From NCBI RefSeq assembly GCF_027307225.1, contig NZ_DAHUXJ010000057.1:1-64000 (forward strand): a stretch of DNA of 64,000 bases, written 5' to 3'. Made by a program: the position numbers and the translations under genes. Positions 1-64,000 of the stretch are shown in pieces. Below the pieces are notes generated by a model, which saw only the letters and a program-made list of their open reading frames with translations, was not told where the DNA came from and did not search any database. Position 1 is the stretch's first letter; every line of letters starts with the position of its first letter. This DNA comes from Bradyrhizobium sp. (GTDB lineage Bacteria; Pseudomonadota; Alphaproteobacteria; Rhizobiales; Xanthobacteraceae).

Positions 1-323
1 GAGACCCCTTCGCGGATATAGCGATAGGCGGTGTCGATCGATTGCATGCCGCTTCCGCAATTGATCTGCACCGTGAAGGCGACCATTCTTTCGCCCATTC
101 CGAGGCGAAGGGCAGCAACCCGCGCCGGGTTCATCTCGTCGGCAATGACATTGACGCAACCCAGAATGACCTGATCGAACGCATCGGGCGCAAAGGGTTG
201 GCGCGCCAGAAGCGGCCGGCCGCACTGTACGGCGAGGTCGACCGGTGTAAAGGGACCGGGACCGCTGCGCGCTTTCAGGAATGGCGTCCGGCTGCCGTCG
301 ATGATGAAGACGGGTCGCGCCAT
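1..323 (-). CDS. Acetyl-CoA acetyltransferase (thiolase), N-terminal part, cut by window edge
   Basis: Reading the minus strand from the ATG at 323 gives about 107 residues in one open frame that runs off the left edge. The start (MARPVFIIDGSRTPF) and the block INCGSGMQSID are thiolase signatures. The Cys of INCGSG, about residue 89, would be the acyl-accepting nucleophile. The ATG shares its A with the TGA of the upstream acyl-CoA dehydrogenase gene (TGATG), so the two are probably translationally coupled and act together in fatty acid beta-oxidation, the thiolase cleaving 3-ketoacyl-CoA. The C-terminal His and Cys catalytic residues lie outside the window, so a biosynthetic acetoacetyl-CoA thiolase cannot be excluded, though the partner gene favours degradation. 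Confidence 0.85.
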   Translation of the reverse strand, partial: MARPVFIIDGSRTPFLKARSGPGPFTPVDLAVQCGRPLLARQPFAPDAFDQVILGCVNVIADEMNPARVAALRLGMGERMVAFTVQINCGSGMQSIDTAYRYIREGV

Positions 324-2590
324 CAGCTTGCCGCCCTCTGCTCACCGAGTTCCTGGAAGAACTGGCGCACGTTCGGCTTCTTGTAGATTGGCGAAAGTGC
401 CTCGGGCGCGAAATCGTCGACCTCGACCACCTTTGCGACCGCCTCATGCGTCGCCTTGAGTTTTTCGCCTTCAGCCTGGGTAATCACGCCACGTTTTACG
501 GCTTCCTGCCAATCATGCAGATGCGCCGCACGCATGCGTTTGGATATCTCTTCCGCACCGGTCACGAGGAGGAACGCCTTCTCCAGCCGTGCCACGCCAC
601 CGTCGTCGTCGACATGTGCGAGGTCGGGCGTCAGGCGGTCGCGCACCGCCGACGGCTCCAATATCAGTTGGGCGCATTCGTGCACCACGCGGTCGGAAGG
701 CCCGAGCACGCGCGCGCCGAATGGCTGGACAACGAGTTTCAAGATGGCGGCGACGAACCGGTTGGGCAGGTTGGCCAGAATTTCGGCCAGGCGATTCTCG
801 ATGGTTCGGAAGCCGCTGGCCATGCACCATTCGAGCGCGGCGAAATCGGTAGCCTGGCGTCCTTCGTCCTGCCAGCGCTTCAGCGCGGCCGACAGCAGGT
901 AGAGCTCGGACAGGATATCGCCGAAGCGTGCCGAGAGCATTTCCTTGCGCTTGAGCGCGCCGCCGAGCGTCAGCAGTGCCATGTCGGCGCAGAGCGCAAA
1001 GGCCGACGAGTAGCGCGAAAGCTGGCGATAGAACTTCGTCGCCGCGCCCGCGTCAGGCGCTGGCGCGAGTAGACCGCCGGTCCAGCTCCGGCCCAAGGCG
1101 CGGAACAACGTCGCCACGCTGTGTCCGACATGCTTCCAGAACGCGTCATCGAAGGCATCCAGTCCCTTGGCGTGGTCTTCCTCGCCGAGCGCGTTCATCT
1201 CCTGCAACAGATACGGATGGGCGCGGATCGCCCCCTGGCCGAATACAATGAGATTGCGCGTCAGGATATTGGCGCCTTCCACCGTGATGCCGACCGGCAC
1301 CGAGCGATAGAGATTGCCGATGTAATTCTGCGGGCCGTCGATGACGGCCTTGCCGCCGTGAATGTCCATCGCGTCGTCGATCGCGATCCGCATGCGCTCG
1401 GTCGCCTGCAGTTTCATGATGCCGGAGATGACTGCCGGATGGTGGCCCTCGTTGAGCGCCGCGCAGGTCAGCCGCCGCGCCGCGTCGAGCAGATAGGCCG
1501 TGCCGGCGATACGGGCGAGAGGTTCCTCGATGCCTTCGAACTTGCTAATGGAAATGCCGAACTGTTCGCGAATGCGCGCATAGGCACCAGTGGTGCGGGC
1601 CGCGTAGGCCGCGCCCGCCGCCGACAGCGAGGGCAGCGAGATGCCGCGGCCCGCGGCAAGCGCCGTCATCAGCATCTTCCAGCCCTGGCCGATGCGTTCC
1701 TTGCCGCCGATGATGTAGTCGAGCGGGATGAAGACGTCCTTGCCCCAGTTCGGACCGTTCTGGAACACTTGCATCGCCGGCAGATGCCGGTGGCCGATCG
1801 AGACGCCCGGAAGGTCGGTCGGGATCAGCGCCACCGTGATGCCGAGGTCGTCTTGGTTGCCGACGAGGTGATCGGGATCGTAGGCCTTGAACGCCAGGCC
1901 CAGCAAGGTCGCGATCGGCCCGAGCGTGATGTAGCGCTTATGCCAGTTGAGACGAAGGCCAACCGCCTCCTTGCCCTCGAACGTGCCTTTGCAGATCACG
2001 CCCGAGTCGATCATCGAGGCAGCGTCCGAGCCGGCCTCCGGGCTGGTCAGGCCAAAACATGGAATGTCACGGCCATCGGCCAGCCGCGGCAGCCAGCGCT
2101 CCTGCTGCTCCCTGGTGCCGAAGCGCATCAACAGTTCACCGGGGCCGAGCGAGTTCGGCACCATCACGGTGACCGCCGCAACCAGCGAGCGCGACGACAA
2201 TTTGCGCACGACTTCCGAATGCGCGTAGGGCGAAAATCCGAGCCCGCCATGTTCCTTCGGAATGATCATCCCGAAGAACTTCTTCTGCTTGATGTAGTCC
2301 CATACTTCGGGCGGCAGGTCGCGCCATTCCCAGTTGATCTTCCAGTCGTCGAGCATCGCGCAGAGCTCGTCGACCGTCTCGTTGAGGAAGGTTTTTTCCT
2401 CCCCGGTCAGTGTCGCCGGCGCCTGCTTGAGCAGCTTCGACCAGTCCGGGTTTCCGGTGAAGAGATCGGCATCCCACCAGACGTCGCCCGCCTCGAGCGC
2501 CTCACGCTCGGTATCGGACATCGACGGCAGGACGCCGCGGGCCCAGGAGAAAATCGGCTTGGTCAGAAAATCGCGGCGGAAGGAGCTCAT
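323..2590 (-). CDS. fadE: Long-chain acyl-CoA dehydrogenase, FadE type
   Basis: A 755-residue flavoenzyme predicted to catalyse the first, FAD-dependent oxidation of acyl-CoA in beta-oxidation. Recognisable blocks are PKEHGGLGFSPYAHSE, the FAD/substrate stretch FGLTSPEAGSDAASM, and VEGANILTRNLIVFGQGAIR, which closely resembles Escherichia coli FadE. The long C-terminal extension beyond the normal 380-residue ACAD fold is also FadE-like; the E. coli protein has 814 residues. An in-frame extension to 2695 exists, but the ATG at 2590 has AAGGA about 8 bases upstream and begins the conserved MSSFRRDFLTKP, so it was chosen. The gene runs into the thiolase with a one-base stop/start overlap. The TetR gene at 3502-4107 is a possible but unproven regulator. 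Confidence 0.88.
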   Translation of the reverse strand: MSSFRRDFLTKPIFSWARGVLPSMSDTEREALEAGDVWWDADLFTGNPDWSKLLKQAPATLTGEEKTFLNETVDELCAMLDDWKINWEWRDLPPEVWDYIKQKKFFGMIIPKEHGGLGFSPYAHSEVVRKLSSRSLVAAVTVMVPNSLGPGELLMRFGTREQQERWLPRLADGRDIPCFGLTSPEAGSDAASMIDSGVICKGTFEGKEAVGLRLNWHKRYITLGPIATLLGLAFKAYDPDHLVGNQDDLGITVALIPTDLPGVSIGHRHLPAMQVFQNGPNWGKDVFIPLDYIIGGKERIGQGWKMLMTALAAGRGISLPSLSAAGAAYAARTTGAYARIREQFGISISKFEGIEEPLARIAGTAYLLDAARRLTCAALNEGHHPAVISGIMKLQATERMRIAIDDAMDIHGGKAVIDGPQNYIGNLYRSVPVGITVEGANILTRNLIVFGQGAIRAHPYLLQEMNALGEEDHAKGLDAFDDAFWKHVGHSVATLFRALGRSWTGGLLAPAPDAGAATKFYRQLSRYSSAFALCADMALLTLGGALKRKEMLSARFGDILSELYLLSAALKRWQDEGRQATDFAALEWCMASGFRTIENRLAEILANLPNRFVAAILKLVVQPFGARVLGPSDRVVHECAQLILEPSAVRDRLTPDLAHVDDDGGVARLEKAFLLVTGAEEISKRMRAAHLHDWQEAVKRGVITQAEGEKLKATHEAVAKVVEVDDFAPEALSPIYKKPNVRQFFQELGEQRAAS

Positions 2591-2789
2591 GGCGATGTCC
2601 TTGGATTCGGCGGCGCGGGCCTCAATTCTAACGGAAGAAACGGGATTCGGGTGAACACTTCGCCCGGAAAAAAGCACAAATTGATGCGCCACCACCGGAA
2701 CGATTGTTTCCGTTCCTGGCTGGAAATGACCTGCGTCCAGTATGGTTTAGTCCAGTAACTTAACCGCTAACGAAAACCGCCGGAAACCC

Positions 2790-3413
2790 TCAATCCGGCC
2801 GCTGCATTTCGAACATGGCGTCCTGCCTGATCTCGAAATAGTCGCCTTTGCGGCCGGCGCGCACGATGGGACGGGCGAGCGCCGTCTGATAGACGCCGTC
2901 CTTGATCATGGCCTTGTCAATGTGGACGGCGACAACCTCGCCAAGCGTCAGCCAGGCGTTGGCTTTCTTGCCGTCGGCCCCCTGCAACTGCACGATCTGG
3001 GTCACCTTGCATTCGAACGAGACCGGGCTTTCGGCGACACGGGGGACGTTGACAAGCTTGCCCGGCGCGGCGGTGAGGCCTGCGATCGAGAACTCGTCGA
3101 TCTCGTGGGCGACATGCGCGGCGGTCGCGTTCATCTGCTTCGCAAGATCCTTGGTCGCGAGATTCCAGACGAACTCGCCGGTCTCCTGGATATTGGCGAC
3201 GCTGTCCTTCCAGGAAGTCGAGGAAAAGCCGATGATCGGCGGGGTATAGCAGAAACCGTTGAAGAAGCTGTAGGGCGCGAGATTGACGTTGCCCTTGGCG
3301 TCGCGCGAGGAAATCCAGCCGATCGGACGCGGCGCGATGATGGCATTGAACGGATCGTGTTTGAGGCCATGGCCGTTTTTCGGCTCGTAATAGTGCAGAT
3401 CTTTTTCGGTCAC
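2790..3413 (-). CDS. Flavin reductase-like FMN-binding protein
   Basis: A 207-residue soluble protein of the flavin-reductase-like split-barrel family that binds FMN. The N-terminal signature IIAPRPIGWISSRDAKGNVN followed by NLAPYSFFNGF is characteristic of this group, and GFSSTSWKDSVANIQETGEFVWN is the usual second block. Family members include NAD(P)H:flavin oxidoreductases and proteins of unknown electron partner; no oxygenase gene sits beside it here. It lies between a TetR gene and fadE, all on the minus strand, but 199 bases separate it from fadE and 88 from tetR, so a shared transcript is possible rather than shown. The specific substrate is unknown. Confidence 0.75.
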   Translation of the reverse strand: MTEKDLHYYEPKNGHGLKHDPFNAIIAPRPIGWISSRDAKGNVNLAPYSFFNGFCYTPPIIGFSSTSWKDSVANIQETGEFVWNLATKDLAKQMNATAAHVAHEIDEFSIAGLTAAPGKLVNVPRVAESPVSFECKVTQIVQLQGADGKKANAWLTLGEVVAVHIDKAMIKDGVYQTALARPIVRAGRKGDYFEIRQDAMFEMQRPD

Positions 3414-3443
3414 GCTTGGGTCTTCCTGTGAAATGCGTCATTC

Positions 3444-3468
3444 CGGGATGGTCCGAGGGACCATCCCG
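3444..3468. repeat. REP-like palindrome, perfect 11-bp stem
   Basis: CGGGATGGTCC and its exact reverse complement flank a 3-base loop (GAG). The preceding bases GCGTCATTC also precede the imperfect palindrome at 7375-7416, which has the same GGGATGGTCC core, so the two look like members of one short dispersed repeat family. No T-run follows on either strand, so a simple intrinsic terminator is unlikely. Confidence 0.6.
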
Positions 3469-3501
3469 CAAGAACAACATAGCGGCAAAATGCGTGGAGG
3501 G

Positions 3502-4107
3502 CTATTTCCGAACCGCCAGCCCAACAAGCAGGAAATCGATCATCTGCTCGATCGGCGCGTGAGGCTTGGGCTTGTTGACCGCCTGGGCAATCATCTGCGG
3601 ATGAAAATACCCCATCATGGCCTGGCAGAGACAGAGGGCCGTCAGCGGCACGTCGGCCGTCTCGAACTCGCCTGAGGCGACGCCTTGCGCGACCACGCCG
3701 GCGATGGCCTCGACGACAGTCTGCATATGCGCAACGCAGACTTCCCAGCTCTCTTCCATCGCGATCTCGACCATTTCATGCAACTTGGAATCGCCGACGA
3801 AGCGCTCCGAGTTCATGCGGTGGATCGTGGTCAACAGCTGGCGCAGGCGGGGCGTCGCAGGACCTGGCTTCGCCAGGATCGCCCTCGCAGCCATCTCCAC
3901 TTCCCCCATCAGCCCACGCGCGACCCCTTCGTGGATCGCCTTCTTCGATTCGAAGAAGCGGTAGACGTTGGCCGGGCTCATATGGAGCTCTTTGGCGATG
4001 TCGCCGACGGTGGTCTTCTGGTAGCCGATCTGGCGGAACAGCCGCTCGGCCACCTCGAGAACGCGTTCCCGGGTGTCGGTCTCGGTATGTTCGGCAGTCA
4101 GTGTCAT
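3502..4107 (-). CDS. TetR-family transcriptional regulator
   Basis: A 201-residue repressor-type protein. The N-terminal helix-turn-helix reads RLFRQIGYQKTTVGDIAKELHMSPANVYRFFESK (about residues 21-54 overall), a textbook TetR DNA-binding region. The C-terminal two thirds is the variable ligand-binding domain. It lies 84 bases downstream of the RND pump gene on the same strand, so it most likely controls the mfp-rnd-tetR unit in response to a pump substrate; the palindrome at 8573-8601 upstream of the fusion protein gene is a candidate operator. Control of the fatty acid genes further downstream is an alternative. The ligand cannot be inferred. Confidence 0.85.
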   Translation of the reverse strand: MTLTAEHTETDTRERVLEVAERLFRQIGYQKTTVGDIAKELHMSPANVYRFFESKKAIHEGVARGLMGEVEMAARAILAKPGPATPRLRQLLTTIHRMNSERFVGDSKLHEMVEIAMEESWEVCVAHMQTVVEAIAGVVAQGVASGEFETADVPLTALCLCQAMMGYFHPQMIAQAVNKPKPHAPIEQMIDFLLVGLAVRK

Positions 4108-4124
4108 CTCTGTACCCAGCTCAC

Positions 4125-4152
4125 CCCTGCTCGATCCCGGAATCGAGCAGGG
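4125..4152. other. Stem-loop between RND pump and tetR genes
   Basis: CCCTGCTCGAT and its exact reverse complement enclose a 6-base loop. The hairpin lies 40 bases beyond the stop of the RND gene and 18 bases before the tetR start. A T-rich tract (CCTTTTG) follows only in the plus-strand direction, which has no gene reading into it. It may therefore attenuate or process the minus-strand message rather than terminate it. Confidence 0.5.
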
Positions 4153-4191
4153 CCTTTTGCAAACAACATCGCACCTGCGTCGATGTTCAAA

Positions 4192-7100
4192 TTATTCCGC
4201 GGCTTCAGCCAATGGAAATGCGGGCTGGTGGACGCCCTCCTGCCGAGGCGCACGGCCAACATGAACGCTTCCGCCGCTTTCTTCAAGGCTTTTGCGGAAC
4301 CAGAGCGCATAGAGACCCGGCAGATACAGCAGGGTCAGGAAGGTCGCGACGAACAGACCGCCCATGATGGTGATCGCCATCGGCCCCCAGAAGGCCGAAC
4401 GCGACAGCGGAATCATCGCCAGAATAGCCGCCAGCGCCGTCAGCACCACCGGCCGCGCGCGCCGGACGGTGGCTTCGACAATCGCCTCCCGCCGGGTCAG
4501 GCCATGCGCGACGTCGGTCTCGATCTGATCGACGAGGATCACGGTGTTGCGCATGATCATTCCTGCGAGCGCGATGAGGCCAAGCAGCGCCACAAAGCCG
4601 AACGGCTGGTTGGCGACGTTCAGCCCCAGCGACGCGCCAACGATGCCGAGCGGCGCGGTCAGGAACACCAGGAACAGCCGCGAGAAGCTCTGCAACTGGA
4701 TCATCAGAAGCGTCAGCATCACGATGACCATTAGCGGAAACAGCACGAAGATCGAGGCATTGCCCTTGGCCGACTCCTCGAACGCTCCGCCCGGCTCGAT
4801 CCGGTAGGCCGGTTCGAGATGATCGCGGATGTCCTGAAGTTTCGGCCAGATCTGGTTGGTGACGTCAGGCGCCTGCACGCCGTCGACGACGTCGCCCCGC
4901 ACCGTGATCGCCATGTCGCGGTTGCGCCGCCAGATGATCGGCTCCTCATGGTCGTATTCGATCTTGGCGATCTGCGTCAGCGGCACCGCGACCCCGTTGC
5001 GCGAGGTCACCGTGAGATCGCCGACATGGCCGAGATCCAGCCGCTCGGAAGGCACGGCTCGCGCCACCACGTCGATCTTCTCGACGCCATCTCGCACGGT
5101 CGTCACCGGCACGCCCGAGATCAGCATCGCGAGCGCCTGCGACACGTCCTGCGGGGTCAGGCCCAGCGCGCGGGCGCGATCCTGATCGACCACGAGCTTC
5201 AGGTACGGCGACTGTTCGTTCCAGTCGAGCTGCGGATCCTTGATGTTCTTGTTCTCCCCGACAATGTCGCGCACCTTGTAGGCAATCTCGCGCACAACCT
5301 TCGGATCCGGTCCGATCACGCGGAATTGCACCGGGAATCCGACCGGCGGCCCGAAGTTGAAGCGGTCGACGCGTACCCGCGCCTCGGAAAGATCGCCCTC
5401 ATCGACCGCCTTCTCGATTTTGGTCTTGATCCGTTCGCGCGCCTCGACGCCCTTGGCGACGATCACGATCTCGGCAAACGCTTCATTCGGAAGCTGCGGG
5501 TTGAGCCCGAGCCAGAAGCGCGGCGATCCCTGCCCAACGTAGGAGGTGTAGGTCGCGATGTCCTGATCGCCCTTGAGCAGTTCTTCGGCCTTCTTCACGG
5601 ATTTTTCCGTGACGTTGAAAGCCGTTCCCTCGGGCAGCCGGAGTTGCAAAAACAGTTCAGGACGCTCGGACAGCGGGAAGAACTGCTGCTGGACGTGGCC
5701 AAACGCGACGATCGAGGCGACGAAGACGCCAACCGTTGCGAGCACGGTCTTGACGCGGTGGTTCACACACCACTGGATCACGCGGCGCAAGCTCCGATAG
5801 GTCCGCGTCTCGTAGATCGCATGCGGATCGTGATTCTGGTGAATCTTGACGTTCGGCAGCAGTTTGACGCCGATATAGGGCGTGAAAATCACGGCAACGA
5901 ACCAGGAAGCAACCAGCGAAATCGCCACGATCCAGAAGATGCCGCCGGCATATTCGCCGACCGCCGAATTGGCAAATCCGATCGGTAGAAAGCCGGCCGC
6001 TGTGACCAGCGTGCCGGTCAGCATCGGGAAGGCGGTGGATTCCCAGGCAAAGGATGCCGCGCGAATGCGGTCCCAGCCCTGCTCCATCTTCACGACCATC
6101 ATCTCGACCGCGATGATGGCGTCATCGACCAGAAGGCCGAGCGCGATGATCAGGGCGCCAAGCGTGATCCGGTGCAGGTCGAGCGACATCGCGTCCATCA
6201 CGATAAAGACGATCGCAAGAACCAGCGGCACCGAAGCCGCGACCACGATGCCGGTGCGCCAACCGAGCGCCAGAAAGCTGACGAACAGCACGATCGCGAG
6301 CGCTTCAACGAAGGAGTGTACGAATTCGTTGATCGCGTGCTTGACTACTTCGGGCTGATCGGCGATGCGGTCGACATTGATGCCCTGCGGCACCGCCCGC
6401 ATGAACTCAGCGGTCGCAGCGCTCACATCCTTGCCGAGTTCGAGGATATTGGCGCCCTTGGCCGTGACTACGCCGATGCCGATCGCAGGCTTGCCTTCCT
6501 GGCGCACGACAAAGCTCGGCGGATCGACATAACCATGGCTGACAGTTGCGATATCGCCGAGGCGGAACACGCGGCCGTTGCTTTCAACCGGCGTCTCCGC
6601 CACGGCCTTGACGCCATCGAGCGCGCCGGTGACGCGGAGCGGCACGCGCTGCGCGGACGTCTCCACCGTTCCGGCCGGCACGACATTGTTCTGCTTGGCG
6701 AGCGAGTCGAACAGCGCCTGCGGCGTGATGCCGAGCGTGGCGAGCTTGGCGTGCGAAAACTCGACGTAGATCTTTTCGTCCTGCGTGCCGTAAATATCGA
6801 CCTTGGTCACGCCATTGACCTTCAGAAGTCTTTGGCGAAGACCCTCGGCCGCCTTCTTGAGCTGCGCATAGTCGGCGCCGCCGCTCGTCATCATGTAGAG
6901 GATCGAGTCGACGTCGGAGAATTCGTCGTTGACGACGGGCCCGAGCAGGCCGGACGGCAACTGCCCCTGCACGTCAACCAGCTTCTTGCGCAGCAGGTAG
7001 AACAGGTAGGGCACCTCTTTCGGCGGCGTCGAATCACGGAAAGTGACCTGCATCGCCGTGAAGCCGGGCTTGGAATAGGTCTGCACCTTCTCGAAGTAGG

Positions 7101-7332
7101 GCAGCTCCTGCATCTTCTTCTCGATGGGGTCGGCGACCTGTTCCTGGATCTCCTTGGCGGTCGCGCCCGGCCACATCGCCGAGACGTTCACTACCTTCAC
7201 CGTGAAGAACGGATCCTCGGCGCGGCCGAGCTTCTCATAGGAGAAAAAGCCCGCTACGCCCAACGCGATGATCAGGAACAACACCAGCGCAGGATGACTG
7301 ACCGCCCAGGCCGACAGGTTGAAGCGCTTCAT
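4192..7332 (-). CDS. RND-family efflux pump, inner membrane component
   Basis: A 1046-residue resistance-nodulation-division transporter. The first transmembrane segment is at about residues 12-32, followed by a large periplasmic loop, a central block of membrane segments with the proton-relay motif GLLVDDAIIAVEMM, a second periplasmic loop and a C-terminal membrane block. It would form the proton-driven inner membrane trimer of a tripartite exporter. The ATG at 7332 was preferred over an extension to 7380 because GGAG lies about 9 bases upstream and the protein then starts MKRFNLSAWAVSHPALV, typical for the family. The matching fusion protein gene is immediately upstream; no outer membrane channel gene is seen, so a TolC-like channel encoded elsewhere is assumed. 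Substrate unknown. Confidence 0.92.
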   Translation of the reverse strand: MKRFNLSAWAVSHPALVLFLIIALGVAGFFSYEKLGRAEDPFFTVKVVNVSAMWPGATAKEIQEQVADPIEKKMQELPYFEKVQTYSKPGFTAMQVTFRDSTPPKEVPYLFYLLRKKLVDVQGQLPSGLLGPVVNDEFSDVDSILYMMTSGGADYAQLKKAAEGLRQRLLKVNGVTKVDIYGTQDEKIYVEFSHAKLATLGITPQALFDSLAKQNNVVPAGTVETSAQRVPLRVTGALDGVKAVAETPVESNGRVFRLGDIATVSHGYVDPPSFVVRQEGKPAIGIGVVTAKGANILELGKDVSAATAEFMRAVPQGINVDRIADQPEVVKHAINEFVHSFVEALAIVLFVSFLALGWRTGIVVAASVPLVLAIVFIVMDAMSLDLHRITLGALIIALGLLVDDAIIAVEMMVVKMEQGWDRIRAASFAWESTAFPMLTGTLVTAAGFLPIGFANSAVGEYAGGIFWIVAISLVASWFVAVIFTPYIGVKLLPNVKIHQNHDPHAIYETRTYRSLRRVIQWCVNHRVKTVLATVGVFVASIVAFGHVQQQFFPLSERPELFLQLRLPEGTAFNVTEKSVKKAEELLKGDQDIATYTSYVGQGSPRFWLGLNPQLPNEAFAEIVIVAKGVEARERIKTKIEKAVDEGDLSEARVRVDRFNFGPPVGFPVQFRVIGPDPKVVREIAYKVRDIVGENKNIKDPQLDWNEQSPYLKLVVDQDRARALGLTPQDVSQALAMLISGVPVTTVRDGVEKIDVVARAVPSERLDLGHVGDLTVTSRNGVAVPLTQIAKIEYDHEEPIIWRRNRDMAITVRGDVVDGVQAPDVTNQIWPKLQDIRDHLEPAYRIEPGGAFEESAKGNASIFVLFPLMVIVMLTLLMIQLQSFSRLFLVFLTAPLGIVGASLGLNVANQPFGFVALLGLIALAGMIMRNTVILVDQIETDVAHGLTRREAIVEATVRRARPVVLTALAAILAMIPLSRSAFWGPMAITIMGGLFVATFLTLLYLPGLYALWFRKSLEESGGSVHVGRAPRQEGVHQPAFPLAEAAE

Positions 7333-7374
7333 CGTACTTCTCCAATGAACTTCGAAGCAGTCTTGTTTCTTCTT

Positions 7375-7416
7375 CGTCATTCGGGATGGTCCGAAAGGAC
7401 CAGACCCGGAATGACG
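7375..7416. repeat. REP-like imperfect palindrome within the efflux operon
   Basis: CGTCATTC at the left end pairs with GAATGACG at the right, and an inner GGTCC/GGACC pair closes on a GAAA tetraloop. It shares the GTCATTC...GGGATGGTCC core with 3444-3468. It fills most of the 90-base gap between the fusion protein and pump genes, a common location for REP-type elements, where it could stabilise the upstream message. Confidence 0.6.
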
Positions 7417-7422
7417 TGAAAG

Positions 7423-8529
7423 TCAGAACGACAACGACGACACGACCCGGACCTTCTGGCCCGGATCGAGCTTCTGCACGCCAAGCGTGACGATCTTCGC
7501 GCCCTCGTCGACGCCGCCCGAGATGACGACGCAATTGCTGTCGTAGGATTTGACGGCGACCGGCTTTAACGAGATCGCTCCCTTGTCGTCGACGACATAG
7601 AGCGAAGGATCGCCGCCCTGGCTGTACAGCGCCGACAGCGGCAGTCGCGCCACGCGTTCGGTCGCCTGATCAGCAAGAGTCAGCGTCGCGGTCATCCCGA
7701 GCGAGACGTCGTCGCCCGCGTCAGGCAGAGAGAATTTGGCAAGATAGGTTCGCGTCGCGGGATCGGCCGACGGCGCGATCTCGCGCAGTTTGGCAGCGTG
7801 CTTCTTCTCAGACTCCGACCACAGCGTGACCGTGGCAACGCCCGACTTGGCGCGACTGAGAAGCGTCTCGGGGATCGCGACGACCGCTTCCTTCTCGCCA
7901 AGCCGGGCGATGCGGATCGCAGCCTGACCCGCGGCAACCACCTGGCCAGGCTCGATCATCGTTGCCGTGACGACACCCCTGGTGTCCGCCACGAGCGTTG
8001 CGTAGGACAGGGAATTCTTCGTCAATTCGACCGAGCGCTCGGCGCGATCGAGACGCGCGCGCGCTTCGTCGGCCGCCGCCTTGGCGGAATCGAGCTGCGC
8101 ATCGGTGGCCCAGCCTTTGGCGCGAAGGTCCTTGGCACGCTGCTCGGCTGCGCCCGCCTGGGCCAGCACGCCGGTAGCAGCACCGAATTCCGCCACGGCC
8201 TGCTCGGCCTGCAGTTTCAGGTCGATCTCGTCCAATGTGGCGAGCGGCTGATCGACATCGACCGTCTGGCCGACCTCGACCAGCCGCTTCGCCACCTTCC
8301 CGGGAACGCGAAAGCCCATGTCGGTCTCGATCCGGGGCTTGATCGTGCCGACAAAGCTGCGCTCGGGGGACTGGGCTTCGTAATGGACCGTGGCGACCAG
8401 AACCGGCCGCGATTCCTCATGCTTTTGAGCGACCTTCTCGTTGCAGCCGCCCAGGGCGATTGCGACCGCCGCTAGCGAAATTCCAGCCAAGAGCCTGGAA
8501 TAACTTGAAAAAAATGAGCGGACCAACAT
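7423..8529 (-). CDS. RND efflux periplasmic membrane fusion lipoprotein
   Basis: A 368-residue HlyD/AcrA-type adaptor. The N-terminus has a hydrophobic signal peptide ending in a lipobox (ALGGC, Cys about residue 29), so it should be lipid-anchored and periplasmic. Downstream come a split lipoyl domain (FVGTIKPRIETDMGFRVPGK and the matching DTRGVVTATMIEPGQVV), an alpha-helical hairpin between them, and a beta-barrel domain. It would link the pump encoded at 4192-7332 to an outer membrane channel. It is the first gene of the minus-strand efflux unit. The upstream region carries a palindrome that could be the TetR operator. Confidence 0.9.
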   Translation of the reverse strand: MLVRSFFSSYSRLLAGISLAAVAIALGGCNEKVAQKHEESRPVLVATVHYEAQSPERSFVGTIKPRIETDMGFRVPGKVAKRLVEVGQTVDVDQPLATLDEIDLKLQAEQAVAEFGAATGVLAQAGAAEQRAKDLRAKGWATDAQLDSAKAAADEARARLDRAERSVELTKNSLSYATLVADTRGVVTATMIEPGQVVAAGQAAIRIARLGEKEAVVAIPETLLSRAKSGVATVTLWSESEKKHAAKLREIAPSADPATRTYLAKFSLPDAGDDVSLGMTATLTLADQATERVARLPLSALYSQGGDPSLYVVDDKGAISLKPVAVKSYDSNCVVISGGVDEGAKIVTLGVQKLDPGQKVRVVSSLSF

Positions 8530-8572
8530 CGCGACCTCCTGTAACCACCAGTTCCATGAGGAGTGTCGAGTA

Positions 8573-8601
8573 TTGACTGATAAATGTCAATATTCATCAG
8601 T
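8573..8601. promoter_or_regulatory. Candidate TetR operator upstream of the efflux operon
   Basis: TTGACTGATAAATGTCAA at 8573-8590 has perfect TTGAC/GTCAA arms, and it overlaps a second inverted pair ACTGAT (8576-8581) and ATCAGT (8596-8601). The site is about 45-70 bases upstream of the fusion protein start on the minus strand, where a promoter is expected. Assignment to the TetR protein encoded at 3502-4107 is inference from location and symmetry. Confidence 0.5.
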
Positions 8602-8680
8602 AATCATGAAATCGTGATCGCGAGTTGTCAGGAAAACTCCCGCCCGCTCCGAGGGATAAGGATGGGGACGACAAGGCGGC

Positions 8681-8922
8681 CTAAGCCGCCCTTCCGGAAT
8701 CGGCGAACTCGGCCTTCGATTCGTGGCCGCCGAAGAACACCAGCAGGCCGGCAATCAGCGGCAACGCAGCGAGTACGAGCAGCCCAGGCGAGGTGTTGCC
8801 GGTCGTCTCCTTGACCAGCCGATCAGATGCGGTCCGCCAAAGCCGGCGAGATTTCCGATCGAGTTGATCAGCGCGACCGCACCGGCTGCCGCCGTGCAAA
8901 GGCTCTGCGCAAAATCTGCAAA
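8681..8922 (-). pseudogene. Frameshifted C-terminal remnant of an MFS transporter
   Basis: Two minus-strand reading frames together spell the end of an MFS carrier of the ACS type. From about 8922 one frame reads TAAAGAVALINSIGNLAGFGGPHLIGW. Near 8817 the match switches frame and continues RLVKETTGNTSPGLLVLAAL followed by a hydrophobic helix to the stop at 8681. The DNA at the junction has a single CTGG where the intact product (GW-LVKET) would need CTGGCTGG, so loss of one 4-base repeat unit explains the shift. Only about 80 codons remain of a normal 430; no earlier MFS segments are visible upstream. Confidence 0.7.
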
Positions 8923-9183
8923 TAAATCCGCAAATCCTCGACAGGTCGGACAAACGGCCTGCCGATCATACCGGCATGGTTCTGCCATGGCGAAAATCAT
9001 CCCCGTTTCATTCAACCGACCCCGTCTTCCCCGAGGCTTGCTCCGTGATGGCTGGTGGCTGGAGACTCCTCCCAGCACCGTTCTGCCGTTTGCAAGACTA
9101 CAGGCGACGCCGAATCCACGCCTTCCCGCCAAACCCGGGCCAAAAGCCGTTCATCTCACCCTCGTCTATTCCAGGACATAAAC
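8923..9183. other. Intergenic region with no recognised gene
   Basis: Only weak, uncharacteristic reading frames occur here. It must hold the promoter of the plus-strand operon beginning at 9184, but no convincing -35/-10 pair was identified. The AGGA at about 9173 serves as the ribosome binding site of that gene. Confidence 0.4.
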
Positions 9184-10677
9184 ATGTCGATCGCGACCAC
9201 ATCCGATTTCGAAGCCGCGCCCGCGCGTCCGCTGGCAACGCCGCTTATCCTCGCCACCGGCTGCGTCGCACTGGCCGACTGGCTGTTCTACGGCTGGAAC
9301 ATCGGCATCTCCTTTGCGCTGTTTCTCGGCGCGCTTGGCGTGGTGGCACTCTTCAGCAACGGGATGCGGGCGTCGGGGAGAAGCCGCTTCACCCTTGTCG
9401 CCGTATTTATCGCCGGCCTGTTGCCGCTGATTGAAGACGTCAATTTCCTGTCCGTGACGGTGGCGACGGTGACGACGGCGATGGCGATCATCGCCATTGC
9501 CTCACCTCAGACATCCTGGCCAAGGCAATTGCTCGAAACCGCGACCGTACCTTTTCGGGGTCCGTTTCTGCTGGCGAAAGACACCATCGGCGCACTCCGG
9601 CACATGAAAATCTGGACGCCGGGCTGGCTCGGCTGGCTGGTTGCGTGGATCGTTCCGCTGTGTGTCTTCGCGATCTTCCTGACGCTTTTCTCTTCGGCCA
9701 ATCCGCTGATTGAGCACAGCTTGATGCAGATTGATCTGCGCAAGTTCTTCGAACTCATTAGTCCGTGGCGGTTGAGCTTCTGGATCTTCATCGCCTGCAT
9801 GATCTGGCCACTGATCTATCGGCGCATCAAATCGACGCCCCGGCGAATCCCGCAGCTCCCATCTGTCAGCACTTCGGTCACATCCGATCTCGACTATCTT
9901 CTTGGCGCTCAGGCTATCACGCGTTCGCTCGTCCTTTCCAACGCGCTGTTCGCTCTACAGACCGTGCTTGACCTGAGCTATCTGTGGGGCGGCGCGGCGC
10001 TGCCTGACGGCATAACCTACGCCTCGTACGCTCACCGCGGCGCCTATCCGCTGATCTTCACGGCATTGCTTGCTGCTGCCTTCGTGCTGGTTGCGATGCG
10101 CGCCGACGGCCCGGCGAAGAAATCCCGGCTGATCCGCCCGCTCGTGCTGGCCTGGATCACGCAGAACGTTCTTCTGGTGATCTCGTCGATTTTCCGGCTC
10201 GATCTCTACGTCGCCACCTACTCGCTCACCTACTTGCGGCTGGCGGCGTTTATCTGGATGGGGCTGGTTGCCGCCGGCCTGCTATCGATCCTTGCCCAGA
10301 TCGTGTGGCGGAAGTCCACTTATTGGCTGACATCAACCAATGCTGCCACGGTGGCGTTCGTACTCTATGGATGCTGCTTCATCAACGCGCCCCGGCTCGT
10401 GGCGTTCTACAATGTCGAGCACTGCCGCGAAGTGAGCGGGACCGGACAAAACCTCGACTGGCGCTATCTCCGTTACCTTGGCCCGCAGGCTCTGCCCGCG
10501 ATCGAGCGCCGTCGCAAGAAGCTTATAGCGTCCTGGGAGCCCGATTTGCAGAGCTTCATGAACACCCGAGAAACGTTCGTTTCCTCAAAAAACTGGCGCA
10601 GCTTTGGTTTCAGGGCGTGGCGCCTTCAACACTATTTCGCTAACAACCCAGTCAGTACCCCGTTCTGGCAAGGCTAA
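9184..10677 (+). CDS. Polytopic membrane protein, DUF4153/DUF4173-like
   Basis: A 497-residue integral membrane protein with roughly ten or more hydrophobic segments and the block YASYAHRGAYPLIFTALLAAAF, which recalls the DUF4173 family; family assignment is from memory of that motif. No enzymatic residues are evident. The C-terminal 90 residues are soluble and basic. The ATG at 9184 has AGGA about 8 bases upstream. It starts a four-gene plus-strand set with a response regulator four bases beyond its stop, then a sensor kinase and a small membrane protein, so it may serve as an accessory sensor or a target of that two-component system. Confidence 0.65.
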   Translation: MSIATTSDFEAAPARPLATPLILATGCVALADWLFYGWNIGISFALFLGALGVVALFSNGMRASGRSRFTLVAVFIAGLLPLIEDVNFLSVTVATVTTAMAIIAIASPQTSWPRQLLETATVPFRGPFLLAKDTIGALRHMKIWTPGWLGWLVAWIVPLCVFAIFLTLFSSANPLIEHSLMQIDLRKFFELISPWRLSFWIFIACMIWPLIYRRIKSTPRRIPQLPSVSTSVTSDLDYLLGAQAITRSLVLSNALFALQTVLDLSYLWGGAALPDGITYASYAHRGAYPLIFTALLAAAFVLVAMRADGPAKKSRLIRPLVLAWITQNVLLVISSIFRLDLYVATYSLTYLRLAAFIWMGLVAAGLLSILAQIVWRKSTYWLTSTNAATVAFVLYGCCFINAPRLVAFYNVEHCREVSGTGQNLDWRYLRYLGPQALPAIERRRKKLIASWEPDLQSFMNTRETFVSSKNWRSFGFRAWRLQHYFANNPVSTPFWQG

Positions 10678-10681
10678 TGAT

Positions 10682-11380
10682 ATGGCTCCTTCCATTCTCG
10701 TCGTCGATGACGACCCGCATATCCGCGACGTCGTGCGCTTTGCGTTCGAGAAAACCGGGATGAACATTTCGATCGCGCAGGACGGCAAGGAGGCGCTGCG
10801 CCAATTCGACCGCAACATCCACGATCTCGTCGTTCTCGACATCGGCATGCCGGAGATGGACGGGCTGGAAGTCTGTCGGCAAATCAGGAAAACCGCGGAA
10901 ACGCCGATCCTGTTTCTGTCCGCGCGCGATGAGGAAATCGACCGCATTCTTGGACTAGAGATCGGCGGCGATGATTATGTGACTAAGCCCTTCAGCCCGC
11001 GCGAACTGGTCGCGCGGGTGAACGCGATTCTTCGGCGCGCCCGCAGTGCCCCACCGCCGCCGGAATCGAAGACGCTCAGTCGCGGAGGTCTTACAGTCGA
11101 TATCGATGCGCGCATCGCGAGTTTCGACGATAAGCCGGTCGCGCTAACGGCGCTCGAATTCTCGATCCTGCGCGCGCTTCTGGCACGGCCGGGATTCGTG
11201 TTCACGCGCGAATTGATCCTTGATGCCGCCTATGCCGGCAACATTCACGTCGCCGATCGAACCATCGACAGCCACGTCCGAAATATTCGCGCCAAGATGG
11301 CCGCGGCCGGTTGCGAGTCCGTGATCGAGACCGTACACGGGGTTGGCTTCAAGCTCGGCCGTTGCGAGGCGTCACATTGA
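10682..11380 (+). CDS. OmpR/CreB-type response regulator
   Basis: A 232-residue two-component regulator. The receiver domain (about 1-118) has the acidic pocket DDD at residues 9-11, the phospho-acceptor Asp at about 53 (VVLDIGMPEMDG), the conserved Thr/Ser switch (LFLSARD) and Lys in VTKPFSPREL. The C-terminal winged helix (about 135-230) ends with DRTIDSHVRNIRAKM and VHGVGFKLG, typical of the OmpR family. The ATG at 10682 starts 4 bases after the previous gene's stop. Its TGA overlaps the likely TTG start of the kinase gene, which is therefore its cognate partner. CreB-like by eye, but the regulon is unknown. Confidence 0.9.
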   Translation: MAPSILVVDDDPHIRDVVRFAFEKTGMNISIAQDGKEALRQFDRNIHDLVVLDIGMPEMDGLEVCRQIRKTAETPILFLSARDEEIDRILGLEIGGDDYVTKPFSPRELVARVNAILRRARSAPPPPESKTLSRGGLTVDIDARIASFDDKPVALTALEFSILRALLARPGFVFTRELILDAAYAGNIHVADRTIDSHVRNIRAKMAAAGCESVIETVHGVGFKLGRCEASH

Positions 11381-12993
11381 CCGAGGTAACCCACCCCGCA
11401 CTTCGTATGCCGGTCAAATGGCGCCCGAGCCTCAGCCTGATCGTATTCCTGGTTCTGGTCAGCGTGCTCCTGCTGCCGCTGTTCACACTCTATTTCCTGA
11501 AAGTCTATCAGAACCAGCTGATCCAGGAGACCGAGTCGGAGTTGATTGCGCAAAGTGCCGCGTTGGCCGCTGTCTTTCACCGCGAAATCGAATCCAGCAT
11601 TCCTCAAGACGTCTCGCTCGGCACGAAATTGCCGCCGGCCAAGCCAAGGCTGCCGGACGATCCCTATCAGCCGATCTGGCCCAAGCTCGAACTGGCAAAC
11701 GAGACCGTGCTGCCCCCACGGGCTCCGGCCCTCGCGCCGCCCAAACCCGCGGACCCCGCCTATATCGCGCTCGGTTCGCGCCTGACACCGGACCTCGTCG
11801 CGACGCAGAACGTGACGCTGGCCGGCTTTCGACTGCTCGATCCGAACGGCGTCGTGATTGCGGGCCGCGAGGAAGTCGGGCTTTCGCTTGCCCATCTGAA
11901 AGAAGTCGCGGAAGCCTTGCAGGGGCATTTTGCGGCCGTGCTGCGCGTGCGAAACTCCAAGCACGACCAGCCGGCGCTTTATTCCATCAGCCGCGGTACC
12001 GGAATTCGGGTGTTCACGGCGATGCCGGTGATCGTCCGCGACCAGGTCGCCGGCGTCGTCTATGTTTCGCGCACGCCCAGCAACGTCTTTAAATATCTCT
12101 ATGAGCAGCGCACGCGCTTCATGCTGGCTATTCTTGCAACCATCATTCCGACGCTGCTGATTGGGTTTCTGTTTCACCGCACGATTACCGAGCCGATGCG
12201 CGAACTGGTCGAACGCACCAACCTGATCGGCAAGGGCGACCGTACGGCGCTCCGTCCGCTGAAGCGCCACGGCACCAGCGAATTCGCAAGGCTCTCGGAA
12301 AGTTTTCTGGAGATGGCGCGGCGGTTGGACATGCGCTCGCATTTCATCTCTACTTTCGCCACCCATGTTTCGCACGAATTGAAATCGCCGCTGACCTCGA
12401 TCCAGGGCGCCGCTGAGCTATTGCGCGATGACGTCGACGAACCCGACATGGACGACGACGATCGGCGCAAGTTTCTCGACAATATCGTGGCGGATACCGA
12501 GCGGCTGGCGAAGATGTCAGCCCGATTGCGCGATCTGGCGCGGGCGGAAAATCCATTCGGCGTCGGCGTCACCAAGCTGGCCGATACGGTCGCAGCACTT
12601 CGCTCGTCTTTTGCCGCGCTGGACGTGCAGACATGCGGCGATCTCGATACGCCCCTTCGCATCTCGGAAGAAAATGCCGCGATCGTTCTCTCCAATCTCG
12701 CCGACAACGCAATGCGCCACCGCAGCACCGTGCTGACCGTTTCATCCGCGCGGAAACAGGCCCTGCTGGTCGTGACCGTTGCCGACAATGGCGAGGGCAT
12801 CTCGCCCAACAACCGGACGCAGATATTCGACAGCTTTTTCACGACACGGCGCGAACACGGCGGCACCGGCATGGGCCTTGCGATTGTGCGTGCCGTTTTG
12901 GAGGCGCATAGCGGCACGATCCGCCTGGTCGATTCTGATGGAGGCGCTACGTTCGAACTGACGATTCCGGTCGCCGACGCGGCGCTCTCGTGA
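11377..12993 (+). CDS. Membrane sensor histidine kinase, CreC-like
   Basis: A 538-residue sensor kinase. Transmembrane segments at about 18-40 and 248-268 bracket a 200-residue periplasmic sensor region containing a proline-rich stretch. A HAMP linker follows, then the HisKA box HVSHELKSPLTS with the phosphorylated His at about 333, and HATPase motifs NLADNAMRH, DNGEGIS and GGTGMGLAIV. The start is taken as TTG at 11377, because GAGG sits 7 bases upstream and the codon overlaps the regulator's stop (TTGA); the first ATG (11407) has no such site. Its own TGA overlaps the GTG of the next gene. It should phosphorylate the regulator encoded just upstream. Confidence 0.88.
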   Translation: MTEVTHPALRMPVKWRPSLSLIVFLVLVSVLLLPLFTLYFLKVYQNQLIQETESELIAQSAALAAVFHREIESSIPQDVSLGTKLPPAKPRLPDDPYQPIWPKLELANETVLPPRAPALAPPKPADPAYIALGSRLTPDLVATQNVTLAGFRLLDPNGVVIAGREEVGLSLAHLKEVAEALQGHFAAVLRVRNSKHDQPALYSISRGTGIRVFTAMPVIVRDQVAGVVYVSRTPSNVFKYLYEQRTRFMLAILATIIPTLLIGFLFHRTITEPMRELVERTNLIGKGDRTALRPLKRHGTSEFARLSESFLEMARRLDMRSHFISTFATHVSHELKSPLTSIQGAAELLRDDVDEPDMDDDDRRKFLDNIVADTERLAKMSARLRDLARAENPFGVGVTKLADTVAALRSSFAALDVQTCGDLDTPLRISEENAAIVLSNLADNAMRHRSTVLTVSSARKQALLVVTVADNGEGISPNNRTQIFDSFFTTRREHGGTGMGLAIVRAVLEAHSGTIRLVDSDGGATFELTIPVADAALS

Positions 12994-13391
12994 GATTGCC
13001 GCGCGCCTGGCTGTGTCTTGCAATTGTTGCCGCCGGACTGGCGCTCCGGGCGTTTGGACTTGGTCTCGGAATATCTGCCTTTTTTGTCAAATATGGCGGC
13101 TCGGTGCTCTGGGGCACGATGGTGTTTTTCGTTGTTGCGATCGCGCGCCCCAGGCTTTCGAATTTGCATGTCGCTTCGATCTCGGCCGTAATCGCCGTCG
13201 CCGTCGAACTGTTTCGGCTGGTGCACGCACCGTGGCTTGACAATTTCCGCCTGACGCTGGCTGGCGCGCTCCTGCTCGGAAGGATTTTCTCGCTGTGGAA
13301 CATCCTCGCCTATGGCGCCGGGATTGGGCTGGGGCTGCTGCTCGATCGGCTGGCCTTGACCGCCGAATTCGCCCCTCACCCGCCGAGCTGA
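12990..13391 (+). CDS. Small membrane protein, DUF2809-like
   Basis: A 133-residue hydrophobic protein with four or five predicted transmembrane helices. Motifs VKYGGSVLWGTMVFF and ISAVIAVAVELFRL, followed by a histidine and DNFRLTLAGALLLGRIFS, match what is known of the DUF2809 (YjgA-like) family. The GTG start overlaps the kinase stop by four bases (GTGA), so translation is coupled to the kinase. The last 16 bases overlap the end of the convergent YcaQ-like gene. Function is unknown; co-translation suggests a link with the two-component system or its output at the membrane. Confidence 0.7.
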   Translation: MRLPRAWLCLAIVAAGLALRAFGLGLGISAFFVKYGGSVLWGTMVFFVVAIARPRLSNLHVASISAVIAVAVELFRLVHAPWLDNFRLTLAGALLLGRIFSLWNILAYGAGIGLGLLLDRLALTAEFAPHPPS

Positions 13392-14539
13392 AAGCGCTCG
13401 AAGCGGTGCAGTTCTTCCTCGATGCGGCGCTTCAACTGCTTGCGCGGCCCTTTCGCCGTTGCGCCGACCCAATTCCATTTCTGCAGCAGCACTTTGCCGT
13501 TCTGGCGATCGGTCTTGAGGTCGAGCGCGGCGACGATCTCGTCGCCAACAAGAACCGGCAGCGCGAAATAGCCATAGCGCCGCTTCTCCTTCGGCACGTA
13601 GGCCTCGAAAAAATGCTCATAGCCGAAGATCAGCTGCGTCCGCTTGCGCTGGATGATGAGCGGGTCGAACGGGGATAAAATATGCACCCGCTCGCTGGCT
13701 CCATTCGCCCTCGCCTCCAGCGTCTCCGGTTGCACCCAATGTTCCTGTTTTCCAGCGCCGTCGATCGCGACGGCAACCAGCTCCTTGCGGCGAATGCGGG
13801 CCTCGATCGATTGCCGGACTGCCTTCTTGCTCGGCGCATCGAGATGGCAGATGGAATCGAGACTGACGACGCCCTGCGCGCGCAGGCCGCGATCAAGAAG
13901 ATAGCCGGCAGTTTCGCGCGCTGAGGCCGGCTTTGGCGGCTTGTCCCAACCGAAATGCCGGTCCATCAGCTCATAGGTCTTGAGCATGCCGTTGCGTTCG
14001 GAGATCGTGACCCGGCCCTCATAGAACGCCAGCTGCAATGCCCGCTTCGACGGCTTGCGGCTTGCCCAGGGATGTACCTTCTCGACCAGAACGTCATCCT
14101 CGATGTCGCGGATGGTCATCGCGCCATCCTTCTTCAAGAGCCGCATCACCTTGGCAAGATCGGCCGGCTTCACCTCCTTGAACCATCGATGGCCCTCACG
14201 CCGGTGCAGTTTCATGGCGGGAATGAAAAACCGGAAATCCCTCGCCGGCACATAAGACAGCGCATGCGTCCAGTATTCGAAAATGCTTTTGTCGATGCTC
14301 TGGGCCTGATGCAGGTCGGTGCGGCGATAGGCCGGAATCCGGTTCCAGAGAATGTGATGGTGGCAGCGTTCGATCACATGGATGGTATCGATCTGCACAT
14401 AACCCAAATGTTCGATCGCCGCCGCCGTGGCCTGCGGGCCTTCGCCAAACGGCACTTCCGAATCAAGCCGCTGGGCGCGCAGCCAAATCGCTCTGGCGGC
14501 GGCTGTGCTCATGGGTACTGGCTTGTCGGCGCGAGGCAT
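13376..14539 (-). CDS. YcaQ/AlkX-like winged-helix DNA glycosylase family protein
   Basis: A 387-residue protein of the HTH_42/YcaQ family, members of which unhook interstrand crosslinks or remove alkylated bases. Visible features are LGYVQIDTIHVIERCHHHILWNR near the start, where Gln49-Ile-Asp51 fits the family's Q-x-D/Q catalytic motif, and the later blocks LSPFDPLIIQRKRTQLIFGY and FEAYVPKEKRRYGYFALPVLVGD, which are strongly conserved in the family. The gene is monocistronic and convergent with the DUF2809-like gene. Crosslink repair versus mono-adduct repair cannot be decided from sequence. Confidence 0.8.
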   Translation of the reverse strand: MPRADKPVPMSTAAARAIWLRAQRLDSEVPFGEGPQATAAAIEHLGYVQIDTIHVIERCHHHILWNRIPAYRRTDLHQAQSIDKSIFEYWTHALSYVPARDFRFFIPAMKLHRREGHRWFKEVKPADLAKVMRLLKKDGAMTIRDIEDDVLVEKVHPWASRKPSKRALQLAFYEGRVTISERNGMLKTYELMDRHFGWDKPPKPASARETAGYLLDRGLRAQGVVSLDSICHLDAPSKKAVRQSIEARIRRKELVAVAIDGAGKQEHWVQPETLEARANGASERVHILSPFDPLIIQRKRTQLIFGYEHFFEAYVPKEKRRYGYFALPVLVGDEIVAALDLKTDRQNGKVLLQKWNWVGATAKGPRKQLKRRIEEELHRFERFQLGG

Positions 14540-14602
14540 CGCCGCAATCTACCGGGGATTCGCGCGGTTCAACAGGCGCGCAAGCCAAATGGATCAGGTC
14601 GG

Positions 14603-14845
14603 TCAGGGCTTTGGGTGGTCGCCGATGCTGCCGGTGGCGGTCTCGGCAGCGCAGGTGGCCCTGCCGAGTTCGGTCGCCTTGCAGCGGTAGACGCTGCCGG
14701 TAAGGCGGTCGATTAGCCACACATTGTCCTCGAGCCCGCTTTCCATGCCGCTGAAGCGCGTCCCGACTGCCGTGATCAGCGTGGACAGCAAAAGGGCGAC
14801 AGCAATGATGACCGAGCCGATCAGCACCGAGACCGGGGTTCCCAT
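14603..14845 (-). CDS. Small single-pass membrane protein, unknown function
   Basis: An 80-residue protein with one N-terminal transmembrane helix (VLIGSVIIAVALLLSTLIT, about residues 5-25) and a soluble tail containing two cysteines in the stretch YRCKATELGRATCAAET. The ATG at 14845 has GGGG about 6 bases upstream; an in-frame TTG at 14857 is the alternative. The helix pattern and codon use look genuine. A helix followed by a cysteine-containing tail recalls other small proteobacterial envelope proteins, but no family was recognised. Confidence 0.55.
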   Translation of the reverse strand: MGTPVSVLIGSVIIAVALLLSTLITAVGTRFSGMESGLEDNVWLIDRLTGSVYRCKATELGRATCAAETATGSIGDHPKP

Positions 14846-15117
14846 CTGCCCCGGCAAGATCGGGCGCGTCGCCTGATATCCGTTTGGTTTGGTTTGTTTC
14901 GGAAACAGAGACAGTTGATGTCACTCACGCAAATAGTCATCGCAGCTGGTGCCCGTGTGCATGCTGAAGTGGAGCACGAACTTCGAAAAAGGCGGCACTA
15001 CGCCATCTTTAGAAGCCCATCTGGCCGATTCTTTGTTCGCACCTCGGCAGGGAAGCGACCGCTTTGCGACGCGGCGATTGCCGGTAACGCCCTGCCAAGA
15101 GCCCCCCACAAAGAGGA
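14846..15117. other. Intergenic region, with a possible decayed repeat half
   Basis: No gene is recognised. At about 14977-15000 the bases GCACGAACTTCG, ending near GGCACTAC, resemble the right arm of the B hairpin of the composite repeat found elsewhere in the window (TACGAACTTCGG...GCACTAG), so a degenerate copy is possible. Confidence 0.3.
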
Positions 15118-15606
15118 TTACGCCGCGGATCTTCCCTCATAGGCACGGCGCAGTTCGGCGATATCGAGCTTGTTCATGCCGAGCATCGCTTGCATCGCAC
15201 GTTTGGCACCGGATTCGTCCGATCCACCGAGCAATTGCGGCAGCACCGACGGTACGATCTGCCAGGACACGCCATAGCGATCGCGCACCCATCCGCATTG
15301 GAGGGACGAGCCACCCTCGGACGACAGCGCATCCCAAAGGCGATCGACCTCGGCCTGGTCGGCGCAGTCGATCTTGAACGAAATCGCGTGCGTAAACTCG
15401 AACCGCGACCCGCCATTGAGGGCCATGTATTCCTGGCCGGCCAGGGTGAAACTGACCACCAGCACTTTCCCCGCCTGGCCGGCCGGACCGTCGACCGGAT
15501 TCCGCTGGATCTTGTTGATCCGGGAGTCCGGCAGCAACGATACGTAGAAGTTTGCGGCTTCTTCGGCTTCGCCGTTGAACCACAGGCAGGGCGCGATCTT
15601 GGACAT
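15118..15606 (-). CDS. VOC-superfamily protein (PhnB / 3-dmu-9_3-mt type)
   Basis: A 162-residue vicinal-oxygen-chelate protein. The N-terminus MSKIAPCLWFNGEAEEAANF and the block FTLAGQEYMALNGGSRFEFTHA, ending with DRYGVSWQIVPSVLPQLL, are standard for the family often annotated as 3-demethylubiquinone-9 3-methyltransferase-like. That old name is misleading: members are small metal- or ligand-binding proteins with no proven methyltransferase activity. The gene is flanked by unrelated genes and has its own promoter region. The substrate is unknown. Confidence 0.85.
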   Translation of the reverse strand: MSKIAPCLWFNGEAEEAANFYVSLLPDSRINKIQRNPVDGPAGQAGKVLVVSFTLAGQEYMALNGGSRFEFTHAISFKIDCADQAEVDRLWDALSSEGGSSLQCGWVRDRYGVSWQIVPSVLPQLLGGSDESGAKRAMQAMLGMNKLDIAELRRAYEGRSAA

Positions 15607-15731
15607 GGCGGAACTCTCCTTCGTGGGTGACGTCAGCCGGAGGACGAACGACGGAGCCTACATCCGACATCGGATTTCCGGAATTTTTGCGCCTGCGGGC
15701 GGCACCTCGAAACCGATATAACCGCAGACAG

Positions 15732-15759
15732 AAAAATGGCCGGGGCAAAGCCCGGCCAT
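15732..15759 (-). terminator. Intrinsic terminator of the Tat-exported hydrolase gene
   Basis: On the minus strand a 9-bp stem ATGGCCGGG/CCCGGCCAT is followed directly by a run of five T (plus-strand A run at 15732-15736). It lies about 30 bases past the stop of the hydrolase gene at 15790. Confidence 0.8.
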
Positions 15760-15789
15760 CGCTCAAACCTTGAAGAGATCGTCTTGTTG

Positions 15790-16824
15790 TCAGGTCGCAA
15801 TCGGCGTCGGCATCGTCAGGAACGATTTGGCAGCATGCCAGAACAATTGCCTGTTAGTGGCCAGCACGACCGAGTGGGCGACACCGGGCAAGATGATGAA
15901 TTGGCGGTCGCCAGTCGGCAGCTGGCTGAAGAAATCCTGAAGGTCCGCGATGGTGGCGATGCCGTCATATTCGCCGCGGATAAGAAGTGTGGCTGCCATG
16001 ACCTTCTTGGGATCGACCAGCGGCAGATTGGCCGTCATGTCGAGATAGGTACCCGTCGGCACCTGATCGCCGAACTGCATTTCCACGTCGGCCAACGCAT
16101 CGACGGCCGCTTGTTCGCTGGTGCCCGGCTTGTCGCGGGTCGCGATCGAACGGATCATGTCGCGATCGCGTTCGCGCATATTATGCGTACGATAATAGTC
16201 GAGCTTCTCGGCGCGCTTGGTAAGCGTCGGCGAATTTTCACCCTTATAGGTGAACGCGGCGAGCACGAGACGATCGACGTGATCGGGCGCAACTTGCGCA
16301 AAGGCGCCGGCGCGGATCGCACCGGAGGATTCGCCGAGGAAGTGATATTTCTGCCGCCCGGTTTCACGCGTGAGAATTTCGACCGCCGCCTTGAGATCCT
16401 GGACGCCGCTCTGGATATCGGAATTGCCAGAGGTGCGCCCGGACTTGCCGTAGTTTTCGTGGTCCATGGTCCAGCAGTCGAAGCCGTAACGGGCAAACTC
16501 GTCCATCACCGAATATTCGCCATGGCCGGGCACATGGAGGTCGAAGCAGCGCGATGTCACCGACGAGCCGTGCACGAAGAACAGCACCGGCTTGGAAGGT
16601 TCGCCGGCTTTCGGCGCGCCGACGCGCTTGCGGAACATCCACAACGGCACATCGCCCTTCTTCGCCCAATATTCGCTGCTCCAGATCTCGCCTTCCGCAG
16701 CACTGGCGCTTTGCGCAGGCAGCGCGGCCGACAGGCTGCCGGCAACGAGGCCGAGACCTGCACCCTTGATCAACGTGCGGCGCCCGAACGGCTGATTGAC
16801 GAGCGATTGATTGGATTGCGTCAC
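15790..16824 (-). CDS. Tat-exported alpha/beta hydrolase
   Basis: A 344-residue enzyme of the alpha/beta hydrolase fold. The N-terminus carries a twin-arginine signal (GRRTLIKGAG, Arg15-Arg16) with a hydrophobic core and an ASA cleavage region near residue 42, so it should be exported folded. The oxyanion region is FFVHGSS (about 82-88), the nucleophile elbow GESSG places Ser at about 166, and GEYDG and GVAHSV supply the likely Asp and His. The GTG at 16824 has GAGAGG just upstream and puts the Tat motif at the expected distance; an ATG at 16935 would add 37 unlikely residues. Substrate unknown, perhaps an ester or lactone. Confidence 0.8.
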   Translation of the reverse strand: MTQSNQSLVNQPFGRRTLIKGAGLGLVAGSLSAALPAQSASAAEGEIWSSEYWAKKGDVPLWMFRKRVGAPKAGEPSKPVLFFVHGSSVTSRCFDLHVPGHGEYSVMDEFARYGFDCWTMDHENYGKSGRTSGNSDIQSGVQDLKAAVEILTRETGRQKYHFLGESSGAIRAGAFAQVAPDHVDRLVLAAFTYKGENSPTLTKRAEKLDYYRTHNMRERDRDMIRSIATRDKPGTSEQAAVDALADVEMQFGDQVPTGTYLDMTANLPLVDPKKVMAATLLIRGEYDGIATIADLQDFFSQLPTGDRQFIILPGVAHSVVLATNRQLFWHAAKSFLTMPTPIAT

Positions 16825-17091
16825 GATTCCTCTCCGAAGTTTTTGGTCTTGATTTTTTGTCTCGTGAATCCCGACTGTCAAACTCGCAGCAACACCGAAC
16901 GGAACGTTCAGAGGCGCCACACTAGCGATTTTCATCTAATGAAATCGCCATTTCTCAAGTCTGTCGACAATTTAGCAGACGGCAGAAGGGGCCGGAAGAT
17001 ATCCAGCGCCGCAAGATTCATCTTGCGGTGTCGCATTGGGTAACGACGCCGTGTTTAAGCGTTCTTGAAACGATTGCTCGAGCGCTCTTGG

Positions 17092-17613
17092 TCATGCGCC
17101 TTTGGGATCGCGGTGCACGGGGTCGACCCACAGCACCTTTTCGGGCTTCTCAACCGGTTCGATGTCGAGATTGATGGCGACCGCTTCGCCATCGCTACGC
17201 ACCAGCACACATTCCAGCGGCTCGTCGGGGCTGGCGTTGATCTCCTGATGCGGCACGTAAGGCGGGACGAAAATGAAATCGCCGGGGTTTGCCTCCGCCG
17301 TGAATTCGAGATGGTCGCCCCATCGCATCCGCGCCTTGCCCTTGACGACGTAGATGATGCTCTCGAGATGGCCGTGATGATGCGCGCCGGTCTTGGCATC
17401 GGGCTTGATGGTCACCGTTCCGGCCCACAATTTCTGGGCGCCGACGCGCGCAAAATTGATCGCGGCCTTGCGGTCCATGCCGGCGGTCGAGGGCACGTTG
17501 GGATCGAGTTGATTGCCGGGAATGACCCGAACGCCATCATGCTTCCAGCGCGACTTGCCGTGATCGTGCGAATGTCCCAAATGATCATGATCGTGATCGT
17601 GCGATTTCGACAT
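17092..17613 (-). CDS. Cupin-domain protein with histidine-rich N-terminus
   Basis: A 173-residue protein. The first 20 residues are a His/Asp-rich tail (MSKSHDHDHDHLGHSHDHG) that probably binds divalent metal. The remainder is a single cupin barrel: motif 1 is GAHHHGHLESIIYVVKGKARM (three adjacent histidines and a Glu as metal ligands) and motif 2 is PGDFIFVPPYVPHQEIN. Many such proteins are metal-dependent dioxygenases, isomerases or sensors; none is specified by the sequence. The gene appears monocistronic, followed on its promoter side by copy 1 of the composite palindromic repeat at 17633-17800. Confidence 0.8.
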   Translation of the reverse strand: MSKSHDHDHDHLGHSHDHGKSRWKHDGVRVIPGNQLDPNVPSTAGMDRKAAINFARVGAQKLWAGTVTIKPDAKTGAHHHGHLESIIYVVKGKARMRWGDHLEFTAEANPGDFIFVPPYVPHQEINASPDEPLECVLVRSDGEAVAINLDIEPVEKPEKVLWVDPVHRDPKGA

Positions 17614-17632
17614 GTCGCTGCCTTCCAGTTAG

Positions 17633-17800
17633 CTAGTGCGGCGAATTTGAAGTTTCTATCAGTTTCGCCGTGAGTTCGTTATAGGAACTTCAAATTCAAA
17701 GCCGCACTAGAATCATAGGTTTGCTTGTGCCCATGACTTTCCGAAGTTCGTGAAAGGTGCGCGCTGAGATGTAACACGAACTTCGGAATCGGAGCACTAG
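17633..17800 (+). repeat. Composite palindromic repeat, copy 1 (A hairpin + B hairpin)
   Basis: Hairpin A (17633-17710) has arms beginning CTAGTGCGGCGAATTTGAAG and ending GCCGCACTAG. After an AT-rich spacer starting AATCA comes hairpin B (about 17724-17800), with arms around CCGAAGTTCG and CGAACTTCGG and the end GGAGCACTAG. The left B arm is partly decayed. The same A-spacer-B order recurs at 25329 (inverted), 31975 and 32180. The element is non-coding and sits between the cupin and FKBP genes. Confidence 0.85.
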
Positions 17801-17822
17801 TCGCCTGAACGATCAGGAACCG

Positions 17823-18290
17823 TCAGCCCCTCACACCGAGCAATTCGACATCGAAGATCAAGGTCGCATTCGGAGGGATGACGCCGCCTGCGCCGCGCGC
17901 GCCATAGCCAAGCGCAGGCGGAATGATCAGGGTGCGCTTGCCACCGACCTTCATCGAGGACACGCCCTCATCCCAGCCAGCAATCACCTTGCGCTGCCCG
18001 ACCGGAAATTCCAGCGGCTCGTTGCGGTCGACCGAGGAGTCGAACTTCTTGCCCTTCTTGCCCTCCTCGTAGAGCCAACCGGTGTAGTGCACGACACAAA
18101 TCTGGCCAGGCTTCGGCATGGGGCCGGTGCCAACCTTGGTGTCGATGATCTGGAGTCCTGAAGCTGTGGTCATGGCTTTTCCCGGTGTCTGCGCCATTGC
18201 CGTGCCCGGCAGCGAAACGAATGAGGCGGCGAGAGCGATCAATGCACTGGCGGCCAGGGTGGAAAACGTCGGGCGCGTAAAACGTCGCAT
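17823..18290 (-). CDS. Secreted FKBP-type peptidyl-prolyl isomerase
   Basis: A 155-residue protein with a signal peptide (cleavage likely after TAMA, about residue 33) and one complete FKBP domain. Core motifs are CVVHYTGWLYEEGKKGKKFDSS, EFPVGQRKVIAGWDEGVSSM, RTLIIPPALGYGARG and the closing IPPNATLIFDVELL, so the active-site aromatic and Asp positions are intact. It should catalyse proline isomerisation during folding of periplasmic proteins. The ATG at 18290 has AGAAGG about 8 bases upstream; an upstream TTG at 18308 is less likely. Transcription is monocistronic as far as can be seen. Confidence 0.92.
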   Translation of the reverse strand: MRRFTRPTFSTLAASALIALAASFVSLPGTAMAQTPGKAMTTASGLQIIDTKVGTGPMPKPGQICVVHYTGWLYEEGKKGKKFDSSVDRNEPLEFPVGQRKVIAGWDEGVSSMKVGGKRTLIIPPALGYGARGAGGVIPPNATLIFDVELLGVRG

Positions 18291-18385
18291 GGTGGCATAC
18301 CTTCTCAAAATGATCGGGCGCCTGTCTAACCCAACGCCTCCGGCAAGACCAGCTTCGTTGAGGCTGGATCACGCGTGGCTGATCC

Positions 18386-19972
18386 TCAATAACCGAGCGC
18401 GCAGCCATCCTTGCGGGGATCCGAGCCGCCGGTCAGCGTTCCCTTTTCCAAATCAATCCAGATCGCCTGACCGCCACCGAGCGGCGGAATGACCTTGGTG
18501 GTCTGGTGTCCGAGCCTCTCGAGACCTGCGACGATGTCCGCCGGCACGCTGTCTTCGAGCTGATAGACACCCTCGTAATGCAGGCCACGCGGCATATCGA
18601 TCGCCTCCTGCACGTCGCATCCATAGTCCAGGATATTGGTCAGCACGCGGGTCTGGCCAACCGGCTGATATTGACCGCCCATGACGCCGAACGGCATCAC
18701 GGCGCGGCCGCCCTTGGTCGCAAGCGCCGGGATGATGGTATGCAGCGGACGCTTGCCCGGCGCGATGCAGTTCGGATGGCCGGGCTCGATGCGGAAGCCG
18801 GCGCCGCGGTTCTGGAACAGGACGCCGGTCTTGTTGGAGACGATCGCAGAACCCCAGGAATGGGCGACCGAGTTGATGAACGAGCAGACGTTGCGGTCCT
18901 TGTCGACCACCGTGACGTAGATCGTCGACGGGTTCATCGGCGGCGAGACGATTGGCAGATCGAGCATCCGGTCCATACGGATCTTGCCAGCCCACTCGTC
19001 CGCGAATTCCTTGGCCAAGATCCGCGCGACATCGACCTTGACGTGCGCGGGATCGCCGATGTGCTGCTCGCGCATCATGTAGGCGACGCGCGCAGCCTCG
19101 GCCTCGAGATGAAAGCGTTCAACGCTTACCGGCGCGAACTTCGTCAGATCGAAGTGTGACAGGATATTCAGCATCACCAGCATGGTGATGCCGGGCCCGT
19201 TTGGCGGGCACTGCCAGACGTCGAGACCTTTATACATGGTGCCGATCGGCACCGTGGTCTCGGTGGAATGGTTGGCGAAATCCTCGAGCGTGTGCAGACC
19301 GCCTGCTGTCCGCAGGGTCTCAACCATGTCCTCGGCGATCGCGCCCTTGTAGAAGGCATCGGGCCCGCCTTTGGCGATTGCCCGCAGCGTCTGGCCAAGC
19401 TCCGGCTGCTTGATCACGTCGCCGGCCACCGCCGCCTTGCCGTGCGGCAATAGGTAGCGCTCGGCGTTGACGCCCTTCTTCAGCTTCTCGAAGCCGTTCT
19501 TCCAATCGAACGCAATGCGCGGTGCGACAACATACCCTTCTTCGGCAGCCTTGATCGCCGGTTGAAACAGGGTGTCGAAGCCAAACTTGCCATGATCGCG
19601 CAGGATCGTCGCCCAGGCATCGATCGAACCGGGGACGGTGACCGAATGCGCCGATGTCAGCGGGATCGCGCGGATGTTGCGCTCGAGATACCATTCCGGC
19701 GCCGCCGCATTTGGCGCGCGGCCGGAGCCGTTATAGGCGACGATCTTGCCCTCGCCCCTTGGCTGCATCAGCGCAAAGCAGTCGCCGCCGATTCCGGTCG
19801 ATTGCGGCTCGATCACCGCGAGCAGCGCCGAAGCCGCCACCGCCGCGTCCGCGGCCGTCCCGCCCGAACGCAGCACCTCGATCGCCGTCAGCGCCGCCAG
19901 CGGATGGGACGTCGCCACCATGGCGTTCCGGGAATGGACCGTCGAGCGGCCGGCGAAATGGAAATTCCTCAT
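18386..19972 (-). CDS. Gamma-glutamyltransferase-like Ntn-hydrolase
   Basis: A 528-residue member of the GGT family, which self-cleaves before a Thr that becomes the nucleophile. Family blocks include MVATSHPLAALTAIEVLRSGGTAADAAVA, STGIGGDCF, and the small-subunit start NPSTIYVTVVDKDRN. Canonical enzymes have TTHYSVVD there; the first Thr is retained but the following Thr-His are Ile-Tyr. The glycine pair FGVMGGQ fits the oxyanion hole. No signal peptide is present, unlike periplasmic E. coli GGT, so it is predicted cytoplasmic. The substitutions suggest a GGT-like amidohydrolase acting on another amide rather than glutathione, but this is inference. Confidence 0.85.
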   Translation of the reverse strand: MRNFHFAGRSTVHSRNAMVATSHPLAALTAIEVLRSGGTAADAAVAASALLAVIEPQSTGIGGDCFALMQPRGEGKIVAYNGSGRAPNAAAPEWYLERNIRAIPLTSAHSVTVPGSIDAWATILRDHGKFGFDTLFQPAIKAAEEGYVVAPRIAFDWKNGFEKLKKGVNAERYLLPHGKAAVAGDVIKQPELGQTLRAIAKGGPDAFYKGAIAEDMVETLRTAGGLHTLEDFANHSTETTVPIGTMYKGLDVWQCPPNGPGITMLVMLNILSHFDLTKFAPVSVERFHLEAEAARVAYMMREQHIGDPAHVKVDVARILAKEFADEWAGKIRMDRMLDLPIVSPPMNPSTIYVTVVDKDRNVCSFINSVAHSWGSAIVSNKTGVLFQNRGAGFRIEPGHPNCIAPGKRPLHTIIPALATKGGRAVMPFGVMGGQYQPVGQTRVLTNILDYGCDVQEAIDMPRGLHYEGVYQLEDSVPADIVAGLERLGHQTTKVIPPLGGGQAIWIDLEKGTLTGGSDPRKDGCALGY

Positions 19973-20132
19973 ACCAAATGGCTCACTTTGTGCGCTTTTC
20001 GGTTGTTTTCAGGGCGAATTGCCGTATTGCGGCGTTACTTGGCATATTCAATAGCGCCTGCGCAATGCTGTGCGATGCATATGTGTAGGCAGACCCCTGC
20101 CCTTCCGCGCTACCAGCTGCTAGTTGACCACA

Positions 20133-20885
20133 ATGCCTTACAAGGTCGCCGCCTTTTACCAATTCGCATCCCTGCCGGACTTCCGCGATCTGCGCCAGCC
20201 GCTGCGGGCGTTGTGCGGCGATCTGGCCTTAAAAGGCAGCGTTCTGTTGGCGCATGAGGGGATCAACGGCACGCTGGCCGGCCTTCCCAAGGCCATCGAC
20301 CAGTTCGCGGCAACGCTACGCGAGGGCAAACTGTTTGGCGGCCGGCTCGACCGCCTGGAGCTCAAATTCTCCTCCGCTTTGGCGATGCCGTTCGGCCGGC
20401 TCAAGATCCGGATGAAGAAGGAGATCGTTACCTTCGGCGATGCGGCGGCCGATCCGACGAAGCAGGTCGGCACCTACGTGGCGCCGGAAGACTGGAACGA
20501 TTTGATCGCCTCCCCCGGCACGGTGTTGATCGACGCGCGTAACGCGTTCGAAGTTGCGATCGGCACATTTGAGGGCGCCATCGATCCGGCGATTGCAAGC
20601 TTCGGTCAATTCAAGCAATTTGCCGCCCGCCATCTCGATCCGGCGCGGGACCGGAAAATCGCGATGTTCTGCACTGGAGGCATCCGCTGCGAAAAGGCGT
20701 CAAGCTATCTACTCTCGCAAGGCTTTGCCGAGGTCTATCACCTGAAGGGCGGTATCCTGAATTATCTCGAACACGTCGCGGAAACGAAAAGCCGCTGGCG
20801 CGGCGCGTGCTTCGTCTTCGACGAGCGTGTCAGGCTCGGTCATGGCTTGCGCGAGCGACGTGTGGGGCAGCAAAGCGATGAGTGA
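20133..20885 (+). CDS. trhO: tRNA uridine(34) hydroxylase TrhO (rhodanese-domain YceA family)
   Basis: A 250-residue protein that in the family's studied members hydroxylates U34 of tRNA using oxygen (5-hydroxyuridine formation). Domains in order: an N-terminal acylphosphatase-like part with HEGINGTLAG, the family-typical FGRLKIRMKKEIVTFG, and a rhodanese domain with the catalytic loop CTGGIRCEK (Cys about 180). ATG at 20133 was chosen over the in-frame TTG at 20124 because the protein then starts MPYKVAAFYQF as in homologues. The gene overlaps the slyX start by eight bases and is divergent from the GGT-like gene. Confidence 0.88.
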   Translation: MPYKVAAFYQFASLPDFRDLRQPLRALCGDLALKGSVLLAHEGINGTLAGLPKAIDQFAATLREGKLFGGRLDRLELKFSSALAMPFGRLKIRMKKEIVTFGDAAADPTKQVGTYVAPEDWNDLIASPGTVLIDARNAFEVAIGTFEGAIDPAIASFGQFKQFAARHLDPARDRKIAMFCTGGIRCEKASSYLLSQGFAEVYHLKGGILNYLEHVAETKSRWRGACFVFDERVRLGHGLRERRVGQQSDE

Positions 20886-21093
20886 TCTCAACACGCTCAC
20901 CGACCGCATCGACACGCTTGAAGCGCGGCTCGCGTTTCAGGACGACACCATCGAGACGCTGAACAAGACCATCACCGAACAGTGGGCGAAAATCGACGCA
21001 TTGACGCGCCAGCTTATGGCCCTCAGCGAACGGCTGCAGGAAGCTGAAAGCCAGATGCCGCGCCCGGCGAATGAGGCGCCGCCGCATTATTGA
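20878..21093 (+). CDS. slyX: SlyX family protein
   Basis: A 71-residue acidic protein made almost entirely of a coiled coil: LTDRIDTLEARLAFQDDTIE followed by LNKTITEQWAKIDALTRQL, ending in a proline-rich tail with the family-typical PPHY. Length and the terminal PPHY match SlyX. The role of SlyX is not established. Its ATG lies inside the end of trhO (eight-base overlap), so the two are probably co-translated. Confidence 0.88.
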   Translation: MSDLNTLTDRIDTLEARLAFQDDTIETLNKTITEQWAKIDALTRQLMALSERLQEAESQMPRPANEAPPHY

Positions 21094-21129
21094 AGGACGG
21101 CGCGTTCTCACGCCCGAAACGCAACGTTG

Positions 21130-21336
21130 TCAGTGCTGCCGGCTTTTCCGGTTCTTTTCATCGCCGCGATGCGGCTTTGAGGGGGACGGCTGCACGGCAC
21201 TCGCGGGGTCGGAAGCCGGAAAACTGCCGACCAGGCCCTCCTCGAGCCTCCGGTGCATTTCCTGATCGGCCGCAACGGCGTCACGGGCCTTGGTGGCGTG
21301 CTTGTCATGCGGCGCCGGATTGAATTTATCGGTCAT
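21130..21336 (-). CDS. Small conserved protein with SFPASDP motif
   Basis: A 68-residue hydrophilic, probably disordered protein. The segment LEEGLVGSFPASDPASAVQP is a motif recalled from many small alphaproteobacterial proteins of unknown function, usually near the C-terminus as here. The gene is monocistronic and convergent with slyX (36 bases apart). No enzymatic or membrane features are present. Confidence 0.7.
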   Translation of the reverse strand: MTDKFNPAPHDKHATKARDAVAADQEMHRRLEEGLVGSFPASDPASAVQPSPSKPHRGDEKNRKSRQH

Positions 21337-21484
21337 GATACGCCTCCGGCCTGGTTAACGCGCCTGAAGTGCAGGCGTTCCCCTGGCAAAAATTCGCGAC
21401 CACCCATCCCGGCGGCAAACAATCTTGTCTTCGTAAGCTTTTCTTGGTGTATCAGGAACCGATGGATCGTATCTCGAAGCGCCT

Positions 21485-22516
21485 ATGAAAAAACCATTCC
21501 TCGAAGTGCTCTCCGGCCGAAAGCAAGCGGTGCCGCCAATCTGGATGATGCGGCAGGCCGGCCGGTACTTGCCGGAATATCGGGAACTGAGGGCGAAGGC
21601 AGGCAGCTTTCTCGATCTGTGCTTCACGCCCGAACATGCCGCCGAGGTGACCCTTCAGCCGATCCGCCGCTTCGGCTTCGATGCCGCGATCATCTTCTCC
21701 GACATCCTTGTCATTCCACATGCGCTCGGCCGCTCGGTTCGGTTTGAAGCTGGCGAAGGCCCACGGCTCGAGCCGCTGGATACGCCGGAGAAAGTTGCCA
21801 CGCTTGCAGCGCAGGCTGATTTCGCGAAGCTTGAGCCGGTGTTCGAAGCCCTGCGCCGGGTGAAACGCGAGCTCGATGCCCAAACGGCGTTGATCGGCTT
21901 CTGCGGCGCGCCGTGGACGGTCGCGACCTACATGGTGGCAGGCCAGGGCACGCCGGATCAGGCGCCGGCTCGAATGCTGGCCTATCGGCACCCCAAGGCC
22001 TTCGAAAAAATTATCGACGCGCTGGTTGCGAATTCGATCCCGTACCTCGTCGGACAGCTCAGGGCCGGCGCCGACGCCGTGCAGATTTTCGACACATGGG
22101 CCGGCGTGCTGCCGCCGCGCGAGTTCGCCCGCTGGTCAATCGAACCCACACGCCGCATTGTCGAGGGGGTTCGCCAACAGATTCCGGATGCGCAGATCAT
22201 CGGCTTTCCGAGGGGCGCCGGCGCATTGCTGCCGGACTATGTGGGAGCAACCGGTGTCAACGGCGTCAGCATCGACTGGGCGGCTGAACCAGCGCTGATC
22301 CGCGAGCGTGTGCAAAACCGGGTCGCGGTTCAGGGCAATCTCGATCCGCTGGCGCTGATCGCGGGCGGCGATGCGCTCGATCGCGCGATCGATGATGTGC
22401 TGGAGAATTACGGTCGCGGACGACTGATCTTCAACCTCGGCCACGGCATCTTGCCGGAAACGCCCATCGCCCATGTCGAGCAGATGATCAAGCGCGTGCG
22501 GGCTTACGAGGCGTGA
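21485..22516 (+). CDS. hemE: Uroporphyrinogen decarboxylase
   Basis: A 343-residue cytosolic enzyme that decarboxylates the four acetate side chains of uroporphyrinogen III to give coproporphyrinogen III in haem (and chlorophyll) synthesis. Signature sequences are [18 protein letters not shown] (substrate-binding Arg pair), [12 protein letters not shown] with the catalytic Asp, and [14 protein letters not shown]. Length is normal. The gene reads towards the divergent hemC paralogue at 22519, leaving only two bases between the two stop codons. No partner haem gene lies upstream. Confidence 0.95.
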
Positions 22517-22518
22517 TT

Positions 22519-23493
22519 TTATTTCGGCCGGCTGCGCTCGATGATCCCGGCCGCGCCTTTGGCCAGTAGTTCGAGCCCGACTGCGCGGCCAAGTTCGCGC
22601 GGCCGATCGGCAGGCCCGGAGCGCGCCACCTTGATGAAGCGCTGACCATCTTCGTCCAGCACGGAAGCCGTCAACGACATCTGCGTACCGTCGGTCGTCG
22701 CCAATCCCGCGATCGGCGAATTGCAATGACCGTTGAGCACCCACAGCACTTCGCGCTCGGCATCAGCGCAGCGTCGCGCTGTAAGATCGTCGATCTTCGC
22801 CAGGATGCTTCGCGTGGCCCAATCGTCTGCGGCACACTCCACCGCGACGATGCCCTGCCCCACCGCCGGCAGCATCTCGGCGCTTGAGAATTCGTAGGCG
22901 ACACGGCTTGCAAGGCCGACCCGCTCAAGACCCGAGCGGGCCATGATCAGCGCATCCGCTGGTCCCACCGCGCCGCCATCCGCAAGGCGCTGCTTTTCAA
23001 GATGATCGAGCTTGCGCACGCGCGTATCGGCAGCACCGCGGTAGTGGATAACCTCGACGTCGGGAAACAGCCGGCGCGCGTAGGCCGCGCGGCGCACGGC
23101 ATTGGTGCCGATCTTGAATCCCTTGCCGTGCGAAGCTTTCAATTGCTCGATCGAAACGCCCGGTCGCAGCACAAGCACGTCGCTCGCCGGATCGCGCGAA
23201 AGTGTGGCGCCGATCGCCAGTCCCGGCGTGTCCTCGTTGCCCGGCATGTCCTTGAGCGAATGCATCGCCGCCTGCAACTGACCGACGCGGACGGCCTGTC
23301 GGATTTCGGCGACAAAAGCGCCGCCCTTGCCGCCATGGGGCAAGAGCTTGCCGGTCTGGTCGATGTCGCCTGTCGTCTCGAATTTGACGATCTCGACATC
23401 GACGCCGGGCGCTGCTGCTGCCAGACGGCGTGCAATCTCCTCGGTCTGCGCCAAGGCCATGGCGCTTTTGCGTGTGCCGATTCGCAGCCGCAT
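22519..23493 (-). CDS. hemC: Divergent porphobilinogen deaminase (hydroxymethylbilane synthase) homologue
   Basis: A 324-residue HemC-fold protein. Conserved are IGTRKSAMALAQ, GGKGGAFVAEI, the catalytic Asp in HSLKDMP (Asp82), the Arg pair in GTNAVRRAA, the late motif LPAVGQGIVAVE, and the cofactor-attaching Cys257 in NGHCNSPIAG. However, the usual KDMPT loop is KDMPGNEDTP, GTSSLRR is GTNAVRR, and RGNVxTR is RGAADTR, so it is clearly divergent from the HemC expected in this lineage. It probably condenses four porphobilinogens to hydroxymethylbilane. Whether it is the main enzyme or a second copy cannot be told here. The ATG at 23493 starts at the conserved MRLRIGTR. It is convergent with hemE. 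Confidence 0.82.
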   Translation of the reverse strand: MRLRIGTRKSAMALAQTEEIARRLAAAAPGVDVEIVKFETTGDIDQTGKLLPHGGKGGAFVAEIRQAVRVGQLQAAMHSLKDMPGNEDTPGLAIGATLSRDPASDVLVLRPGVSIEQLKASHGKGFKIGTNAVRRAAYARRLFPDVEVIHYRGAADTRVRKLDHLEKQRLADGGAVGPADALIMARSGLERVGLASRVAYEFSSAEMLPAVGQGIVAVECAADDWATRSILAKIDDLTARRCADAEREVLWVLNGHCNSPIAGLATTDGTQMSLTASVLDEDGQRFIKVARSGPADRPRELGRAVGLELLAKGAAGIIERSRPK

Positions 23494-23553
23494 CAAACTT
23501 ATGCTCGTTTGTGTTGATCGAGCCGATGCAATAGCACCGCAAAGCAACGATGA

Positions 23554-25179
23554 CTAGCGCGCGTCCTGCAGGATCAGGTCGGAGGCTTTCTCCGCGATCA
23601 TGATCACCGGCGCATTGGTGTTGCCGGAGACAAGGTCGGGCATCACGGAGGCGTCGACCACGCGCAGGCTATCGATGCCACGGACACGAAGCTGCTGATC
23701 GACCACGGCGAGCGGGTCGTTCCCCATGCGGCAGGTCGAGGTCGGATGGTAGATGGTGGAACCGCGGGTCCGGCAATAGGCGAGCAGCGCCTCGTCGCTG
23801 GTGACCTTGTCGCCGGGATCGACCTCCTCGACGACATAAGGCGCTAGCGCCGGCGCACGCAGGATCTTTCGCAGGATCTTCAGGCCCTCGACATTGGTTG
23901 CGCGGTCGACCTCGCTGGCGAGGTAGTTGATCCGTATTTCCGGCGGCGCAGCGGGATCGGCGCTCCTGATCCGAAGCGACCCGCGGCTCTCAGGGCGCAA
24001 CTGGCACACCGACGCCGTGAAGCCGGAGAATGCGTGCAGCTTCTCACCCATCTTGTCGGTCGAGAACGGCAGAAAATGAATCTGGATATCCGGTGAAGCC
24101 AATCGTGGGTTGGTCTTGAAGAATGCACCCGACGTGCCGGCAGCGATCGTCAGCGGGCCGGTTCGGAACGCCGCATAGCGCAATCCGGTCATCACCTTGC
24201 GGAAAGGATTGTTGACGATGTCATTGAGCGTGATGGCTTGCGAGCAGCGCATCACGATGCGGACCTGCAAATGATCCTGCAGATCGTGGCCGACGCCCGG
24301 TGCATCCAGCACGACCTCAATGCCGTGCCCGCGCAACAGATCCGCCGGACCGACGCCCGAGAGCTGCAACAATTGCGGCGAATTGTAAGTTCCGCCCGAA
24401 ACCAGAATCTCCTTGCGCGCCCGCGCCATGCGCGGAACGCCTGCAGCACGGTACGTCACACCGACGGCGCGGCGTCCCTCGAACAGAATTCGCTCGGCGA
24501 GCGCCGATGTCTCGACATGCAGATTAGGCCGGGCCTTGGCCGGGCGAAGATAGGCGACCGCCGCGCTCGCCCGTCGTCCGCCCCTGGTCGTCGTCTGGAA
24601 AAAACCGGCGCCTTCCTGTGCCGCGCCGTTGAAGTCGGGATTGCGGGGAATGCCGACCTGCACGGCCGCATCGACAAAGGCCGCCGACAGCGGATCGTCA
24701 TGCCGCCAATCCGAAACCGGGAGCGGCCCGCCAACGCCGTGAAAATCATCGCCGCCGCGCGTCTGATCCTCGGCCTTCCTGAAATAAGGCAGAACGTCCT
24801 CGTAGCCCCAACCGAGATTACCGCGCTGGCGCCAGCGGTCGTAGTCCTGATGTTGACCGCGAACATAAAGCAGACCGTTGATCGAGCTTGATCCGCCAAG
24901 CACCTTGCCGCGCGGCTGGAATACATTGCGCCCGTTAAGGCCCGGCTCCGGTTCGGTCTGGTACATCCAGTTGACGGTCTTTTCCTTGAACAGGCGGCCG
25001 TAACCGAGCGGGATATGAATCCAGCGATTGGTATCGCGCGGACCCGCCTCAAGCAGCAGCACCGAATGTCTACCGTCGGCCGTCAGCCGATTGGCGAGCA
25101 CGCATCCTGCCGATCCCGCACCGACAACGATGTAATCAAATTCGAGTTGATCGGAGCCGGACGCCACTTCTTGGTTCAT
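23554..25179 (-). CDS. GMC-family FAD oxidoreductase (choline dehydrogenase-like)
   Basis: A 541-residue flavoprotein. The N-terminal Rossmann motif is DYIVVGAGSAGCVLANRL (Gly20-x-Gly-x-x-Gly25). The two GMC signatures appear as GKVLGGSSSINGLLYVRG and the segment SGGTYNSPQLLQLSGVGP, and the active-site His region is YHPTSTCRMG. It should oxidise an alcohol and pass electrons on. The start at 25179 places the FAD motif at the usual distance; a longer frame to 25329 would run into the repeat element. It is separated from the upstream cytochrome c-propeller gene by copy 2 of the composite repeat. A cytochrome encoded next door is suggestive of an electron acceptor but not proof. Substrate unknown. 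Confidence 0.88.
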   Translation of the reverse strand: MNQEVASGSDQLEFDYIVVGAGSAGCVLANRLTADGRHSVLLLEAGPRDTNRWIHIPLGYGRLFKEKTVNWMYQTEPEPGLNGRNVFQPRGKVLGGSSSINGLLYVRGQHQDYDRWRQRGNLGWGYEDVLPYFRKAEDQTRGGDDFHGVGGPLPVSDWRHDDPLSAAFVDAAVQVGIPRNPDFNGAAQEGAGFFQTTTRGGRRASAAVAYLRPAKARPNLHVETSALAERILFEGRRAVGVTYRAAGVPRMARARKEILVSGGTYNSPQLLQLSGVGPADLLRGHGIEVVLDAPGVGHDLQDHLQVRIVMRCSQAITLNDIVNNPFRKVMTGLRYAAFRTGPLTIAAGTSGAFFKTNPRLASPDIQIHFLPFSTDKMGEKLHAFSGFTASVCQLRPESRGSLRIRSADPAAPPEIRINYLASEVDRATNVEGLKILRKILRAPALAPYVVEEVDPGDKVTSDEALLAYCRTRGSTIYHPTSTCRMGNDPLAVVDQQLRVRGIDSLRVVDASVMPDLVSGNTNAPVIMIAEKASDLILQDAR

Positions 25180-25328
25180 GTCGCTTCTTTGCAGGATCGG
25201 TATCGGAGAAACAGATGTGAGAGACGAGAATAACTTCGCCGGATTGCCAGTCAAACAAAAGAGCCGTCCGATCAATACCAAAGATCGGACAGCCCCGCGT
25301 CGCAGTGACGCGCTTGACTCAACACGCA

Positions 25329-25494
25329 TAGAGCTCCGATTCCGAAGTTCGCAGGCTATTGCGGCCCCTCCGATGCGAACTTCGGAATCAAAGGAGCTCT
25401 AGCAACTTATTGATTTGAGTAGCGGCTTTGAATTTGAAGTTCCTATGACGAACTCACGGCAAAACCGATAGGAACTTCAAATTCGCCGCACTAG
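25329..25494 (-). repeat. Composite palindromic repeat, copy 2 (inverted)
   Basis: Read on the plus strand, hairpin B (25329-25402) comes first, with arms TAGAGCTCC...GGAGCTCTAG around CCGAAGTTCGC/GCGAACTTCGG. Then follow a 16-base AT-rich spacer and hairpin A (25419-25494), ending GCCGCACTAG. On the minus strand this is the same A-spacer-B order as the other copies. Its spacer and AGCTCC arm variant match copy 4 rather than copies 1 and 3. It fills most of the 327-base gap between two genes. Confidence 0.85.
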
Positions 25495-25506
25495 AAACTG
25501 ACGACA

Positions 25507-26739
25507 CTACTTGATGTCGACAATTCCCACCTGGTTGACGAGGCTGTTGGCCATCACCGGGTTTCCATCGGGCAAGACCGACATGTTGCGCACGATGTCC
25601 CCTCCGCCGGGAATGGCCCAGCTCTGGAATTTTTCGCTTTCCGGATCGAAGCGGACGATCGTGTTCGGCTTGGCGTTGGATTCATTGTACCAGACCGCGC
25701 CCTTGGTGAAGACCATGCCGTAGGGTTCGGACTTCGGCCCGCTCGGCGATGGCCACTCCTTGACGGCACCAGTCACAAGATCGAGCTTACCGAGATAGCC
25801 GCGCGCGAAATCGGCGTACCAGATGGCCTCATCGGGTCCGATGGCAAGACGCCGCGGTCGCGCACCTGCATCAGGCAACGTGTATTCCTTGATCGCCATC
25901 GTGTCGGGATCGATGGTGGCAATCTTGTTGGTGCCGAATTCGACGAAAACCGGAATGCCCTTGGCGTTGATCTGGAGTCCGTAAGGCCGCGACTTTGGCG
26001 TCGGCGATGTCTCGAGTTTGATCGAGCCGGTCGCTGCATCAAGGCGCCCAACCATGTTGGCCTGCTGCACCGTGAACCAGAGGACGCCCTTCTGATCGAA
26101 ATTGAGGGTGTGCGGATCCTTCGCCTTCGGATCCGGCAGCCGATATTCGGTGACAAGACCGGTCTTCGGATCGAGCTTTCCGATCAAGCCGGTAAGATTT
26201 CCCGTGAACCAGATGTTGCCGTCCTTGTCGTCGACCAGCCCATGCGGACCGGTGAAGGGAGACTTGAGCGTGTACTCCCTGATCGCACCCGTCTTCGGGT
26301 CGACGCGGCCGAGTTTATTGGCCAATTGGGCGGCCCACCAAAGCGACCCATCGCGGGCGCCGAGTGGATCATGTGGGCGCGCGCCCTGCGTCGGCACGTC
26401 CCACATGTGGAAGCCGACCTTCACCGGACCATCGATGATCGCGGCGGCCGGACGCTTGCGTTCCGGAAAATTCTTCATGAGGTAATCGGTCAAGCCACCC
26501 CATTCCTCGGCCGGCACAGGCGCCTGCATGTTCTGCATCATCCGCACGACCGTCAGCCAACCCTCCGGCGTATAGCCACCGCGAACGCGATTGATGTCGT
26601 GGCATCCGTTGCAGGTGTCGACGAACCGCTGCTTGCCTGGCCCTTCCGGCCATTCCTTCGCAAGGTATTGCGCGTGCGCCACCGGCGCCCAAATGGCAAC
26701 CATGATCGACAGGACAAGTAATTTGGCAGGGATCATCAT
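25507..26739 (-). CDS. Secreted cytochrome c - Vgb-like beta-propeller fusion
   Basis: A 410-residue exported protein. A signal peptide ends near AHA (about residue 23). A small cytochrome c domain follows, with haem motif CNGCH (Cys43, Cys46, His47), and then a six- or seven-bladed propeller from about residue 110 with repeated blocks such as HGLVDDKDGNIWFT and LNFDQKGVLWFT. The propeller resembles virginiamycin B lyase (streptogramin lyase), but such names are used for many propellers without lyase activity. The start at 26739 has GGAGG about 9 bases upstream; a longer form to 26781 would bury the signal peptide. It probably works in the periplasm as an electron-transfer or substrate-binding partner, perhaps of the neighbouring GMC oxidoreductase. 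Confidence 0.8.
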   Translation of the reverse strand: MMIPAKLLVLSIMVAIWAPVAHAQYLAKEWPEGPGKQRFVDTCNGCHDINRVRGGYTPEGWLTVVRMMQNMQAPVPAEEWGGLTDYLMKNFPERKRPAAAIIDGPVKVGFHMWDVPTQGARPHDPLGARDGSLWWAAQLANKLGRVDPKTGAIREYTLKSPFTGPHGLVDDKDGNIWFTGNLTGLIGKLDPKTGLVTEYRLPDPKAKDPHTLNFDQKGVLWFTVQQANMVGRLDAATGSIKLETSPTPKSRPYGLQINAKGIPVFVEFGTNKIATIDPDTMAIKEYTLPDAGARPRRLAIGPDEAIWYADFARGYLGKLDLVTGAVKEWPSPSGPKSEPYGMVFTKGAVWYNESNAKPNTIVRFDPESEKFQSWAIPGGGDIVRNMSVLPDGNPVMANSLVNQVGIVDIK

Positions 26740-26899
26740 GCTCGGTGTCCTCCCATCGGCAGATTGAACGTCCAGGCTCATCTTGATTGGCAGAACCAGC
26801 TAAGCCGGAGGTCATTCGGCCCGTCAAGGCTCGGCCTACCGATGACTCTGCGATCCCGGTCATATTTGACAATGTGAAAGCTGGACGTCTTCGCTAGCG

Positions 26900-27778
26900 C
26901 TACGTCCGCGCCGGTTCGACAGCCGCGTACCAGTCCGCCAGCTGGCTGCCGGTAAAGAAGCCAACGTCGCTTGAGGCCGTCAGCAGATCCAACATCCGCT
27001 CAAGTTCATGGATGCGGTGCGGCACCGCGATCAGATGCGGATGCAGCCCTATCGCCAGCATGATCGCGCCGTCGCGGCATTCCGTCTCGAACCGACGCAG
27101 CGTGAATTCCAGCCGTCGAGCCATCTCGCCGGTCGCGTGCCGCTCGATGGCGTAGACGATGGAGTCGTTGATCTCGAGATTGTAAGGCATCGCAATCAGC
27201 GGACCGGCCGAGGTCGTCATCCAGGACGGGCGGTCGTCGACCACCCAATCGCAGACGTAATCGACGCCCTTGCGCTTGAGGATGTCAGGAGTATCGACGG
27301 TCTCGCGCAATCCTGGCGACAACCAGCCACGCGGACGCTGTCCGGTAAAATTCCCGATCTTGTCGAGGCTGGCACCGATCACCGCCTCTTCGCCGCCCTC
27401 CACATGATTGATGGCTTTCTGGTGCATGCCGTGACCGATGAATTCCCACCTGGCATCGCGCATTGCCGTGGCGGCTTGCGGATAGGCATCGATGACGCCG
27501 GCATTGAAACTCGCGGAAGCCGGCAGACCGCGCGATGCAAACGCCTTGAGGATACGAGGCAGCCCGGCCCGCATGCCATAATCGGCCCAGGAAAAATTCG
27601 GCACATCGGGCACCGTCTCGCGCCCATGCGGCGGCGTGATGATGGTGCGCGGCATCGGCTGATCGAACTGCCAATTCTCGACGTTGACGACGAGATGGAC
27701 GAGAATTCGCTTTCCCTGAAGCGGCGGCAGCGGCGCTCGCGCCGACGAGAGCAAATAGGGAATACGCGGATTTGCCAT
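26900..27778 (-). CDS. Polysaccharide deacetylase-family protein (PuuE-like)
   Basis: A 292-residue NodB-like TIM-barrel protein of the branch that includes allantoinase PuuE and other amidohydrolases. The first motif is VNVENWQFD rather than TFDDG, the metal-binding His motif is GHGMHQKAINH, and there is a WLSPGLRET motif and a late Leu-His (GLHPHL). The Asp-rich first motif is thus altered, as in PuuE-type members. It starts 9 bases after the stop of the ABC ATPase gene and is probably the last gene of the importer operon. It may hydrolyse the imported amide or N-acyl compound. The substrate is not predictable. Confidence 0.75.
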   Translation of the reverse strand: MANPRIPYLLSSARAPLPPLQGKRILVHLVVNVENWQFDQPMPRTIITPPHGRETVPDVPNFSWADYGMRAGLPRILKAFASRGLPASASFNAGVIDAYPQAATAMRDARWEFIGHGMHQKAINHVEGGEEAVIGASLDKIGNFTGQRPRGWLSPGLRETVDTPDILKRKGVDYVCDWVVDDRPSWMTTSAGPLIAMPYNLEINDSIVYAIERHATGEMARRLEFTLRRFETECRDGAIMLAIGLHPHLIAVPHRIHELERMLDLLTASSDVGFFTGSQLADWYAAVEPART

Positions 27779-27787
27779 CGATAACCT

Positions 27788-28558
27788 CTAGTGCGAAGCG
27801 GCGCCGACCTTCATGTCGGACATGATGCGCGCCTTGTAAGCCACGAATTCCGCGCTGGTGAGGCTAGCGATCGAACGAGGACGCGGCATCGTGATCGGAA
27901 TGGTGCGGATGATGCGGCCAGGTCGCGCAGACATGACGCAAATACGGTCGGACAGCAGGATCGCTTCGTCGATGTCATGGGTGACAAACAATACGGTGGT
28001 GCCGAGCGATTGCCAGACGTCGAGCAGCAGTTGCTGCATGGACAAACGCGTCTGCGCATCGAGCGCACCGAACGGCTCATCCATCAGAAGCGCTTTCGGC
28101 GACATCGCGAGCACCCGCGCGATGCCGACGCGTTGGCGCATTCCGCCCGACAATTGCACTGGCAAGGCATCAGCGAATGATTCAAGGCCGACCAGCTTCA
28201 GCAGGTTCCGCGCCCTGGATTCATAGTCGGCACGTGCAACGCCCTGCACCTGCGGCCCGAAGATCACATTTTGCCAGACATTGAGCCATGGAAACAACGC
28301 GGCCTCCTGAAAGACCACGCCGCGATCGGGGCCCGGCCGCGTCACCGTCTTGCCGTCGAACAACAGAATGCCTTCGGTGGTCTTTTCGAAGCCGGCTAGC
28401 AGATTGAGCAGCGTCGACTTTCCGCAACCGGACGGCCCCAGCAGCGCCACAAACTCGCCCTCGCCGATCGCAAGATTGATTCCGTCGAGCGCCCGGACCT
28501 CCGATTGGCCCGAAAAGGTCTTCGATACATTTTCGAACGTGATCGTGCCCATCGTCAT
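27788..28558 (-). CDS. ABC transporter ATPase, TauB/SsuB type
   Basis: A 256-residue nucleotide-binding subunit with Walker A LLGPSGCGKSTLLNLL, Q-loop VVFQEAALFPWLNVWQN, signature LSGGMRQRVGIAR, Walker B ALLMDEPFGALD and switch His in FVTHDIDEA. The sequence is typical of nitrate/sulfonate/taurine importers. ATG at 28558 lies 4 bases past the permease stop; an ATG two codons on (28552) is also possible. It powers the importer formed with the permease at 28563-29447 and the binding protein at 29499-30494. Confidence 0.92.
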   Translation of the reverse strand: MTMGTITFENVSKTFSGQSEVRALDGINLAIGEGEFVALLGPSGCGKSTLLNLLAGFEKTTEGILLFDGKTVTRPGPDRGVVFQEAALFPWLNVWQNVIFGPQVQGVARADYESRARNLLKLVGLESFADALPVQLSGGMRQRVGIARVLAMSPKALLMDEPFGALDAQTRLSMQQLLLDVWQSLGTTVLFVTHDIDEAILLSDRICVMSARPGRIIRTIPITMPRPRSIASLTSAEFVAYKARIMSDMKVGAASH

Positions 28559-28562
28559 GCCA

Positions 28563-29447
28563 TCACGAATGGAACGACTGCAGGCGCCGCCACGCCAGCA
28601 CCCATTGCTCAATCAACAGAATGACGCGGTCGCTGATCAGGCCGAGCAGGCCGATGGTCGCCATGTCGGCGATGACGACGTCCATGCGCCCGACATAGTA
28701 AGCATCCCACAGCACGTAGCCGAGACCGGATTTGACGGCGACCATTTCCGCGACGATGACCGCGGTCCAGGCGATGCCGAGTCCGATCCGCAATCCCGTG
28801 AAGATCGACGGCAGCGATGCAGGCAACACCACCCGCCGCAGGATCGTCCATCGCCCCGCCCCCATCATCATGGCGGCCCGGACGAGATTACGCTCGATAT
28901 CGCGCGCGCCCTGCGCGGAGTTGACCACGATCGGATAGAACGCGCCCAGCGCGATCAGGAACACCGCGCCCATGTCGCGAATGCCGAACACCGCGATCGA
29001 AAACGGCAGCCAGGCCGTGATCGGGATCGGCCGCAGTAGTTGAACGGTTGGATCGAGGCTGCCTGATGCAATCCGGTTCCAACCGATCGCAAGTCCGACC
29101 GGCACGGCGACCACAATCGCGAGCAAGAAGCCTTTGCCGACGCGCTCAGCGGAAAACAGCAAGTTGGCAAGCCAGGTGCCGCTATAGGGATTGAGGCTGA
29201 GGCCGCTCGCGCCAAACGCCCACACTTTCCACGCATGCCACACCCGGTCCGGAGTCGGCAGCACACCGCCAAACAGCGAGCCGCCGTTTCCCTCCCATTG
29301 CCACAGTGCGATCACCACAACGGGGAGAACAATGGCGAGAAGAATTTGCCGAAGATTCCTGCGAGCCACGGATGAAAGGATCGACGACGCCAGGCGGGAA
29401 ACGGAGGATTCCTGCCTTGAAGCGATAGGTCCCGTCGAGATCGACAT
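28563..29447 (-). CDS. ABC transporter permease, TauC/SsuC type
   Basis: A 294-residue inner membrane permease with about six transmembrane helices. Markers are ITAWLPFSIAVFGI, typical for this permease family, and the cytoplasmic EAA-like loop containing ARDIERNLVRAAMMMGAG and LPASLPSIFTGLRIGLGIAW. GAGGA lies upstream of the ATG. It is preceded by the substrate-binding protein gene (51-base gap) and followed closely by the ATPase gene, so the three form one importer. Confidence 0.9.
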   Translation of the reverse strand: MSISTGPIASRQESSVSRLASSILSSVARRNLRQILLAIVLPVVVIALWQWEGNGGSLFGGVLPTPDRVWHAWKVWAFGASGLSLNPYSGTWLANLLFSAERVGKGFLLAIVVAVPVGLAIGWNRIASGSLDPTVQLLRPIPITAWLPFSIAVFGIRDMGAVFLIALGAFYPIVVNSAQGARDIERNLVRAAMMMGAGRWTILRRVVLPASLPSIFTGLRIGLGIAWTAVIVAEMVAVKSGLGYVLWDAYYVGRMDVVIADMATIGLLGLISDRVILLIEQWVLAWRRLQSFHS

Positions 29448-29498
29448 TGACGCAATCCTCGCGAGGCGGCGCGGTTCGCCGCTCGCCCTGCTACCCGT

Positions 29499-30494
29499 CT
29501 AATTGCCCAGGGCCTTCTCGACGAACGAGTCGTCCCAATGCGCGTCGATTTCGCCGGAGACATCCTTCTGGATTACCCCGAGGTCGGCAAAGCCCTTGGC
29601 CTGGCGCTTGATCTGATCCGGCGAGATCACTTCGCCGAGCTTGATGATTTTCGAAGCCTGCGCCGCGACGTTGGGAGCCATTCCGGAAAGCTGCGCATAG
29701 GCATCGGCGAAAGCGGCAGGCGACTTGGCGAGTTCCTCCTGCTTCTTGAGGTAGGCCCAGACAAAACGCTCGATCGCGGCGCGTTTGCCGTCGATCGCCG
29801 TCTTCGTCGTCATGAACATGCCGAGTTCGGCACCGACTGCCTTCGACGAGCTGTATTCGAGCCCCTTGGCGAAGTAGCCGTAACCATCCATCACCGGAAT
29901 CGATTCAAACGGCTCCCAGGTGACGAGGCCATCGACCTCGCCCTTCTTCAGCGCCTGATCGAAATTGGCGCCGCCGCCCTGAATATTGACCGCTTGAAAG
30001 CTGTTATAGGGAATCTTGTTTTCAACCAGCGTCGCGGCGAACTGGAACCAGACCGCCGATCCCGGCGCGATCGCGATCTTTTTGCCTTTCAGGTCTGCCC
30101 AGCTGTCGAACTTCGCGCCGTTGCGGCCGATCACATATTTCGGCGAGGAGCCCACGCCCATCAGCCCGACGACGTTGTTCGATCCCTGCGCCAGCGAAAT
30201 CGCAAGATCGGCCGGGCCGACCGAGGCGGCATCGAGAGAACCCGCCAGCAGCGCGGTGCGCGCATCGGCATAGCGAACGAATTCGACCAGCTTGAGATTG
30301 ACGCCGAGCTTTTTCAGATCGCCGGCGATGAGGATCACGGGGGCGAGATGACCAACTTTTTGGTAGCCGACCGTGAGTTCGACCGGTTGTGCCAATGGCG
30401 CTGGTTCGGGTCCGACCGCCTGGGCCGGCAACGGCAGCCATCCGATCGCCGCCACGATGAACCAAAGCCAGGCATCTTGCCTCAATCTCCGCAC
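29499..30494 (-). CDS. ABC transporter substrate-binding protein, TauA/SsuA (NMT1) type
   Basis: A 331-residue periplasmic binding protein. The GTG at 30494 was chosen because GGGAGG lies 6-7 bases upstream and gives a clean signal peptide, basic residues then WLWFIVAAIGWLPLPAQA, cleaved after AQA. The mature domain has the NMT1/SsuA pattern: TVGYQKVGHLAPVILIAGDL, DLAISLAQGSNNVVGL and WEPFESIPV. It would deliver a small organic ligand to the permease encoded downstream. The neighbouring amidase and deacetylase-like genes suggest an amide or N-acylated nitrogen compound rather than taurine, but this is inference. Confidence 0.9.
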   Translation of the reverse strand: MRRLRQDAWLWFIVAAIGWLPLPAQAVGPEPAPLAQPVELTVGYQKVGHLAPVILIAGDLKKLGVNLKLVEFVRYADARTALLAGSLDAASVGPADLAISLAQGSNNVVGLMGVGSSPKYVIGRNGAKFDSWADLKGKKIAIAPGSAVWFQFAATLVENKIPYNSFQAVNIQGGGANFDQALKKGEVDGLVTWEPFESIPVMDGYGYFAKGLEYSSSKAVGAELGMFMTTKTAIDGKRAAIERFVWAYLKKQEELAKSPAAFADAYAQLSGMAPNVAAQASKIIKLGEVISPDQIKRQAKGFADLGVIQKDVSGEIDAHWDDSFVEKALGN

Positions 30495-30602
30495 GATCCG
30501 CCTCCCTTTCGACCAGCCCATTGATCGTAGCCTTACGGGAAGACTGCACCAGATTGCGCCCGTTGCGCAACGTGGCAAGGCGCCTCGAGACCATTCCGTT
30601 GA

Positions 30603-31919
30603 TCATGGCCCGTCAATGTCGGATACGATCTCCATCGGCACGCGGCCGTGCCAGTCGGTGCGTTCCTGCAACCTTGCGGCGATCTGAAGCAGAACTGCCT
30701 CGCTGCCCGGCCGCCCGATCATTTGCAGTCCAACCGGCATGCCATCACGGTCGAAGCCCGCGGGAACCGCAAGCGCCGGCAGGCCGAAATAATTGACGAA
30801 GCGAGTGAAGCGGCTAAGCGCGTAGAGCACGCGCGGATTGAACTGCGCGGATGCCGGATCGACCTCGTTCACACGGGGCGTCCTGACCGGCATCACCGGC
30901 AAAAACGCCACATCGGTCTCTCCGAGGCAGGACAAGATGAATTGATCGCGAAGGTCCTTGCGCGCCGCCAACGCCGACGCAAGCTCCTGGTCCGAAATTG
31001 AGAGCCCCTTACGCAAACGCTTGCGTAAGGTGACGTCGATATTAGAATCCTCAAGGCGCGAGCGATGTTCCCCGGTCGCCTCGGCTTGCAGGACAATCAG
31101 CGTTTGCCGGTCGGCTTCTTCGGGAAAGCCGGATCGCTCTTCGAGCGCAATGCCGCTTGTGGCGAGCACATCGACGGCACCACGAACGATGGCGGCGATT
31201 TCGACATCGCTGGAATCGAACGCATCTTGCAATACAACCGCTCGCGAAAGCACTCCCGATACGGATTGCGTCTCGCCGGAAACGATGGGCCACAGCAAAG
31301 CAAGATCGGCGGCACTTCGCGCGAAGACACCGGCGGTGTCGAGTGAAGGCGCCAACGACATCGCGCCGTCCAGCGGAATCCTGCCGTAACCGGGTTTGAG
31401 CGCGCTGACGCCGCAGCAATGCGCGGGAATTCGCACCGAGCCCGCGGTGTCGGAACCCAAGGCGGCGAAGCAGCAGCCGGCCGCGACCAGAATGGCGGAG
31501 CCGGTCGAGGAGCCGCCGGGGATCGCGTCAAAACGCCATGGATTGAGCGCTCCGCGCCGCCCGATGCCGGATGCTTCGTACGCCAGTTCCGTCATCGTTG
31601 CCGTGCCGATCAGACAGGCCCCGGCCAGATCGAGACGGTCGATGACCGAACCGCGCGGCAGCGCCGGCGCTTGCGGCATGGTGCATCCCCATGATGGCCG
31701 GCTGCGCCCGGTCGCGAACATATCCTTGGCAACATAGGGCAAGCCCGAGAGCGGACCCTGGCATGGCGCTTCGGCATGATAGATATGTTCAACCGCGTGG
31801 AGCTTTCGACCGAGGCGGGCGAGACGCCCCTGGCATTGATCGAGCGCCGCGCTTCGCCCTCGCTCGGATAGCGAACTCCAGTCCGGCAATCGGGCACTCG
31901 ATGTAGCAACCAGCGTCAT
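30603..31919 (-). CDS. Amidase signature family hydrolase
   Basis: A 438-residue cytoplasmic amidase. The Ser-cisSer-Lys triad is visible: Lys in YVAKDMFATG (about 65), the Gly/Ser block PGGSSTGSAILVA, and the nucleophile region LGSDTAGSVRIPAHCCG. Family members hydrolyse amides to acid and ammonia; AtzF, GatA and nicotinamidase-like enzymes share the fold. GatA is unlikely because no gatB or gatC is adjacent. It lies 108 bases upstream of the ABC binding protein gene and may be co-transcribed with the importer, processing its ligand. Its promoter side holds repeat copies 3 and 4. Confidence 0.85.
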   Translation of the reverse strand: MTLVATSSARLPDWSSLSERGRSAALDQCQGRLARLGRKLHAVEHIYHAEAPCQGPLSGLPYVAKDMFATGRSRPSWGCTMPQAPALPRGSVIDRLDLAGACLIGTATMTELAYEASGIGRRGALNPWRFDAIPGGSSTGSAILVAAGCCFAALGSDTAGSVRIPAHCCGVSALKPGYGRIPLDGAMSLAPSLDTAGVFARSAADLALLWPIVSGETQSVSGVLSRAVVLQDAFDSSDVEIAAIVRGAVDVLATSGIALEERSGFPEEADRQTLIVLQAEATGEHRSRLEDSNIDVTLRKRLRKGLSISDQELASALAARKDLRDQFILSCLGETDVAFLPVMPVRTPRVNEVDPASAQFNPRVLYALSRFTRFVNYFGLPALAVPAGFDRDGMPVGLQMIGRPGSEAVLLQIAARLQERTDWHGRVPMEIVSDIDGP

Positions 31920-31974
31920 TGCTTCTCGTTGTCAGTACTGCGATGCGTGACAGACATATCCCAACATCAAATGT

Positions 31975-32141
31975 CTAGTGCGGTGAATTTGAAGTTCCTA
32001 TCAGTTTCGCGGTGACCTCGTCCTAGGAACTTCAAATTATAAACCGCACTAGAATCAAATAATTGGCTAGTGCTCCTTTGATTCCGAAGTTCGTAAACGT
32101 GGAGCCGCAATATGGTACGAACTTCGGAATCGGAGCACTAG
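31975..32141 (+). repeat. Composite palindromic repeat, copy 3 (most complete)
   Basis: Hairpin A spans 31975-32052, CTAGTGCGGTGAATTTGAAG to AAACCGCACTAG. The 14-base spacer is AATCAAATAATTGG. Hairpin B spans 32067-32141, CTAGTGCTCCTTTGATTCCG to CGGAGCACTAG. Both hairpins are bounded by CTAG. It lies in the divergent promoter region between the amidase gene and the MFS gene at 32325. Confidence 0.9.
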
Positions 32142-32179
32142 GTACACCGTGGCAGCCAGAACATTCGATAACACGAGGG

Positions 32180-32317
32180 CTAGTGCGGCGAATTCGCTTA
32201 GGAATTTCAAATCCAAAGCCGCTAATCAAATCAATAAGTTACTGGAGCTCCTTTGATTCCGAAGCTCGCATCAGAGGTTGCTGCGATTTCATGCGAACTT
32301 CGTAATCGGAGCTCTAG
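32180..32317 (+). repeat. Composite palindromic repeat, copy 4 (A hairpin internally deleted)
   Basis: Hairpin A is shortened to 45 bases (32180-32224), having lost its central part while keeping both ends. The spacer ATCAAATCAATAAGTTA is nearly identical to that of copy 2. Hairpin B (32242-32317) has arms GGAGCTCC...GGAGCTCTAG. It ends eight bases before the likely GTG start of the MFS gene. Confidence 0.85.
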
Positions 32318-32324
32318 TCGAACC

Positions 32325-33749
32325 GTGAAGCCAGACGAATTGACTCATCATCCTGACGGATTGCCGCAGCCGCAGCGAGCCTGGGCGATCCTGACGATCG
32401 CCATCGGCCTGGTCATGGCGGTGATGGACGGAGCGATCGCCAACGTGGCGCTGCCGACGATTGCCCGCGATCTCCATGCGAGCCCCGCCTTCTCGATCTG
32501 GATCGTCAATGGCTATCAACTCGCGATCACGATCTCGCTGCTCCCGCTGGCATCGCTCGGCGAAATCATCGGCTATCGCCGCGTCTATATTGCCGGACTT
32601 TTTCTGTTCACGATCGCATCGCTGTTTTGCGTGCTCACGCATACGCTGACATTGCTGACGATCGCCCGCATCCTGCAAGGGTTTGGCGCTGCCGGGATCA
32701 TGGCCGTCAACATGGCGCTGGTCCGGCATATCTATCCGCGCAAGATGTTGGGGCGCGGGATCGGCATCAATGCGATGGTGGTCGCCATCTCTGCAGCGGT
32801 CGGGCCGACGACCGCGGCGGGCATTCTGGCCGTCGGTCCATGGCCGTATCTGTTTGCGATCAACGTCCCGCTTGGCGTTGTCGCACTCGCGATCGGCATC
32901 AAGTATCTGCCGTATACCAAACCCGCCGGCCACGACTTCGACTGGAAAAGCGCGGCGCTGAGCGCCATCACCTTTGGCCTCGGACTTGCCGCGATCGACA
33001 GCGTCGGCCACGGCGAAGACGCGGCGATTGCACTCGCCGAGCTCGGCGGCGCGGTGGTTGCGGGCTTCCTGCTGGTCCGCGCGCAGAAACATGTCACCTC
33101 GCCTTTGCTGCCGCTCGACCTGCTGCGCATTCCGATTTTTGCGCTGTCGATTGCGACATCGATCGCATCGTTCTGCGGGCAGATGCTGGCTTTCGTCGCA
33201 CTCCCTTTCTACCTCGAAAGCCGGTTTGGATATTCTGCGGTCGAGATCGGTCTTTTGATTACGCCCTGGCCGATCGCGGTGGCGGTCGCCGCGCCGCTCG
33301 CCGGACGGCTGGTGGAGCGCCACCCTGCCGGACTTCTCGGCGGAATTGGGCTGGTGCTGTTTGCGCTCGGCCTGGGCGCGCTGGCGTGGCTGCCGTCGCA
33401 TCCCGCGTTTTTCGATGTGGCGTGGCGGATGGCGGTGGCCGGCGCGGGCTTCGGCCTGTTCCAGACGCCGAACAACCGCACCATGATCGCGGCGGCTCCC
33501 CGGGAACGCTCGGGCGGCGCCAGCGGCATGCTGGGAACTGCGCGCCTGTTGGGACAGACTACCGGTGCGGCCCTGGTGTCGCTGTTGCTCGCCCGCTTCG
33601 CGTTGGAAGGTACCCGGCTTGCGTTGCTGACAGGCGTCGGCTTTGCGGTCGTGGGCGCGGCGCTGAGCATGCTGAGACTGTCGGAGACCGGTGCGCGGGG
33701 CGCCGAACATGTCCGCGTCACGGAGGACCAGCGGCTTAGGGGCGAATAG
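32325..33749 (+). CDS. MFS drug/proton antiporter, DHA2 (EmrB/QacA) type
   Basis: A 474-residue carrier with 12-14 predicted transmembrane helices. The first helix block AIGLVMAVMDGAIANVALPTIARDL is the DHA2 motif D1 (LDxTIVNVALP-like), and LGEIIGYRRVYIAGLFLF is the loop 2-3 MFS motif. It probably exports toxic compounds using the proton gradient. The start is uncertain: the frame is open back into repeat copy 4, and the chosen GTG at 32325 has GGAG 13 bases upstream, inside the repeat. There is no ATG before the first helix. The repeat may have replaced the original 5' end. Confidence 0.85.
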   Translation: MKPDELTHHPDGLPQPQRAWAILTIAIGLVMAVMDGAIANVALPTIARDLHASPAFSIWIVNGYQLAITISLLPLASLGEIIGYRRVYIAGLFLFTIASLFCVLTHTLTLLTIARILQGFGAAGIMAVNMALVRHIYPRKMLGRGIGINAMVVAISAAVGPTTAAGILAVGPWPYLFAINVPLGVVALAIGIKYLPYTKPAGHDFDWKSAALSAITFGLGLAAIDSVGHGEDAAIALAELGGAVVAGFLLVRAQKHVTSPLLPLDLLRIPIFALSIATSIASFCGQMLAFVALPFYLESRFGYSAVEIGLLITPWPIAVAVAAPLAGRLVERHPAGLLGGIGLVLFALGLGALAWLPSHPAFFDVAWRMAVAGAGFGLFQTPNNRTMIAAAPRERSGGASGMLGTARLLGQTTGAALVSLLLARFALEGTRLALLTGVGFAVVGAALSMLRLSETGARGAEHVRVTEDQRLRGE

Positions 33750-33861
33750 CGGCCTTTTGGACCCCGTACAAATTTGTAAACTTGTCTCAAATTTGGTTGC
33801 GACGGCATCTTCGGCCTGCTATAAACAATCGCTTTCTTCGTCGCGAAAGGGAGAAAGCACC

Positions 33862-34167
33862 ATGGGCGAACTCTACGACTGGCTGTCGCATCAGCATCCG
33901 GGCCTGAAGACGTTCAAGGCCTTCCGGCACAACATGCTTGAGCGCGTCACGACCGACGCGCCCCATCGCGCACTCTTCCGCCTGCTCGCCGGGGTCACCG
34001 AGGAATACATCGCCCGCTACGACGGCGAGGCCGTTCCGGTCGGTGTCGCCGAAGAAACCTACAGGCATCTGCTTGAGATCGTCGCCAAGGCCGAGAGCGC
34101 CTTGACCGCGCCGGCGCCCCGGCAGGTTCATATCCTGAATGAACTGGCCGCCGCCCGGCTCGTGTAA
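33862..34167 (+). CDS. Small protein with SHQHPGL motif, first of two tandem paralogues
   Basis: A 101-residue soluble protein starting MGELYDWLSHQHPGL, with GGGAGAAAG upstream of the ATG. It is the same length as the protein encoded at 34333-34638, aligns with it without gaps, and matches at about 45 positions by eye. Shared blocks are WLSHQHPGL, TDAxHRA, RLL and GVAExT. It has no signal peptide or membrane segment and is predicted helical. No family is recognised. The XRE regulator gene follows on the same strand. Confidence 0.75.
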   Translation: MGELYDWLSHQHPGLKTFKAFRHNMLERVTTDAPHRALFRLLAGVTEEYIARYDGEAVPVGVAEETYRHLLEIVAKAESALTAPAPRQVHILNELAAARLV

Positions 34168-34332
34168 CGGTTTAACGACGTCGAGCGGATCCGAAATCAG
34201 CCCGCCGACTCCACAAAGCCGGATAGCGCTAATGTGACGGTTCCATGTCCACGATTTCATAAAATGCTTGCGTTAACAGGGTTTTCGTGATAGAAGTGGT
34301 TGTTTCTTCTCGAATACCGACGAGGAAACAAC

Positions 34333-34638
34333 ATGGTTGAGTTGCATAGCTGGCTTTCTCATCAGCACCCCGGTCTTCGGACCTACGTCGCCCTTCAACA
34401 AAAATCGAACGAACTGGCAGAGACCGATGCGGAGCATCGCGCGGTCTACAGGCTGTTGTCTTCGATCCTCGATCCCTTCATCGACTCCTTCGACGAGGAG
34501 CCGCTTCCGGCCGGCGTCGCAGAGACGACGTTCCAGCGGCTGCTTGCGGTGGTGCGCGATGCCGACAACGCGACCACGCTCGCGCCCGATCAGCAGATCG
34601 ATGCGTTGAACAAGATCGCCTCCGTCGAACTCGTTTGA
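34333..34638 (+). CDS. Small protein with SHQHPGL motif, second tandem paralogue
   Basis: A 101-residue protein beginning MVELHSWLSHQHPGLRT, with GAGGAAA upstream of the ATG. It aligns end to end with the product of 33862-34167 and keeps the same charged pattern, ending ELV versus RLV. The 165-base gap between the two genes includes an AT-rich stretch that may be a separate promoter. Function unknown; the duplication and retention of both copies argue that they are expressed. Confidence 0.75.
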   Translation: MVELHSWLSHQHPGLRTYVALQQKSNELAETDAEHRAVYRLLSSILDPFIDSFDEEPLPAGVAETTFQRLLAVVRDADNATTLAPDQQIDALNKIASVELV

Positions 34639-34756
34639 AGGCAGCCGACGCCCGACGCGGTTTTCCGGTGAGCGTGTCGAGAACGCAGAATTAACGCTTC
34701 CCTGACGGCCAAAAATCATGTACGCCTTCGTCTCAAATATGAGACGAGAGGCAAAA

Positions 34757-35677
34757 ATGAGCGCGACGAGCAACCGCTTTGCCGAGATCGGTGAGAGGCT
34801 GCGCGCCTACCGGATGGGCCGCGGGCTCGCGGCGGAACAGGTCGCCGAGCGTCTCGGGGTGTCGCGCGCCGCAGTCTACCGGATCGAAGCCGGCGAGGTC
34901 GTGAAGATCGAGACGCTCGATCGGCTTGCCAGCGTGCTGGAGACCTCCGTTGGCTCCCTGCTCGGCCTCGGCGTCGAATACTACGCCAACGCCATCGGCT
35001 ATTTCGAGCGGATGCGGCAGATCGAGGAGAAATCCGAACAGGTCATCGCCCACTTCCCGCCTTTGTCCTATCTCCTGACCTCGGACAATTACGGACGCCA
35101 GCTCAAGCAGACGCTGATCGAGGCCGCGCCCTCCTATGCCGAGGACGGCAAGGACTACGAGGCCGAGATCGACGCGATCATCAATGTGCTCGACGAACGC
35201 AAGAACGCGCGCGACCGTCGGCATCTCAGCGTCGTCAATTTCGTCAACATGCCGGAGATCGAACGCTGGTTGAAGCTCGGCCTGGTCGGTCGCTTTGATC
35301 TGCCGGCCAACGAGATCGTCGAGCGCAGGCTCGCTGCGCGCGCCGAGATCGAGCATCTGATCAAGCTGATCGAGCAGGAACCGATGGGCATTCAGATCGG
35401 CCTGATCGAAGAGCCGTTGCCCAACATCACCTTCCAGCTATTTCGCACGTCCGAGCGCACGCTGCTGGGCTTGAGCCCATTCCGGCTCGGCGGCGAACTG
35501 CCGAATATCCGCACCGGCGTCGCCATGCTGACGGCCGACGAAGAACCGGTGCGTCTCTACGAGCAACTGGTCGATAGACTATGGCGCCGTGCCTACAAGG
35601 GGCGTGAGGCCGCGCATCAGCTGCGCATGATCCTGGAGCGATCGGCGATGCGACCGCCCGCACGAAATGCTTCCTAA
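34757..35677 (+). CDS. XRE-family regulator with large C-terminal domain
   Basis: A 306-residue protein. The N-terminal Cro/CI helix-turn-helix (about residues 8-63) includes GLAAEQVAERLGVSRAAVYRIEAGE and a typical DRLASVLETSVGSLLGL end. The remaining 240 residues form an unassigned domain rich in charged helices, with YERMRQIEEKSEQ and GLVGRFDLPANEIVERRL. The ATG at 34757 has GAGAGG 6 bases upstream. It is 118 bases downstream of the paired 101-aa genes and may control them. It is convergent with pyrE, two bases apart. Confidence 0.82.
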   Translation: MSATSNRFAEIGERLRAYRMGRGLAAEQVAERLGVSRAAVYRIEAGEVVKIETLDRLASVLETSVGSLLGLGVEYYANAIGYFERMRQIEEKSEQVIAHFPPLSYLLTSDNYGRQLKQTLIEAAPSYAEDGKDYEAEIDAIINVLDERKNARDRRHLSVVNFVNMPEIERWLKLGLVGRFDLPANEIVERRLAARAEIEHLIKLIEQEPMGIQIGLIEEPLPNITFQLFRTSERTLLGLSPFRLGGELPNIRTGVAMLTADEEPVRLYEQLVDRLWRRAYKGREAAHQLRMILERSAMRPPARNAS

Positions 35678-35679
35678 GC

Positions 35680-36372
35680 TTAACTTCGAACCGACAATTT
35701 CGAACGACCGCCATGCCGCGTCGACCAGGCGACGGGATCGATGAGGAAACGCTCCACTTCCGCACGGTCCTGCGGCGAAATCTTCTGAGCCGCCGGCGAA
35801 CGCAGGATATCGGCCCAGGTGGCAAGCGGATGCAAGGTCAGCCCGGCCTGCGCGAGCCGCTCGGCCGCGCCGGGAAAGACGTCATGATAGAAGATAGTGA
35901 GCACGTGTTCGACGACGGCGCCTGCCGCCCGCAGCCCGCGCGCAAAATTGAGCTTGCTGCCTCCATCGGTGGTGAGATCGTCGACCAATAGCACCTGGAG
36001 CCCATCGACATCGCCGCCTTCGACCTGCGCGTTGCGGCCGATGCCAAGCGGCCGCTTGCGCACATAGCGCATGCGTACATTGAGTTGGTCCGCAAGCCAG
36101 GCAGCAAAGGGAATGCCGGCAGTTTCTGCGCCCGCGACCGCATCGATCGTGGCGTTCGGCAACATCGCGCCCACATAGCGGACGGCGACTTGCGTCACTG
36201 CTTGTCGTAACGAAGGATCGCCAAGGATCACCCGGACGTCGACATAGACCGGGCTCGCCCAGCCTGCCGCCAGGATAAAAGGCTGCTGCCGGCTGACATG
36301 GATGGCGCCGCCGTCAAACAGGAGCCGCGCAACTTCACCGCCGATCTCCTGCCTGATCGCTTGGTCGGTCAT
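35680..36372 (-). CDS. pyrE: Orotate phosphoribosyltransferase
   Basis: A 230-residue transferase converting orotate and PRPP to OMP. The PRPP-binding motif is VLLVDDLTTDGGSKLNF, and the catalytic loop region is MRYVRKRPLGIGRNAQVEG. The gene's ATG overlaps the TGA of pyrC (ATGA), and it is the last gene of the minus-strand operon that starts with the MFS carrier at 41820. In that setting it may salvage imported orotate to UMP, or it may be the cell's normal de novo enzyme. Both are consistent with the sequence. Confidence 0.92.
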   Translation of the reverse strand: MTDQAIRQEIGGEVARLLFDGGAIHVSRQQPFILAAGWASPVYVDVRVILGDPSLRQAVTQVAVRYVGAMLPNATIDAVAGAETAGIPFAAWLADQLNVRMRYVRKRPLGIGRNAQVEGGDVDGLQVLLVDDLTTDGGSKLNFARGLRAAGAVVEHVLTIFYHDVFPGAAERLAQAGLTLHPLATWADILRSPAAQKISPQDRAEVERFLIDPVAWSTRHGGRSKLSVRS

Positions 36373-37454
36373 GGCGATACCTCCCCGACCGACCATGGCA
36401 AGGTTTGACCGCCCTGAAACACCACGACTTCGGTGTCTTCCACCGCAACCGCGGCCATCACCGGCTGCTCGCGCCTTTCGAGAGAGATCGTGCCGCGGTT
36501 CAGTTCGAGGCCGTAGAACTTCGCGCCATTGACGGAGGCAAAGGCCTCGAAGCAATCCAGCGCGCCCTCCTCATCGAATACCTGCACATAGGTCTGCAGC
36601 GCCGTGGCGCCGCCGAACACCCCGGCCGAACAACATTCGGCTTCCTTGGCGGTGCGGCGATGCGGCGCGGTGTCGGTCCCGATGAAGAAGCAGGTGTCGC
36701 CCGAGGTCACCGCCTTGCGCAATGCAAGACGATGCCGCTCGCGCTTGGCGACCGGCAGACAATAAAGGTGCGGACGCAGCCCACCCTGAAACAACGAGGT
36801 ACGGTTGATGACGAGATGATGCGGCGTGATCGTGCCGGCCGTGTGCGAACGATGGGCGCGCACGATGTCGACGGTCTCCGCGGTCGTGACGTGCTCGATC
36901 ACGACCTTCAGGCCTTGATGCCGTTTGAGCATCGGCAGCAGGCTCTGCTCCATGAACACCGCTTCGCGATCAAAGATGTCGACCGCGGGATCGGTGGCCT
37001 CGCCATGGATCAGGACCGGCATGCCGATTTTTTCCATGCGTGCCAGCACCGGCGCCAGCGCCGGAATGTCGGTCACGCCGTGATGCGCGTTCGTAGTGGC
37101 GCCTGCCGGATAGAGTTTCGCGGCAACCCAGGCGCGATCCCTAAATCCCTTCTCGATTTCGTCCGGCGAAGTCGCGTCGGTGAGATAGCAGGTCATCAGC
37201 GGCTGGAAGTCGGAAATCGCCGCACGCGCCACCAGGATCCGGTCGCGATAGGACTTGGCGGCCGCAACTGTCGTCACCGGTGGCACCAGGTTGGGCATGA
37301 TGACGCCACGGGCGAACTGCCCTGCAGTAAACGGCAGCACCGCCTGGAGCATCGCACCATCACGCAAGTGAACATGAAAATCGTCAGGCCTGCGGATCGT
37401 GATCTTGTCGACGCGCCTGGGTGCTGCTTTTTCGAATAATTCGGTCACGCTCAT
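36369..37454 (-). CDS. pyrC: Dihydroorotase, E. coli PyrC type
   Basis: A 361-residue binuclear zinc amidohydrolase interconverting dihydroorotate and N-carbamoyl-L-aspartate. Metal ligands are visible: HVHLRDGAML (His-x-His), the carbamylated Lys in AAKLYPAGATTNAHHG, His in LIHGEATD, His in VIEHVTT, and Asp in GTDTAPH. This is the short class typical of E. coli PyrC, not the class that pairs with PyrB. Its ATG overlaps the stop of the upstream amidohydrolase gene (ATGA), and its own TGA overlaps pyrE. Coupling to a carbamoyl amino acid hydrolase suggests it may run in the hydrolytic, catabolic direction here. Confidence 0.92.
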   Translation of the reverse strand: MSVTELFEKAAPRRVDKITIRRPDDFHVHLRDGAMLQAVLPFTAGQFARGVIMPNLVPPVTTVAAAKSYRDRILVARAAISDFQPLMTCYLTDATSPDEIEKGFRDRAWVAAKLYPAGATTNAHHGVTDIPALAPVLARMEKIGMPVLIHGEATDPAVDIFDREAVFMEQSLLPMLKRHQGLKVVIEHVTTAETVDIVRAHRSHTAGTITPHHLVINRTSLFQGGLRPHLYCLPVAKRERHRLALRKAVTSGDTCFFIGTDTAPHRRTAKEAECCSAGVFGGATALQTYVQVFDEEGALDCFEAFASVNGAKFYGLELNRGTISLERREQPVMAAVAVEDTEVVVFQGGQTLPWSVGEVSP

Positions 37455-38743
37455 TGGACGGCCTCTTCGATCGCAGCCCGCATTACCGCGATTCCGGCGA
37501 CAAAATCATCCAGATTCATCGACTCTTTCGGGTTATGCGAGCCATTTTCGTTGCGCACGAACACCATTGCTGAGGGAATACCGGCATTGGCGAACACCGC
37601 AGCATCGTGCCCGGCTCCGCTCGGGATCTCCTCATCCGGCAGGCCGAGCGCCTGCGCGGACTTTCGCAGCCTACGAACCCATTCGGCATCCATGGTGGCT
37701 GGCGCGGATTCCAGGCGGCGGTCGAAAGCGAATTCCACGCCGCGCTCTTCGGCGATGAGATTGCACTCGGAACGGAACAAATCGTAGAAGCCCTCGAGCG
37801 TCTCCTTGCTCTGGCTGCGCACCTCGAAGCTGAACGACACCTTTCCCGGAATGCGCGCGATCGCATGTTCCGTGGGATCGGTCCCGAAGACGCCCGACGT
37901 CACTACCACGTCCCGCCCGCGCTCCAACAGCGTACGCCAGTGGCGGTCGAGATGGGTCATGAGTTCGGCCACCGCAAACACGGCATCGTGCCGCAGCCAG
38001 CGTGGCACCGCGCCGGAATGCCCGGCCTCGCCGAGGCATTCGACCGTCCGATGCCGCACATTACCGCGGATGCCCGTCACGATGCCGACCGGAAGTTCCC
38101 GCGCGACCAGCACCGGCCCCTGTTCGATGTGAAGCTCGACCCAGGCGGCGACGCGCTTGGCATCGAGCAACGGCTCACCCCTTTCAATGCGCGCAACGTC
38201 GGCGCCGACCGTGCGCATGCAGTCGGCAAGCACGAGGCCGTCGCGATCCCTTACCCTCAAGTCTTCGGCTGTGAGTTTCCCGAACAGCGCAAGCGAGCCC
38301 ATATAGGCCTTGCCGAAACGGGAGCTCTCCTCGCCGCGCAAACCGAACAGCTTGATGGTTCGGCGCGGTGTGATGTTGTCGCGTTTCAAACGCGCCAGCA
38401 CCGCAAGACCGGCGACCACGCCCGCCGCGCCATCGAAATTGCCGCCCTGCGGTACCGAATCCAGATGCGATCCGCAGGCGAGGAACGGCAGATCCGGCTC
38501 GCTGCCGGGAAGCGTGACCACCAGATTGGCGCCGGCGTCGCGCGCCGCCTCCAGGCCCAATCGGCGCGCCCTGGCCTCGACGATATCCAACGCGTTTGAC
38601 TCGCGCCCGCTGTAGCTTTCGCGGGTGACGCCAACGCCGTCGAACGATGCGGTGCGGAGCGCGTCGAACAGCTCTCCGGCCAACAAGCGGTCCTCCGCGT
38701 TATCGACAAAGACGTTTCGATTTTGAGTATCTGGCGTCGTCAT
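37451..38743 (-). CDS. Zn-dependent N-carbamoyl-L-amino acid amidohydrolase (M20 family)
   Basis: A 430-residue enzyme of the hydantoinase/carbamoylase group, related to allantoate amidohydrolase and beta-ureidopropionase. Candidate zinc ligands are His93 in CGSHLDSVPQGG, Asp104 in NFDGAAG, Glu138-Glu139 in LRGEESSRF, and His403 in NGSHNPKES; the lid motif reads GEAGHSGAVP. Such enzymes release ammonia and CO2 from N-carbamoyl amino acids. Between pyrC and pyrD, the natural substrate would be N-carbamoyl-L-aspartate (ureidosuccinate), giving aspartate. The start at 38743 overlaps the pyrD stop (ATGA); the longer frame upstream is the pyrD gene in another frame. A pyrimidine-ring ureide is the alternative substrate. 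Confidence 0.87.
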   Translation of the reverse strand: MTTPDTQNRNVFVDNAEDRLLAGELFDALRTASFDGVGVTRESYSGRESNALDIVEARARRLGLEAARDAGANLVVTLPGSEPDLPFLACGSHLDSVPQGGNFDGAAGVVAGLAVLARLKRDNITPRRTIKLFGLRGEESSRFGKAYMGSLALFGKLTAEDLRVRDRDGLVLADCMRTVGADVARIERGEPLLDAKRVAAWVELHIEQGPVLVARELPVGIVTGIRGNVRHRTVECLGEAGHSGAVPRWLRHDAVFAVAELMTHLDRHWRTLLERGRDVVVTSGVFGTDPTEHAIARIPGKVSFSFEVRSQSKETLEGFYDLFRSECNLIAEERGVEFAFDRRLESAPATMDAEWVRRLRKSAQALGLPDEEIPSGAGHDAAVFANAGIPSAMVFVRNENGSHNPKESMNLDDFVAGIAVMRAAIEEAVQ

Positions 38744-39702
38744 GTCGGGGGACTTAGCCAGGCGAGATCCTGATCGTCGGCCTCCTCGATCACGACGCCA
38801 TGAACGAGGTCGGTCACGCTCGTGATCTCGCGTTGCAGACAGAACATCTCGAGGCCGTCGATGATACCGACCATCGCCGCCGGTTGAAGGAAGGTAGCGG
38901 TGCCGATCTGAACGGCGGTCGCGCCGGCGAGCATATACTCGATCGCATCCTCGGCGGAAGAAATGCCGCCGCAACCGACGATCGGAATCTTGACGGCCTT
39001 GGCGCACTGAAACACCTGCCGCACCACGATCGGCTTGATCGCGGGTCCGGACAGACCGCCCATGATGTTGCCGAGGCATGGCTTGAACGTCTTCAAGTCA
39101 ATCGCCATCGACAGGAAGGTGTTGGCGACCACGACTGCGTCCGCACCGGCGCCTTCCGCCGCCCGCGCGACTTCGGCGATGTCGCCAGTGTTGGGCGTGA
39201 GCTTGACCCACAACGGCAGCTTGGTAGCGGCGCGCAGCTGGTGCGTCACCTTCTCGGCCGACTCCGCTCGCATCGCAAACGCCTTGCCGTCCTCCTCGAT
39301 GTTCGGGCAGGAAATATTGGCTTCGATGGCTGAAACGCCTGGCAGTGACAGTTCCGCCGCAAGGCTGGCAAATCCTTCGGCCGTCGGCGCGGAAATACTG
39401 ACCACCAGAGGTGGCTCATAGGCGGCGTATTGCGGGATGATCTTCTCAATGAAATGCGGCACGCCCTTGGAGGGAATTCCGATCGCGTTGATCAGGCTGC
39501 CCGGCCGCTCGACCACGCGGGGCAGCGGATTTCCGGCACGCAATTCCCGCGTCACGGTCTTGGTCACAAAGGCGCCGAGGCGGTTGAAGTCGATGACCTT
39601 GTCGAGACCTTCGGCAAAGGTGCCCGATGCCGGCATCACCGGATTGCGAAGCTTGAGCCCGCCGACATTGACGGAGAGGTCGATCGAAAAAGGCTTGATC
39701 AT
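38740..39702 (-). CDS. pyrD: Dihydroorotate dehydrogenase, class 1B catalytic subunit
   Basis: A 320-residue FMN-binding TIM barrel. MPASGTFAEG, NAIGIPSKG, EANISCPNIEEDGKAF, GGLSGPAIKP and GCGGISSAEDAIEYMLAG match class 1B PyrD. Cys132 of NISCPN aligns with the active-site Cys (Cys135) of Lactococcus PyrDB, which separates it from the Ser-using, quinone-linked class 2 enzymes usual in Proteobacteria. With the PyrK subunit encoded just upstream (ATGA overlap) it would be NAD-linked and reversible, able to reduce orotate to dihydroorotate. Its own TGA overlaps the next gene. Confidence 0.9.
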   Translation of the reverse strand: MIKPFSIDLSVNVGGLKLRNPVMPASGTFAEGLDKVIDFNRLGAFVTKTVTRELRAGNPLPRVVERPGSLINAIGIPSKGVPHFIEKIIPQYAAYEPPLVVSISAPTAEGFASLAAELSLPGVSAIEANISCPNIEEDGKAFAMRAESAEKVTHQLRAATKLPLWVKLTPNTGDIAEVARAAEGAGADAVVVANTFLSMAIDLKTFKPCLGNIMGGLSGPAIKPIVVRQVFQCAKAVKIPIVGCGGISSAEDAIEYMLAGATAVQIGTATFLQPAAMVGIIDGLEMFCLQREITSVTDLVHGVVIEEADDQDLAWLSPPT

Positions 39703-40568
39703 GGTAGCGCCTCCAGCAGATCGAATACCGGTCCATCCCAGCAAACCCTTCGGTTGACGATCTCGCCGCCGACGTTGAAGTCACGTACGCAGCAGTAACA
39801 AAGGCCGATCCCGCAGGCCATTTGCTGCTCCATCGCGACCTGCCCGGGCAAGCCGAACTCGATCGCAAGCCGCTGCTGCACCCGCATCAGGCGGCTCGAC
39901 CCGCAAGTAAAGAACGCATCGCATTTTCCTTCGGCGATCAGACCCCGCAGGATGCGCTCCACATTGCCCGGCCCGCTGGTCTGCTCGGCGTCGGTCACCG
40001 GCACGACATCGGCGCCATGGCCCTTGAAGAGATCCACGGAGACCAAAAGCTCCGGCCGTCGGGCACTGAAGATCGCGGTAACCTTGGTACCATTGGCCTT
40101 CGCCGCTTTGGCGAGCGGTGCCAGCGTGGCGAGCCCTGCGCCGCGTCCAATCGCCACGATGTGCCGCCATTTGGGATCGAGCGTGAAGCCTTGGCCGAGC
40201 GGCCCCATGATGTCGAGCGTGCCGCCCACCTCGATCGAATCCAGCCCCCGCGTGCCGGCGCCCGTCACCTTGTACAGGAATTCAACCTGCCGCTTGACCG
40301 GGTCGGCGCCGTACAGACTCATCGGACGCCGCAGGAACGGATGCTCCCCGGCAGGGTGCGGACAGAGCAACTGGAAGAACTGCCCCGGCTGCGCGGAAGC
40401 CGCAACCTCACTGCAATCGACGACCAGGTGACGATACTCGGCGTTGACGGCCGTGTTGGCTGCGACTTTGGCAACCTCCGCAGCGATGCTGGGCTTCCAG
40501 GGCGTCCGTGAAGATGCAGGCGGCGTTGCCGCCGGCTGCATCGTCACGGATGAACGATCGAGTGACAT
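39699..40568 (-). CDS. pyrK: Dihydroorotate dehydrogenase electron transfer subunit
   Basis: A 289-residue ferredoxin-reductase-like protein carrying FAD and a 2Fe-2S cluster. The FAD-binding block is FLRRPMSLYG, the NAD-binding part starts HIVAIGRGAGLATLAPL, and the cluster cysteines are Cys252, Cys257, Cys260 and Cys276 (ACGIGLCYCC ... RRVCWDGPVF). It transfers electrons between NAD(H) and the FMN of PyrD. Two adjacent ATGs exist; 40568 gives the better spacing (5 bases) to GAGAGG. The first 40 residues form a Pro/Ala-rich extension. It overlaps pyrD by ATGA. Confidence 0.9.
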   Translation of the reverse strand: MSLDRSSVTMQPAATPPASSRTPWKPSIAAEVAKVAANTAVNAEYRHLVVDCSEVAASAQPGQFFQLLCPHPAGEHPFLRRPMSLYGADPVKRQVEFLYKVTGAGTRGLDSIEVGGTLDIMGPLGQGFTLDPKWRHIVAIGRGAGLATLAPLAKAAKANGTKVTAIFSARRPELLVSVDLFKGHGADVVPVTDAEQTSGPGNVERILRGLIAEGKCDAFFTCGSSRLMRVQQRLAIEFGLPGQVAMEQQMACGIGLCYCCVRDFNVGGEIVNRRVCWDGPVFDLLEALP

Positions 40569-40587
40569 CATAGCCTCTCGCCAAGCA

Positions 40588-41820
40588 TCACGTCAGCTGG
40601 GCGCCGCGGCGCTCGGGGATCAAGAGCCACATCGCCAGAATGTCGAGCACATAGAGTGCAGCAAGCCCCGCGATTGCCGTTTCGAACGAATAAGCGGATG
40701 CGATTGCGCCGACGACGACAGGGCCAAATCCGCCAACGCCACGGCCGATATTGAACAGCACGTTCTGCGCCGTGGCACGCGCCGCGGTCGGGAACAATTC
40801 GCTGATCAGAGCGCCGTAGCCGCCCAGCATGCCGTTGACGAAGAAGCCCATGATCGCGCCGACCACGAGAAGCTGGATCGGATCGGTCAGGCGCGAATAC
40901 ACCAGCACCATGACGGCCGCGCCGAACATATAGGCGAAGAACGCGGGCCGCCGGCCGATGCGATCGGCGATATGGCCGAACATGAAAATGCCGAGCGCCA
41001 TGCCGGCGAGCGTCGCGCAGGTCCAAACTACGGACTGCGTCAGCGCAAAGCCGAAGCGGGTCGACAGATAATTCGGCAGCCAGATCATCACGCCGTAGTA
41101 GCCGAAGTTCTGCACCGAGCAGAGGATGACCATGCCGAGGCTGAGCTTGGCCGTTTCGCCGTCCTTGACGAGCAGTTGCAGCGCCGACTCCTTCGGCCGG
41201 TCTTTCGACTTCTCCACGAACACTTCAGGTTCGTGCAGCGAGGAGCGAATAAAATAGGCAGCAATCGCCGGAAACACGCCGACCGCGAACATGCCGCGCC
41301 ATCCAATCACCGGCAGAAGCAACGGCGTCGCGAGGGCTGCAATCAGCACGCCCACCTGCCAACCAAGACCGACATAAGAAGATGCGCGGGCGCGCTTCGA
41401 TGCCGGCCAGGCTTCCGCCACCAGCGCCATGCCGATCCCGAATTCGCCGCCGAGACCGACGCCGGCGATGGTACGATAGAGCAGAAGATCCCAATAACCC
41501 CGTGCGAACGCGCAGAGGCCGGTGAACACGGCAAATAACACGATCGTCCAGGTGAGGATGCGCACGCGCCCGAGACGATCCGACAACACGCCGAAGCCGA
41601 TGCCGCCGAGCACGGCGCCGATCAGCGTGGCTGTTACCAGCGATGCCGATTGCGCCTGTGAAAGACCGAGATCCTTTGCGATCGTTCGCAGCATGAAGCC
41701 GAGAATAAGAAGATCGAATCCATCCATCGCATAACCGATGGCGGACCCCAGCAACGCCTTCCAGGCGTTGCTGTCGATCGTGGTCGGAACGCTCTCGATG
41801 CTGTCAGCCGTGATGCTCAT
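40588..41820 (-). CDS. MFS transporter, aromatic-acid/sialate type; candidate orotate carrier
   Basis: A 410-residue proton symporter with 12 predicted helices. Motifs are GYAMDGFDLLILGFML in helix 1, SDRLGRVRILTW in loop 2-3, and GVGLGGEFGIGMALVAEAWP, typical of the AAHS/MHS carboxylate carriers. ATG at 41820 has GAGGGG 7-8 bases upstream. It is the first gene of the operon with pyrK, pyrD, the amidohydrolase, pyrC and pyrE, 19 bases before pyrK. A carboxylated pyrimidine such as orotate, dihydroorotate or ureidosuccinate is the natural guess for its substrate. That is inference from context. Confidence 0.85.
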   Translation of the reverse strand: MSITADSIESVPTTIDSNAWKALLGSAIGYAMDGFDLLILGFMLRTIAKDLGLSQAQSASLVTATLIGAVLGGIGFGVLSDRLGRVRILTWTIVLFAVFTGLCAFARGYWDLLLYRTIAGVGLGGEFGIGMALVAEAWPASKRARASSYVGLGWQVGVLIAALATPLLLPVIGWRGMFAVGVFPAIAAYFIRSSLHEPEVFVEKSKDRPKESALQLLVKDGETAKLSLGMVILCSVQNFGYYGVMIWLPNYLSTRFGFALTQSVVWTCATLAGMALGIFMFGHIADRIGRRPAFFAYMFGAAVMVLVYSRLTDPIQLLVVGAIMGFFVNGMLGGYGALISELFPTAARATAQNVLFNIGRGVGGFGPVVVGAIASAYSFETAIAGLAALYVLDILAMWLLIPERRGAQLT

Positions 41821-41835
41821 TTTGACACCCCTCAT

Positions 41836-41931
41836 CGCTTGAATTTCCCCGGAGACAGCAGCTTGTCACAGCTCGGTATCAATTACAATATTAATATCAA
41901 AAATTATACGATAAGAAAGTAAGATATTGGA
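41836..41931 (-). promoter_or_regulatory. AT-rich promoter region of the pyr/MFS operon
   Basis: On the minus strand a perfect -10 box TATAAT occurs at 41908-41903, about 83 bases upstream of the first ATG. No good -35 is found at 16-18 bases (TCCAAT instead of TTGACA), which suggests an activator. Just downstream of the -10 is the near-palindrome GATATTAATATTG. This is the most AT-rich stretch in its neighbourhood. No regulator gene is adjacent. Confidence 0.5.
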
Positions 41932-42190
41932 AATACTAATTTTTATTCCGTCTCATTAATTGGATTTTTGGGACACCCGTGAGCAATGCTGGCGGCCGGG
42001 CACCCCCGCCGGCGGATTCTCCTGGCCGGAGTCATTCGAGCCGCCCATCCGTTGGGGCGGTTCGCTCGCAAGAAGTCGGATCAACGTCGCTGTTCTCTCC
42101 TTCAGGCGCGCGCGCGCCCGCGCCCTCGCTTCAGAGAACGTTTCAAAATAAAAGCACAGTTCGCGGCGACGAGGCGAACACAACGAACAA
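41932..42190. other. Intergenic region with no convincing gene
   Basis: The left end continues the AT-rich promoter. The rest is GC-rich, with an alternating GC tract near 42109-42120 and a GCCGGC-rich segment. A 75-codon minus-strand frame (41956-42183) is arginine-rich, has no clear ribosome binding site and was not called. Confidence 0.4.
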
Positions 42191-42219
42191 AAGGAGGCTG
42201 CCCAACGGGCAGCCTCCTT
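42191..42219 (-). terminator. Strong intrinsic terminator after small exported protein gene
   Basis: A perfect 13-bp stem, AAGGAGGCTGCCC/GGGCAGCCTCCTT, with a 3-base loop. On the minus strand it continues as TTTTG. It lies 23 bases past the stop of the gene at 42242-42493. Confidence 0.85.
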
Positions 42220-42241
42220 GAACTAAGCGTGGTCCCGACGA

Positions 42242-42493
42242 CTACCACTCGCTCCAGCGATCACCGTTCCAATACCCGCGGCCCTCGTGCTCGTGAAAAA
42301 TAACCCGCGGACCCGGACGCCAACCGTCCTCGTGAATGATCACCCTGGATCGGGCCGGATAGTCGAAATGTTCATGCGTGTGCCAGCAAACATTACCTGA
42401 GCAGGCGATCGCCGCGGACGCGCCTACGCTGGACAACGCGAGCAATCCTGCGCCCGCCGCCACGCCGAGCAAACTCTTGCCGATCAGTGTCAT
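42242..42493 (-). CDS. Small exported histidine-rich protein
   Basis: An 83-residue precursor. The signal peptide (MTLIGKSLLGVAAGAGLLAL, then ASA) would leave a mature protein of about 55 residues that starts AIACSGNVCWHTHEHFDYP and has a His/Trp-rich tail with two cysteines. Many rhizobial genomes encode similar short periplasmic proteins of unknown role; a metal or haem role is possible from the histidines. AAGGAG lies upstream of the ATG, and a strong terminator follows, so this looks like an efficiently expressed single gene. Confidence 0.7.
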   Translation of the reverse strand: MTLIGKSLLGVAAGAGLLALSSVGASAAIACSGNVCWHTHEHFDYPARSRVIIHEDGWRPGPRVIFHEHEGRGYWNGDRWSEW

Positions 42494-42723
42494 GTTGTAC
42501 TTCTCCTTGGAATAGCGAACCCCGCTCCCTCCCGCCAACACCAAGCGGCGAGGAACGTTCCGATGGAACCCGGATTTGCGCCTTTGGTGGAACCAACGGA
42601 GAGCGAGAATCCTGGTTCCGCGAACGTTGCGCGGCTGCCCGACAGCACGCTGACTGTTGCATGGGAAGGCGGTCGCGCGGATCACCTCGCATGGCGGCAA
42701 TTGCTTGCCGCCATTTCCAAAGC

Positions 42724-43038
42724 TCAGTGAATCGAACCGGGCTTGTGCTGGTCATGAAGCGGCCGGACGCTACGATCGGAGTTCGGCATCGTGTCCCGGC
42801 CCGAATCGCCATTGGCATCGCTGCCGCCGGACGTCGATGTGCCGCTCCCGCTGGGATTCGACCGCGCCACGCTGCCGGTGGTCGTCCCCGTTTTCGGCGC
42901 CGTTCCCGGCGTCGCCGAGCTTGCCGCCGGATCGCCCGTGATCGACCCACGGCCGCTTGGATTACCTTGCGCATGCGCGAAGTTCGTCGAGAAGACGAGG
43001 ATCGCCGGCAGCAAAACAAAAAGAACGCTGGACTTCAT
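42724..43038 (-). CDS. Small exported low-complexity protein
   Basis: A 104-residue precursor with a signal peptide (MKSSVLFVLLPAILVF, cleaved near AHA). The mature part is rich in Gly, Ser, Thr and Pro (GTSTSGGSDANGDSG) and looks disordered. It ends with a short His-containing tail. AAAGG lies about 10 bases upstream of the ATG. No family is recognised. It is 230 bases upstream of the other small exported protein gene on the same strand, and probably independent. Confidence 0.6.
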   Translation of the reverse strand: MKSSVLFVLLPAILVFSTNFAHAQGNPSGRGSITGDPAASSATPGTAPKTGTTTGSVARSNPSGSGTSTSGGSDANGDSGRDTMPNSDRSVRPLHDQHKPGSIH

Positions 43039-43182
43039 GGGCCATGCCTTTCGGTTGAGCCCGGATAACCCGCGCCCGGCAGCGAATGTTCCGAAGTACA
43101 TGGTCTCCTCGCGCCGCGCGCAGCGGTCACGTTCGCTGCGCACCAGTCACCGAGCAATCCGCGCCTGCCTCAAAGCCGGTAA

Positions 43183-44478
43183 TCACGCGTCCGAGTGCAA
43201 CACTCGGCCGCGTGTCTCCGGCAACGCAAAGGCGGCAAGAAAGAAAACGCCGTAGGCAGCGGCCGAAAAGATCGCGATCGCATTGGCAAGCGTCGTTGTG
43301 GTCGAGAGCGCACCTACCAGGTAAGGGAACAGCGCTCCAATGCCGCGGCCGAAATTGTAGCAAAAACCCTGACCGGAGCCCCGCAACCGTGTCGGATAAA
43401 GCTCGGTAAGAAAGGCGCCCATGCCCGAGAAATAGCCCGACGCGAAAAAGCCGAGGGGGAAGCCGAGAACCCAGAGCACGTCATTGCTGAGCGGCAGTTG
43501 CGTGTAGAGGAGCACGACCGCGATGGCGCCAAGCGAGAAGATCAGGAACAGGTTGCGGCGGCCAATGCGATCAGCAAGCCACGCGCCTACCAGATAGCCA
43601 ATGAAGGATCCGATGATCAACGCCGAGAGATAGCCGGTGGAAGAGACAATCGACAGATGGCGCTCGGTCGTCAGAAAACGCGGCACCCAAAAGGTCACGG
43701 CGTAATAGCCGCCCTGCATTCCCGTGGCCATCAGGGACGCCAGGATGGTCGTCTTGAGAATGGGAGCCGAAAAGATCTCCCACAGCGGCGGATGTTCACC
43801 GCTTTCCATCAATTTGCGGCGCGTGTCTGCTGCAATCTCGGGCTCGGTCACATAGCGGCGCAGATAAAAGACGAGCAGCGCCGGCAGCGCACCAACGGCG
43901 AACATCCAGCGCCACGCGACGCCTCCCGGCAGCAGGGAAAACAGAATCGCCTGTGACAGAACGGCGAGGCCCCATCCCACGGCCCAGCCGGATTGCACCG
44001 AGCCAACCGCTCGGCCGCGGTATTGCGGCCGGATGGCCTCGCCCATCAGCACCGCACCAGCCGCCCATTCACCGCCGAACCCCAGGCCAAGAAGGGCGCG
44101 CGCGATCAGCAACTGATCGAAGCTTTGCGCGACGGCGCACACCAGCGAGAAGAACGAAAACCAGAGAATGGTGAATTGCAGGGTTCTGACTCGTCCGATG
44201 CGATCGGCAACGTAACCACCAAGCCATCCTCCGATGGCTGAGGAAAGGAGCGTCACTGTTCCGGCAAGACCGGCCTCGCCGGCGCCAACCTTCCACAGCG
44301 CGATGATCGAGCCGATCACCAGCGGGTAGATCATGAAATCCATGCCATCCAGCGCCCAGCCGGCGCCGCAAGCCCAGAACGTCCGACGCTCGGCGGTGTT
44401 CATGTCGCGATAGAACGCGAGCAGGCTGGTGTCCTCGATCTCAGCCGTTTCGATCTGTTCGAGTTGGGCCGCTGTCAT
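43183..44478 (-). CDS. MFS transporter, sialate/carboxylate (MHS-like) type
   Basis: A 431-residue carrier with 12 predicted helices. The motifs GAGWALDGMDFMIYPLVIG, ADRIGRVRTLQF and LGLGFGGEWAAGAVLMGEAI are typical of NanT- and AAHS-like proton symporters. An excellent GGAGGA lies upstream of the ATG at 44478; in-frame sequence further upstream is not needed. The gene is flanked by a 233-base gap and the isomerase gene, and no catabolic partner is obvious, so its substrate is unknown beyond a likely organic acid. Confidence 0.85.
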   Translation of the reverse strand: MTAAQLEQIETAEIEDTSLLAFYRDMNTAERRTFWACGAGWALDGMDFMIYPLVIGSIIALWKVGAGEAGLAGTVTLLSSAIGGWLGGYVADRIGRVRTLQFTILWFSFFSLVCAVAQSFDQLLIARALLGLGFGGEWAAGAVLMGEAIRPQYRGRAVGSVQSGWAVGWGLAVLSQAILFSLLPGGVAWRWMFAVGALPALLVFYLRRYVTEPEIAADTRRKLMESGEHPPLWEIFSAPILKTTILASLMATGMQGGYYAVTFWVPRFLTTERHLSIVSSTGYLSALIIGSFIGYLVGAWLADRIGRRNLFLIFSLGAIAVVLLYTQLPLSNDVLWVLGFPLGFFASGYFSGMGAFLTELYPTRLRGSGQGFCYNFGRGIGALFPYLVGALSTTTTLANAIAIFSAAAYGVFFLAAFALPETRGRVLHSDA

Positions 44479-44711
44479 TGACGTTCCTCCGGCGTTTTCT
44501 TGTCGGCGCTTGAACGCCGTCTGTTGTTTCAATCCGAATCCATAAACGGTCTTTGCTGTAGCGACAACGCCTCTCGATAAGCGTATTTCAGTCCACACCG
44601 CCTGACGGGTATCCGATGATCAGTCTTATCGATCACCGACGATCAAAGCAGGTTATCGGGACCGGCGTTCCACGATTGCCTGCAAGATCGCGCCGGGGCC
44701 GCTTCAGCCCA

Positions 44712-45347
44712 TTACGGGATGCGCGTTGACAGGATCGGTGAATTTCCGGAGACAATCGCCGATTCCAACTGGTCGAGCCGGTCCTGGCCCCAGAACGGTT
44801 CGCCGCGATGGAAGTAAAACGGCGCCCCGAACAATTGCCGTTCGATCGCTTCCCGCGTCAGTCCCTCTTCGCGCGCAACAAGTTCGGGCTCCGACGCGCG
44901 GGCCAGCAGTTCTTCGCCGTTCAGCCCGCCGGTATCAGCCAGATTGACGAGCGTGTCGGCGTCCTCGACGTTCAGTTCGTCAGCCCAGACCGCCTTGAGG
45001 CCTGCATGGACAAACGCAGTCACATCGTTTCCGTCCCTGATCGCCGCCAGCACCATGCGGTGACCGAGCGACGGATCGGCCGGATAGAATTTCGGCCACG
45101 TCACAAGCGGAATGCCGCGGATTCGTTTCCAACGTTCCATCTCGACCAGCCGATAGGACTGACGCTGCGGCGGCCGCTGGCGGACCGGCTTGCCGCCGCC
45201 CGCGGCAAACACCGCCATCAAATCGATCGGTTTGAACTCAACCCGCACGTCGTGACGTTTGGCGATATCACAAAACACCAGGCTGCCGACGTAGGACCAA
45301 AGAGAGATGAAGCTGAAGTAATATTCGACCACGGGACGCTCTGTCAT
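44712..45347 (-). CDS. DsbA-like protein, 2-hydroxychromene-2-carboxylate isomerase family
   Basis: A 211-residue thioredoxin-fold protein of the HCCA isomerase (NahD) family, which in naphthalene breakdown is glutathione-dependent. Markers are YYFSFISLWSYVGSLVF at the N-terminus, the residues around GIPLVTWPKFYP, and the C-terminal GAPFYFHRGEPFWGQDRLDQL. The catalytic Ser of the family would be in the FSFIS region. It lies 61 bases downstream of cbbR on the same strand and may share its transcript. A role in carbon fixation is not known; it may be a general glutathione-linked enzyme. Confidence 0.75.
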   Translation of the reverse strand: MTERPVVEYYFSFISLWSYVGSLVFCDIAKRHDVRVEFKPIDLMAVFAAGGGKPVRQRPPQRQSYRLVEMERWKRIRGIPLVTWPKFYPADPSLGHRMVLAAIRDGNDVTAFVHAGLKAVWADELNVEDADTLVNLADTGGLNGEELLARASEPELVAREEGLTREAIERQLFGAPFYFHRGEPFWGQDRLDQLESAIVSGNSPILSTRIP

Positions 45348-45408
45348 ATTGGATCGCTTCCGCTCAGCTGCATCAATCCAGGATAGGCGGTGCCCACGGC
45401 CCGGGTCC

Positions 45409-46374
45409 TCACAGGCCGGTAAAGCTGACGCTCCGTTCCGGCCGCAGGAGCTGAGCGGACGGCAGGTAGCGACTGCCGTCCTCGGCGAGGAATTCCAACA
45501 TCGCCTGCGCCGGCGGAAGCAATGTCTTGTCCGCCCGGCGCACCGCATGCCATTGCCGCATGATCGGCAGGCCGGCGACATCAAGAACCACGAGCCGCCG
45601 ATCGGCGAGCTCGCTCGCCACGGTGTGCAGCGAGATGAAGGCAATGCCTAATCCCGCAATCACCGCCTGCTTGATGGTTTCGTTGCTGTCCATCTCCATG
45701 CCGATCTTCGGCTGCAGATCGCTGGCCTGAAAAAATTGCTCCATCAGCATGCGCGTGCCGGAGCCGCGCTCGCGCGTGATGAAGGTCTCATAGGTCAAGT
45801 CAACGACCGCAAGGCCCAAGTCCCTGGCAAGCCAGTGATCGGCAGCGGCAATGATCACATGCGGATGCTCGCCCAGTAGCCTCTTTTCCACCGGCACGTC
45901 CGGCGGAGGCTGGCCCATGATCGCAATGTCAAGATCGTAACCGCGCAGTGCCTGACGAATATCCTCGCGATTGCCGACCTTGAGCACGATGTCGATCTTC
46001 GGATGCTGTTTCGAGAATGCGGCGATCGCGAACGGCACAAAGCATTTCGCCGTCGAGACGGCGCCGATCGAAACGCGGCCGCCGCTGCGGCCGGCGATCA
46101 TGTCGAGCGTCTGCTCGCAATCGACCAGCGACGCTTCAATGCGTTCGGTCAGCGCCATGACCTCGCGTCCGGCATCGGTCAGCCGCATTCCCTCGCCGGT
46201 TCGCTGAATCAAGGGAAGACCCGCCAGGGCTTCGAGATTGCGAAGCTGCAACGTCACCGCAGGCTGGGTGAGATTGAGCGACCGCGCGGCCGCCGTGACC
46301 GAGCCCATGGCATGCACCGCGCCGAGGGCGCGCAACTGCCGGATCGTCAGATCGCGTCGAAAATGGACTGCCAT
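45409..46374 (-). CDS. cbbR: LysR-type activator of the Calvin cycle operon
   Basis: A 321-residue LysR regulator. The winged helix-turn-helix (about residues 8-65) includes GSVTAAARSLNLTQPAVTLQLRNLE, followed by the standard linker and a periplasmic-binding-like effector domain with GRVSIGAVSTAKCFVPFAIAAF. Divergent placement 163 bases from cbbF is the classic CbbR arrangement, and CbbR proteins respond to metabolites such as NADPH or RuBP. AAAGG lies upstream of the ATG at 46374; an in-frame extension to 46410 is less likely. Confidence 0.92.
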   Translation of the reverse strand: MAVHFRRDLTIRQLRALGAVHAMGSVTAAARSLNLTQPAVTLQLRNLEALAGLPLIQRTGEGMRLTDAGREVMALTERIEASLVDCEQTLDMIAGRSGGRVSIGAVSTAKCFVPFAIAAFSKQHPKIDIVLKVGNREDIRQALRGYDLDIAIMGQPPPDVPVEKRLLGEHPHVIIAAADHWLARDLGLAVVDLTYETFITRERGSGTRMLMEQFFQASDLQPKIGMEMDSNETIKQAVIAGLGIAFISLHTVASELADRRLVVLDVAGLPIMRQWHAVRRADKTLLPPAQAMLEFLAEDGSRYLPSAQLLRPERSVSFTGL

Positions 46375-46537
46375 GCTGACCTTTATAAGAAGGACTTTGG
46401 CCGGACCCAAGATATTGAAATTTTACTTATTGCTCAATGGCGGCGTTTCATAGCGGCGACCCGCACAACGATCTCCGGCTGCGCGGGTGATCAGGCAAAG
46501 CCCTCCCTGAAAAGGGCGCCACCGCAGGGAACGACCA
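46375..46537. promoter_or_regulatory. cbbR-cbbF divergent control region
   Basis: The 163 bases between the two starts contain an AT-rich patch. Inverted half-sites ATTGA (46414-46418) and TCAAT (46434-46438) lie 15 bases apart, and TTATAA occurs near 46384. These are reasonable LysR-type CbbR contacts, but no exact consensus is claimed. AGGGA precedes the cbbF ATG. Confidence 0.55.
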
Positions 46538-47578
46538 ATGGACCACCAGCCCCCGACGTTGGACGCGTATCTCGACGGCGCCGCCCCCTCTATCCCCCAG
46601 GGAGATGCTCTGGCGAAGGTGATCTCCCGCCTTGCCAGAGCGGCTGTCGAACTGGCCAGCCTGATCGCAGCCGGTCCTCTCGTCGGCATCGATGGCCGGT
46701 CGAGGGGCACCAATTCGGGGGGTGACGCGCAAATCGACCTCGACATCGCGGCCAATGCGCTGATGTGCAGCACGCTCCACAACACGCCGGTCGCCGCGAT
46801 CGTCTCCGAGGAAACCGAGTTGCCGGAGATCCTCGATTCCGAAGCCGCGTTTTGCGTGGCAATCGATCCACTCGATGGGTCGGCCAATCTCGCCAACAAC
46901 ATCTCGACCGGAACGATTTTTTCGATCCGGCCACGATTGCGCGACGCGTTGTCGTCATTCTTCGAGCCGGGCACGACGCAGCTTGCCGCCGGGTGCTTCA
47001 TCTATGGCCCCCAGACGACGCTCGTGCTTGCGCTCGACCGCAGCGTCGAGATTTTCCTGCTCGATCGCGCGAGGGGCGAATTCGTTCTGATCCGGCGCAA
47101 TGTTCGCATCCCCGCGCGCAGCACGGAATTCGCCATCAACATGTCTAATCGCCGGCACTGGAACGGCGCGGTGCAGGCCTTCATCGAGCAATGCCTGCTC
47201 GGCGCAACCGGAGAGCACGGCGAAGACTTCAACATGCGCTGGATCGGATCGCTCGTCGCCGAGACGTTCCGTATCCTGGTGCGCGGCGGCGTATTTCTCT
47301 ATCCCGCCGACGCGCGCCGCGGTTATCGGGAGGGGCGACTGCGCCTGCTGTACGAAGCGCATCCCATCGCGCTGATCGTGGAGTGGGCCGGCGGCGCCGC
47401 CTCGACGGGACGCGACCGCATTCTCGACCTCTCGGCGCGCATGCCGCATCAGCGCACTCCGCTGATCATGGGTTCGGCCGGCGCGGTGCGCGATCTCGAC
47501 CTGATGCACTTGCGGACTCAGCCACTGTTTGAAAGTAGCGACGCGCCTTTGTTTGCGCGGCGCGGGCTGTTTCTCTGA
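46538..47578 (+). CDS. cbbF: Fructose-1,6-bisphosphatase, class I
   Basis: A 346-residue phosphatase hydrolysing fructose 1,6-bisphosphate (and often sedoheptulose 1,7-bisphosphate in cbb operons). The metal-binding motif DPLDGSANLANNISTGTIFSI and the upstream acidic SEETELPEI are standard for class I FBPase, as is the late block LYPADARRGYREGRLRLLYEAHP. It is the first gene of the plus-strand cbb operon, 13 bases before cbbP. Transcription is probably CbbR-activated. Confidence 0.95.
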   Translation: MDHQPPTLDAYLDGAAPSIPQGDALAKVISRLARAAVELASLIAAGPLVGIDGRSRGTNSGGDAQIDLDIAANALMCSTLHNTPVAAIVSEETELPEILDSEAAFCVAIDPLDGSANLANNISTGTIFSIRPRLRDALSSFFEPGTTQLAAGCFIYGPQTTLVLALDRSVEIFLLDRARGEFVLIRRNVRIPARSTEFAINMSNRRHWNGAVQAFIEQCLLGATGEHGEDFNMRWIGSLVAETFRILVRGGVFLYPADARRGYREGRLRLLYEAHPIALIVEWAGGAASTGRDRILDLSARMPHQRTPLIMGSAGAVRDLDLMHLRTQPLFESSDAPLFARRGLFL

Positions 47579-47590
47579 AAGAGGCCAAGC

Positions 47591-48466
47591 ATGTCGCGCC
47601 GGCACCCCATCATTTCCGTCACGGGCTCTTCCGGCGCTGGCACCACGTCGGTAAAGCGGACCTTCGAGCAGATCTTCCGCCGCGAGAACGTGACCGCGGC
47701 CTATATCGAGGGCGATGCATTCCATCGATACGACCGCTCCGAAATGCGCAGCAGGATGTCGGAAGAAGCCGAACGCGGCAACCGGCACTTCAGCCACTTC
47801 AGCCCCGAAACCAATCTGTTCGAGGCGCTCGAGAAGACGTTTCGCGAGTATGGCGAATCCGGCACCGGATTGACGCGCCACTACGTCCATGATGCCGAAG
47901 AGGGGGCGCTCTATGGCGGCGAGCCGGGCACGTTCACACCCTGGGCGTCCCTGCCCGCCGATTCCGAATTGCTGTTCTACGAAGGCCTGCACGGCGCCGT
48001 AGTGACCGGAAAGGTCAATATCGCGCAGCATGCCGACCTCAAGATCGGCGTCGTACCCGTCATCAACCTGGAATGGATCCAGAAGCTGCATCGTGATCGG
48101 TCACATCGCGGCTATTCGACCGAAGCGGTGACCGACACCATCCTTCGCCGCATGCCGGACTACGTGAACTACATCTGTCCGCAGTTCACCGAGACCGACA
48201 TCAACTTCCAGCGCATTCCGACGGTCGACACCTCGAACCCGTTCATCGCCCGCTGGATCCCGACGCCCGACGAATCGATGGTGGTGATCCGCTTGAAGAA
48301 TCCGCGCGGCATCGACTTTCCTTATCTGCTGTCGATGGTCCCGCACAGCTTCATGTCGCGCGCCAATTCGATCGTGATTCCCGGCTCGAAGCTCGATCTC
48401 GCGATGCAGCTGATTCTTACTCCGCTGATCCTGCAACTCATCGAACGCAAGAGACGCTCACTATGA
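47591..48466 (+). CDS. cbbP: Phosphoribulokinase
   Basis: A 291-residue kinase that phosphorylates ribulose 5-phosphate to RuBP. The P-loop is [11 protein letters not shown] (about residues 11-21), and the conserved [10 protein letters not shown] and EGLHGAVV blocks follow. The protein is of the short proteobacterial type with allosteric NADH control in studied members. AGAGG lies upstream of the ATG, and the TGA overlaps the cbbT start (ATGA). Confidence 0.95.
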
Positions 48467-50508
48467 CGGTCCACTCCGCCGCCGCACTGAACAGCGTCCA
48501 CGCCCTTCCGTCGCAGGTTGCGATGGCCAACGCGGTGCGTTTCCTTGCCGCCGACGCGGTCGAAAGGGCCAAGTCGGGCCATCCCGGTATGCCCATGGGA
48601 ATGGCCGACGTGGCGACCGTGCTGTTCTCCCGCTTTCTCAAATTCGATGCAGCCGATCCGCACTGGCCGGATCGCGACCGCTTCGTGCTGTCGGCTGGCC
48701 ACGGCTCGATGCTGCTGTATGCGCTACTGCATCTGACCGGCTATGAGGCGATGACGCTCGATGAACTCAAGCGCTTCCGCCAGTGGGGTGCGAAGACGCC
48801 CGGCCATCCTGAATTCGGTCACACCGAAGGCGTCGAGACCACGACCGGACCGCTCGGACAGGGGCTTGCGACCGCGGTCGGCATGGCGCTGGCCGAGCGG
48901 ATGCTGAACGCGCGCTTCGGCGACGACCTGGTCGATCATTTTACCTACGTGATCGCCGGCGACGGCTGCCTGATGGAAGGGTTGAGCCAGGAAGCCATCT
49001 CGCTTGCCGGCCATCTGAAGCTGTCGCGCCTGATCGTGCTGTTCGACGACAACCACATCACCATCGACGGCGCGACCTCGTTGTCCTGCTCCGACGATCA
49101 GTTGATCCGCTTCCTTGCTTCCGGCTGGTCGGTCCGACGCGTCGACGGCCACGACCAAAAGGCGATCGCGCAAGCGATCGGCGAAGAACGCGAGACCAAT
49201 CGTCCCTCGCTGATTGCCTGCCGCACCGTGATCGGTTACGGGGCGCCGACCCGCCAGGGTACGGAAAAGGTCCACGGCGCGCCACTCGGCGGCGAAGAAC
49301 TCGACAAGGCGCGCGAGGCCTTGCAGTGGCCGCATACACCGTTCGAAGTTCCGGGCGAATTGCTGGCACGCTGGCGCGCGGTCGGCGCCCGTGGCCGCAT
49401 TGCCCGGCATCGCTGGATGGAACGGCTTGAGCAGCGCGACGAATTCGCTCGTGATGATTTTGACGATGCCCTCAAGGGCGAAGCCGGCAGCGACGTCGGG
49501 TTTGCCCTGCGCGAGATCGAATGCCGCTTTGCGGACGAACGGCCGAAGATTGCAACCCGCCAGGCGTCGCAGCAAGTGCTGGAGGCGATCACGAAAGCCT
49601 CGCCGAATTTGCTCGGCGGCTCCGCGGACCTGACCCACTCGAATCTGACGCTGACGCGCGTGCAGCAACCGGTGCGGCCCGGAGCCTATGACGGCAACTA
49701 CATCCATTATGGCATTCGCGAGCACGCGATGGCGGCCGCGATGAACGGCATCGCATTGCATGGTGGATTCATTCCCTATGGCGGCACGTTCCTGGCGTTT
49801 TCAGACTATAGCCGGCCGGCGATCCGTCTCGCCGCGCTGATGGGCGTGCGCGTCATCCACGTGATGACCCATGATTCGATCGGGCTCGGCGAAGATGGAC
49901 CGACGCACCAGCCGGTCGAGCATCTCGCATCCTTGCGCGCCATCCCGAATCTCCTGGTGTTTCGTCCGGCGGATGCCGTCGAGACGGCCCAGGCCTGGGA
50001 CTGTGCCTTGCGCGCGGCGCGCCAGCCTTCGGTGCTGTGCTTATCCCGGCAGGCGCTGCCTGTGCTCGATCGAGCGTTTGCCCCGGAAAATCCGGTCGCC
50101 CGGGGGGCTTACGTGCTCACAGAGCCCGAGCATCGGCGAGACGTGACGTTGATCGCGACAGGATCGGAAGTCGCGATCGCGACCGACGCGGCCATGCTGC
50201 TCGGCGCGCGCGGCCTGCGTGCGGCCGTGGTGTCGGCCCCCTGTTTCGAACTGTTCGAACAGCAGCCTTCCAGCTACCGCGCCGCCGTGCTCGGCCATGC
50301 GCCGCGGGTCGGCGTCGAAGCGGCGGTCGAGGGCCTTTGGCGAAAATGGATCGGCGAAACCGGTGAGTTCGTCGGCATGAAAGGCTTCGGAGCTTCGGCG
50401 CCCGCAAGCGAGCTCTATGCACACTTCGGCATCACGGCCGAAGCGGTCGCCGCAGCCGCCGAGCGAGCGGTCACGGAAGCGAGGTCCGCAATCCCGATAC
50501 CCGCCTAA
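48463..50508 (+). CDS. cbbT: Transketolase
   Basis: A 681-residue thiamine diphosphate enzyme of the regenerative phase of the Calvin cycle. The N-terminal block [21 protein letters not shown], the TPP motif [13 protein letters not shown] ... [11 protein letters not shown], and the pyrimidine-binding [19 protein letters not shown] are clear. It has normal length. It is translationally coupled to cbbP by ATGA and lies 30 bases before cbbA. Confidence 0.95.
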
Positions 50509-50538
50509 CAGAACAAACGAAACGTCTGGAGTGAAACG

Positions 50539-51615
50539 ATGGCGAAAATCACCTTGCGGCAATTGCTCGATGACGCCGCCGAGCGCGGCTATGGCGTTCC
50601 GGCGTTCAACATCAACAACATGGAACAGGGGCTCGCGATCATGGAGGCCGCCGACGCCGTCGACGCGCCGGTGATCATTCAAGCTTCGCGCGGCGCCCGG
50701 TCCTACGCCGGCGACATTATGCTGTCGCGGATGATCGACGCATTGGTCGAAATGTTTCCACACATCCCGCTTTGCCTGCATCAGGATCACGGCGACAGCG
50801 AAGCCACCTGCGCCACCGCGATCCAGCATGGCTTCACCTCGGTCATGATGGATGGCTCGCTCAGGGCCGACGGCAAGACCGTGGCCGGCTACGCCTACAA
50901 CGTCGACATCACGCGTCGCGTGGTGCAGTTGGCGCACTGGATCGGCGCCTCGGTCGAGGGCGAACTCGGCGTGCTCGGCTCGCTCGAACATGGGGGAAGC
51001 GAAAAGGAGGACGGCCACGGCGCCGAAGGGGCGCTGAGCCACGACCAGTTGCTGACCGATCCCGACCAGGCTGTTGAGTTTGTCGGCGCGACGAACGTCG
51101 ATGCGCTTGCCATCGCGATGGGCACCTCGCACGGCGCCTACAAGTTCACGCGCAAACCCGACGGCGAAATTCTCGCCATGCGCGTGGTCGAAGAGATCCA
51201 TCGCCGGCTCCCGAACACGCATCTGGTGATGCATGGCTCGTCGTCGGTGCCACAGCCGCTCCAGGACATGTTCAACGCCTTCGGCGGCGAAATGCCTCAG
51301 ACCTGGGGCGTCCCGATTGAGGAGATCGTGCTCGGCATCAAGCACGGCGTGCGCAAGGTCAATATCGACACCGATTGCCGCCTCGCGATGACAGCCGCCT
51401 TCCGCAAAGTGGCGCAGCAATCGAAAACCGAATTCGACCCGCGAAAATTCTTAAAGCCGGCGATGGACGCGCTGGGCGGTCTCTGTCGCGAGCGCTTCGA
51501 GCAGTTCGGAACGGCCGGCAACGCAAGCCGTATCCGGTCGATCCCGCTTGCCGAAATGGCGCGCCGCTACCGCTCGGGCGCGCTCAACAGCGAACGCATG
51601 ACGGAAGCGGCCTGA
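50539..51615 (+). CDS. cbbA: Fructose-bisphosphate aldolase, class II (Calvin cycle subtype)
   Basis: A 358-residue zinc aldolase forming fructose 1,6- and sedoheptulose 1,7-bisphosphate. Metal-binding sequences include [13 protein letters not shown] and [15 protein letters not shown], with [11 protein letters not shown] and [18 protein letters not shown] further on. The last is typical of the cbb subtype. AGTGAAACG precedes the ATG; the gene is 33 bases from cbbL. Confidence 0.95.
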
Positions 51616-51630
51616 GGGGGCCCGTGGTGA

Positions 51631-53109
<1,479 letters not shown>

Positions 53110-53122
53110 AAGGAACCTTACA

Positions 53123-53545
53123 ATGCGTATCACCCAGGGATGCTTTTCGTTCCTTCCCGATCTGACCGACGAGCAGATCAAGAGCCAGGTTCAATACTGC
53201 CTCGACAATGGCTGGGCCGTGAACATCGAGTTCACCGATGACCCGCACCCCCGCAACACCTACTGGGAAATGTGGGGACTGCCGATGTTCGACCTGCGCG
53301 ATGCCGCCGGCATCATGAAAGAACTCGGCGATTGCCGGCGCGTCTATGGCGATCGCTACATTCGCATCTCCGGCTTCGATTCGAGCCATGGCTGGGAGTC
53401 GGTGCGGATCTCGTTCATCGTCAACCGGCCGAAAGAGGAGCCGGGATTCCGGCTCGATCGGCAAGAAGCGGTTGGCCGCAACATCCGCTACACGACGCGG
53501 GCTTACGCTGCCGATCGTCCCGAAGGCGAGCGCTACCAGTCATAA
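53123..53545 (+). CDS. cbbS: RuBisCO small subunit, form IC
   Basis: A 140-residue subunit starting [19 protein letters not shown], with the conserved [28 protein letters not shown] split over its middle. The C-terminal extension past residue 110 ([20 protein letters not shown]) is the red-type hairpin that forms a beta-barrel in the L8S8 enzyme. AGGAA precedes the ATG, 13 bases after cbbL. It ends 12 bases before cbbX. Confidence 0.96.
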
Positions 53546-53557
53546 GGGTCGGCAATC

Positions 53558-54505
53558 ATGGCTCATCCAAATCTCCAGGCTGTCGGGCGCGAAGGCAGCG
53601 GCGAATCTGTCCCCTCCTCCATCGACCTGCGGCAGGAATTCGACGCCGTCGAGATCGCACCGATCCTGGCGCAACTCGACCGGGAATTGATCGGGCTTTT
53701 GCCGGTGAAAAGCCGCATCCGGGAGATCGCCTCGTTGCTGCTGGTCGAGCGGATTCGCCGGAAGATGTCGCTCGCCAATACCTATCCGACGCTGCACATG
53801 TCGTTCACCGGAAATCCCGGCACCGGCAAGACGACGGTCGCGATGCGGATGGCCGGCATCCTGCACCGGCTCGGCTTTGTCCGCCGCGGCCATGTCATCA
53901 GCGTCACGCGCGATGATTTGGTCGGCCAGTACATCGGTCACACCGCGCCAAAGACCAAGGAGATCCTGAAGAAGGCGATGGGCGGCGTCCTGTTCATCGA
54001 CGAGGCCTATTATCTCTACCGGCCGGAGAACGAACGCGATTACGGTCAGGAGGCGATCGAGATCCTGCTCCAGGTCATGGAAGCGCAGCGCGAAGATCTT
54101 GTCGTGGTGCTCGCCGGATACCGCGACCGCATGGAACGATTCTTCCAGAGCAATCCCGGCTTTCGTTCGCGCATCGCCCACCACATCGATTTTCCGGACT
54201 ATTCCGAGGCGGAATTGCTCGCAATCGCCGAGTTGATGCTGGTCGAACAGAACTACCGGTTCTCACCCGAGGCGCGGGACGCCTTCACCCGCTACATCGC
54301 GCTGCGCAAGACGCAGCCGCTGTTCTCCAACGCACGCTCGATCCGTAACGCACTGGACCGGATTCGCCTCAGACAGGCCAACCGGATTGTCGCTCACCTC
54401 GACCGCGTTCTCACTTCAGATGAGCTGATGGCGATCGAGGCGAATGACGTACTCGCCAGCCGGGTTTTCTCCGGCGGATTCGACAAGGAGAGGACCGAGC
54501 CGTGA
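53558..54505 (+). CDS. cbbX: Red-type RuBisCO activase CbbX
   Basis: A 315-residue AAA+ ATPase that pulls on the RuBisCO large-subunit C-terminus to release inhibitory sugar phosphates. Walker A is GNPGTGKT (residues 85-92), Walker B is [12 protein letters not shown], and the pore-loop and arginine-finger regions ([18 protein letters not shown]) are present. Its stop overlaps the GTG of cbbY by four bases. CbbX with form IC RuBisCO is the expected pair. Confidence 0.96.
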
Positions 54506-55224
54506 ATGTCGAGACACTGTCGGTACTGCTACGCCCGCGCAGCCTGAAGGACCGGATCGCCGATGCTGCCGTGTTGATCCTCGATGTCGACGGCACGCTT
54601 GCCGAGACCGAGGGCATTCATCGCCGCGCCTTCAACGCGGCATTCATCGAAGCTGGTTTCGACTGGTATTGGGACCAGCGGACCTACAAGAAGCTCCTGC
54701 GCACAACCGGCGGCAAGGAACGCATTCAGGCCTTCGGCCGGACGCGCTATCCCGGGATATGCCTGTCCGATTCTGAAGTCGCCAAGCTGCATCGGACAAA
54801 GACACGGCACTACGGCCGGCTGATCGCCCAGCACACCTGCCGGCTGCGGCCCGGCGTCGCGGCCTTGATCCGCAATTCCCGGGCTCGTGGCCAGACGCTC
54901 GCGATCGCGACCACGACGACATACAGCAATATCGACGAGCTGTTGTCAGTAGCGCTGGAGGCAAACTGGTGCGACCTGTTCGCCACCGTCGTTGCCGGGG
55001 ACGATGTGGCACGCAAGAAGCCGGCGCCAGATGTCTATCTCGAGGTCTTGGCAAGGCTCGGTTACGGCGCGAGCGAGTGTCTCGCGATCGAAGATTCTGC
55101 CAATGGCCTGAAGGCGGCCTCGTCCGCTGGAATTCCCGTGTTGATCAGCCGCAGCGAATATTTTCGCGATGACGATTTCTCAGGTGCACTGGCGGTCGTC
55201 GACGATCTTACAGAACTCGGATAG
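54502..55224 (+). CDS. cbbY: CbbY-type HAD phosphatase
   Basis: A 240-residue haloacid dehalogenase phosphatase. The nucleophile motif is [13 protein letters not shown] (Asp28, Asp30), and later motifs are [18 protein letters not shown] and [12 protein letters not shown]. Known CbbY enzymes remove xylulose 1,5-bisphosphate, a misfire inhibitor of RuBisCO released by CbbX, which fits its place as last gene of the operon. The GTG start overlaps the cbbX stop. Confidence 0.92.
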
Positions 55225-55365
55225 CCGCATCTAAGGGTGTCAGCGGCGCAGGTGGGATCACGGGTCCCAATTCGCGGAACTGGAAACGATCAACCGCCGG
55301 CAGCAGACGAGACCACCCTGAAAGGCCCAAGGAAAAGGCCTGCCGGGGTGACTTGACTCGTTTGG

Positions 55366-55407
55366 CGCGGTGAAATATCACAATCATATCTGCGTAATTT
55401 CACCGCG
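55366..55407. promoter_or_regulatory. Long inverted repeat, candidate operator of the GntR gene
   Basis: CGCGGTGAAAT (55366-55376) and its exact reverse complement ATTTCACCGCG (55397-55407) are 20 bases apart, centre to centre about 31 bases (three helical turns). The site is about 50 bases upstream of the GntR start and includes the only AT-rich patch of the gap. A TTGACT lies just before it at 55353-55358, a possible -35. Binding by the adjacent regulator is inference. Confidence 0.6.
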
Positions 55408-55455
55408 GGTGAAGGACATCCGCGAGGCTGAAACGCACGAACCGCCGGTGCTCGA

Positions 55456-56136
55456 ATGACGATCCGAAACCCGACGCGCAAGCGGTTGGCTCCCGAACAG
55501 CCGGGCACATCCTCGCTATTGGAAACTGCATATGAAAAAATCAAGCGGCAGATCACGGCCTGCGAGTTTCGTCCCGGCGACCACCTCAACGAGGCCGAGC
55601 TTTCCGAGCGGCTCGGGATTGGGCGTACGCCGGTGCATCAGGCAATCGACCGGCTGATGATGGAGGGGCTGGTGCAGGTGATGCCGCGCAAGGGTATCCT
55701 CGTAACTCCGGTCAGCCTCGACGTCGTGGTGCAAACGATCGAAGTGCGGCTGCTCAACGAGTGCCATTGCGCGCGGCTCGCCGCCGAACGTGCGAGCGAG
55801 AAGGAGATCCGCATCCTGGACGATATTCTTGCGCGGGCGGAGAAGGTGCTGCCGCGGCGTAATTCCGAGCGGCTGATGCGGCTCGATCGTGAATTTCATG
55901 GCGCAATCGCGCAAGTCTCGCGCAACGCCGTGCTTGCCGACGTCCTCGGACGGCTGCACGACAAATCGTTGCGCTTCTGGATTCTGTCATTGAATACGCC
56001 GGGCCATCACGCGCGCGTCCACGCACAGCATCGCGCGATTCTCGATGCCATCCATGCGCACGATCCGCTTGCCGCCGAACAGGCGATGCGCGACCACATC
56101 GAAGATTTTCGACGCAACCTTCTCAGCAGCATCTAG
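55456..56136 (+). CDS. GntR (FadR/FCD) family regulator
   Basis: A 226-residue regulator. The N-terminal winged helix reads AYEKIKRQITACEFRPGDHLNE with LSERLGIGRTPVHQAIDRL. The C-terminal FCD all-helical domain contains LDREFHGAIAQVSRN and the metal-binding His pattern, with AQHRAILDAIHAHDP near the end. FCD regulators usually bind organic acids. It opens an accessory cluster of a binding protein, a cupin, a flavin reductase and an HpaB-like oxygenase and probably controls it. No good Shine-Dalgarno precedes the ATG. Confidence 0.85.
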   Translation: MTIRNPTRKRLAPEQPGTSSLLETAYEKIKRQITACEFRPGDHLNEAELSERLGIGRTPVHQAIDRLMMEGLVQVMPRKGILVTPVSLDVVVQTIEVRLLNECHCARLAAERASEKEIRILDDILARAEKVLPRRNSERLMRLDREFHGAIAQVSRNAVLADVLGRLHDKSLRFWILSLNTPGHHARVHAQHRAILDAIHAHDPLAAEQAMRDHIEDFRRNLLSSI

Positions 56137-56151
56137 GTGCAGGACACTCCA

Positions 56152-57075
56152 ATGAAGATCGCAGTTCCGGACCTGATCTCGAATTCGTATTTTCCAGCCG
56201 CTGCCGCGGTCGAGCTGGGATTTTTCAAGCAGTTCGGTCTCGACGTCTCGCTCGAACTGATCTTTCCGGTCGACAAATCCTATCATGCGCTGCGCGCCGG
56301 CGAGATCGATTTCGTGGCTGGCTCGGCGCATTCGGCATTGGCCGCGTTTCCGGAATGGGATGGTTGCAAGTTGCTCTGCGCGCAGGGCCAGGGCATGTAC
56401 TGGTTTCTGGTCATGCGCGCCGATCTCGATCCGAAGCGCGGCGATCTCTCTATCGTCAAGGGCCGCCGCGTCGGCGCGGCGCCGTGGGTCGACATGGGCT
56501 TGCGACGTCTGCTGGTCGAAGCGGGCATCGACCTAGCACGGGAAAACGTGACCATTGCACCGGTTCCCGGCGCGACCGGGTCGAGCGTGAATTTCGGCTT
56601 GACGGCCGCCAAGGCTCTTGAAGAAGGCAAGATCGATGGCTTCTGGGCGAACGGCATGGGCACCGAAGTCGCGGTGCGCCGCGGCGTCGGGAAGGTCGTT
56701 ATCGACGTGCGCCGCGGCGACGGTCCGAAAGCTTGCTTCAATTATACGATGGCGTCGGTCGCGGCGAGCGACCTCCTCATCAACGATCGTCCCGACGTCG
56801 CGGCGAACGCCGTGCGCGCGATCGTCGCCACTCAGGCGGCGCTAAAGGCCGAGCCCGAACTGGCCGCCAAAGTCGGTGCAAAATTCTTTCCCCCCAACGA
56901 GGCGTCGCTGATCACCGATCTGATCCGCCGCGATCTGCCCTACTACGACGCCAGCATCTCGCCGGCTTTCGTCGAAGGGATGAACGGCTTCGCGCGCGAC
57001 GCCGGTATCCTGTCCGGCCACCCGAGCTACGGGCAGGTCGTCGCCACCCAGTTCGCCGATCTCTGGAAACCATGA
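56152..57075 (+). CDS. NMT1/SsuA-like substrate-binding protein without signal peptide
   Basis: A 307-residue periplasmic-binding-fold protein: IAVPDLISNSYFPAAAAVELGFF, then GEIDFVAGSAHSALAAF and VPGATGSSVNFGLTAAKAL. The fold is that of ABC importer binding proteins, but it starts directly at the domain. The ATG at 56152 (AGGA 8-9 bases upstream) leaves no signal peptide, and there is no room for one: only five more codons are open back to a GTG at 56137. No permease or ATPase gene is nearby. It may act in the cytoplasm as a ligand-binding or enzymatic protein. Confidence 0.75.
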   Translation: MKIAVPDLISNSYFPAAAAVELGFFKQFGLDVSLELIFPVDKSYHALRAGEIDFVAGSAHSALAAFPEWDGCKLLCAQGQGMYWFLVMRADLDPKRGDLSIVKGRRVGAAPWVDMGLRRLLVEAGIDLARENVTIAPVPGATGSSVNFGLTAAKALEEGKIDGFWANGMGTEVAVRRGVGKVVIDVRRGDGPKACFNYTMASVAASDLLINDRPDVAANAVRAIVATQAALKAEPELAAKVGAKFFPPNEASLITDLIRRDLPYYDASISPAFVEGMNGFARDAGILSGHPSYGQVVATQFADLWKP

Positions 57076-57103
57076 AACACGCGAAATCATTAGGAGAGCC
57101 TTG

Positions 57104-57484
57104 ATGGCCATCAACAAGCTGCACGACGAGTTCCACACCCTCGACATGAACTCCGGATGGGAAGTGCCCGCGGGCTATCCCTCCGGGATTCAGCAGAAGA
57201 TCCTTTCCGGCGCACTCGATGAGAAGAACAAGCGCGGAAGCCGGACACGGCTGCTGCGCTTCGATCCCGGCGTTTACACCACAGCGCCTTTCGTTCACGA
57301 ATACTGGGAGGAAGTCTTCCTGGTTCAGGGCGACCTCACCGTCGGCAATGACGCCAAGGGAAAAGGCGGCGAAGGCTTCAGGCCGTTCACCTATGCGTGC
57401 CGTCCGCCGGGCGCCTATCATGGTCCCTTCCTTTCGAACGGCGGATGCCTCTTGATGGAGATCCACTACTTCGATCCGGCGTAA
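57104..57484 (+). CDS. Small cupin-fold protein
   Basis: A 126-residue single-domain cupin of the ChrR-like type. It contains FDPGVYTTAPFVHEYWEEVFLVQGDLTVG with His and Glu ligands, then ACRPPGAYHGPFLSNGGCLLMEIHYF. AGGAG lies 7 bases upstream of the ATG. It may be a metal-dependent enzyme or an accessory factor for the oxygenase encoded downstream. It is 29 bases after the binding protein gene and part of the same plus-strand operon. Confidence 0.7.
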   Translation: MAINKLHDEFHTLDMNSGWEVPAGYPSGIQQKILSGALDEKNKRGSRTRLLRFDPGVYTTAPFVHEYWEEVFLVQGDLTVGNDAKGKGGEGFRPFTYACRPPGAYHGPFLSNGGCLLMEIHYFDPA

Positions 57485-57523
57485 CCAGGAACCACGACCG
57501 ATCGCATTGCAGGGAGAGCCGCC

Positions 57524-58048
57524 ATGACCTTTACAGATCGGGAATTCCGCGACGCACTGGGCCAGTTCGCGACCGGCGTCTGCGTGATCACGGCGGAGGT
57601 CGACGGCATTCTGCTCGGCTCGACGGTAAGTTCGTTCAACTCGGTCTCGCTGGCGCCCCCGCTCATCCTGTTCAGCCTGGCGCGGGCGGCCCAGACTCTC
57701 GACCTATGGCTCAAGGCAACGCACTTCGGCGTCACCGTGCTGTCCGAAAGCCAAACCGACCTCTCCAACCGATTCGCGCGCGGCGGCGCCGACAAGTGGG
57801 CCGGGCTGGCACCGTTCCGCGGCAAGAGCGGGGTGCCCCTGCTCCGCGGCGGCCTGGTGACTTTCGAATGCAAGACCTACGCGACCTATGAAGGCGGCGA
57901 CCACGAGATTATGCTGGGCGAGGTCCTCGAATTCAGCCGGACGATCTCGACGCCTTTGCTTTTTCACGGCGGACGCTATCGGCGCCTTCATTCCGATGAG
58001 GCGATCGAGACTCCGCCGAATATTGACGTTTGGCTCCACGGCTGGTGA
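57524..58048 (+). CDS. NAD(P)H:flavin reductase, HpaC type
   Basis: A 174-residue flavin reductase of the split-barrel family. It has the sequence FRDALGQFATGVCVITAEVDG near the start, followed by GSTVSSFNSVSLAPPLILFSLAR, and a late segment RYRRLH. Such small reductases supply FADH2 or FMNH2 to a separate monooxygenase; the HpaB-like oxygenase at 58799-60304 is the obvious partner. AGGGAGAG lies upstream of the ATG. Its 3' end overlaps the convergent MarR gene by 116 bases. Confidence 0.85.
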   Translation: MTFTDREFRDALGQFATGVCVITAEVDGILLGSTVSSFNSVSLAPPLILFSLARAAQTLDLWLKATHFGVTVLSESQTDLSNRFARGGADKWAGLAPFRGKSGVPLLRGGLVTFECKTYATYEGGDHEIMLGEVLEFSRTISTPLLFHGGRYRRLHSDEAIETPPNIDVWLHGW

Positions 58049-58616
58049 CAGCAGACCCGTCCGCTGCGGGCGGCTGCTCCTTGCGCTGGAGCTGACGCTT
58101 TCGGATCTCGGCAAGTGCGCTCTCCGAATTCAGGATGAGCTGCCGTGCAACGCGCTGTGTGGTCTTGAGCGCCTCAGGATCGATATCCTCAAACAGCACG
58201 TCGTTGATGAGACGGATGAACGGCGCGATGCGGGCAACCTCCTGCTCGCCGCGCGGCCGAAGAAAAACGCGCACGCTGCGTTTGTCGACCGGGCTCGGCC
58301 GCTTCACCAGAAGGCCGGCTTCCTCGAGCCGCCGGACCTCGGTCGTCACGTGGGTCGAGGCGAGCGCGACGTGATCGGCCAGACCGCGGATCGTGACCCC
58401 ACCAGAGCCCTGCGACTGGGCCACCCCCATCAGTACGACGAATTGACTAGGCGTCAGGTTCAGCTCCTTGCCGAAGGCGTCCCGGCAAGCGAGCAGACGC
58501 CCGACGCACTGCACCATCGCATAGATACTGCGGCGAAAGTCCGCATCCGACCCCTGAACCAGGAATTCTTTCCGGGAGACGGTCACGGGAGCCCTGTAGA
58601 CGTCGGGTTTAGGCAT
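57933..58616 (-). CDS. MarR-family regulator
   Basis: A 227-residue regulator with winged helix LTPSQFVVLMGVAQSQGSGGVTIRGLADHVALASTHVTTEVRRLEEAGL and wing KRPSPVDKRSVRVFLRP. A 60-residue hydrophilic C-terminal tail, unusual for MarR, is encoded in the part that overlaps the flavin reductase gene on the other strand. It is divergent from the HpaB gene, with a palindrome in the gap, so it is the likely repressor of the oxygenase. AGGA lies 7 bases upstream of the ATG. Confidence 0.85.
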   Translation of the reverse strand: MPKPDVYRAPVTVSRKEFLVQGSDADFRRSIYAMVQCVGRLLACRDAFGKELNLTPSQFVVLMGVAQSQGSGGVTIRGLADHVALASTHVTTEVRRLEEAGLLVKRPSPVDKRSVRVFLRPRGEQEVARIAPFIRLINDVLFEDIDPEALKTTQRVARQLILNSESALAEIRKRQLQRKEQPPAADGSAVTSRGAKRQYSAESRSPHRNEGADSVRREKAKASRSSG

Positions 58617-58682
58617 TTGGCATCCTGAGAATCGCCAGAAATCTGTAACGCTCGCGTTGAAATATCACGCCCCCATCAGCAT

Positions 58683-58729
58683 TGACAATGTCCGACATAT
58701 AGCTACAGTTCGTATCTGTTTGATGTAGC
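58683..58729 (+). promoter_or_regulatory. Promoter/operator upstream of the HpaB-like gene
   Basis: A TTGACA (58683-58688) is followed at 16 bases by TACAGT as a weak -10. An inverted repeat GCTACA (58702-58707) / TGTAGC (58724-58729) overlaps the -10, a position suited to repression by the divergent MarR protein. The 28-base span from arm to arm is longer than most MarR sites, so confidence is moderate. Confidence 0.5.
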
Positions 58730-58798
58730 ATAAACGACAGCGCGACAACCGGCCCTTCGGCCGGCGCGACTGTCACATCATAGGGAGGGGAAATCGAA

Positions 58799-60304
58799 AT
58801 GACCGTGACGGCATCCAAACCGGTCGAAGTCAACGCGACGACGCCGCTGCGAACTGGCGCGTCATTTCTCGATGACCTGCGCACCGGCGGGCGAACGGTG
58901 TTCGTCGACGGCGAGTTGGTGCGCGACCCGACCAGGCATCGCGCCTTTGCGAACGGAGCGCGGACCTTCGCGAGGCTGTTCGACTATGCCGCCGCCCCCG
59001 AAAACAGGGAGCGCATGACCTACACTTCGCCTGACACCGGCGGGCCGGTATGGCGCTGCTTCCAGATTCCGCGCACGCATGCCGACCTGCGTGCCAAGCG
59101 TCTCGCCGCCGAGGGATGGGCCGAGCAGACCTTCGGGCTGATGGGCCGTACGCCGGACCACGTGGCGAACTTCTTCGCCGGCTATGCCGCGAAGCCCGAA
59201 TTTTTTGCGCGCGGCGGCGCCGGCTATGCCGAGAACGTCGTAAATTTCTACAAGCACATTCGCGACAATCACAAATACGTCGTCTATGCGATCGTTCCTC
59301 CGCAGATCGACCGCAGCAAACCCGGACACCAGCAGAGCGATCCGACGCTTTACGCAGGCGTCGTCAAGGAAACCGACGCCGGGATCGTCGTCCACGGCGG
59401 CCAGCAGCTCGCGACCGGCGCGGTCTTCGCCGACTATGTGCAAGTGAGCTGTATCCATCCGCTGCGTCCGGGTGACGAGAACTATGCGATCAGCGTCGCA
59501 ATCCCGCTAGACGCGCCGGGCGTCAAGCTCTACTCGCGACGCGCCTTCGCCATGCAGGCGACCAGCGCGGAAGACTATCCGTTGACCAGCCGCTTCGACG
59601 AGACCGACTGCTTTGTGGTTCTCGATAATGTGCTGGTGCCCTGGGAGCGTGTGTTCATCTACCGCAATACGGAGCTGTGTTTCCAGCAGTGGTGGCAGAC
59701 GCCGTCGCACTCCTACGGCAATCATCAGGCGCAAGCCCGCTACGCAACCAAGCTTCGCTTCCTGCTCGGTCTTGCCAAGCGCATGAACGAGGCGACCGGC
59801 AACGATGCCGCACCGCCCGTGCAGGTCGAAATGGGCGAACTCGCCGCCTATGCGTCAATCGTCGAGAACATGCTGCACTCGCACGAGACGGTGGCACCGA
59901 TCGACGAGGACGGCATCCTGTGGCCGTCAAAGACGGCGCTCTATGCCGTGATGGCGTTGCAAGGCCAGATCAACCCGCACATGATCGACATTGTGCGAGA
60001 ACTGACCGGAGCCGGGATGATCACCCTGCCCTCCTCGATGCGCGACTTCGAGAACCCGGAATCGGCCGCGGACATCGAACGCTATTTCGTGTCGGGCAAG
60101 ATGGGCGCCCGCGAGCGCGTCCGTTTGATGCGGCTCGCCTGGGACTTCATCGGCACCGAGTTCGGCAACCGCCATCAGCAATACGAGAAGTTCTATGGCG
60201 GTGCGTCGTACCTCGTGAAGACCAACATGTACCGCGCCTACGACTTCAAGCGAGCGGGCGGCCTCGTCGACGCGGCACTGAACCTGCCGCCGGTCGTCTC
60301 CTGA
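58799..60304 (+). CDS. 4-hydroxyphenylacetate 3-monooxygenase (HpaB)-family oxygenase
   Basis: A 501-residue FADH2-dependent monooxygenase large subunit. Family landmarks are FARLFDYAAAPENRERMTY, MGRTPDHVANFFAGYAA, NNHKYVV-like YKHIRDNHKYVVYAIVPPQ, DETDCFVVLDNVLVPWERVFIYRN, and GAGMITLPSS. Members ortho-hydroxylate phenolic substrates and need a reductase, here probably the product of 57524-58048. GGGAGGGG lies upstream of the ATG. The exact substrate is not given by the sequence: HpaB, PvcC, HpaH and chlorophenol oxygenases share these motifs. Confidence 0.88.
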   Translation: MTVTASKPVEVNATTPLRTGASFLDDLRTGGRTVFVDGELVRDPTRHRAFANGARTFARLFDYAAAPENRERMTYTSPDTGGPVWRCFQIPRTHADLRAKRLAAEGWAEQTFGLMGRTPDHVANFFAGYAAKPEFFARGGAGYAENVVNFYKHIRDNHKYVVYAIVPPQIDRSKPGHQQSDPTLYAGVVKETDAGIVVHGGQQLATGAVFADYVQVSCIHPLRPGDENYAISVAIPLDAPGVKLYSRRAFAMQATSAEDYPLTSRFDETDCFVVLDNVLVPWERVFIYRNTELCFQQWWQTPSHSYGNHQAQARYATKLRFLLGLAKRMNEATGNDAAPPVQVEMGELAAYASIVENMLHSHETVAPIDEDGILWPSKTALYAVMALQGQINPHMIDIVRELTGAGMITLPSSMRDFENPESAADIERYFVSGKMGARERVRLMRLAWDFIGTEFGNRHQQYEKFYGGASYLVKTNMYRAYDFKRAGGLVDAALNLPPVVS

Positions 60305-60313
60305 CGCCCAGAG

Positions 60314-60344
60314 CGAGGCGGCGCCGGGATCGTGCGCCGCCTCG
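60314..60344. other. GC-rich stem-loop between oxygenase and transporter genes
   Basis: CGAGGCGGCGC and GCGCCGCCTCG form a perfect 11-bp stem with a 9-base loop, 10 bases after the oxygenase stop. No T-run follows, so it may attenuate transcription or protect the 3' end rather than fully terminate. Confidence 0.55.
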
Positions 60345-60410
60345 TCCACCAAATGCGCAAACGCACGCCGCAGCGATAACGCGGCCGTCACAAGGAGAAG
60401 GGGGAAACAT

Positions 60411-61679
60411 ATGACAACGGACGTGGAAATGGGCGGCGTCGCCGCCTCAAAAGCCGGCACTTCGGCGCCGGCAGAGGGAACAGCGTCACCGCTGCGCTGG
60501 ATCATCGCGCTCATCCTGTTCCTCGCGGTGATATCGGCGTTCTTCGATCGCATCAGCGTCGCCGTGTTGTTCACCAACAAGGAATTCCAGGACGCCTTGG
60601 GCACGGGCTTCAACCCGACGCTTCTCGGTCTCCTGATGACGGCTTTCGTGTTCGCCTATGGCTGCTCGGGGGTGTTTCTGTCCTTCATCGGTGACCTGTT
60701 TGGGCTCCGGCGCTCGCTGGCGGTCGGCACCGCGTTCTGGGGCGTCTTCATGACGCTGATGGCGGGCGCCGGATCGTTCACCTCGATGTTGTCGATGCGC
60801 ATTCTGCTCGGCGTCGCCGAAGGCCCGCAGTTTTCGATCACCAATTCGCTGATCAAGCGCTGGTTTCCGCGGCGCGAGCAGGCACGCGCCAACTCTATCT
60901 GGATGATCGGCAGCCCGCTCGGATCGGCGATCGGATTCCCGCTGATGATCTTCCTCGAGACGAACTACGGCTGGCGCGCCGCGTTCCTGTTCCTCGCACT
61001 GCTCAATATCGTGGTGATCCTGCCCCTGATCCTGTTCTTCCTGCGCGACAATCCGCCGGGGGTGGCGGCACCAACGACGCCGGCGGCGCAGTCGTCGTAC
61101 CTGTCGCAGGTCGGTCTCTACTGCCGCGACTGGCGTTTCTGGATGATTGTGATCTTCAACTCCGCGGCGCTCATCTATCTGTGGGGCCTCAACAGCTGGC
61201 TACCGACCTATCTCATCAAGGTACGCGGCTTCGATCCGCGGCACACGAGCCTGTATTCTTTCCTGCCGTTCTTTCTGATGTTCCTCGGTGAGGTCCTCGC
61301 GGCAACGGTGTCGGACAAGATCGGCCGGAGGGCCATCGTTTGCCTCGTCGGCCTGTTCGGCGCCGGCGCCGCGATGTACGTCGTCTCCATCGTGCCTGAT
61401 GCGCAGACCGCGGCAATCCTGATTGCGGTGAGCGCCTTCTTCTGGGGCTCGGCGCTGCCGCCCTTGTTCGCATTATCGCTGCAAATCCTGCCGCCGCGCG
61501 CTGTCGCTTCGGGGGTCGGTGTGTTCAACGGCGTCGGCAACATCGTCGGCGCGTTGTCGCCAGTGGTGATCGGAGCGCTGATCGCACATACCGGCTCGTT
61601 CCATGCAGGCCTGATGGTGCTGGTCGGCGCAACCATCATTGGATCTCTTGCAATGATTCCGCTGCTGCGGCGCTACTGA
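60411..61679 (+). CDS. MFS transporter, ACS (anion:cation symporter) type
   Basis: A 422-residue carrier with 12 predicted helices. Helix 1 reads LILFLAVISAFFDRISVAVLF, and the typical ACS block is SMRILLGVAEGPQFSITNSLIKRWFPRREQARANSIW. ACS carriers import organic anions such as tartrate, phthalate and hydroxyphenylacetate. AGGAGAAGGGGG lies upstream of the ATG. Its place behind the oxygenase suggests uptake of that enzyme's substrate. Confidence 0.88.
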   Translation: MTTDVEMGGVAASKAGTSAPAEGTASPLRWIIALILFLAVISAFFDRISVAVLFTNKEFQDALGTGFNPTLLGLLMTAFVFAYGCSGVFLSFIGDLFGLRRSLAVGTAFWGVFMTLMAGAGSFTSMLSMRILLGVAEGPQFSITNSLIKRWFPRREQARANSIWMIGSPLGSAIGFPLMIFLETNYGWRAAFLFLALLNIVVILPLILFFLRDNPPGVAAPTTPAAQSSYLSQVGLYCRDWRFWMIVIFNSAALIYLWGLNSWLPTYLIKVRGFDPRHTSLYSFLPFFLMFLGEVLAATVSDKIGRRAIVCLVGLFGAGAAMYVVSIVPDAQTAAILIAVSAFFWGSALPPLFALSLQILPPRAVASGVGVFNGVGNIVGALSPVVIGALIAHTGSFHAGLMVLVGATIIGSLAMIPLLRRY

Positions 61680-61691
61680 TCTCAAAAACAA

Positions 61692-61719
61692 TCGGCGGCC
61701 GCCCTTGCGCGGCCGCCGA
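61692..61719 (-). terminator. Bidirectional hairpin, intrinsic terminator for the minus strand
   Basis: TCGGCGGCCGC and its exact reverse complement form an 11-bp stem with a 6-base loop. On the minus strand the stem is followed by TTGTTTTTGAG. It separates two convergent MFS genes and can serve both. Confidence 0.8.
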
Positions 61720-61739
61720 CCATATTTCAGGATGGCGCG

Positions 61740-62909
61740 TCATCGCTCCTTCGGCCGCGTGAACCTCGGCACCGCGACCAGGATCGGAAAGCTCCCGAGC
61801 AAAATCGGGATGAGCGAAGCGTTGATACTGCCCGCCAGATCCCACACAACTCCGGACAGAAACGAAACCAGCATCGCGAAGCCGTAGGCGATGGCAAAGG
61901 CGGCCGCCGATGTCCGCGCGACATCGTTGGGGTTGTCGCAAAGCATCGGGGCGAGAGCCAATCCCAGGACCAGCGCCGCGCCGAGCGAAAATCCGGCCAG
62001 ACCCGCCCAGAAGATTGTCCAGGTGCTCGCGGTCGTCATGATTCCCACGACGCAAGCGGACGACACCACGCCCAACACCATGTATGGCCATCGCTTGCCC
62101 TGCAACTTGTCGGCTGTCACCAGCAGGAGAAGCGAGGCAGGGATCTGTCCCGAGTTGACGGCTGTCAATGTCGCGCTGACGAGTTCCTGGTGGCTGCTTG
62201 CGCTCAGATGCGCGGGCAAAAATCCATTAAGACAGAAATAGGTGCTCGTAACGCTGCCGAAAGTCAGTCCGATTTGCCAATTGAGACCGCTGTTTAACTG
62301 CGGCAGCCAGCTTGCTGAATGCTTTGGCGCAACATTTGCCGCTGGCCTTGGAGCCAGCATCGTAACCGTTACAGCCGTGGCGATCAGGGGAAGAACCCAC
62401 GCACTCAACGCCAGACGCCAGCTTTCGCCGAAATAGGGCACCAACAGCGGAAGCATCGTGGCAACGGGGATGATCTCGCCCATGATCAGGCCGTTGGTGT
62501 AGATGGCCGTTCCGAACGTTGATCGCTCCGGCGCCCATTCGCGCACCGCCGCCGCCATCGATGGTTGCATGACCGCAATCCCGATGCTCATGAGCACGGT
62601 CGTCACGTACAATTGCCACGCGTTGCCCGCGCCGCTTCGAAGTAGCGTCCCGCACGCCGCAATCAGAAGACCGCTCACGAGCGCGCCACGCACGCCCATC
62701 CGGCCGACAAGGATCGAGCCCGGCGCGGCGAAGATCGCAAACACGACAACGGGTATGCCGGACAGCAAACCTATTTCGGTGCCGGACAGGTTGAGATCGC
62801 GCTGGATCAGCGAAATCACCGGCGGGATCGACAAAACCGTCAGCCGAAGACTGACGCCGCAGATCCACAGCAGAGAAAAGGATCTACGCGCCGTGACTAT
62901 ACTGTCCAC
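61740..62909 (-). CDS. MFS transporter, CynX/NimT type
   Basis: A 389-residue carrier related to cyanate/nitroimidazole transporter CynX. The N-terminal block is LRLTVLSIPPVISLIQRDLNLSGTEIGLLSGIPVVVFA, with GRMGVRGALVSGLLIAACG following. The GTG at 62909 was chosen because AAGGA lies 7 bases upstream and it gives a short N-terminus; the longer frame to 63029 overlaps the neighbouring MarR gene. It is probably co-transcribed with that MarR regulator. Substrate unknown. Confidence 0.82.
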   Translation of the reverse strand: MDSIVTARRSFSLLWICGVSLRLTVLSIPPVISLIQRDLNLSGTEIGLLSGIPVVVFAIFAAPGSILVGRMGVRGALVSGLLIAACGTLLRSGAGNAWQLYVTTVLMSIGIAVMQPSMAAAVREWAPERSTFGTAIYTNGLIMGEIIPVATMLPLLVPYFGESWRLALSAWVLPLIATAVTVTMLAPRPAANVAPKHSASWLPQLNSGLNWQIGLTFGSVTSTYFCLNGFLPAHLSASSHQELVSATLTAVNSGQIPASLLLLVTADKLQGKRWPYMVLGVVSSACVVGIMTTASTWTIFWAGLAGFSLGAALVLGLALAPMLCDNPNDVARTSAAAFAIAYGFAMLVSFLSGVVWDLAGSINASLIPILLGSFPILVAVPRFTRPKER

Positions 62910-63025
62910 TGGTCTTTCCTTCTGCGGTCCATCCGGCTCATGACACGAGTCCGTCCGCCAACGTGCCTGGCTACCGCATGCGGGCGTTCTGGACGTTGCG
63001 CTGTCGCCGGCACACAACGTGGCGC

Positions 63026-63631
63026 TCAAGCCACCTTCGTCGCTTCCTTGATCGATGACTTGTATCGTTGCAACGCGAAGGCCTTGTCGCTGGAATCGAT
63101 CAGCGTCTCCAGGATACGGGAAATTGCCTGAAAATCCTCGCGGCTAAGCGGCCCGAATTCGACATCGTTGATCTCGCGCTGATAGGGCGCGAGCTTGCGC
63201 AGGAGCGCCTTGCCCTTCTCGGTGATGACGAGCGAAATCCGCCGCCGGTCGACGTTGTCCTGGTTCTTTTCGACAAGGCCGAGCGTCTGCAGCTTGCTGG
63301 TTACCGTGGTGACGAAGGCGCCGCTCATATGCAGATGATCCGCGATCGTCTTGACGTTGACGTCGCCGTCGAGGCCGAGGTGACCGATCGAGATCAGGAT
63401 TGTGTATTCCACGCCTGCGAGGCCGATCTGCCTGGCATGGCCGTCCCGGATCGACTCATGCCGGGCCATGAAAGCGAAAAGGTTATGCACGAGTTTGCGA
63501 AAATCGCGATCGGTGCCGTCGCTCAGAAGCTCTGGCCGGGTAACGGTCAGCGGCAACCCGCCGCGCAAACTGGTCGGCTCAGCGCGGCGCGGCGTTTGCC
63601 CTCGCTCTGTTTTGGCTTTTTGGCGCGACAC
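63026..63631 (-). CDS. MarR-family regulator
   Basis: A 201-residue regulator. The winged helix includes LAGVEYTILISIGHLGLDGDVNVKTIADHLHMSGAFVTTVTSKLQ and the wing NQDNVDRRRISLVITEKG. GTG at 63631 was chosen: GGAG lies exactly 7 bases upstream, while the longer TTG frame to 63682 lacks a site. It precedes the CynX-type carrier gene on the same strand and follows the DUF2848 gene, so it may control either. The 40-residue N-terminal basic extension is not part of the MarR fold. Confidence 0.82.
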   Translation of the reverse strand: MSRQKAKTERGQTPRRAEPTSLRGGLPLTVTRPELLSDGTDRDFRKLVHNLFAFMARHESIRDGHARQIGLAGVEYTILISIGHLGLDGDVNVKTIADHLHMSGAFVTTVTSKLQTLGLVEKNQDNVDRRRISLVITEKGKALLRKLAPYQREINDVEFGPLSREDFQAISRILETLIDSSDKAFALQRYKSSIKEATKVA

Positions 63632-63709
63632 CTGCGTTCTCCGAATGGCATTCGATTGATTGGCGAGAGTAGGCTTGAGCAAACACTTAGAAAATTTTAA
63701 AGGGATGGA

Positions 63710-64000
63710 TCAAGTGACCACCGGCAGGACGTCGATATCGTAGGCATGACGCAGCGTACGACTGTGGACGGGATCCTCCAGCTCGATCTCGAACCGGCTC
63801 GCCGGACGGATGCCGCCGATCGCAGCCAGCGTACCGCAGAACATGATAGCGCCCGGCGGAAGCGCCGCGCCATACCGCGCAATCAGGTCGGCCGGCGCGC
63901 GCATGCCGGCGAGCGTGCCATCCTGGTAGGTGACGCGGTGGCCGTCGATGGTGACGAACGCCCGCAGCCGCAACTGGTCCCAGTGACCGGCGACATCGTC
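63710..64000 (-). CDS. DUF2848-like protein (FAH-like fold), C-terminal part cut by window edge
   Basis: The minus strand is open from the right edge to the TGA at 63710 and gives about 96 C-terminal residues. The block LPPGAIMFCGTLAAIGGIRPASRFEIEL followed by DPVHSRTLRHAYDI resembles the end of DUF2848 proteins, which share the fumarylacetoacetate hydrolase-like fold. These are often found in catabolic clusters, where they may hydrolyse or hydrate ring-cleavage-type products. The metal-binding residues would lie outside the window. It is 78 bases upstream of the MarR gene on the same strand. Confidence 0.6.
   Translation of the reverse strand, partial: DDVAGHWDQLRLRAFVTIDGHRVTYQDGTLAGMRAPADLIARYGAALPPGAIMFCGTLAAIGGIRPASRFEIELEDPVHSRTLRHAYDIDVLPVVT

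Follow-up and report, generated by a model that had tools for sequence, protein, structure and literature searches.

The region from 55.4 to 72.7 kb probably forms a catabolic island, switched on by its substrate, for the breakdown of a nitrogen heteroaromatic compound, in which flavin-dependent hydroxylation would yield a cyclic enamide and hydrolysis would open the ring. The window that we analysed, a 64,000-nucleotide stretch of a Bradyrhizobium genome, corresponds to the first 64,000 bases of a contig of 91,979 bases, so the sequence to the right of position 64000 could be read as well. The genes named in the original prediction (an oxygenase, a flavin reductase, two MarR regulators, a GntR regulator, two carriers, a cupin and a DUF2848 protein) are all present, with domain matches far beyond chance (Table 1). 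Reading past 64000, as had been proposed, revealed that the minus-strand operon goes on with the rest of DUF2848, an enamidase-like amidohydrolase, a second HpaB (HpaB2) and a PF06684 protein, followed by LIV-type ABC transporter genes, and these neighbours point to a nitrogen heterocycle. From gene content, order, family, motif and predicted fold, which can be read directly, we infer the steps of the pathway.

Table 1. Features of the region in contig numbering; those to the right of 64000 lie beyond the window.
Feature	Position	Strand	Basis or remark
11-nt perfect inverted repeat CGCGGTGAAAT...ATTTCACCGCG	55366-55407		before GntR gene; candidate operator
GntR/FCD regulator	55456-56136	+	Pfam FCD 2.5e-29, GntR 1.3e-16
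NMT1/THI5-like protein	56152-57075 (alternative start 56137)	+	NMT1 24.4 bits, cut-off 20.5
Small cupin, ChrR-like	57101-57484	+	Cupin_7 27.9 bits, cut-off 27
HpaC-like flavin reductase	57524-58048	+	Flavin_Reduct 3.5e-35
MarR regulator 1	57933-58616	-	Pfam; overlaps hpaC at its 3' end and is transcribed away from hpaB1
hpaB1 promoter region	58657-58740		TTGAAATATCAC (58657-58668), then GCTACA...TGTAGC inverted half-sites downstream; candidate MarR/GntR operators
HpaB1, oxygenase of two-component flavin monooxygenase	58799-60304	+	HpaB_N 1.4e-91, HpaB 4.3e-54; R117-H121-Y163 type
MFS carrier, 2A0114-like	60411-61679	+	domain profiles
MFS carrier, CynX/NimT-like	61740-63029	-	TIGR00896 122.5 bits, under cut-off 406
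MarR regulator 2	63026-63682	-	Pfam
DUF2848	63710-64411 (in window 63710-64000)	-	window portion 1.7e-30; full gene 272.2 bits
Enamidase-like amidohydrolase	64524-65720	-	beyond window
HpaB2, second HpaB	65735-67213	-	beyond window; HpaB_N and HpaB domains
PF06684 protein	67280-67876	-	beyond window; 210.5 bits, cut-off 27
LIV-type ABC transporter genes	68054-72671	+	beyond window; divergent from minus-strand operon
Chemoreceptor	72774-74567	-	beyond window

The CynX/NimT-like carrier gene is the probable terminal gene of the minus-strand operon, in which the HpaB2 and amidohydrolase genes are separated by 14 bases. A single flavin reductase was seen in the cluster, and the LIV binding-protein gene carries an apparent frameshift. 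A ring-cleavage dioxygenase, whose absence was first remarked on for the window, was not seen by eye among the genes picked as far as the contig end, with Pfam scans covering ten stretches that reach to 74567; the 45 kb on the left side of the Calvin-cycle operon received a glance by eye. HpaD, HpaE and HpaF were likewise not seen by eye in the cluster or from 55 kb to the contig end. The cluster has no aldehyde dehydrogenase, with eight such matches elsewhere in the genome, and the contig as read has no UbiD, the sole UbiD_N match of the genome lying on another contig (C7).

The original prediction had taken these genes for an accessory hpa cluster, a label that the profile scores do not bear out. 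HpaB1 falls below both HpaB equivalogs, with 345.6 bits to TIGR02309 (cut-off 480.2) and 302.6 bits to TIGR02310 (cut-off 885.2), and the two MarR proteins, at 23.6 and 30.6 bits to TIGR02337 (cut-off 121.2), fall well short of the HpaR profile. In 4-hydroxyphenylacetate hydroxylases we take Arg100, Tyr104 and His142 (Thermus thermophilus numbering) to line the pocket. HpaB1 resembles the T. thermophilus HpaB/HpaC system (2YYG/2YYK, 6QYH) in its domains, its presumed two-component FADH2 chemistry and its retained Arg100, but Tyr104 is replaced by His and His142 by Tyr, the equivalog scores are below cut-off and hpaD, hpaE and hpaF are missing from the neighbourhood. This swapped R-H-Y pocket, in place of R-Y-H, is shared by HpaB2 and has no exception in the two groups of relatives, those of HpaB1 and of HpaB2: all 84 rows, of which 81 are distinct and two come from this contig, carry it. 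It also occurs in 11 of 21 rows at 30-38% identity, so the signature is not specific to neighbours of an enamidase. A common annotation of HpaB-like genes, seen for instance in plasmid records, is 4-hydroxyphenylacetate monooxygenase or hydroxylase.

It is very unlikely that the cluster is an accessory 4-hydroxyphenylacetate or phenol set that sends catechols to meta-cleavage genes elsewhere in the genome. The HpaB and flavin-reductase domains would fit such a role, HpaR, HpaE and HpaD (all above cut-offs) and an HpaF-like gene are encoded on contig C100, and an HpaD-like extradiol dioxygenase lies at 7 of the 60 loci of HpaB1 relatives described below. Yet HpaB1 misses both equivalog cut-offs and has the Tyr/His swap, the genome already encodes an HpaB with the canonical R-Y-H pocket on contig C37 (697.3 bits to TIGR02310, also under 885.2), and the enamidase and the PF06684 protein would be left without a role. 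A complete standard hpa pathway directly to the right was not seen in the genes read by eye to the contig end. The proposal of a non-classical substrate survives, and that of a phenol or halophenol is not supported, given the sub-cut-off HpaB and HpaR scores, the R-H-Y pocket and the neighbours beyond 64000.

The amidohydrolase is one pointer to nitrogen chemistry. Its best PDB match is the enamidase of the Eubacterium barkeri nicotinate pathway (2VUN; 333 bits, 1.9e-98), to which it is similar over nearly the entire chain; the next match scores 34 bits. Of the six enamidase positions that we take to be metal ligands, H67, H69, H193, H220 and D276 are kept and Glu164 is replaced by Lys. In contrast to the E. 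barkeri enzyme, one residue is also deleted before this Lys, S279 is Thr and the gene adjoins an oxygenase gene. Three of the 22 distinct lysine-type relatives lack the first His too.

We searched an order sample of 397 genomes, scoring at most four candidates per genome in one search and at most three in the other. Among the candidates scored, five of the six HpaB2 relatives, besides our own, with at least 61% identity lie beside a lysine-type enamidase, versus 0 of 38 weaker HpaB2 rows within 20 kb of one. Conversely, an R-H-Y HpaB at 60% or more accompanies 8 of 13 lysine-type loci (our own included) and 0 of 17 Glu-type loci, a control set made up of 16 weaker rows at 43-47% and the genome's own copy. 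PF06684 was considered as a marker specific to the lysine type and rejected, as 13 of the 17 Glu-type loci carry it. Relatives of MarR 2 (44-59%) adjoin several HpaB2/enamidase pairs. Plasmid records with an enamidase match number 25, of which six were examined. A Rhodococcus plasmid locus (L042) encodes a lysine-type enamidase with neither PF06684 nor HpaB within 25 kb; it was omitted from the main lysine-type comparisons, and counting it gives PF06684 at 22/25 and HpaB at 15/25. In Agrobacterium vitis, an FAD monooxygenase lies beside the enamidase, with p-nitrophenol monooxygenase PnpA as its best PDB match (246 bits) and 6-hydroxy-3-succinoylpyridine 3-monooxygenase as the second (211 bits).

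Neighbourhoods of HpaB1 relatives were varied. Across 60 HpaB1 loci and 21 outgroup loci, genes for MarR 1 relatives (32/60 versus 2/21), the 2A0114-like carrier family (15/60 versus 0/21), the NMT1-like protein (14/60 versus 0/21) and UbiD (30/60 versus 0/21; 15/60 versus 0/21 by single-query tblastn) accompany HpaB1. The cupin was rejected as a marker since it is found at 5 of 21 outgroup loci as well as at 14 of 60 HpaB1 loci. DUF2848 (12/60, 11 besides the window, versus 1/21; p 0.17), the enamidase (6/60, window included, versus 0/21; p 0.33) and PF06684 (7/60 versus 0/21; p 0.18) did not differ significantly. The association of the enamidase with HpaB2 rests on the order sample, and because an HpaD-like gene occurs at 7 loci and an enamidase at only 6, HpaB1 by itself is no proof of a nitrogen substrate. 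The locus L046 encodes an 80% identical HpaB1 together with UbiD, MarR, DUF2848, NMT1-like, cupin, amidase and isochorismatase proteins and a protein with 263 bits to 2,5-dihydroxypyridine 5,6-dioxygenase (NicX), a relative of which also occurs at a second HpaB1 locus, L047. For UbiD, the best PDB match is 7PDA, on which our search found no text.

It is possible, if somewhat improbable, that two modules lie side by side, with HpaB1, HpaC, the cupin and the NMT1-like protein acting on one aromatic acid, perhaps carbocyclic, and HpaB2, the enamidase, PF06684 and the LIV transporter on another, nitrogen-containing compound. In genome G032, taken to be Bradyrhizobium dw_411, one contig (C17) holds the genes for HpaB1, cupin, NMT1-like protein, HpaC, DUF2848 and UbiD, and another (C12) those for an HpaB2-like protein, the enamidase, PF06684 and the LIV system, so the two need not share a substrate; each module here also has its own MarR regulator, and the partners of HpaB1 relatives vary. 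Against a separation, DUF2848, which is near HpaB1 at 11 other loci, here belongs to the HpaB2 operon, only one flavin reductase was seen, and five other genomes or metagenome-assembled genomes (L048, L051, L073, L078 and L085) have an enamidase at a distance of 3-10 kb from their HpaB1 relative (64-75%), with an HpaB1-type gene near an enamidase also at L147 and at L036, where the enamidase is cut at the stretch end.

Regulatory sequences were also compared. Within the inverted repeat upstream of the GntR gene lies GTGAAATATCAC (55370-55381), and the 11-mer TGAAATATCAC recurs before hpaB1 both here and in Bradyrhizobium dw_411. A match to TGAAATATCAC is absent from 163 of 168 loci, the remaining five belonging to these two genomes.

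The original prediction had listed a binding protein; the gene is there and encodes an NMT1-like protein, but probably not one of the transport type. The ATG at 56152 agrees with relatives, and in this copy and 12 of 13 relatives (all but L070) the fold starts within the first few residues after a possible start, leaving no room for a signal peptide; the frame of one relative (L045) extends 88 codons upstream, and hydropathy figures alone fail to separate these proteins from control binding proteins. Judged from sequence, the protein is probably cytoplasmic and would work as an enzyme or bind a ligand there, and is less likely to serve a transporter. A model of the L046 orthologue of DUF2848 (pLDDT 85.6) predicts a fumarylacetoacetate-hydrolase (FAH) fold, and all 19 PDB matches at E<=0.001 belong to the FAH superfamily, by title or, for HpcE, Cg1458 and the keto-deoxy-sugar dehydratases, by the family of the protein. 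The FAH superfamily has an acidic metal triad, E-x-E...D. In the DUF2848 alignment, E81, E83, D100 and D103, candidate residues for such a triad, are invariant in 10 of 10 sequences; a literature search, with most subscription papers outside its reach, found no paper on the family. All three matches of the PF06684 model at E<=0.001 are DUF1185 entries, and a role as a RidA-like enamine deaminase is unsupported, the Rid match ranking 49th at E 0.53. Of its relatives, TgnF is reported in PMC7913881 to stimulate succinate-semialdehyde oxidation, and the authors state there that they tried without success to detect stimulation by HcdD.

Known routes resemble the cluster in part. TgnA and TgnB of the trigonelline pathway are two-component and flavin-dependent, TgnB being a luciferase-type oxygenase, and the hydrolase of that pathway is of another family than the enamidase-like protein; KpiA of the 4-hydroxypyridine pathway is a different monooxygenase type from HpaB. 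Trigonelline breakdown, an N-heterocycle pathway that begins with TgnA/TgnB (PMC7913881 and PMC8269262), shares a PF06684 homologue with the cluster, a likeness at the level of the Pfam family; membership was dropped as the oxygenase family differs, and only the helper-protein homology was used. The kpi pathway of Arthrobacter IN13, as described in PMC7356986, has a flavin-dependent monooxygenase, then an amidohydrolase-superfamily ring opener, and a FAH-family protein proposed downstream, a combination that resembles the one here; KpiC, 28% identical to enamidase, is reported there to act as an extradiol dioxygenase, which sets it apart. The nicotinate- and picolinate-type pathways via 2,5-dihydroxypyridine find a parallel in L046 and L047, where the HpaB1 relative is accompanied by an isochorismatase-family hydrolase and a protein related to NicX, whereas no NicX relative was found in the window genome in a search without a positive control. 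The indole-acetate (iad) locus was considered for its MarR and LIV genes and dropped. Our literature search, with most subscription papers outside its reach, found nothing on hydroxypyridine catabolism with UbiD, and dihydroxypyridine was absent among the matches listed for 4-hydroxyphenylacetate/flavin-reductase clusters.

A specific form of the nitrogen-ring reading, which we consider unlikely, has pyrrole-2-carboxylate or pyrrole oxidized to 5-oxo-dihydropyrrole(-2-carboxylate), from which the enamidase would release 2-oxoglutarate or succinate semialdehyde and ammonia. On chemical reasoning, hydroxylation of pyrrole at the alpha position gives a cyclic enamide straight away, with four carbons in its ring; the effect described for TgnF concerns succinate semialdehyde; and one locus (L078) groups oxygenase, reductase, aldehyde dehydrogenase, PF06684, enamidase and UbiX. 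The NicX relatives at two HpaB1 loci suggest pyridines instead, and the cluster lacks UbiD and aldehyde dehydrogenase. A Rhodococcus pyrrole-2-carboxylate monooxygenase is cited in PMC6165268.

For the broader nitrogen-heteroaromatic reading that we favour, the LIV-type system and the MFS carriers would import the compound, which the MarR and GntR regulators would sense. HpaC may supply FADH2 to both HpaB1 and HpaB2, whose R-H-Y pocket would hold a heteroaromatic rather than phenylacetate. Hydroxylation at a position that neighbours the ring nitrogen or is in conjugation with it would give a lactam tautomer, a cyclic enamide, which the enamidase-like hydrolase could open with water, setting free ammonia together with an aldehyde or a keto acid; such an opening would need no dioxygenase. 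The PF06684 and FAH-fold DUF2848 proteins may process the open-chain product. HpaB2, the enamidase and PF06684 would form the ring-opening core, and HpaB1, HpaC, the cupin and the NMT1-like protein a second module that either makes this substrate ready for the core or handles a related compound. Points against this reading include the missing UbiD and aldehyde dehydrogenase, the missing Glu164 and the apparently frameshifted LIV gene.

Tentatively, we propose an undescribed aerobic, dioxygenase-free route for nitrogen heteroaromatics, in which an R-H-Y HpaB might make the cyclic enamide and a lysine-type enamidase with a TgnF-like PF06684 protein might open it with water, a route of which variants, with UbiD decarboxylases or FAD monooxygenases as substitutes, could be found repeatedly among alpha- and betaproteobacteria. 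The R-H-Y signature separates a large HpaB-like group that probably has a function other than 4-hydroxyphenylacetate hydroxylation. If the model holds, it would give testable functions to DUF2848, PF06684 and the lysine-type enamidase family, and would extend the ways of degrading nitrogen heterocycles in soil by an aerobic one that opens the ring through hydrolysis.

Gene calling and domain profile searches bore out the gene list given for this cluster in the original prediction, and the sequence right of position 64000, which that prediction had asked to be read, holds minus-strand genes and a LIV-type transporter (see table). The contig has 91,979 bases, of which the window is the first 64000, and the genome is 5.6 Mb in 160 contigs (sampled Bradyrhizobium genomes, 5.0-10.4 Mb); among named genomes, the best match to HpaB1 is in Bradyrhizobium sp. 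dw_411 (89%). With minus-strand gene starts chosen by the analyst, the PF06684, HpaB2, amidohydrolase, DUF2848 and MarR2 genes are spaced by 66, 14, 112 and 27 bases, and the MarR2 and CynX-like carrier genes overlap by 4 bases; on this spacing, the six genes probably form one operon. The plus-strand genes fall into two units, one of GntR, an NMT1-like gene, a cupin gene and hpaC and one of hpaB1 and its carrier gene, with the minus-strand MarR1 gene lying between.

Location and model scores of cluster genes right of hpaB1 and of hpa genes elsewhere in the genome
Feature	Location	Strand	Score against model
PF06684 protein	67876-67280	-	
HpaB2	67213-65735	-	
Amidohydrolase	65720-64524	-	
DUF2848	64411-63710	-	
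MarR2	63682-63026	-	
CynX-like carrier	63029-61740	-	
LIV-type transporter	from 68054	opposite direction to minus-strand genes	
HpaR	contig C100		160.1 bits, above cut-off
HpaF-like isomerase	contig C100		98.8 bits, cut-off 215
HpaE	contig C100		834.2 bits, above cut-off
HpaD	contig C100		437 bits, above cut-off

The motif TTGAAATATCAC, with one mismatch allowed, occurs at two sites in the window (55370-55381 and 58657-58668), both at cluster promoters, compared with 0.10 expected; 3 of 100 shuffles attained two. Its core also lies upstream of hpaB1 in dw_411, and inverted GCTACA half-sites precede hpaB1 in the window and at six other loci among 57. Both are candidate operators. The LIV-type binding-protein gene (68054-69284 on the window contig, C108; 13055-14285 in L032) is read in two overlapping frames, indicating a frameshift in the organism or the assembly. 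To the left, a Calvin-cycle operon (45409-55224; regulator, FBPase, PRK, transketolase, aldolase, RuBisCO large and small subunits, CbbX and HAD phosphatase, named by eye) stops about 230 bases before the cluster; we saw no functional link between the two.

HpaB1 has both HpaB domains and scores 345.6 and 302.6 bits against two HpaB equivalog models, below their cut-offs of 480.2 and 885.2, and the cluster's MarR proteins reach 23.6 and 30.6 bits against the HpaR model (cut-off 121.2). Genes for HpaR, an HpaF-like isomerase, HpaE and HpaD are grouped on one contig, C100, and an HpaB with the canonical pocket lies on C37 (697.3 bits; cut-off 885.2). The other HpaD model, TIGR02298, had no match in the genome, a weak negative given that it matched one of 14 control genomes and none above cut-off. 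On these sub-threshold scores, and with the hpa genes on C100 and C37, we rejected the reading of the cluster as an hpa pathway. A few kilobases from the hpa genes on C100 (L168:15777-17808) lies a second DUF2848-like gene with an amidase-like neighbour (both named by eye).

The pockets of the two oxygenases share a His/Tyr swap. Arg100, Tyr104 and His142 of T. thermophilus HpaB, which with their equivalents we take to be substrate contacts, align with Arg117, His121 and Tyr163 of HpaB1, and the same R-H-Y order is found in the aligned HpaB2. We surveyed 122 HpaB rows, classed by identity to HpaB1 or HpaB2, and found R-H-Y in all 64 rows of the HpaB1 group (at least 58% to HpaB1), all 8 rows at least 61% identical to HpaB2 and all 12 rows at 50-61%; with repeats removed, these classes hold 63, 7 and 11 rows, the window's own two counted. 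R-H-Y was present in 9 of 10 rows at 38-50%, and the 30-38% class was divided between R-H-Y (11/21) and R-Y-H (10/21). The seven most distant rows had neither order, and the C37 copy is R-Y-H.

The best PDB match of the amidohydrolase is enamidase, at 333 bits (runner-up, 34 bits). Five of six 2VUN residues that we presume to be metal ligands, Glu164 among the six, are retained in the alignment; in the cluster's copy Glu164 gives way to lysine, as it does in 29 of 30 rows aligned to 2VUN (22 distinct genes), and the enamidase of locus L042 is a 23rd lysine-type gene. A lysine at this position is a carboxylated bridge in many cyclic-amide hydrolases of the superfamily. The first His is Gln in 3 of the 22 genes. 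The genome's second enamidase-like copy (C11:24503-25654, L149) keeps Glu164. Its kind is common across the order, with PF06684 beside many relatives and isochorismatase and nucleoside hydrolases beside some, and possibly belongs to a nicotinate- or nucleoside-derived lactam route.

In an order sample of 397 genomes, six proteins apart from HpaB2 itself reach 61% identity to it or more, and five of these adjoin a lysine-type enamidase (G238, G178, G072, G055 and G270; none was seen beside that of G258), compared with none of the 38 weaker HpaB2 rows within 20 kb. When 24 lysine-type loci were compared with 17 Glu-type loci, an R-H-Y HpaB of at least 60% identity was present at 15/24 versus 0/17, and PF06684 at 22/24 versus 13/17 (15/25 and 22/25 of lysine-type loci with L042 included). 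Seven of the loci compared had entered through HpaB searches (L035, L036, whose enamidase is cut, L048, L051, L073, L078 and L085); among lysine-type loci chosen independently of HpaB (our own and 12 from the order sample), HpaB was present at 8 of 13. Several Glu-type loci instead carried two nucleoside hydrolase families (5/17 each) and isochorismatases (7/17).

For HpaB1 we kept 80 of 98 relatives, 59 at 59% or above and 21 at 35-39% as outgroup, giving 60 HpaB1 loci with the window. Counts at HpaB1 and outgroup loci, the latter shorter (311 kb over 21 versus 1068 kb over 60), were, by clustered families, 30/60 and 0/21 for UbiD, 37 and 1 for MarR, 15 and 0 for the XDH-type large subunit, 6 and 0 for enamidase, 6 and 0 for PF06684, 12 and 1 for DUF2848, and 10 and 4 for cupin. 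By tblastn with single queries, enamidase and DUF2848 were unchanged, PF06684 gave 7 and 0, and cupin 14 and 5; UbiD gave 15 and 0, MarR1 relatives 32 and 2, NMT1-like 14 and 0, HpaC 21 and 1, NicX 2 and 0, and the HpaD-like VOC dioxygenase 7 and 0. The VOC dioxygenase and enamidase were together at no locus (tblastn). At L046 (a Rhizobiaceae MAG; HpaB1, 80%), UbiD, MarR, DUF2848, NMT1-like, cupin, amidase and isochorismatase genes accompany a protein scoring 263 bits against 2,5-dihydroxypyridine 5,6-dioxygenase; L047 has relatives of the latter protein and of the isochorismatase. Xanthobacter tagetidis, which grows on pyrrole-2-carboxylate, the substrate of a Rhodococcus monooxygenase, has an HpaB1 at 70% (L052). 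An HpaB1 cluster with UbiD, a fumarate-reductase-like flavoprotein, a cycloisomerase-like lyase and an XDH-type hydroxylase recurs at six loci (L076, L079, L084, L086, L099 and L103); an HpaD-like dioxygenase is present at five of them, and a luciferase-type monooxygenase likewise at five. L049 and L059 combine HpaB1 with UbiD, XDH-type hydroxylase, TRZ/ATZ-type amidohydrolase and alpha/beta hydrolase, a layout reminiscent of kpi, in which a flavin monooxygenase and an amidohydrolase-superfamily enzyme are reported to open a pyridine ring together (PMC7356986).

All 19 structures matched at E<=0.001 by a predicted model of a DUF2848 orthologue (pLDDT 85.6) belong to the FAH superfamily, HpcE included, and that of a PF06684 orthologue (pLDDT 79.4) matched solely known DUF1185 structures at this threshold. 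The window's NMT1-like protein starts at the first strand of its fold, and in 12 of 13 relatives in its family a possible start lies no more than a few residues from where the fold begins; it is therefore probably not a transport binding protein. PF06684 proteins are described as having a variant chorismate-mutase fold and branched-chain amino-acid transport genes close by (PMC2954203). The homologue TgnF of the trigonelline pathway is reported to stimulate succinate-semialdehyde oxidation, an effect not demonstrable there for HcdD (PMC7913881).

We came across no experimental characterisation for any HpaB or lysine-type enamidase relative in this set. A lactam formed by ring oxygenation and then hydrolysed would account for a cluster that has two flavin oxygenases, one enamidase-like hydrolase and no dioxygenase. 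On balance, we favour a role for the cluster in nitrogen heteroaromatic breakdown with hydrolytic ring opening, in contrast to the oxygenolytic cleavage reported for the kpi system (PMC7356986). As substrate, a pyridine fits the association with NicX; on chemical grounds a pyrrole fits best, because an alpha-hydroxypyrrole is already a cyclic enamide, and this route would yield succinate semialdehyde or 2-oxoglutarate.
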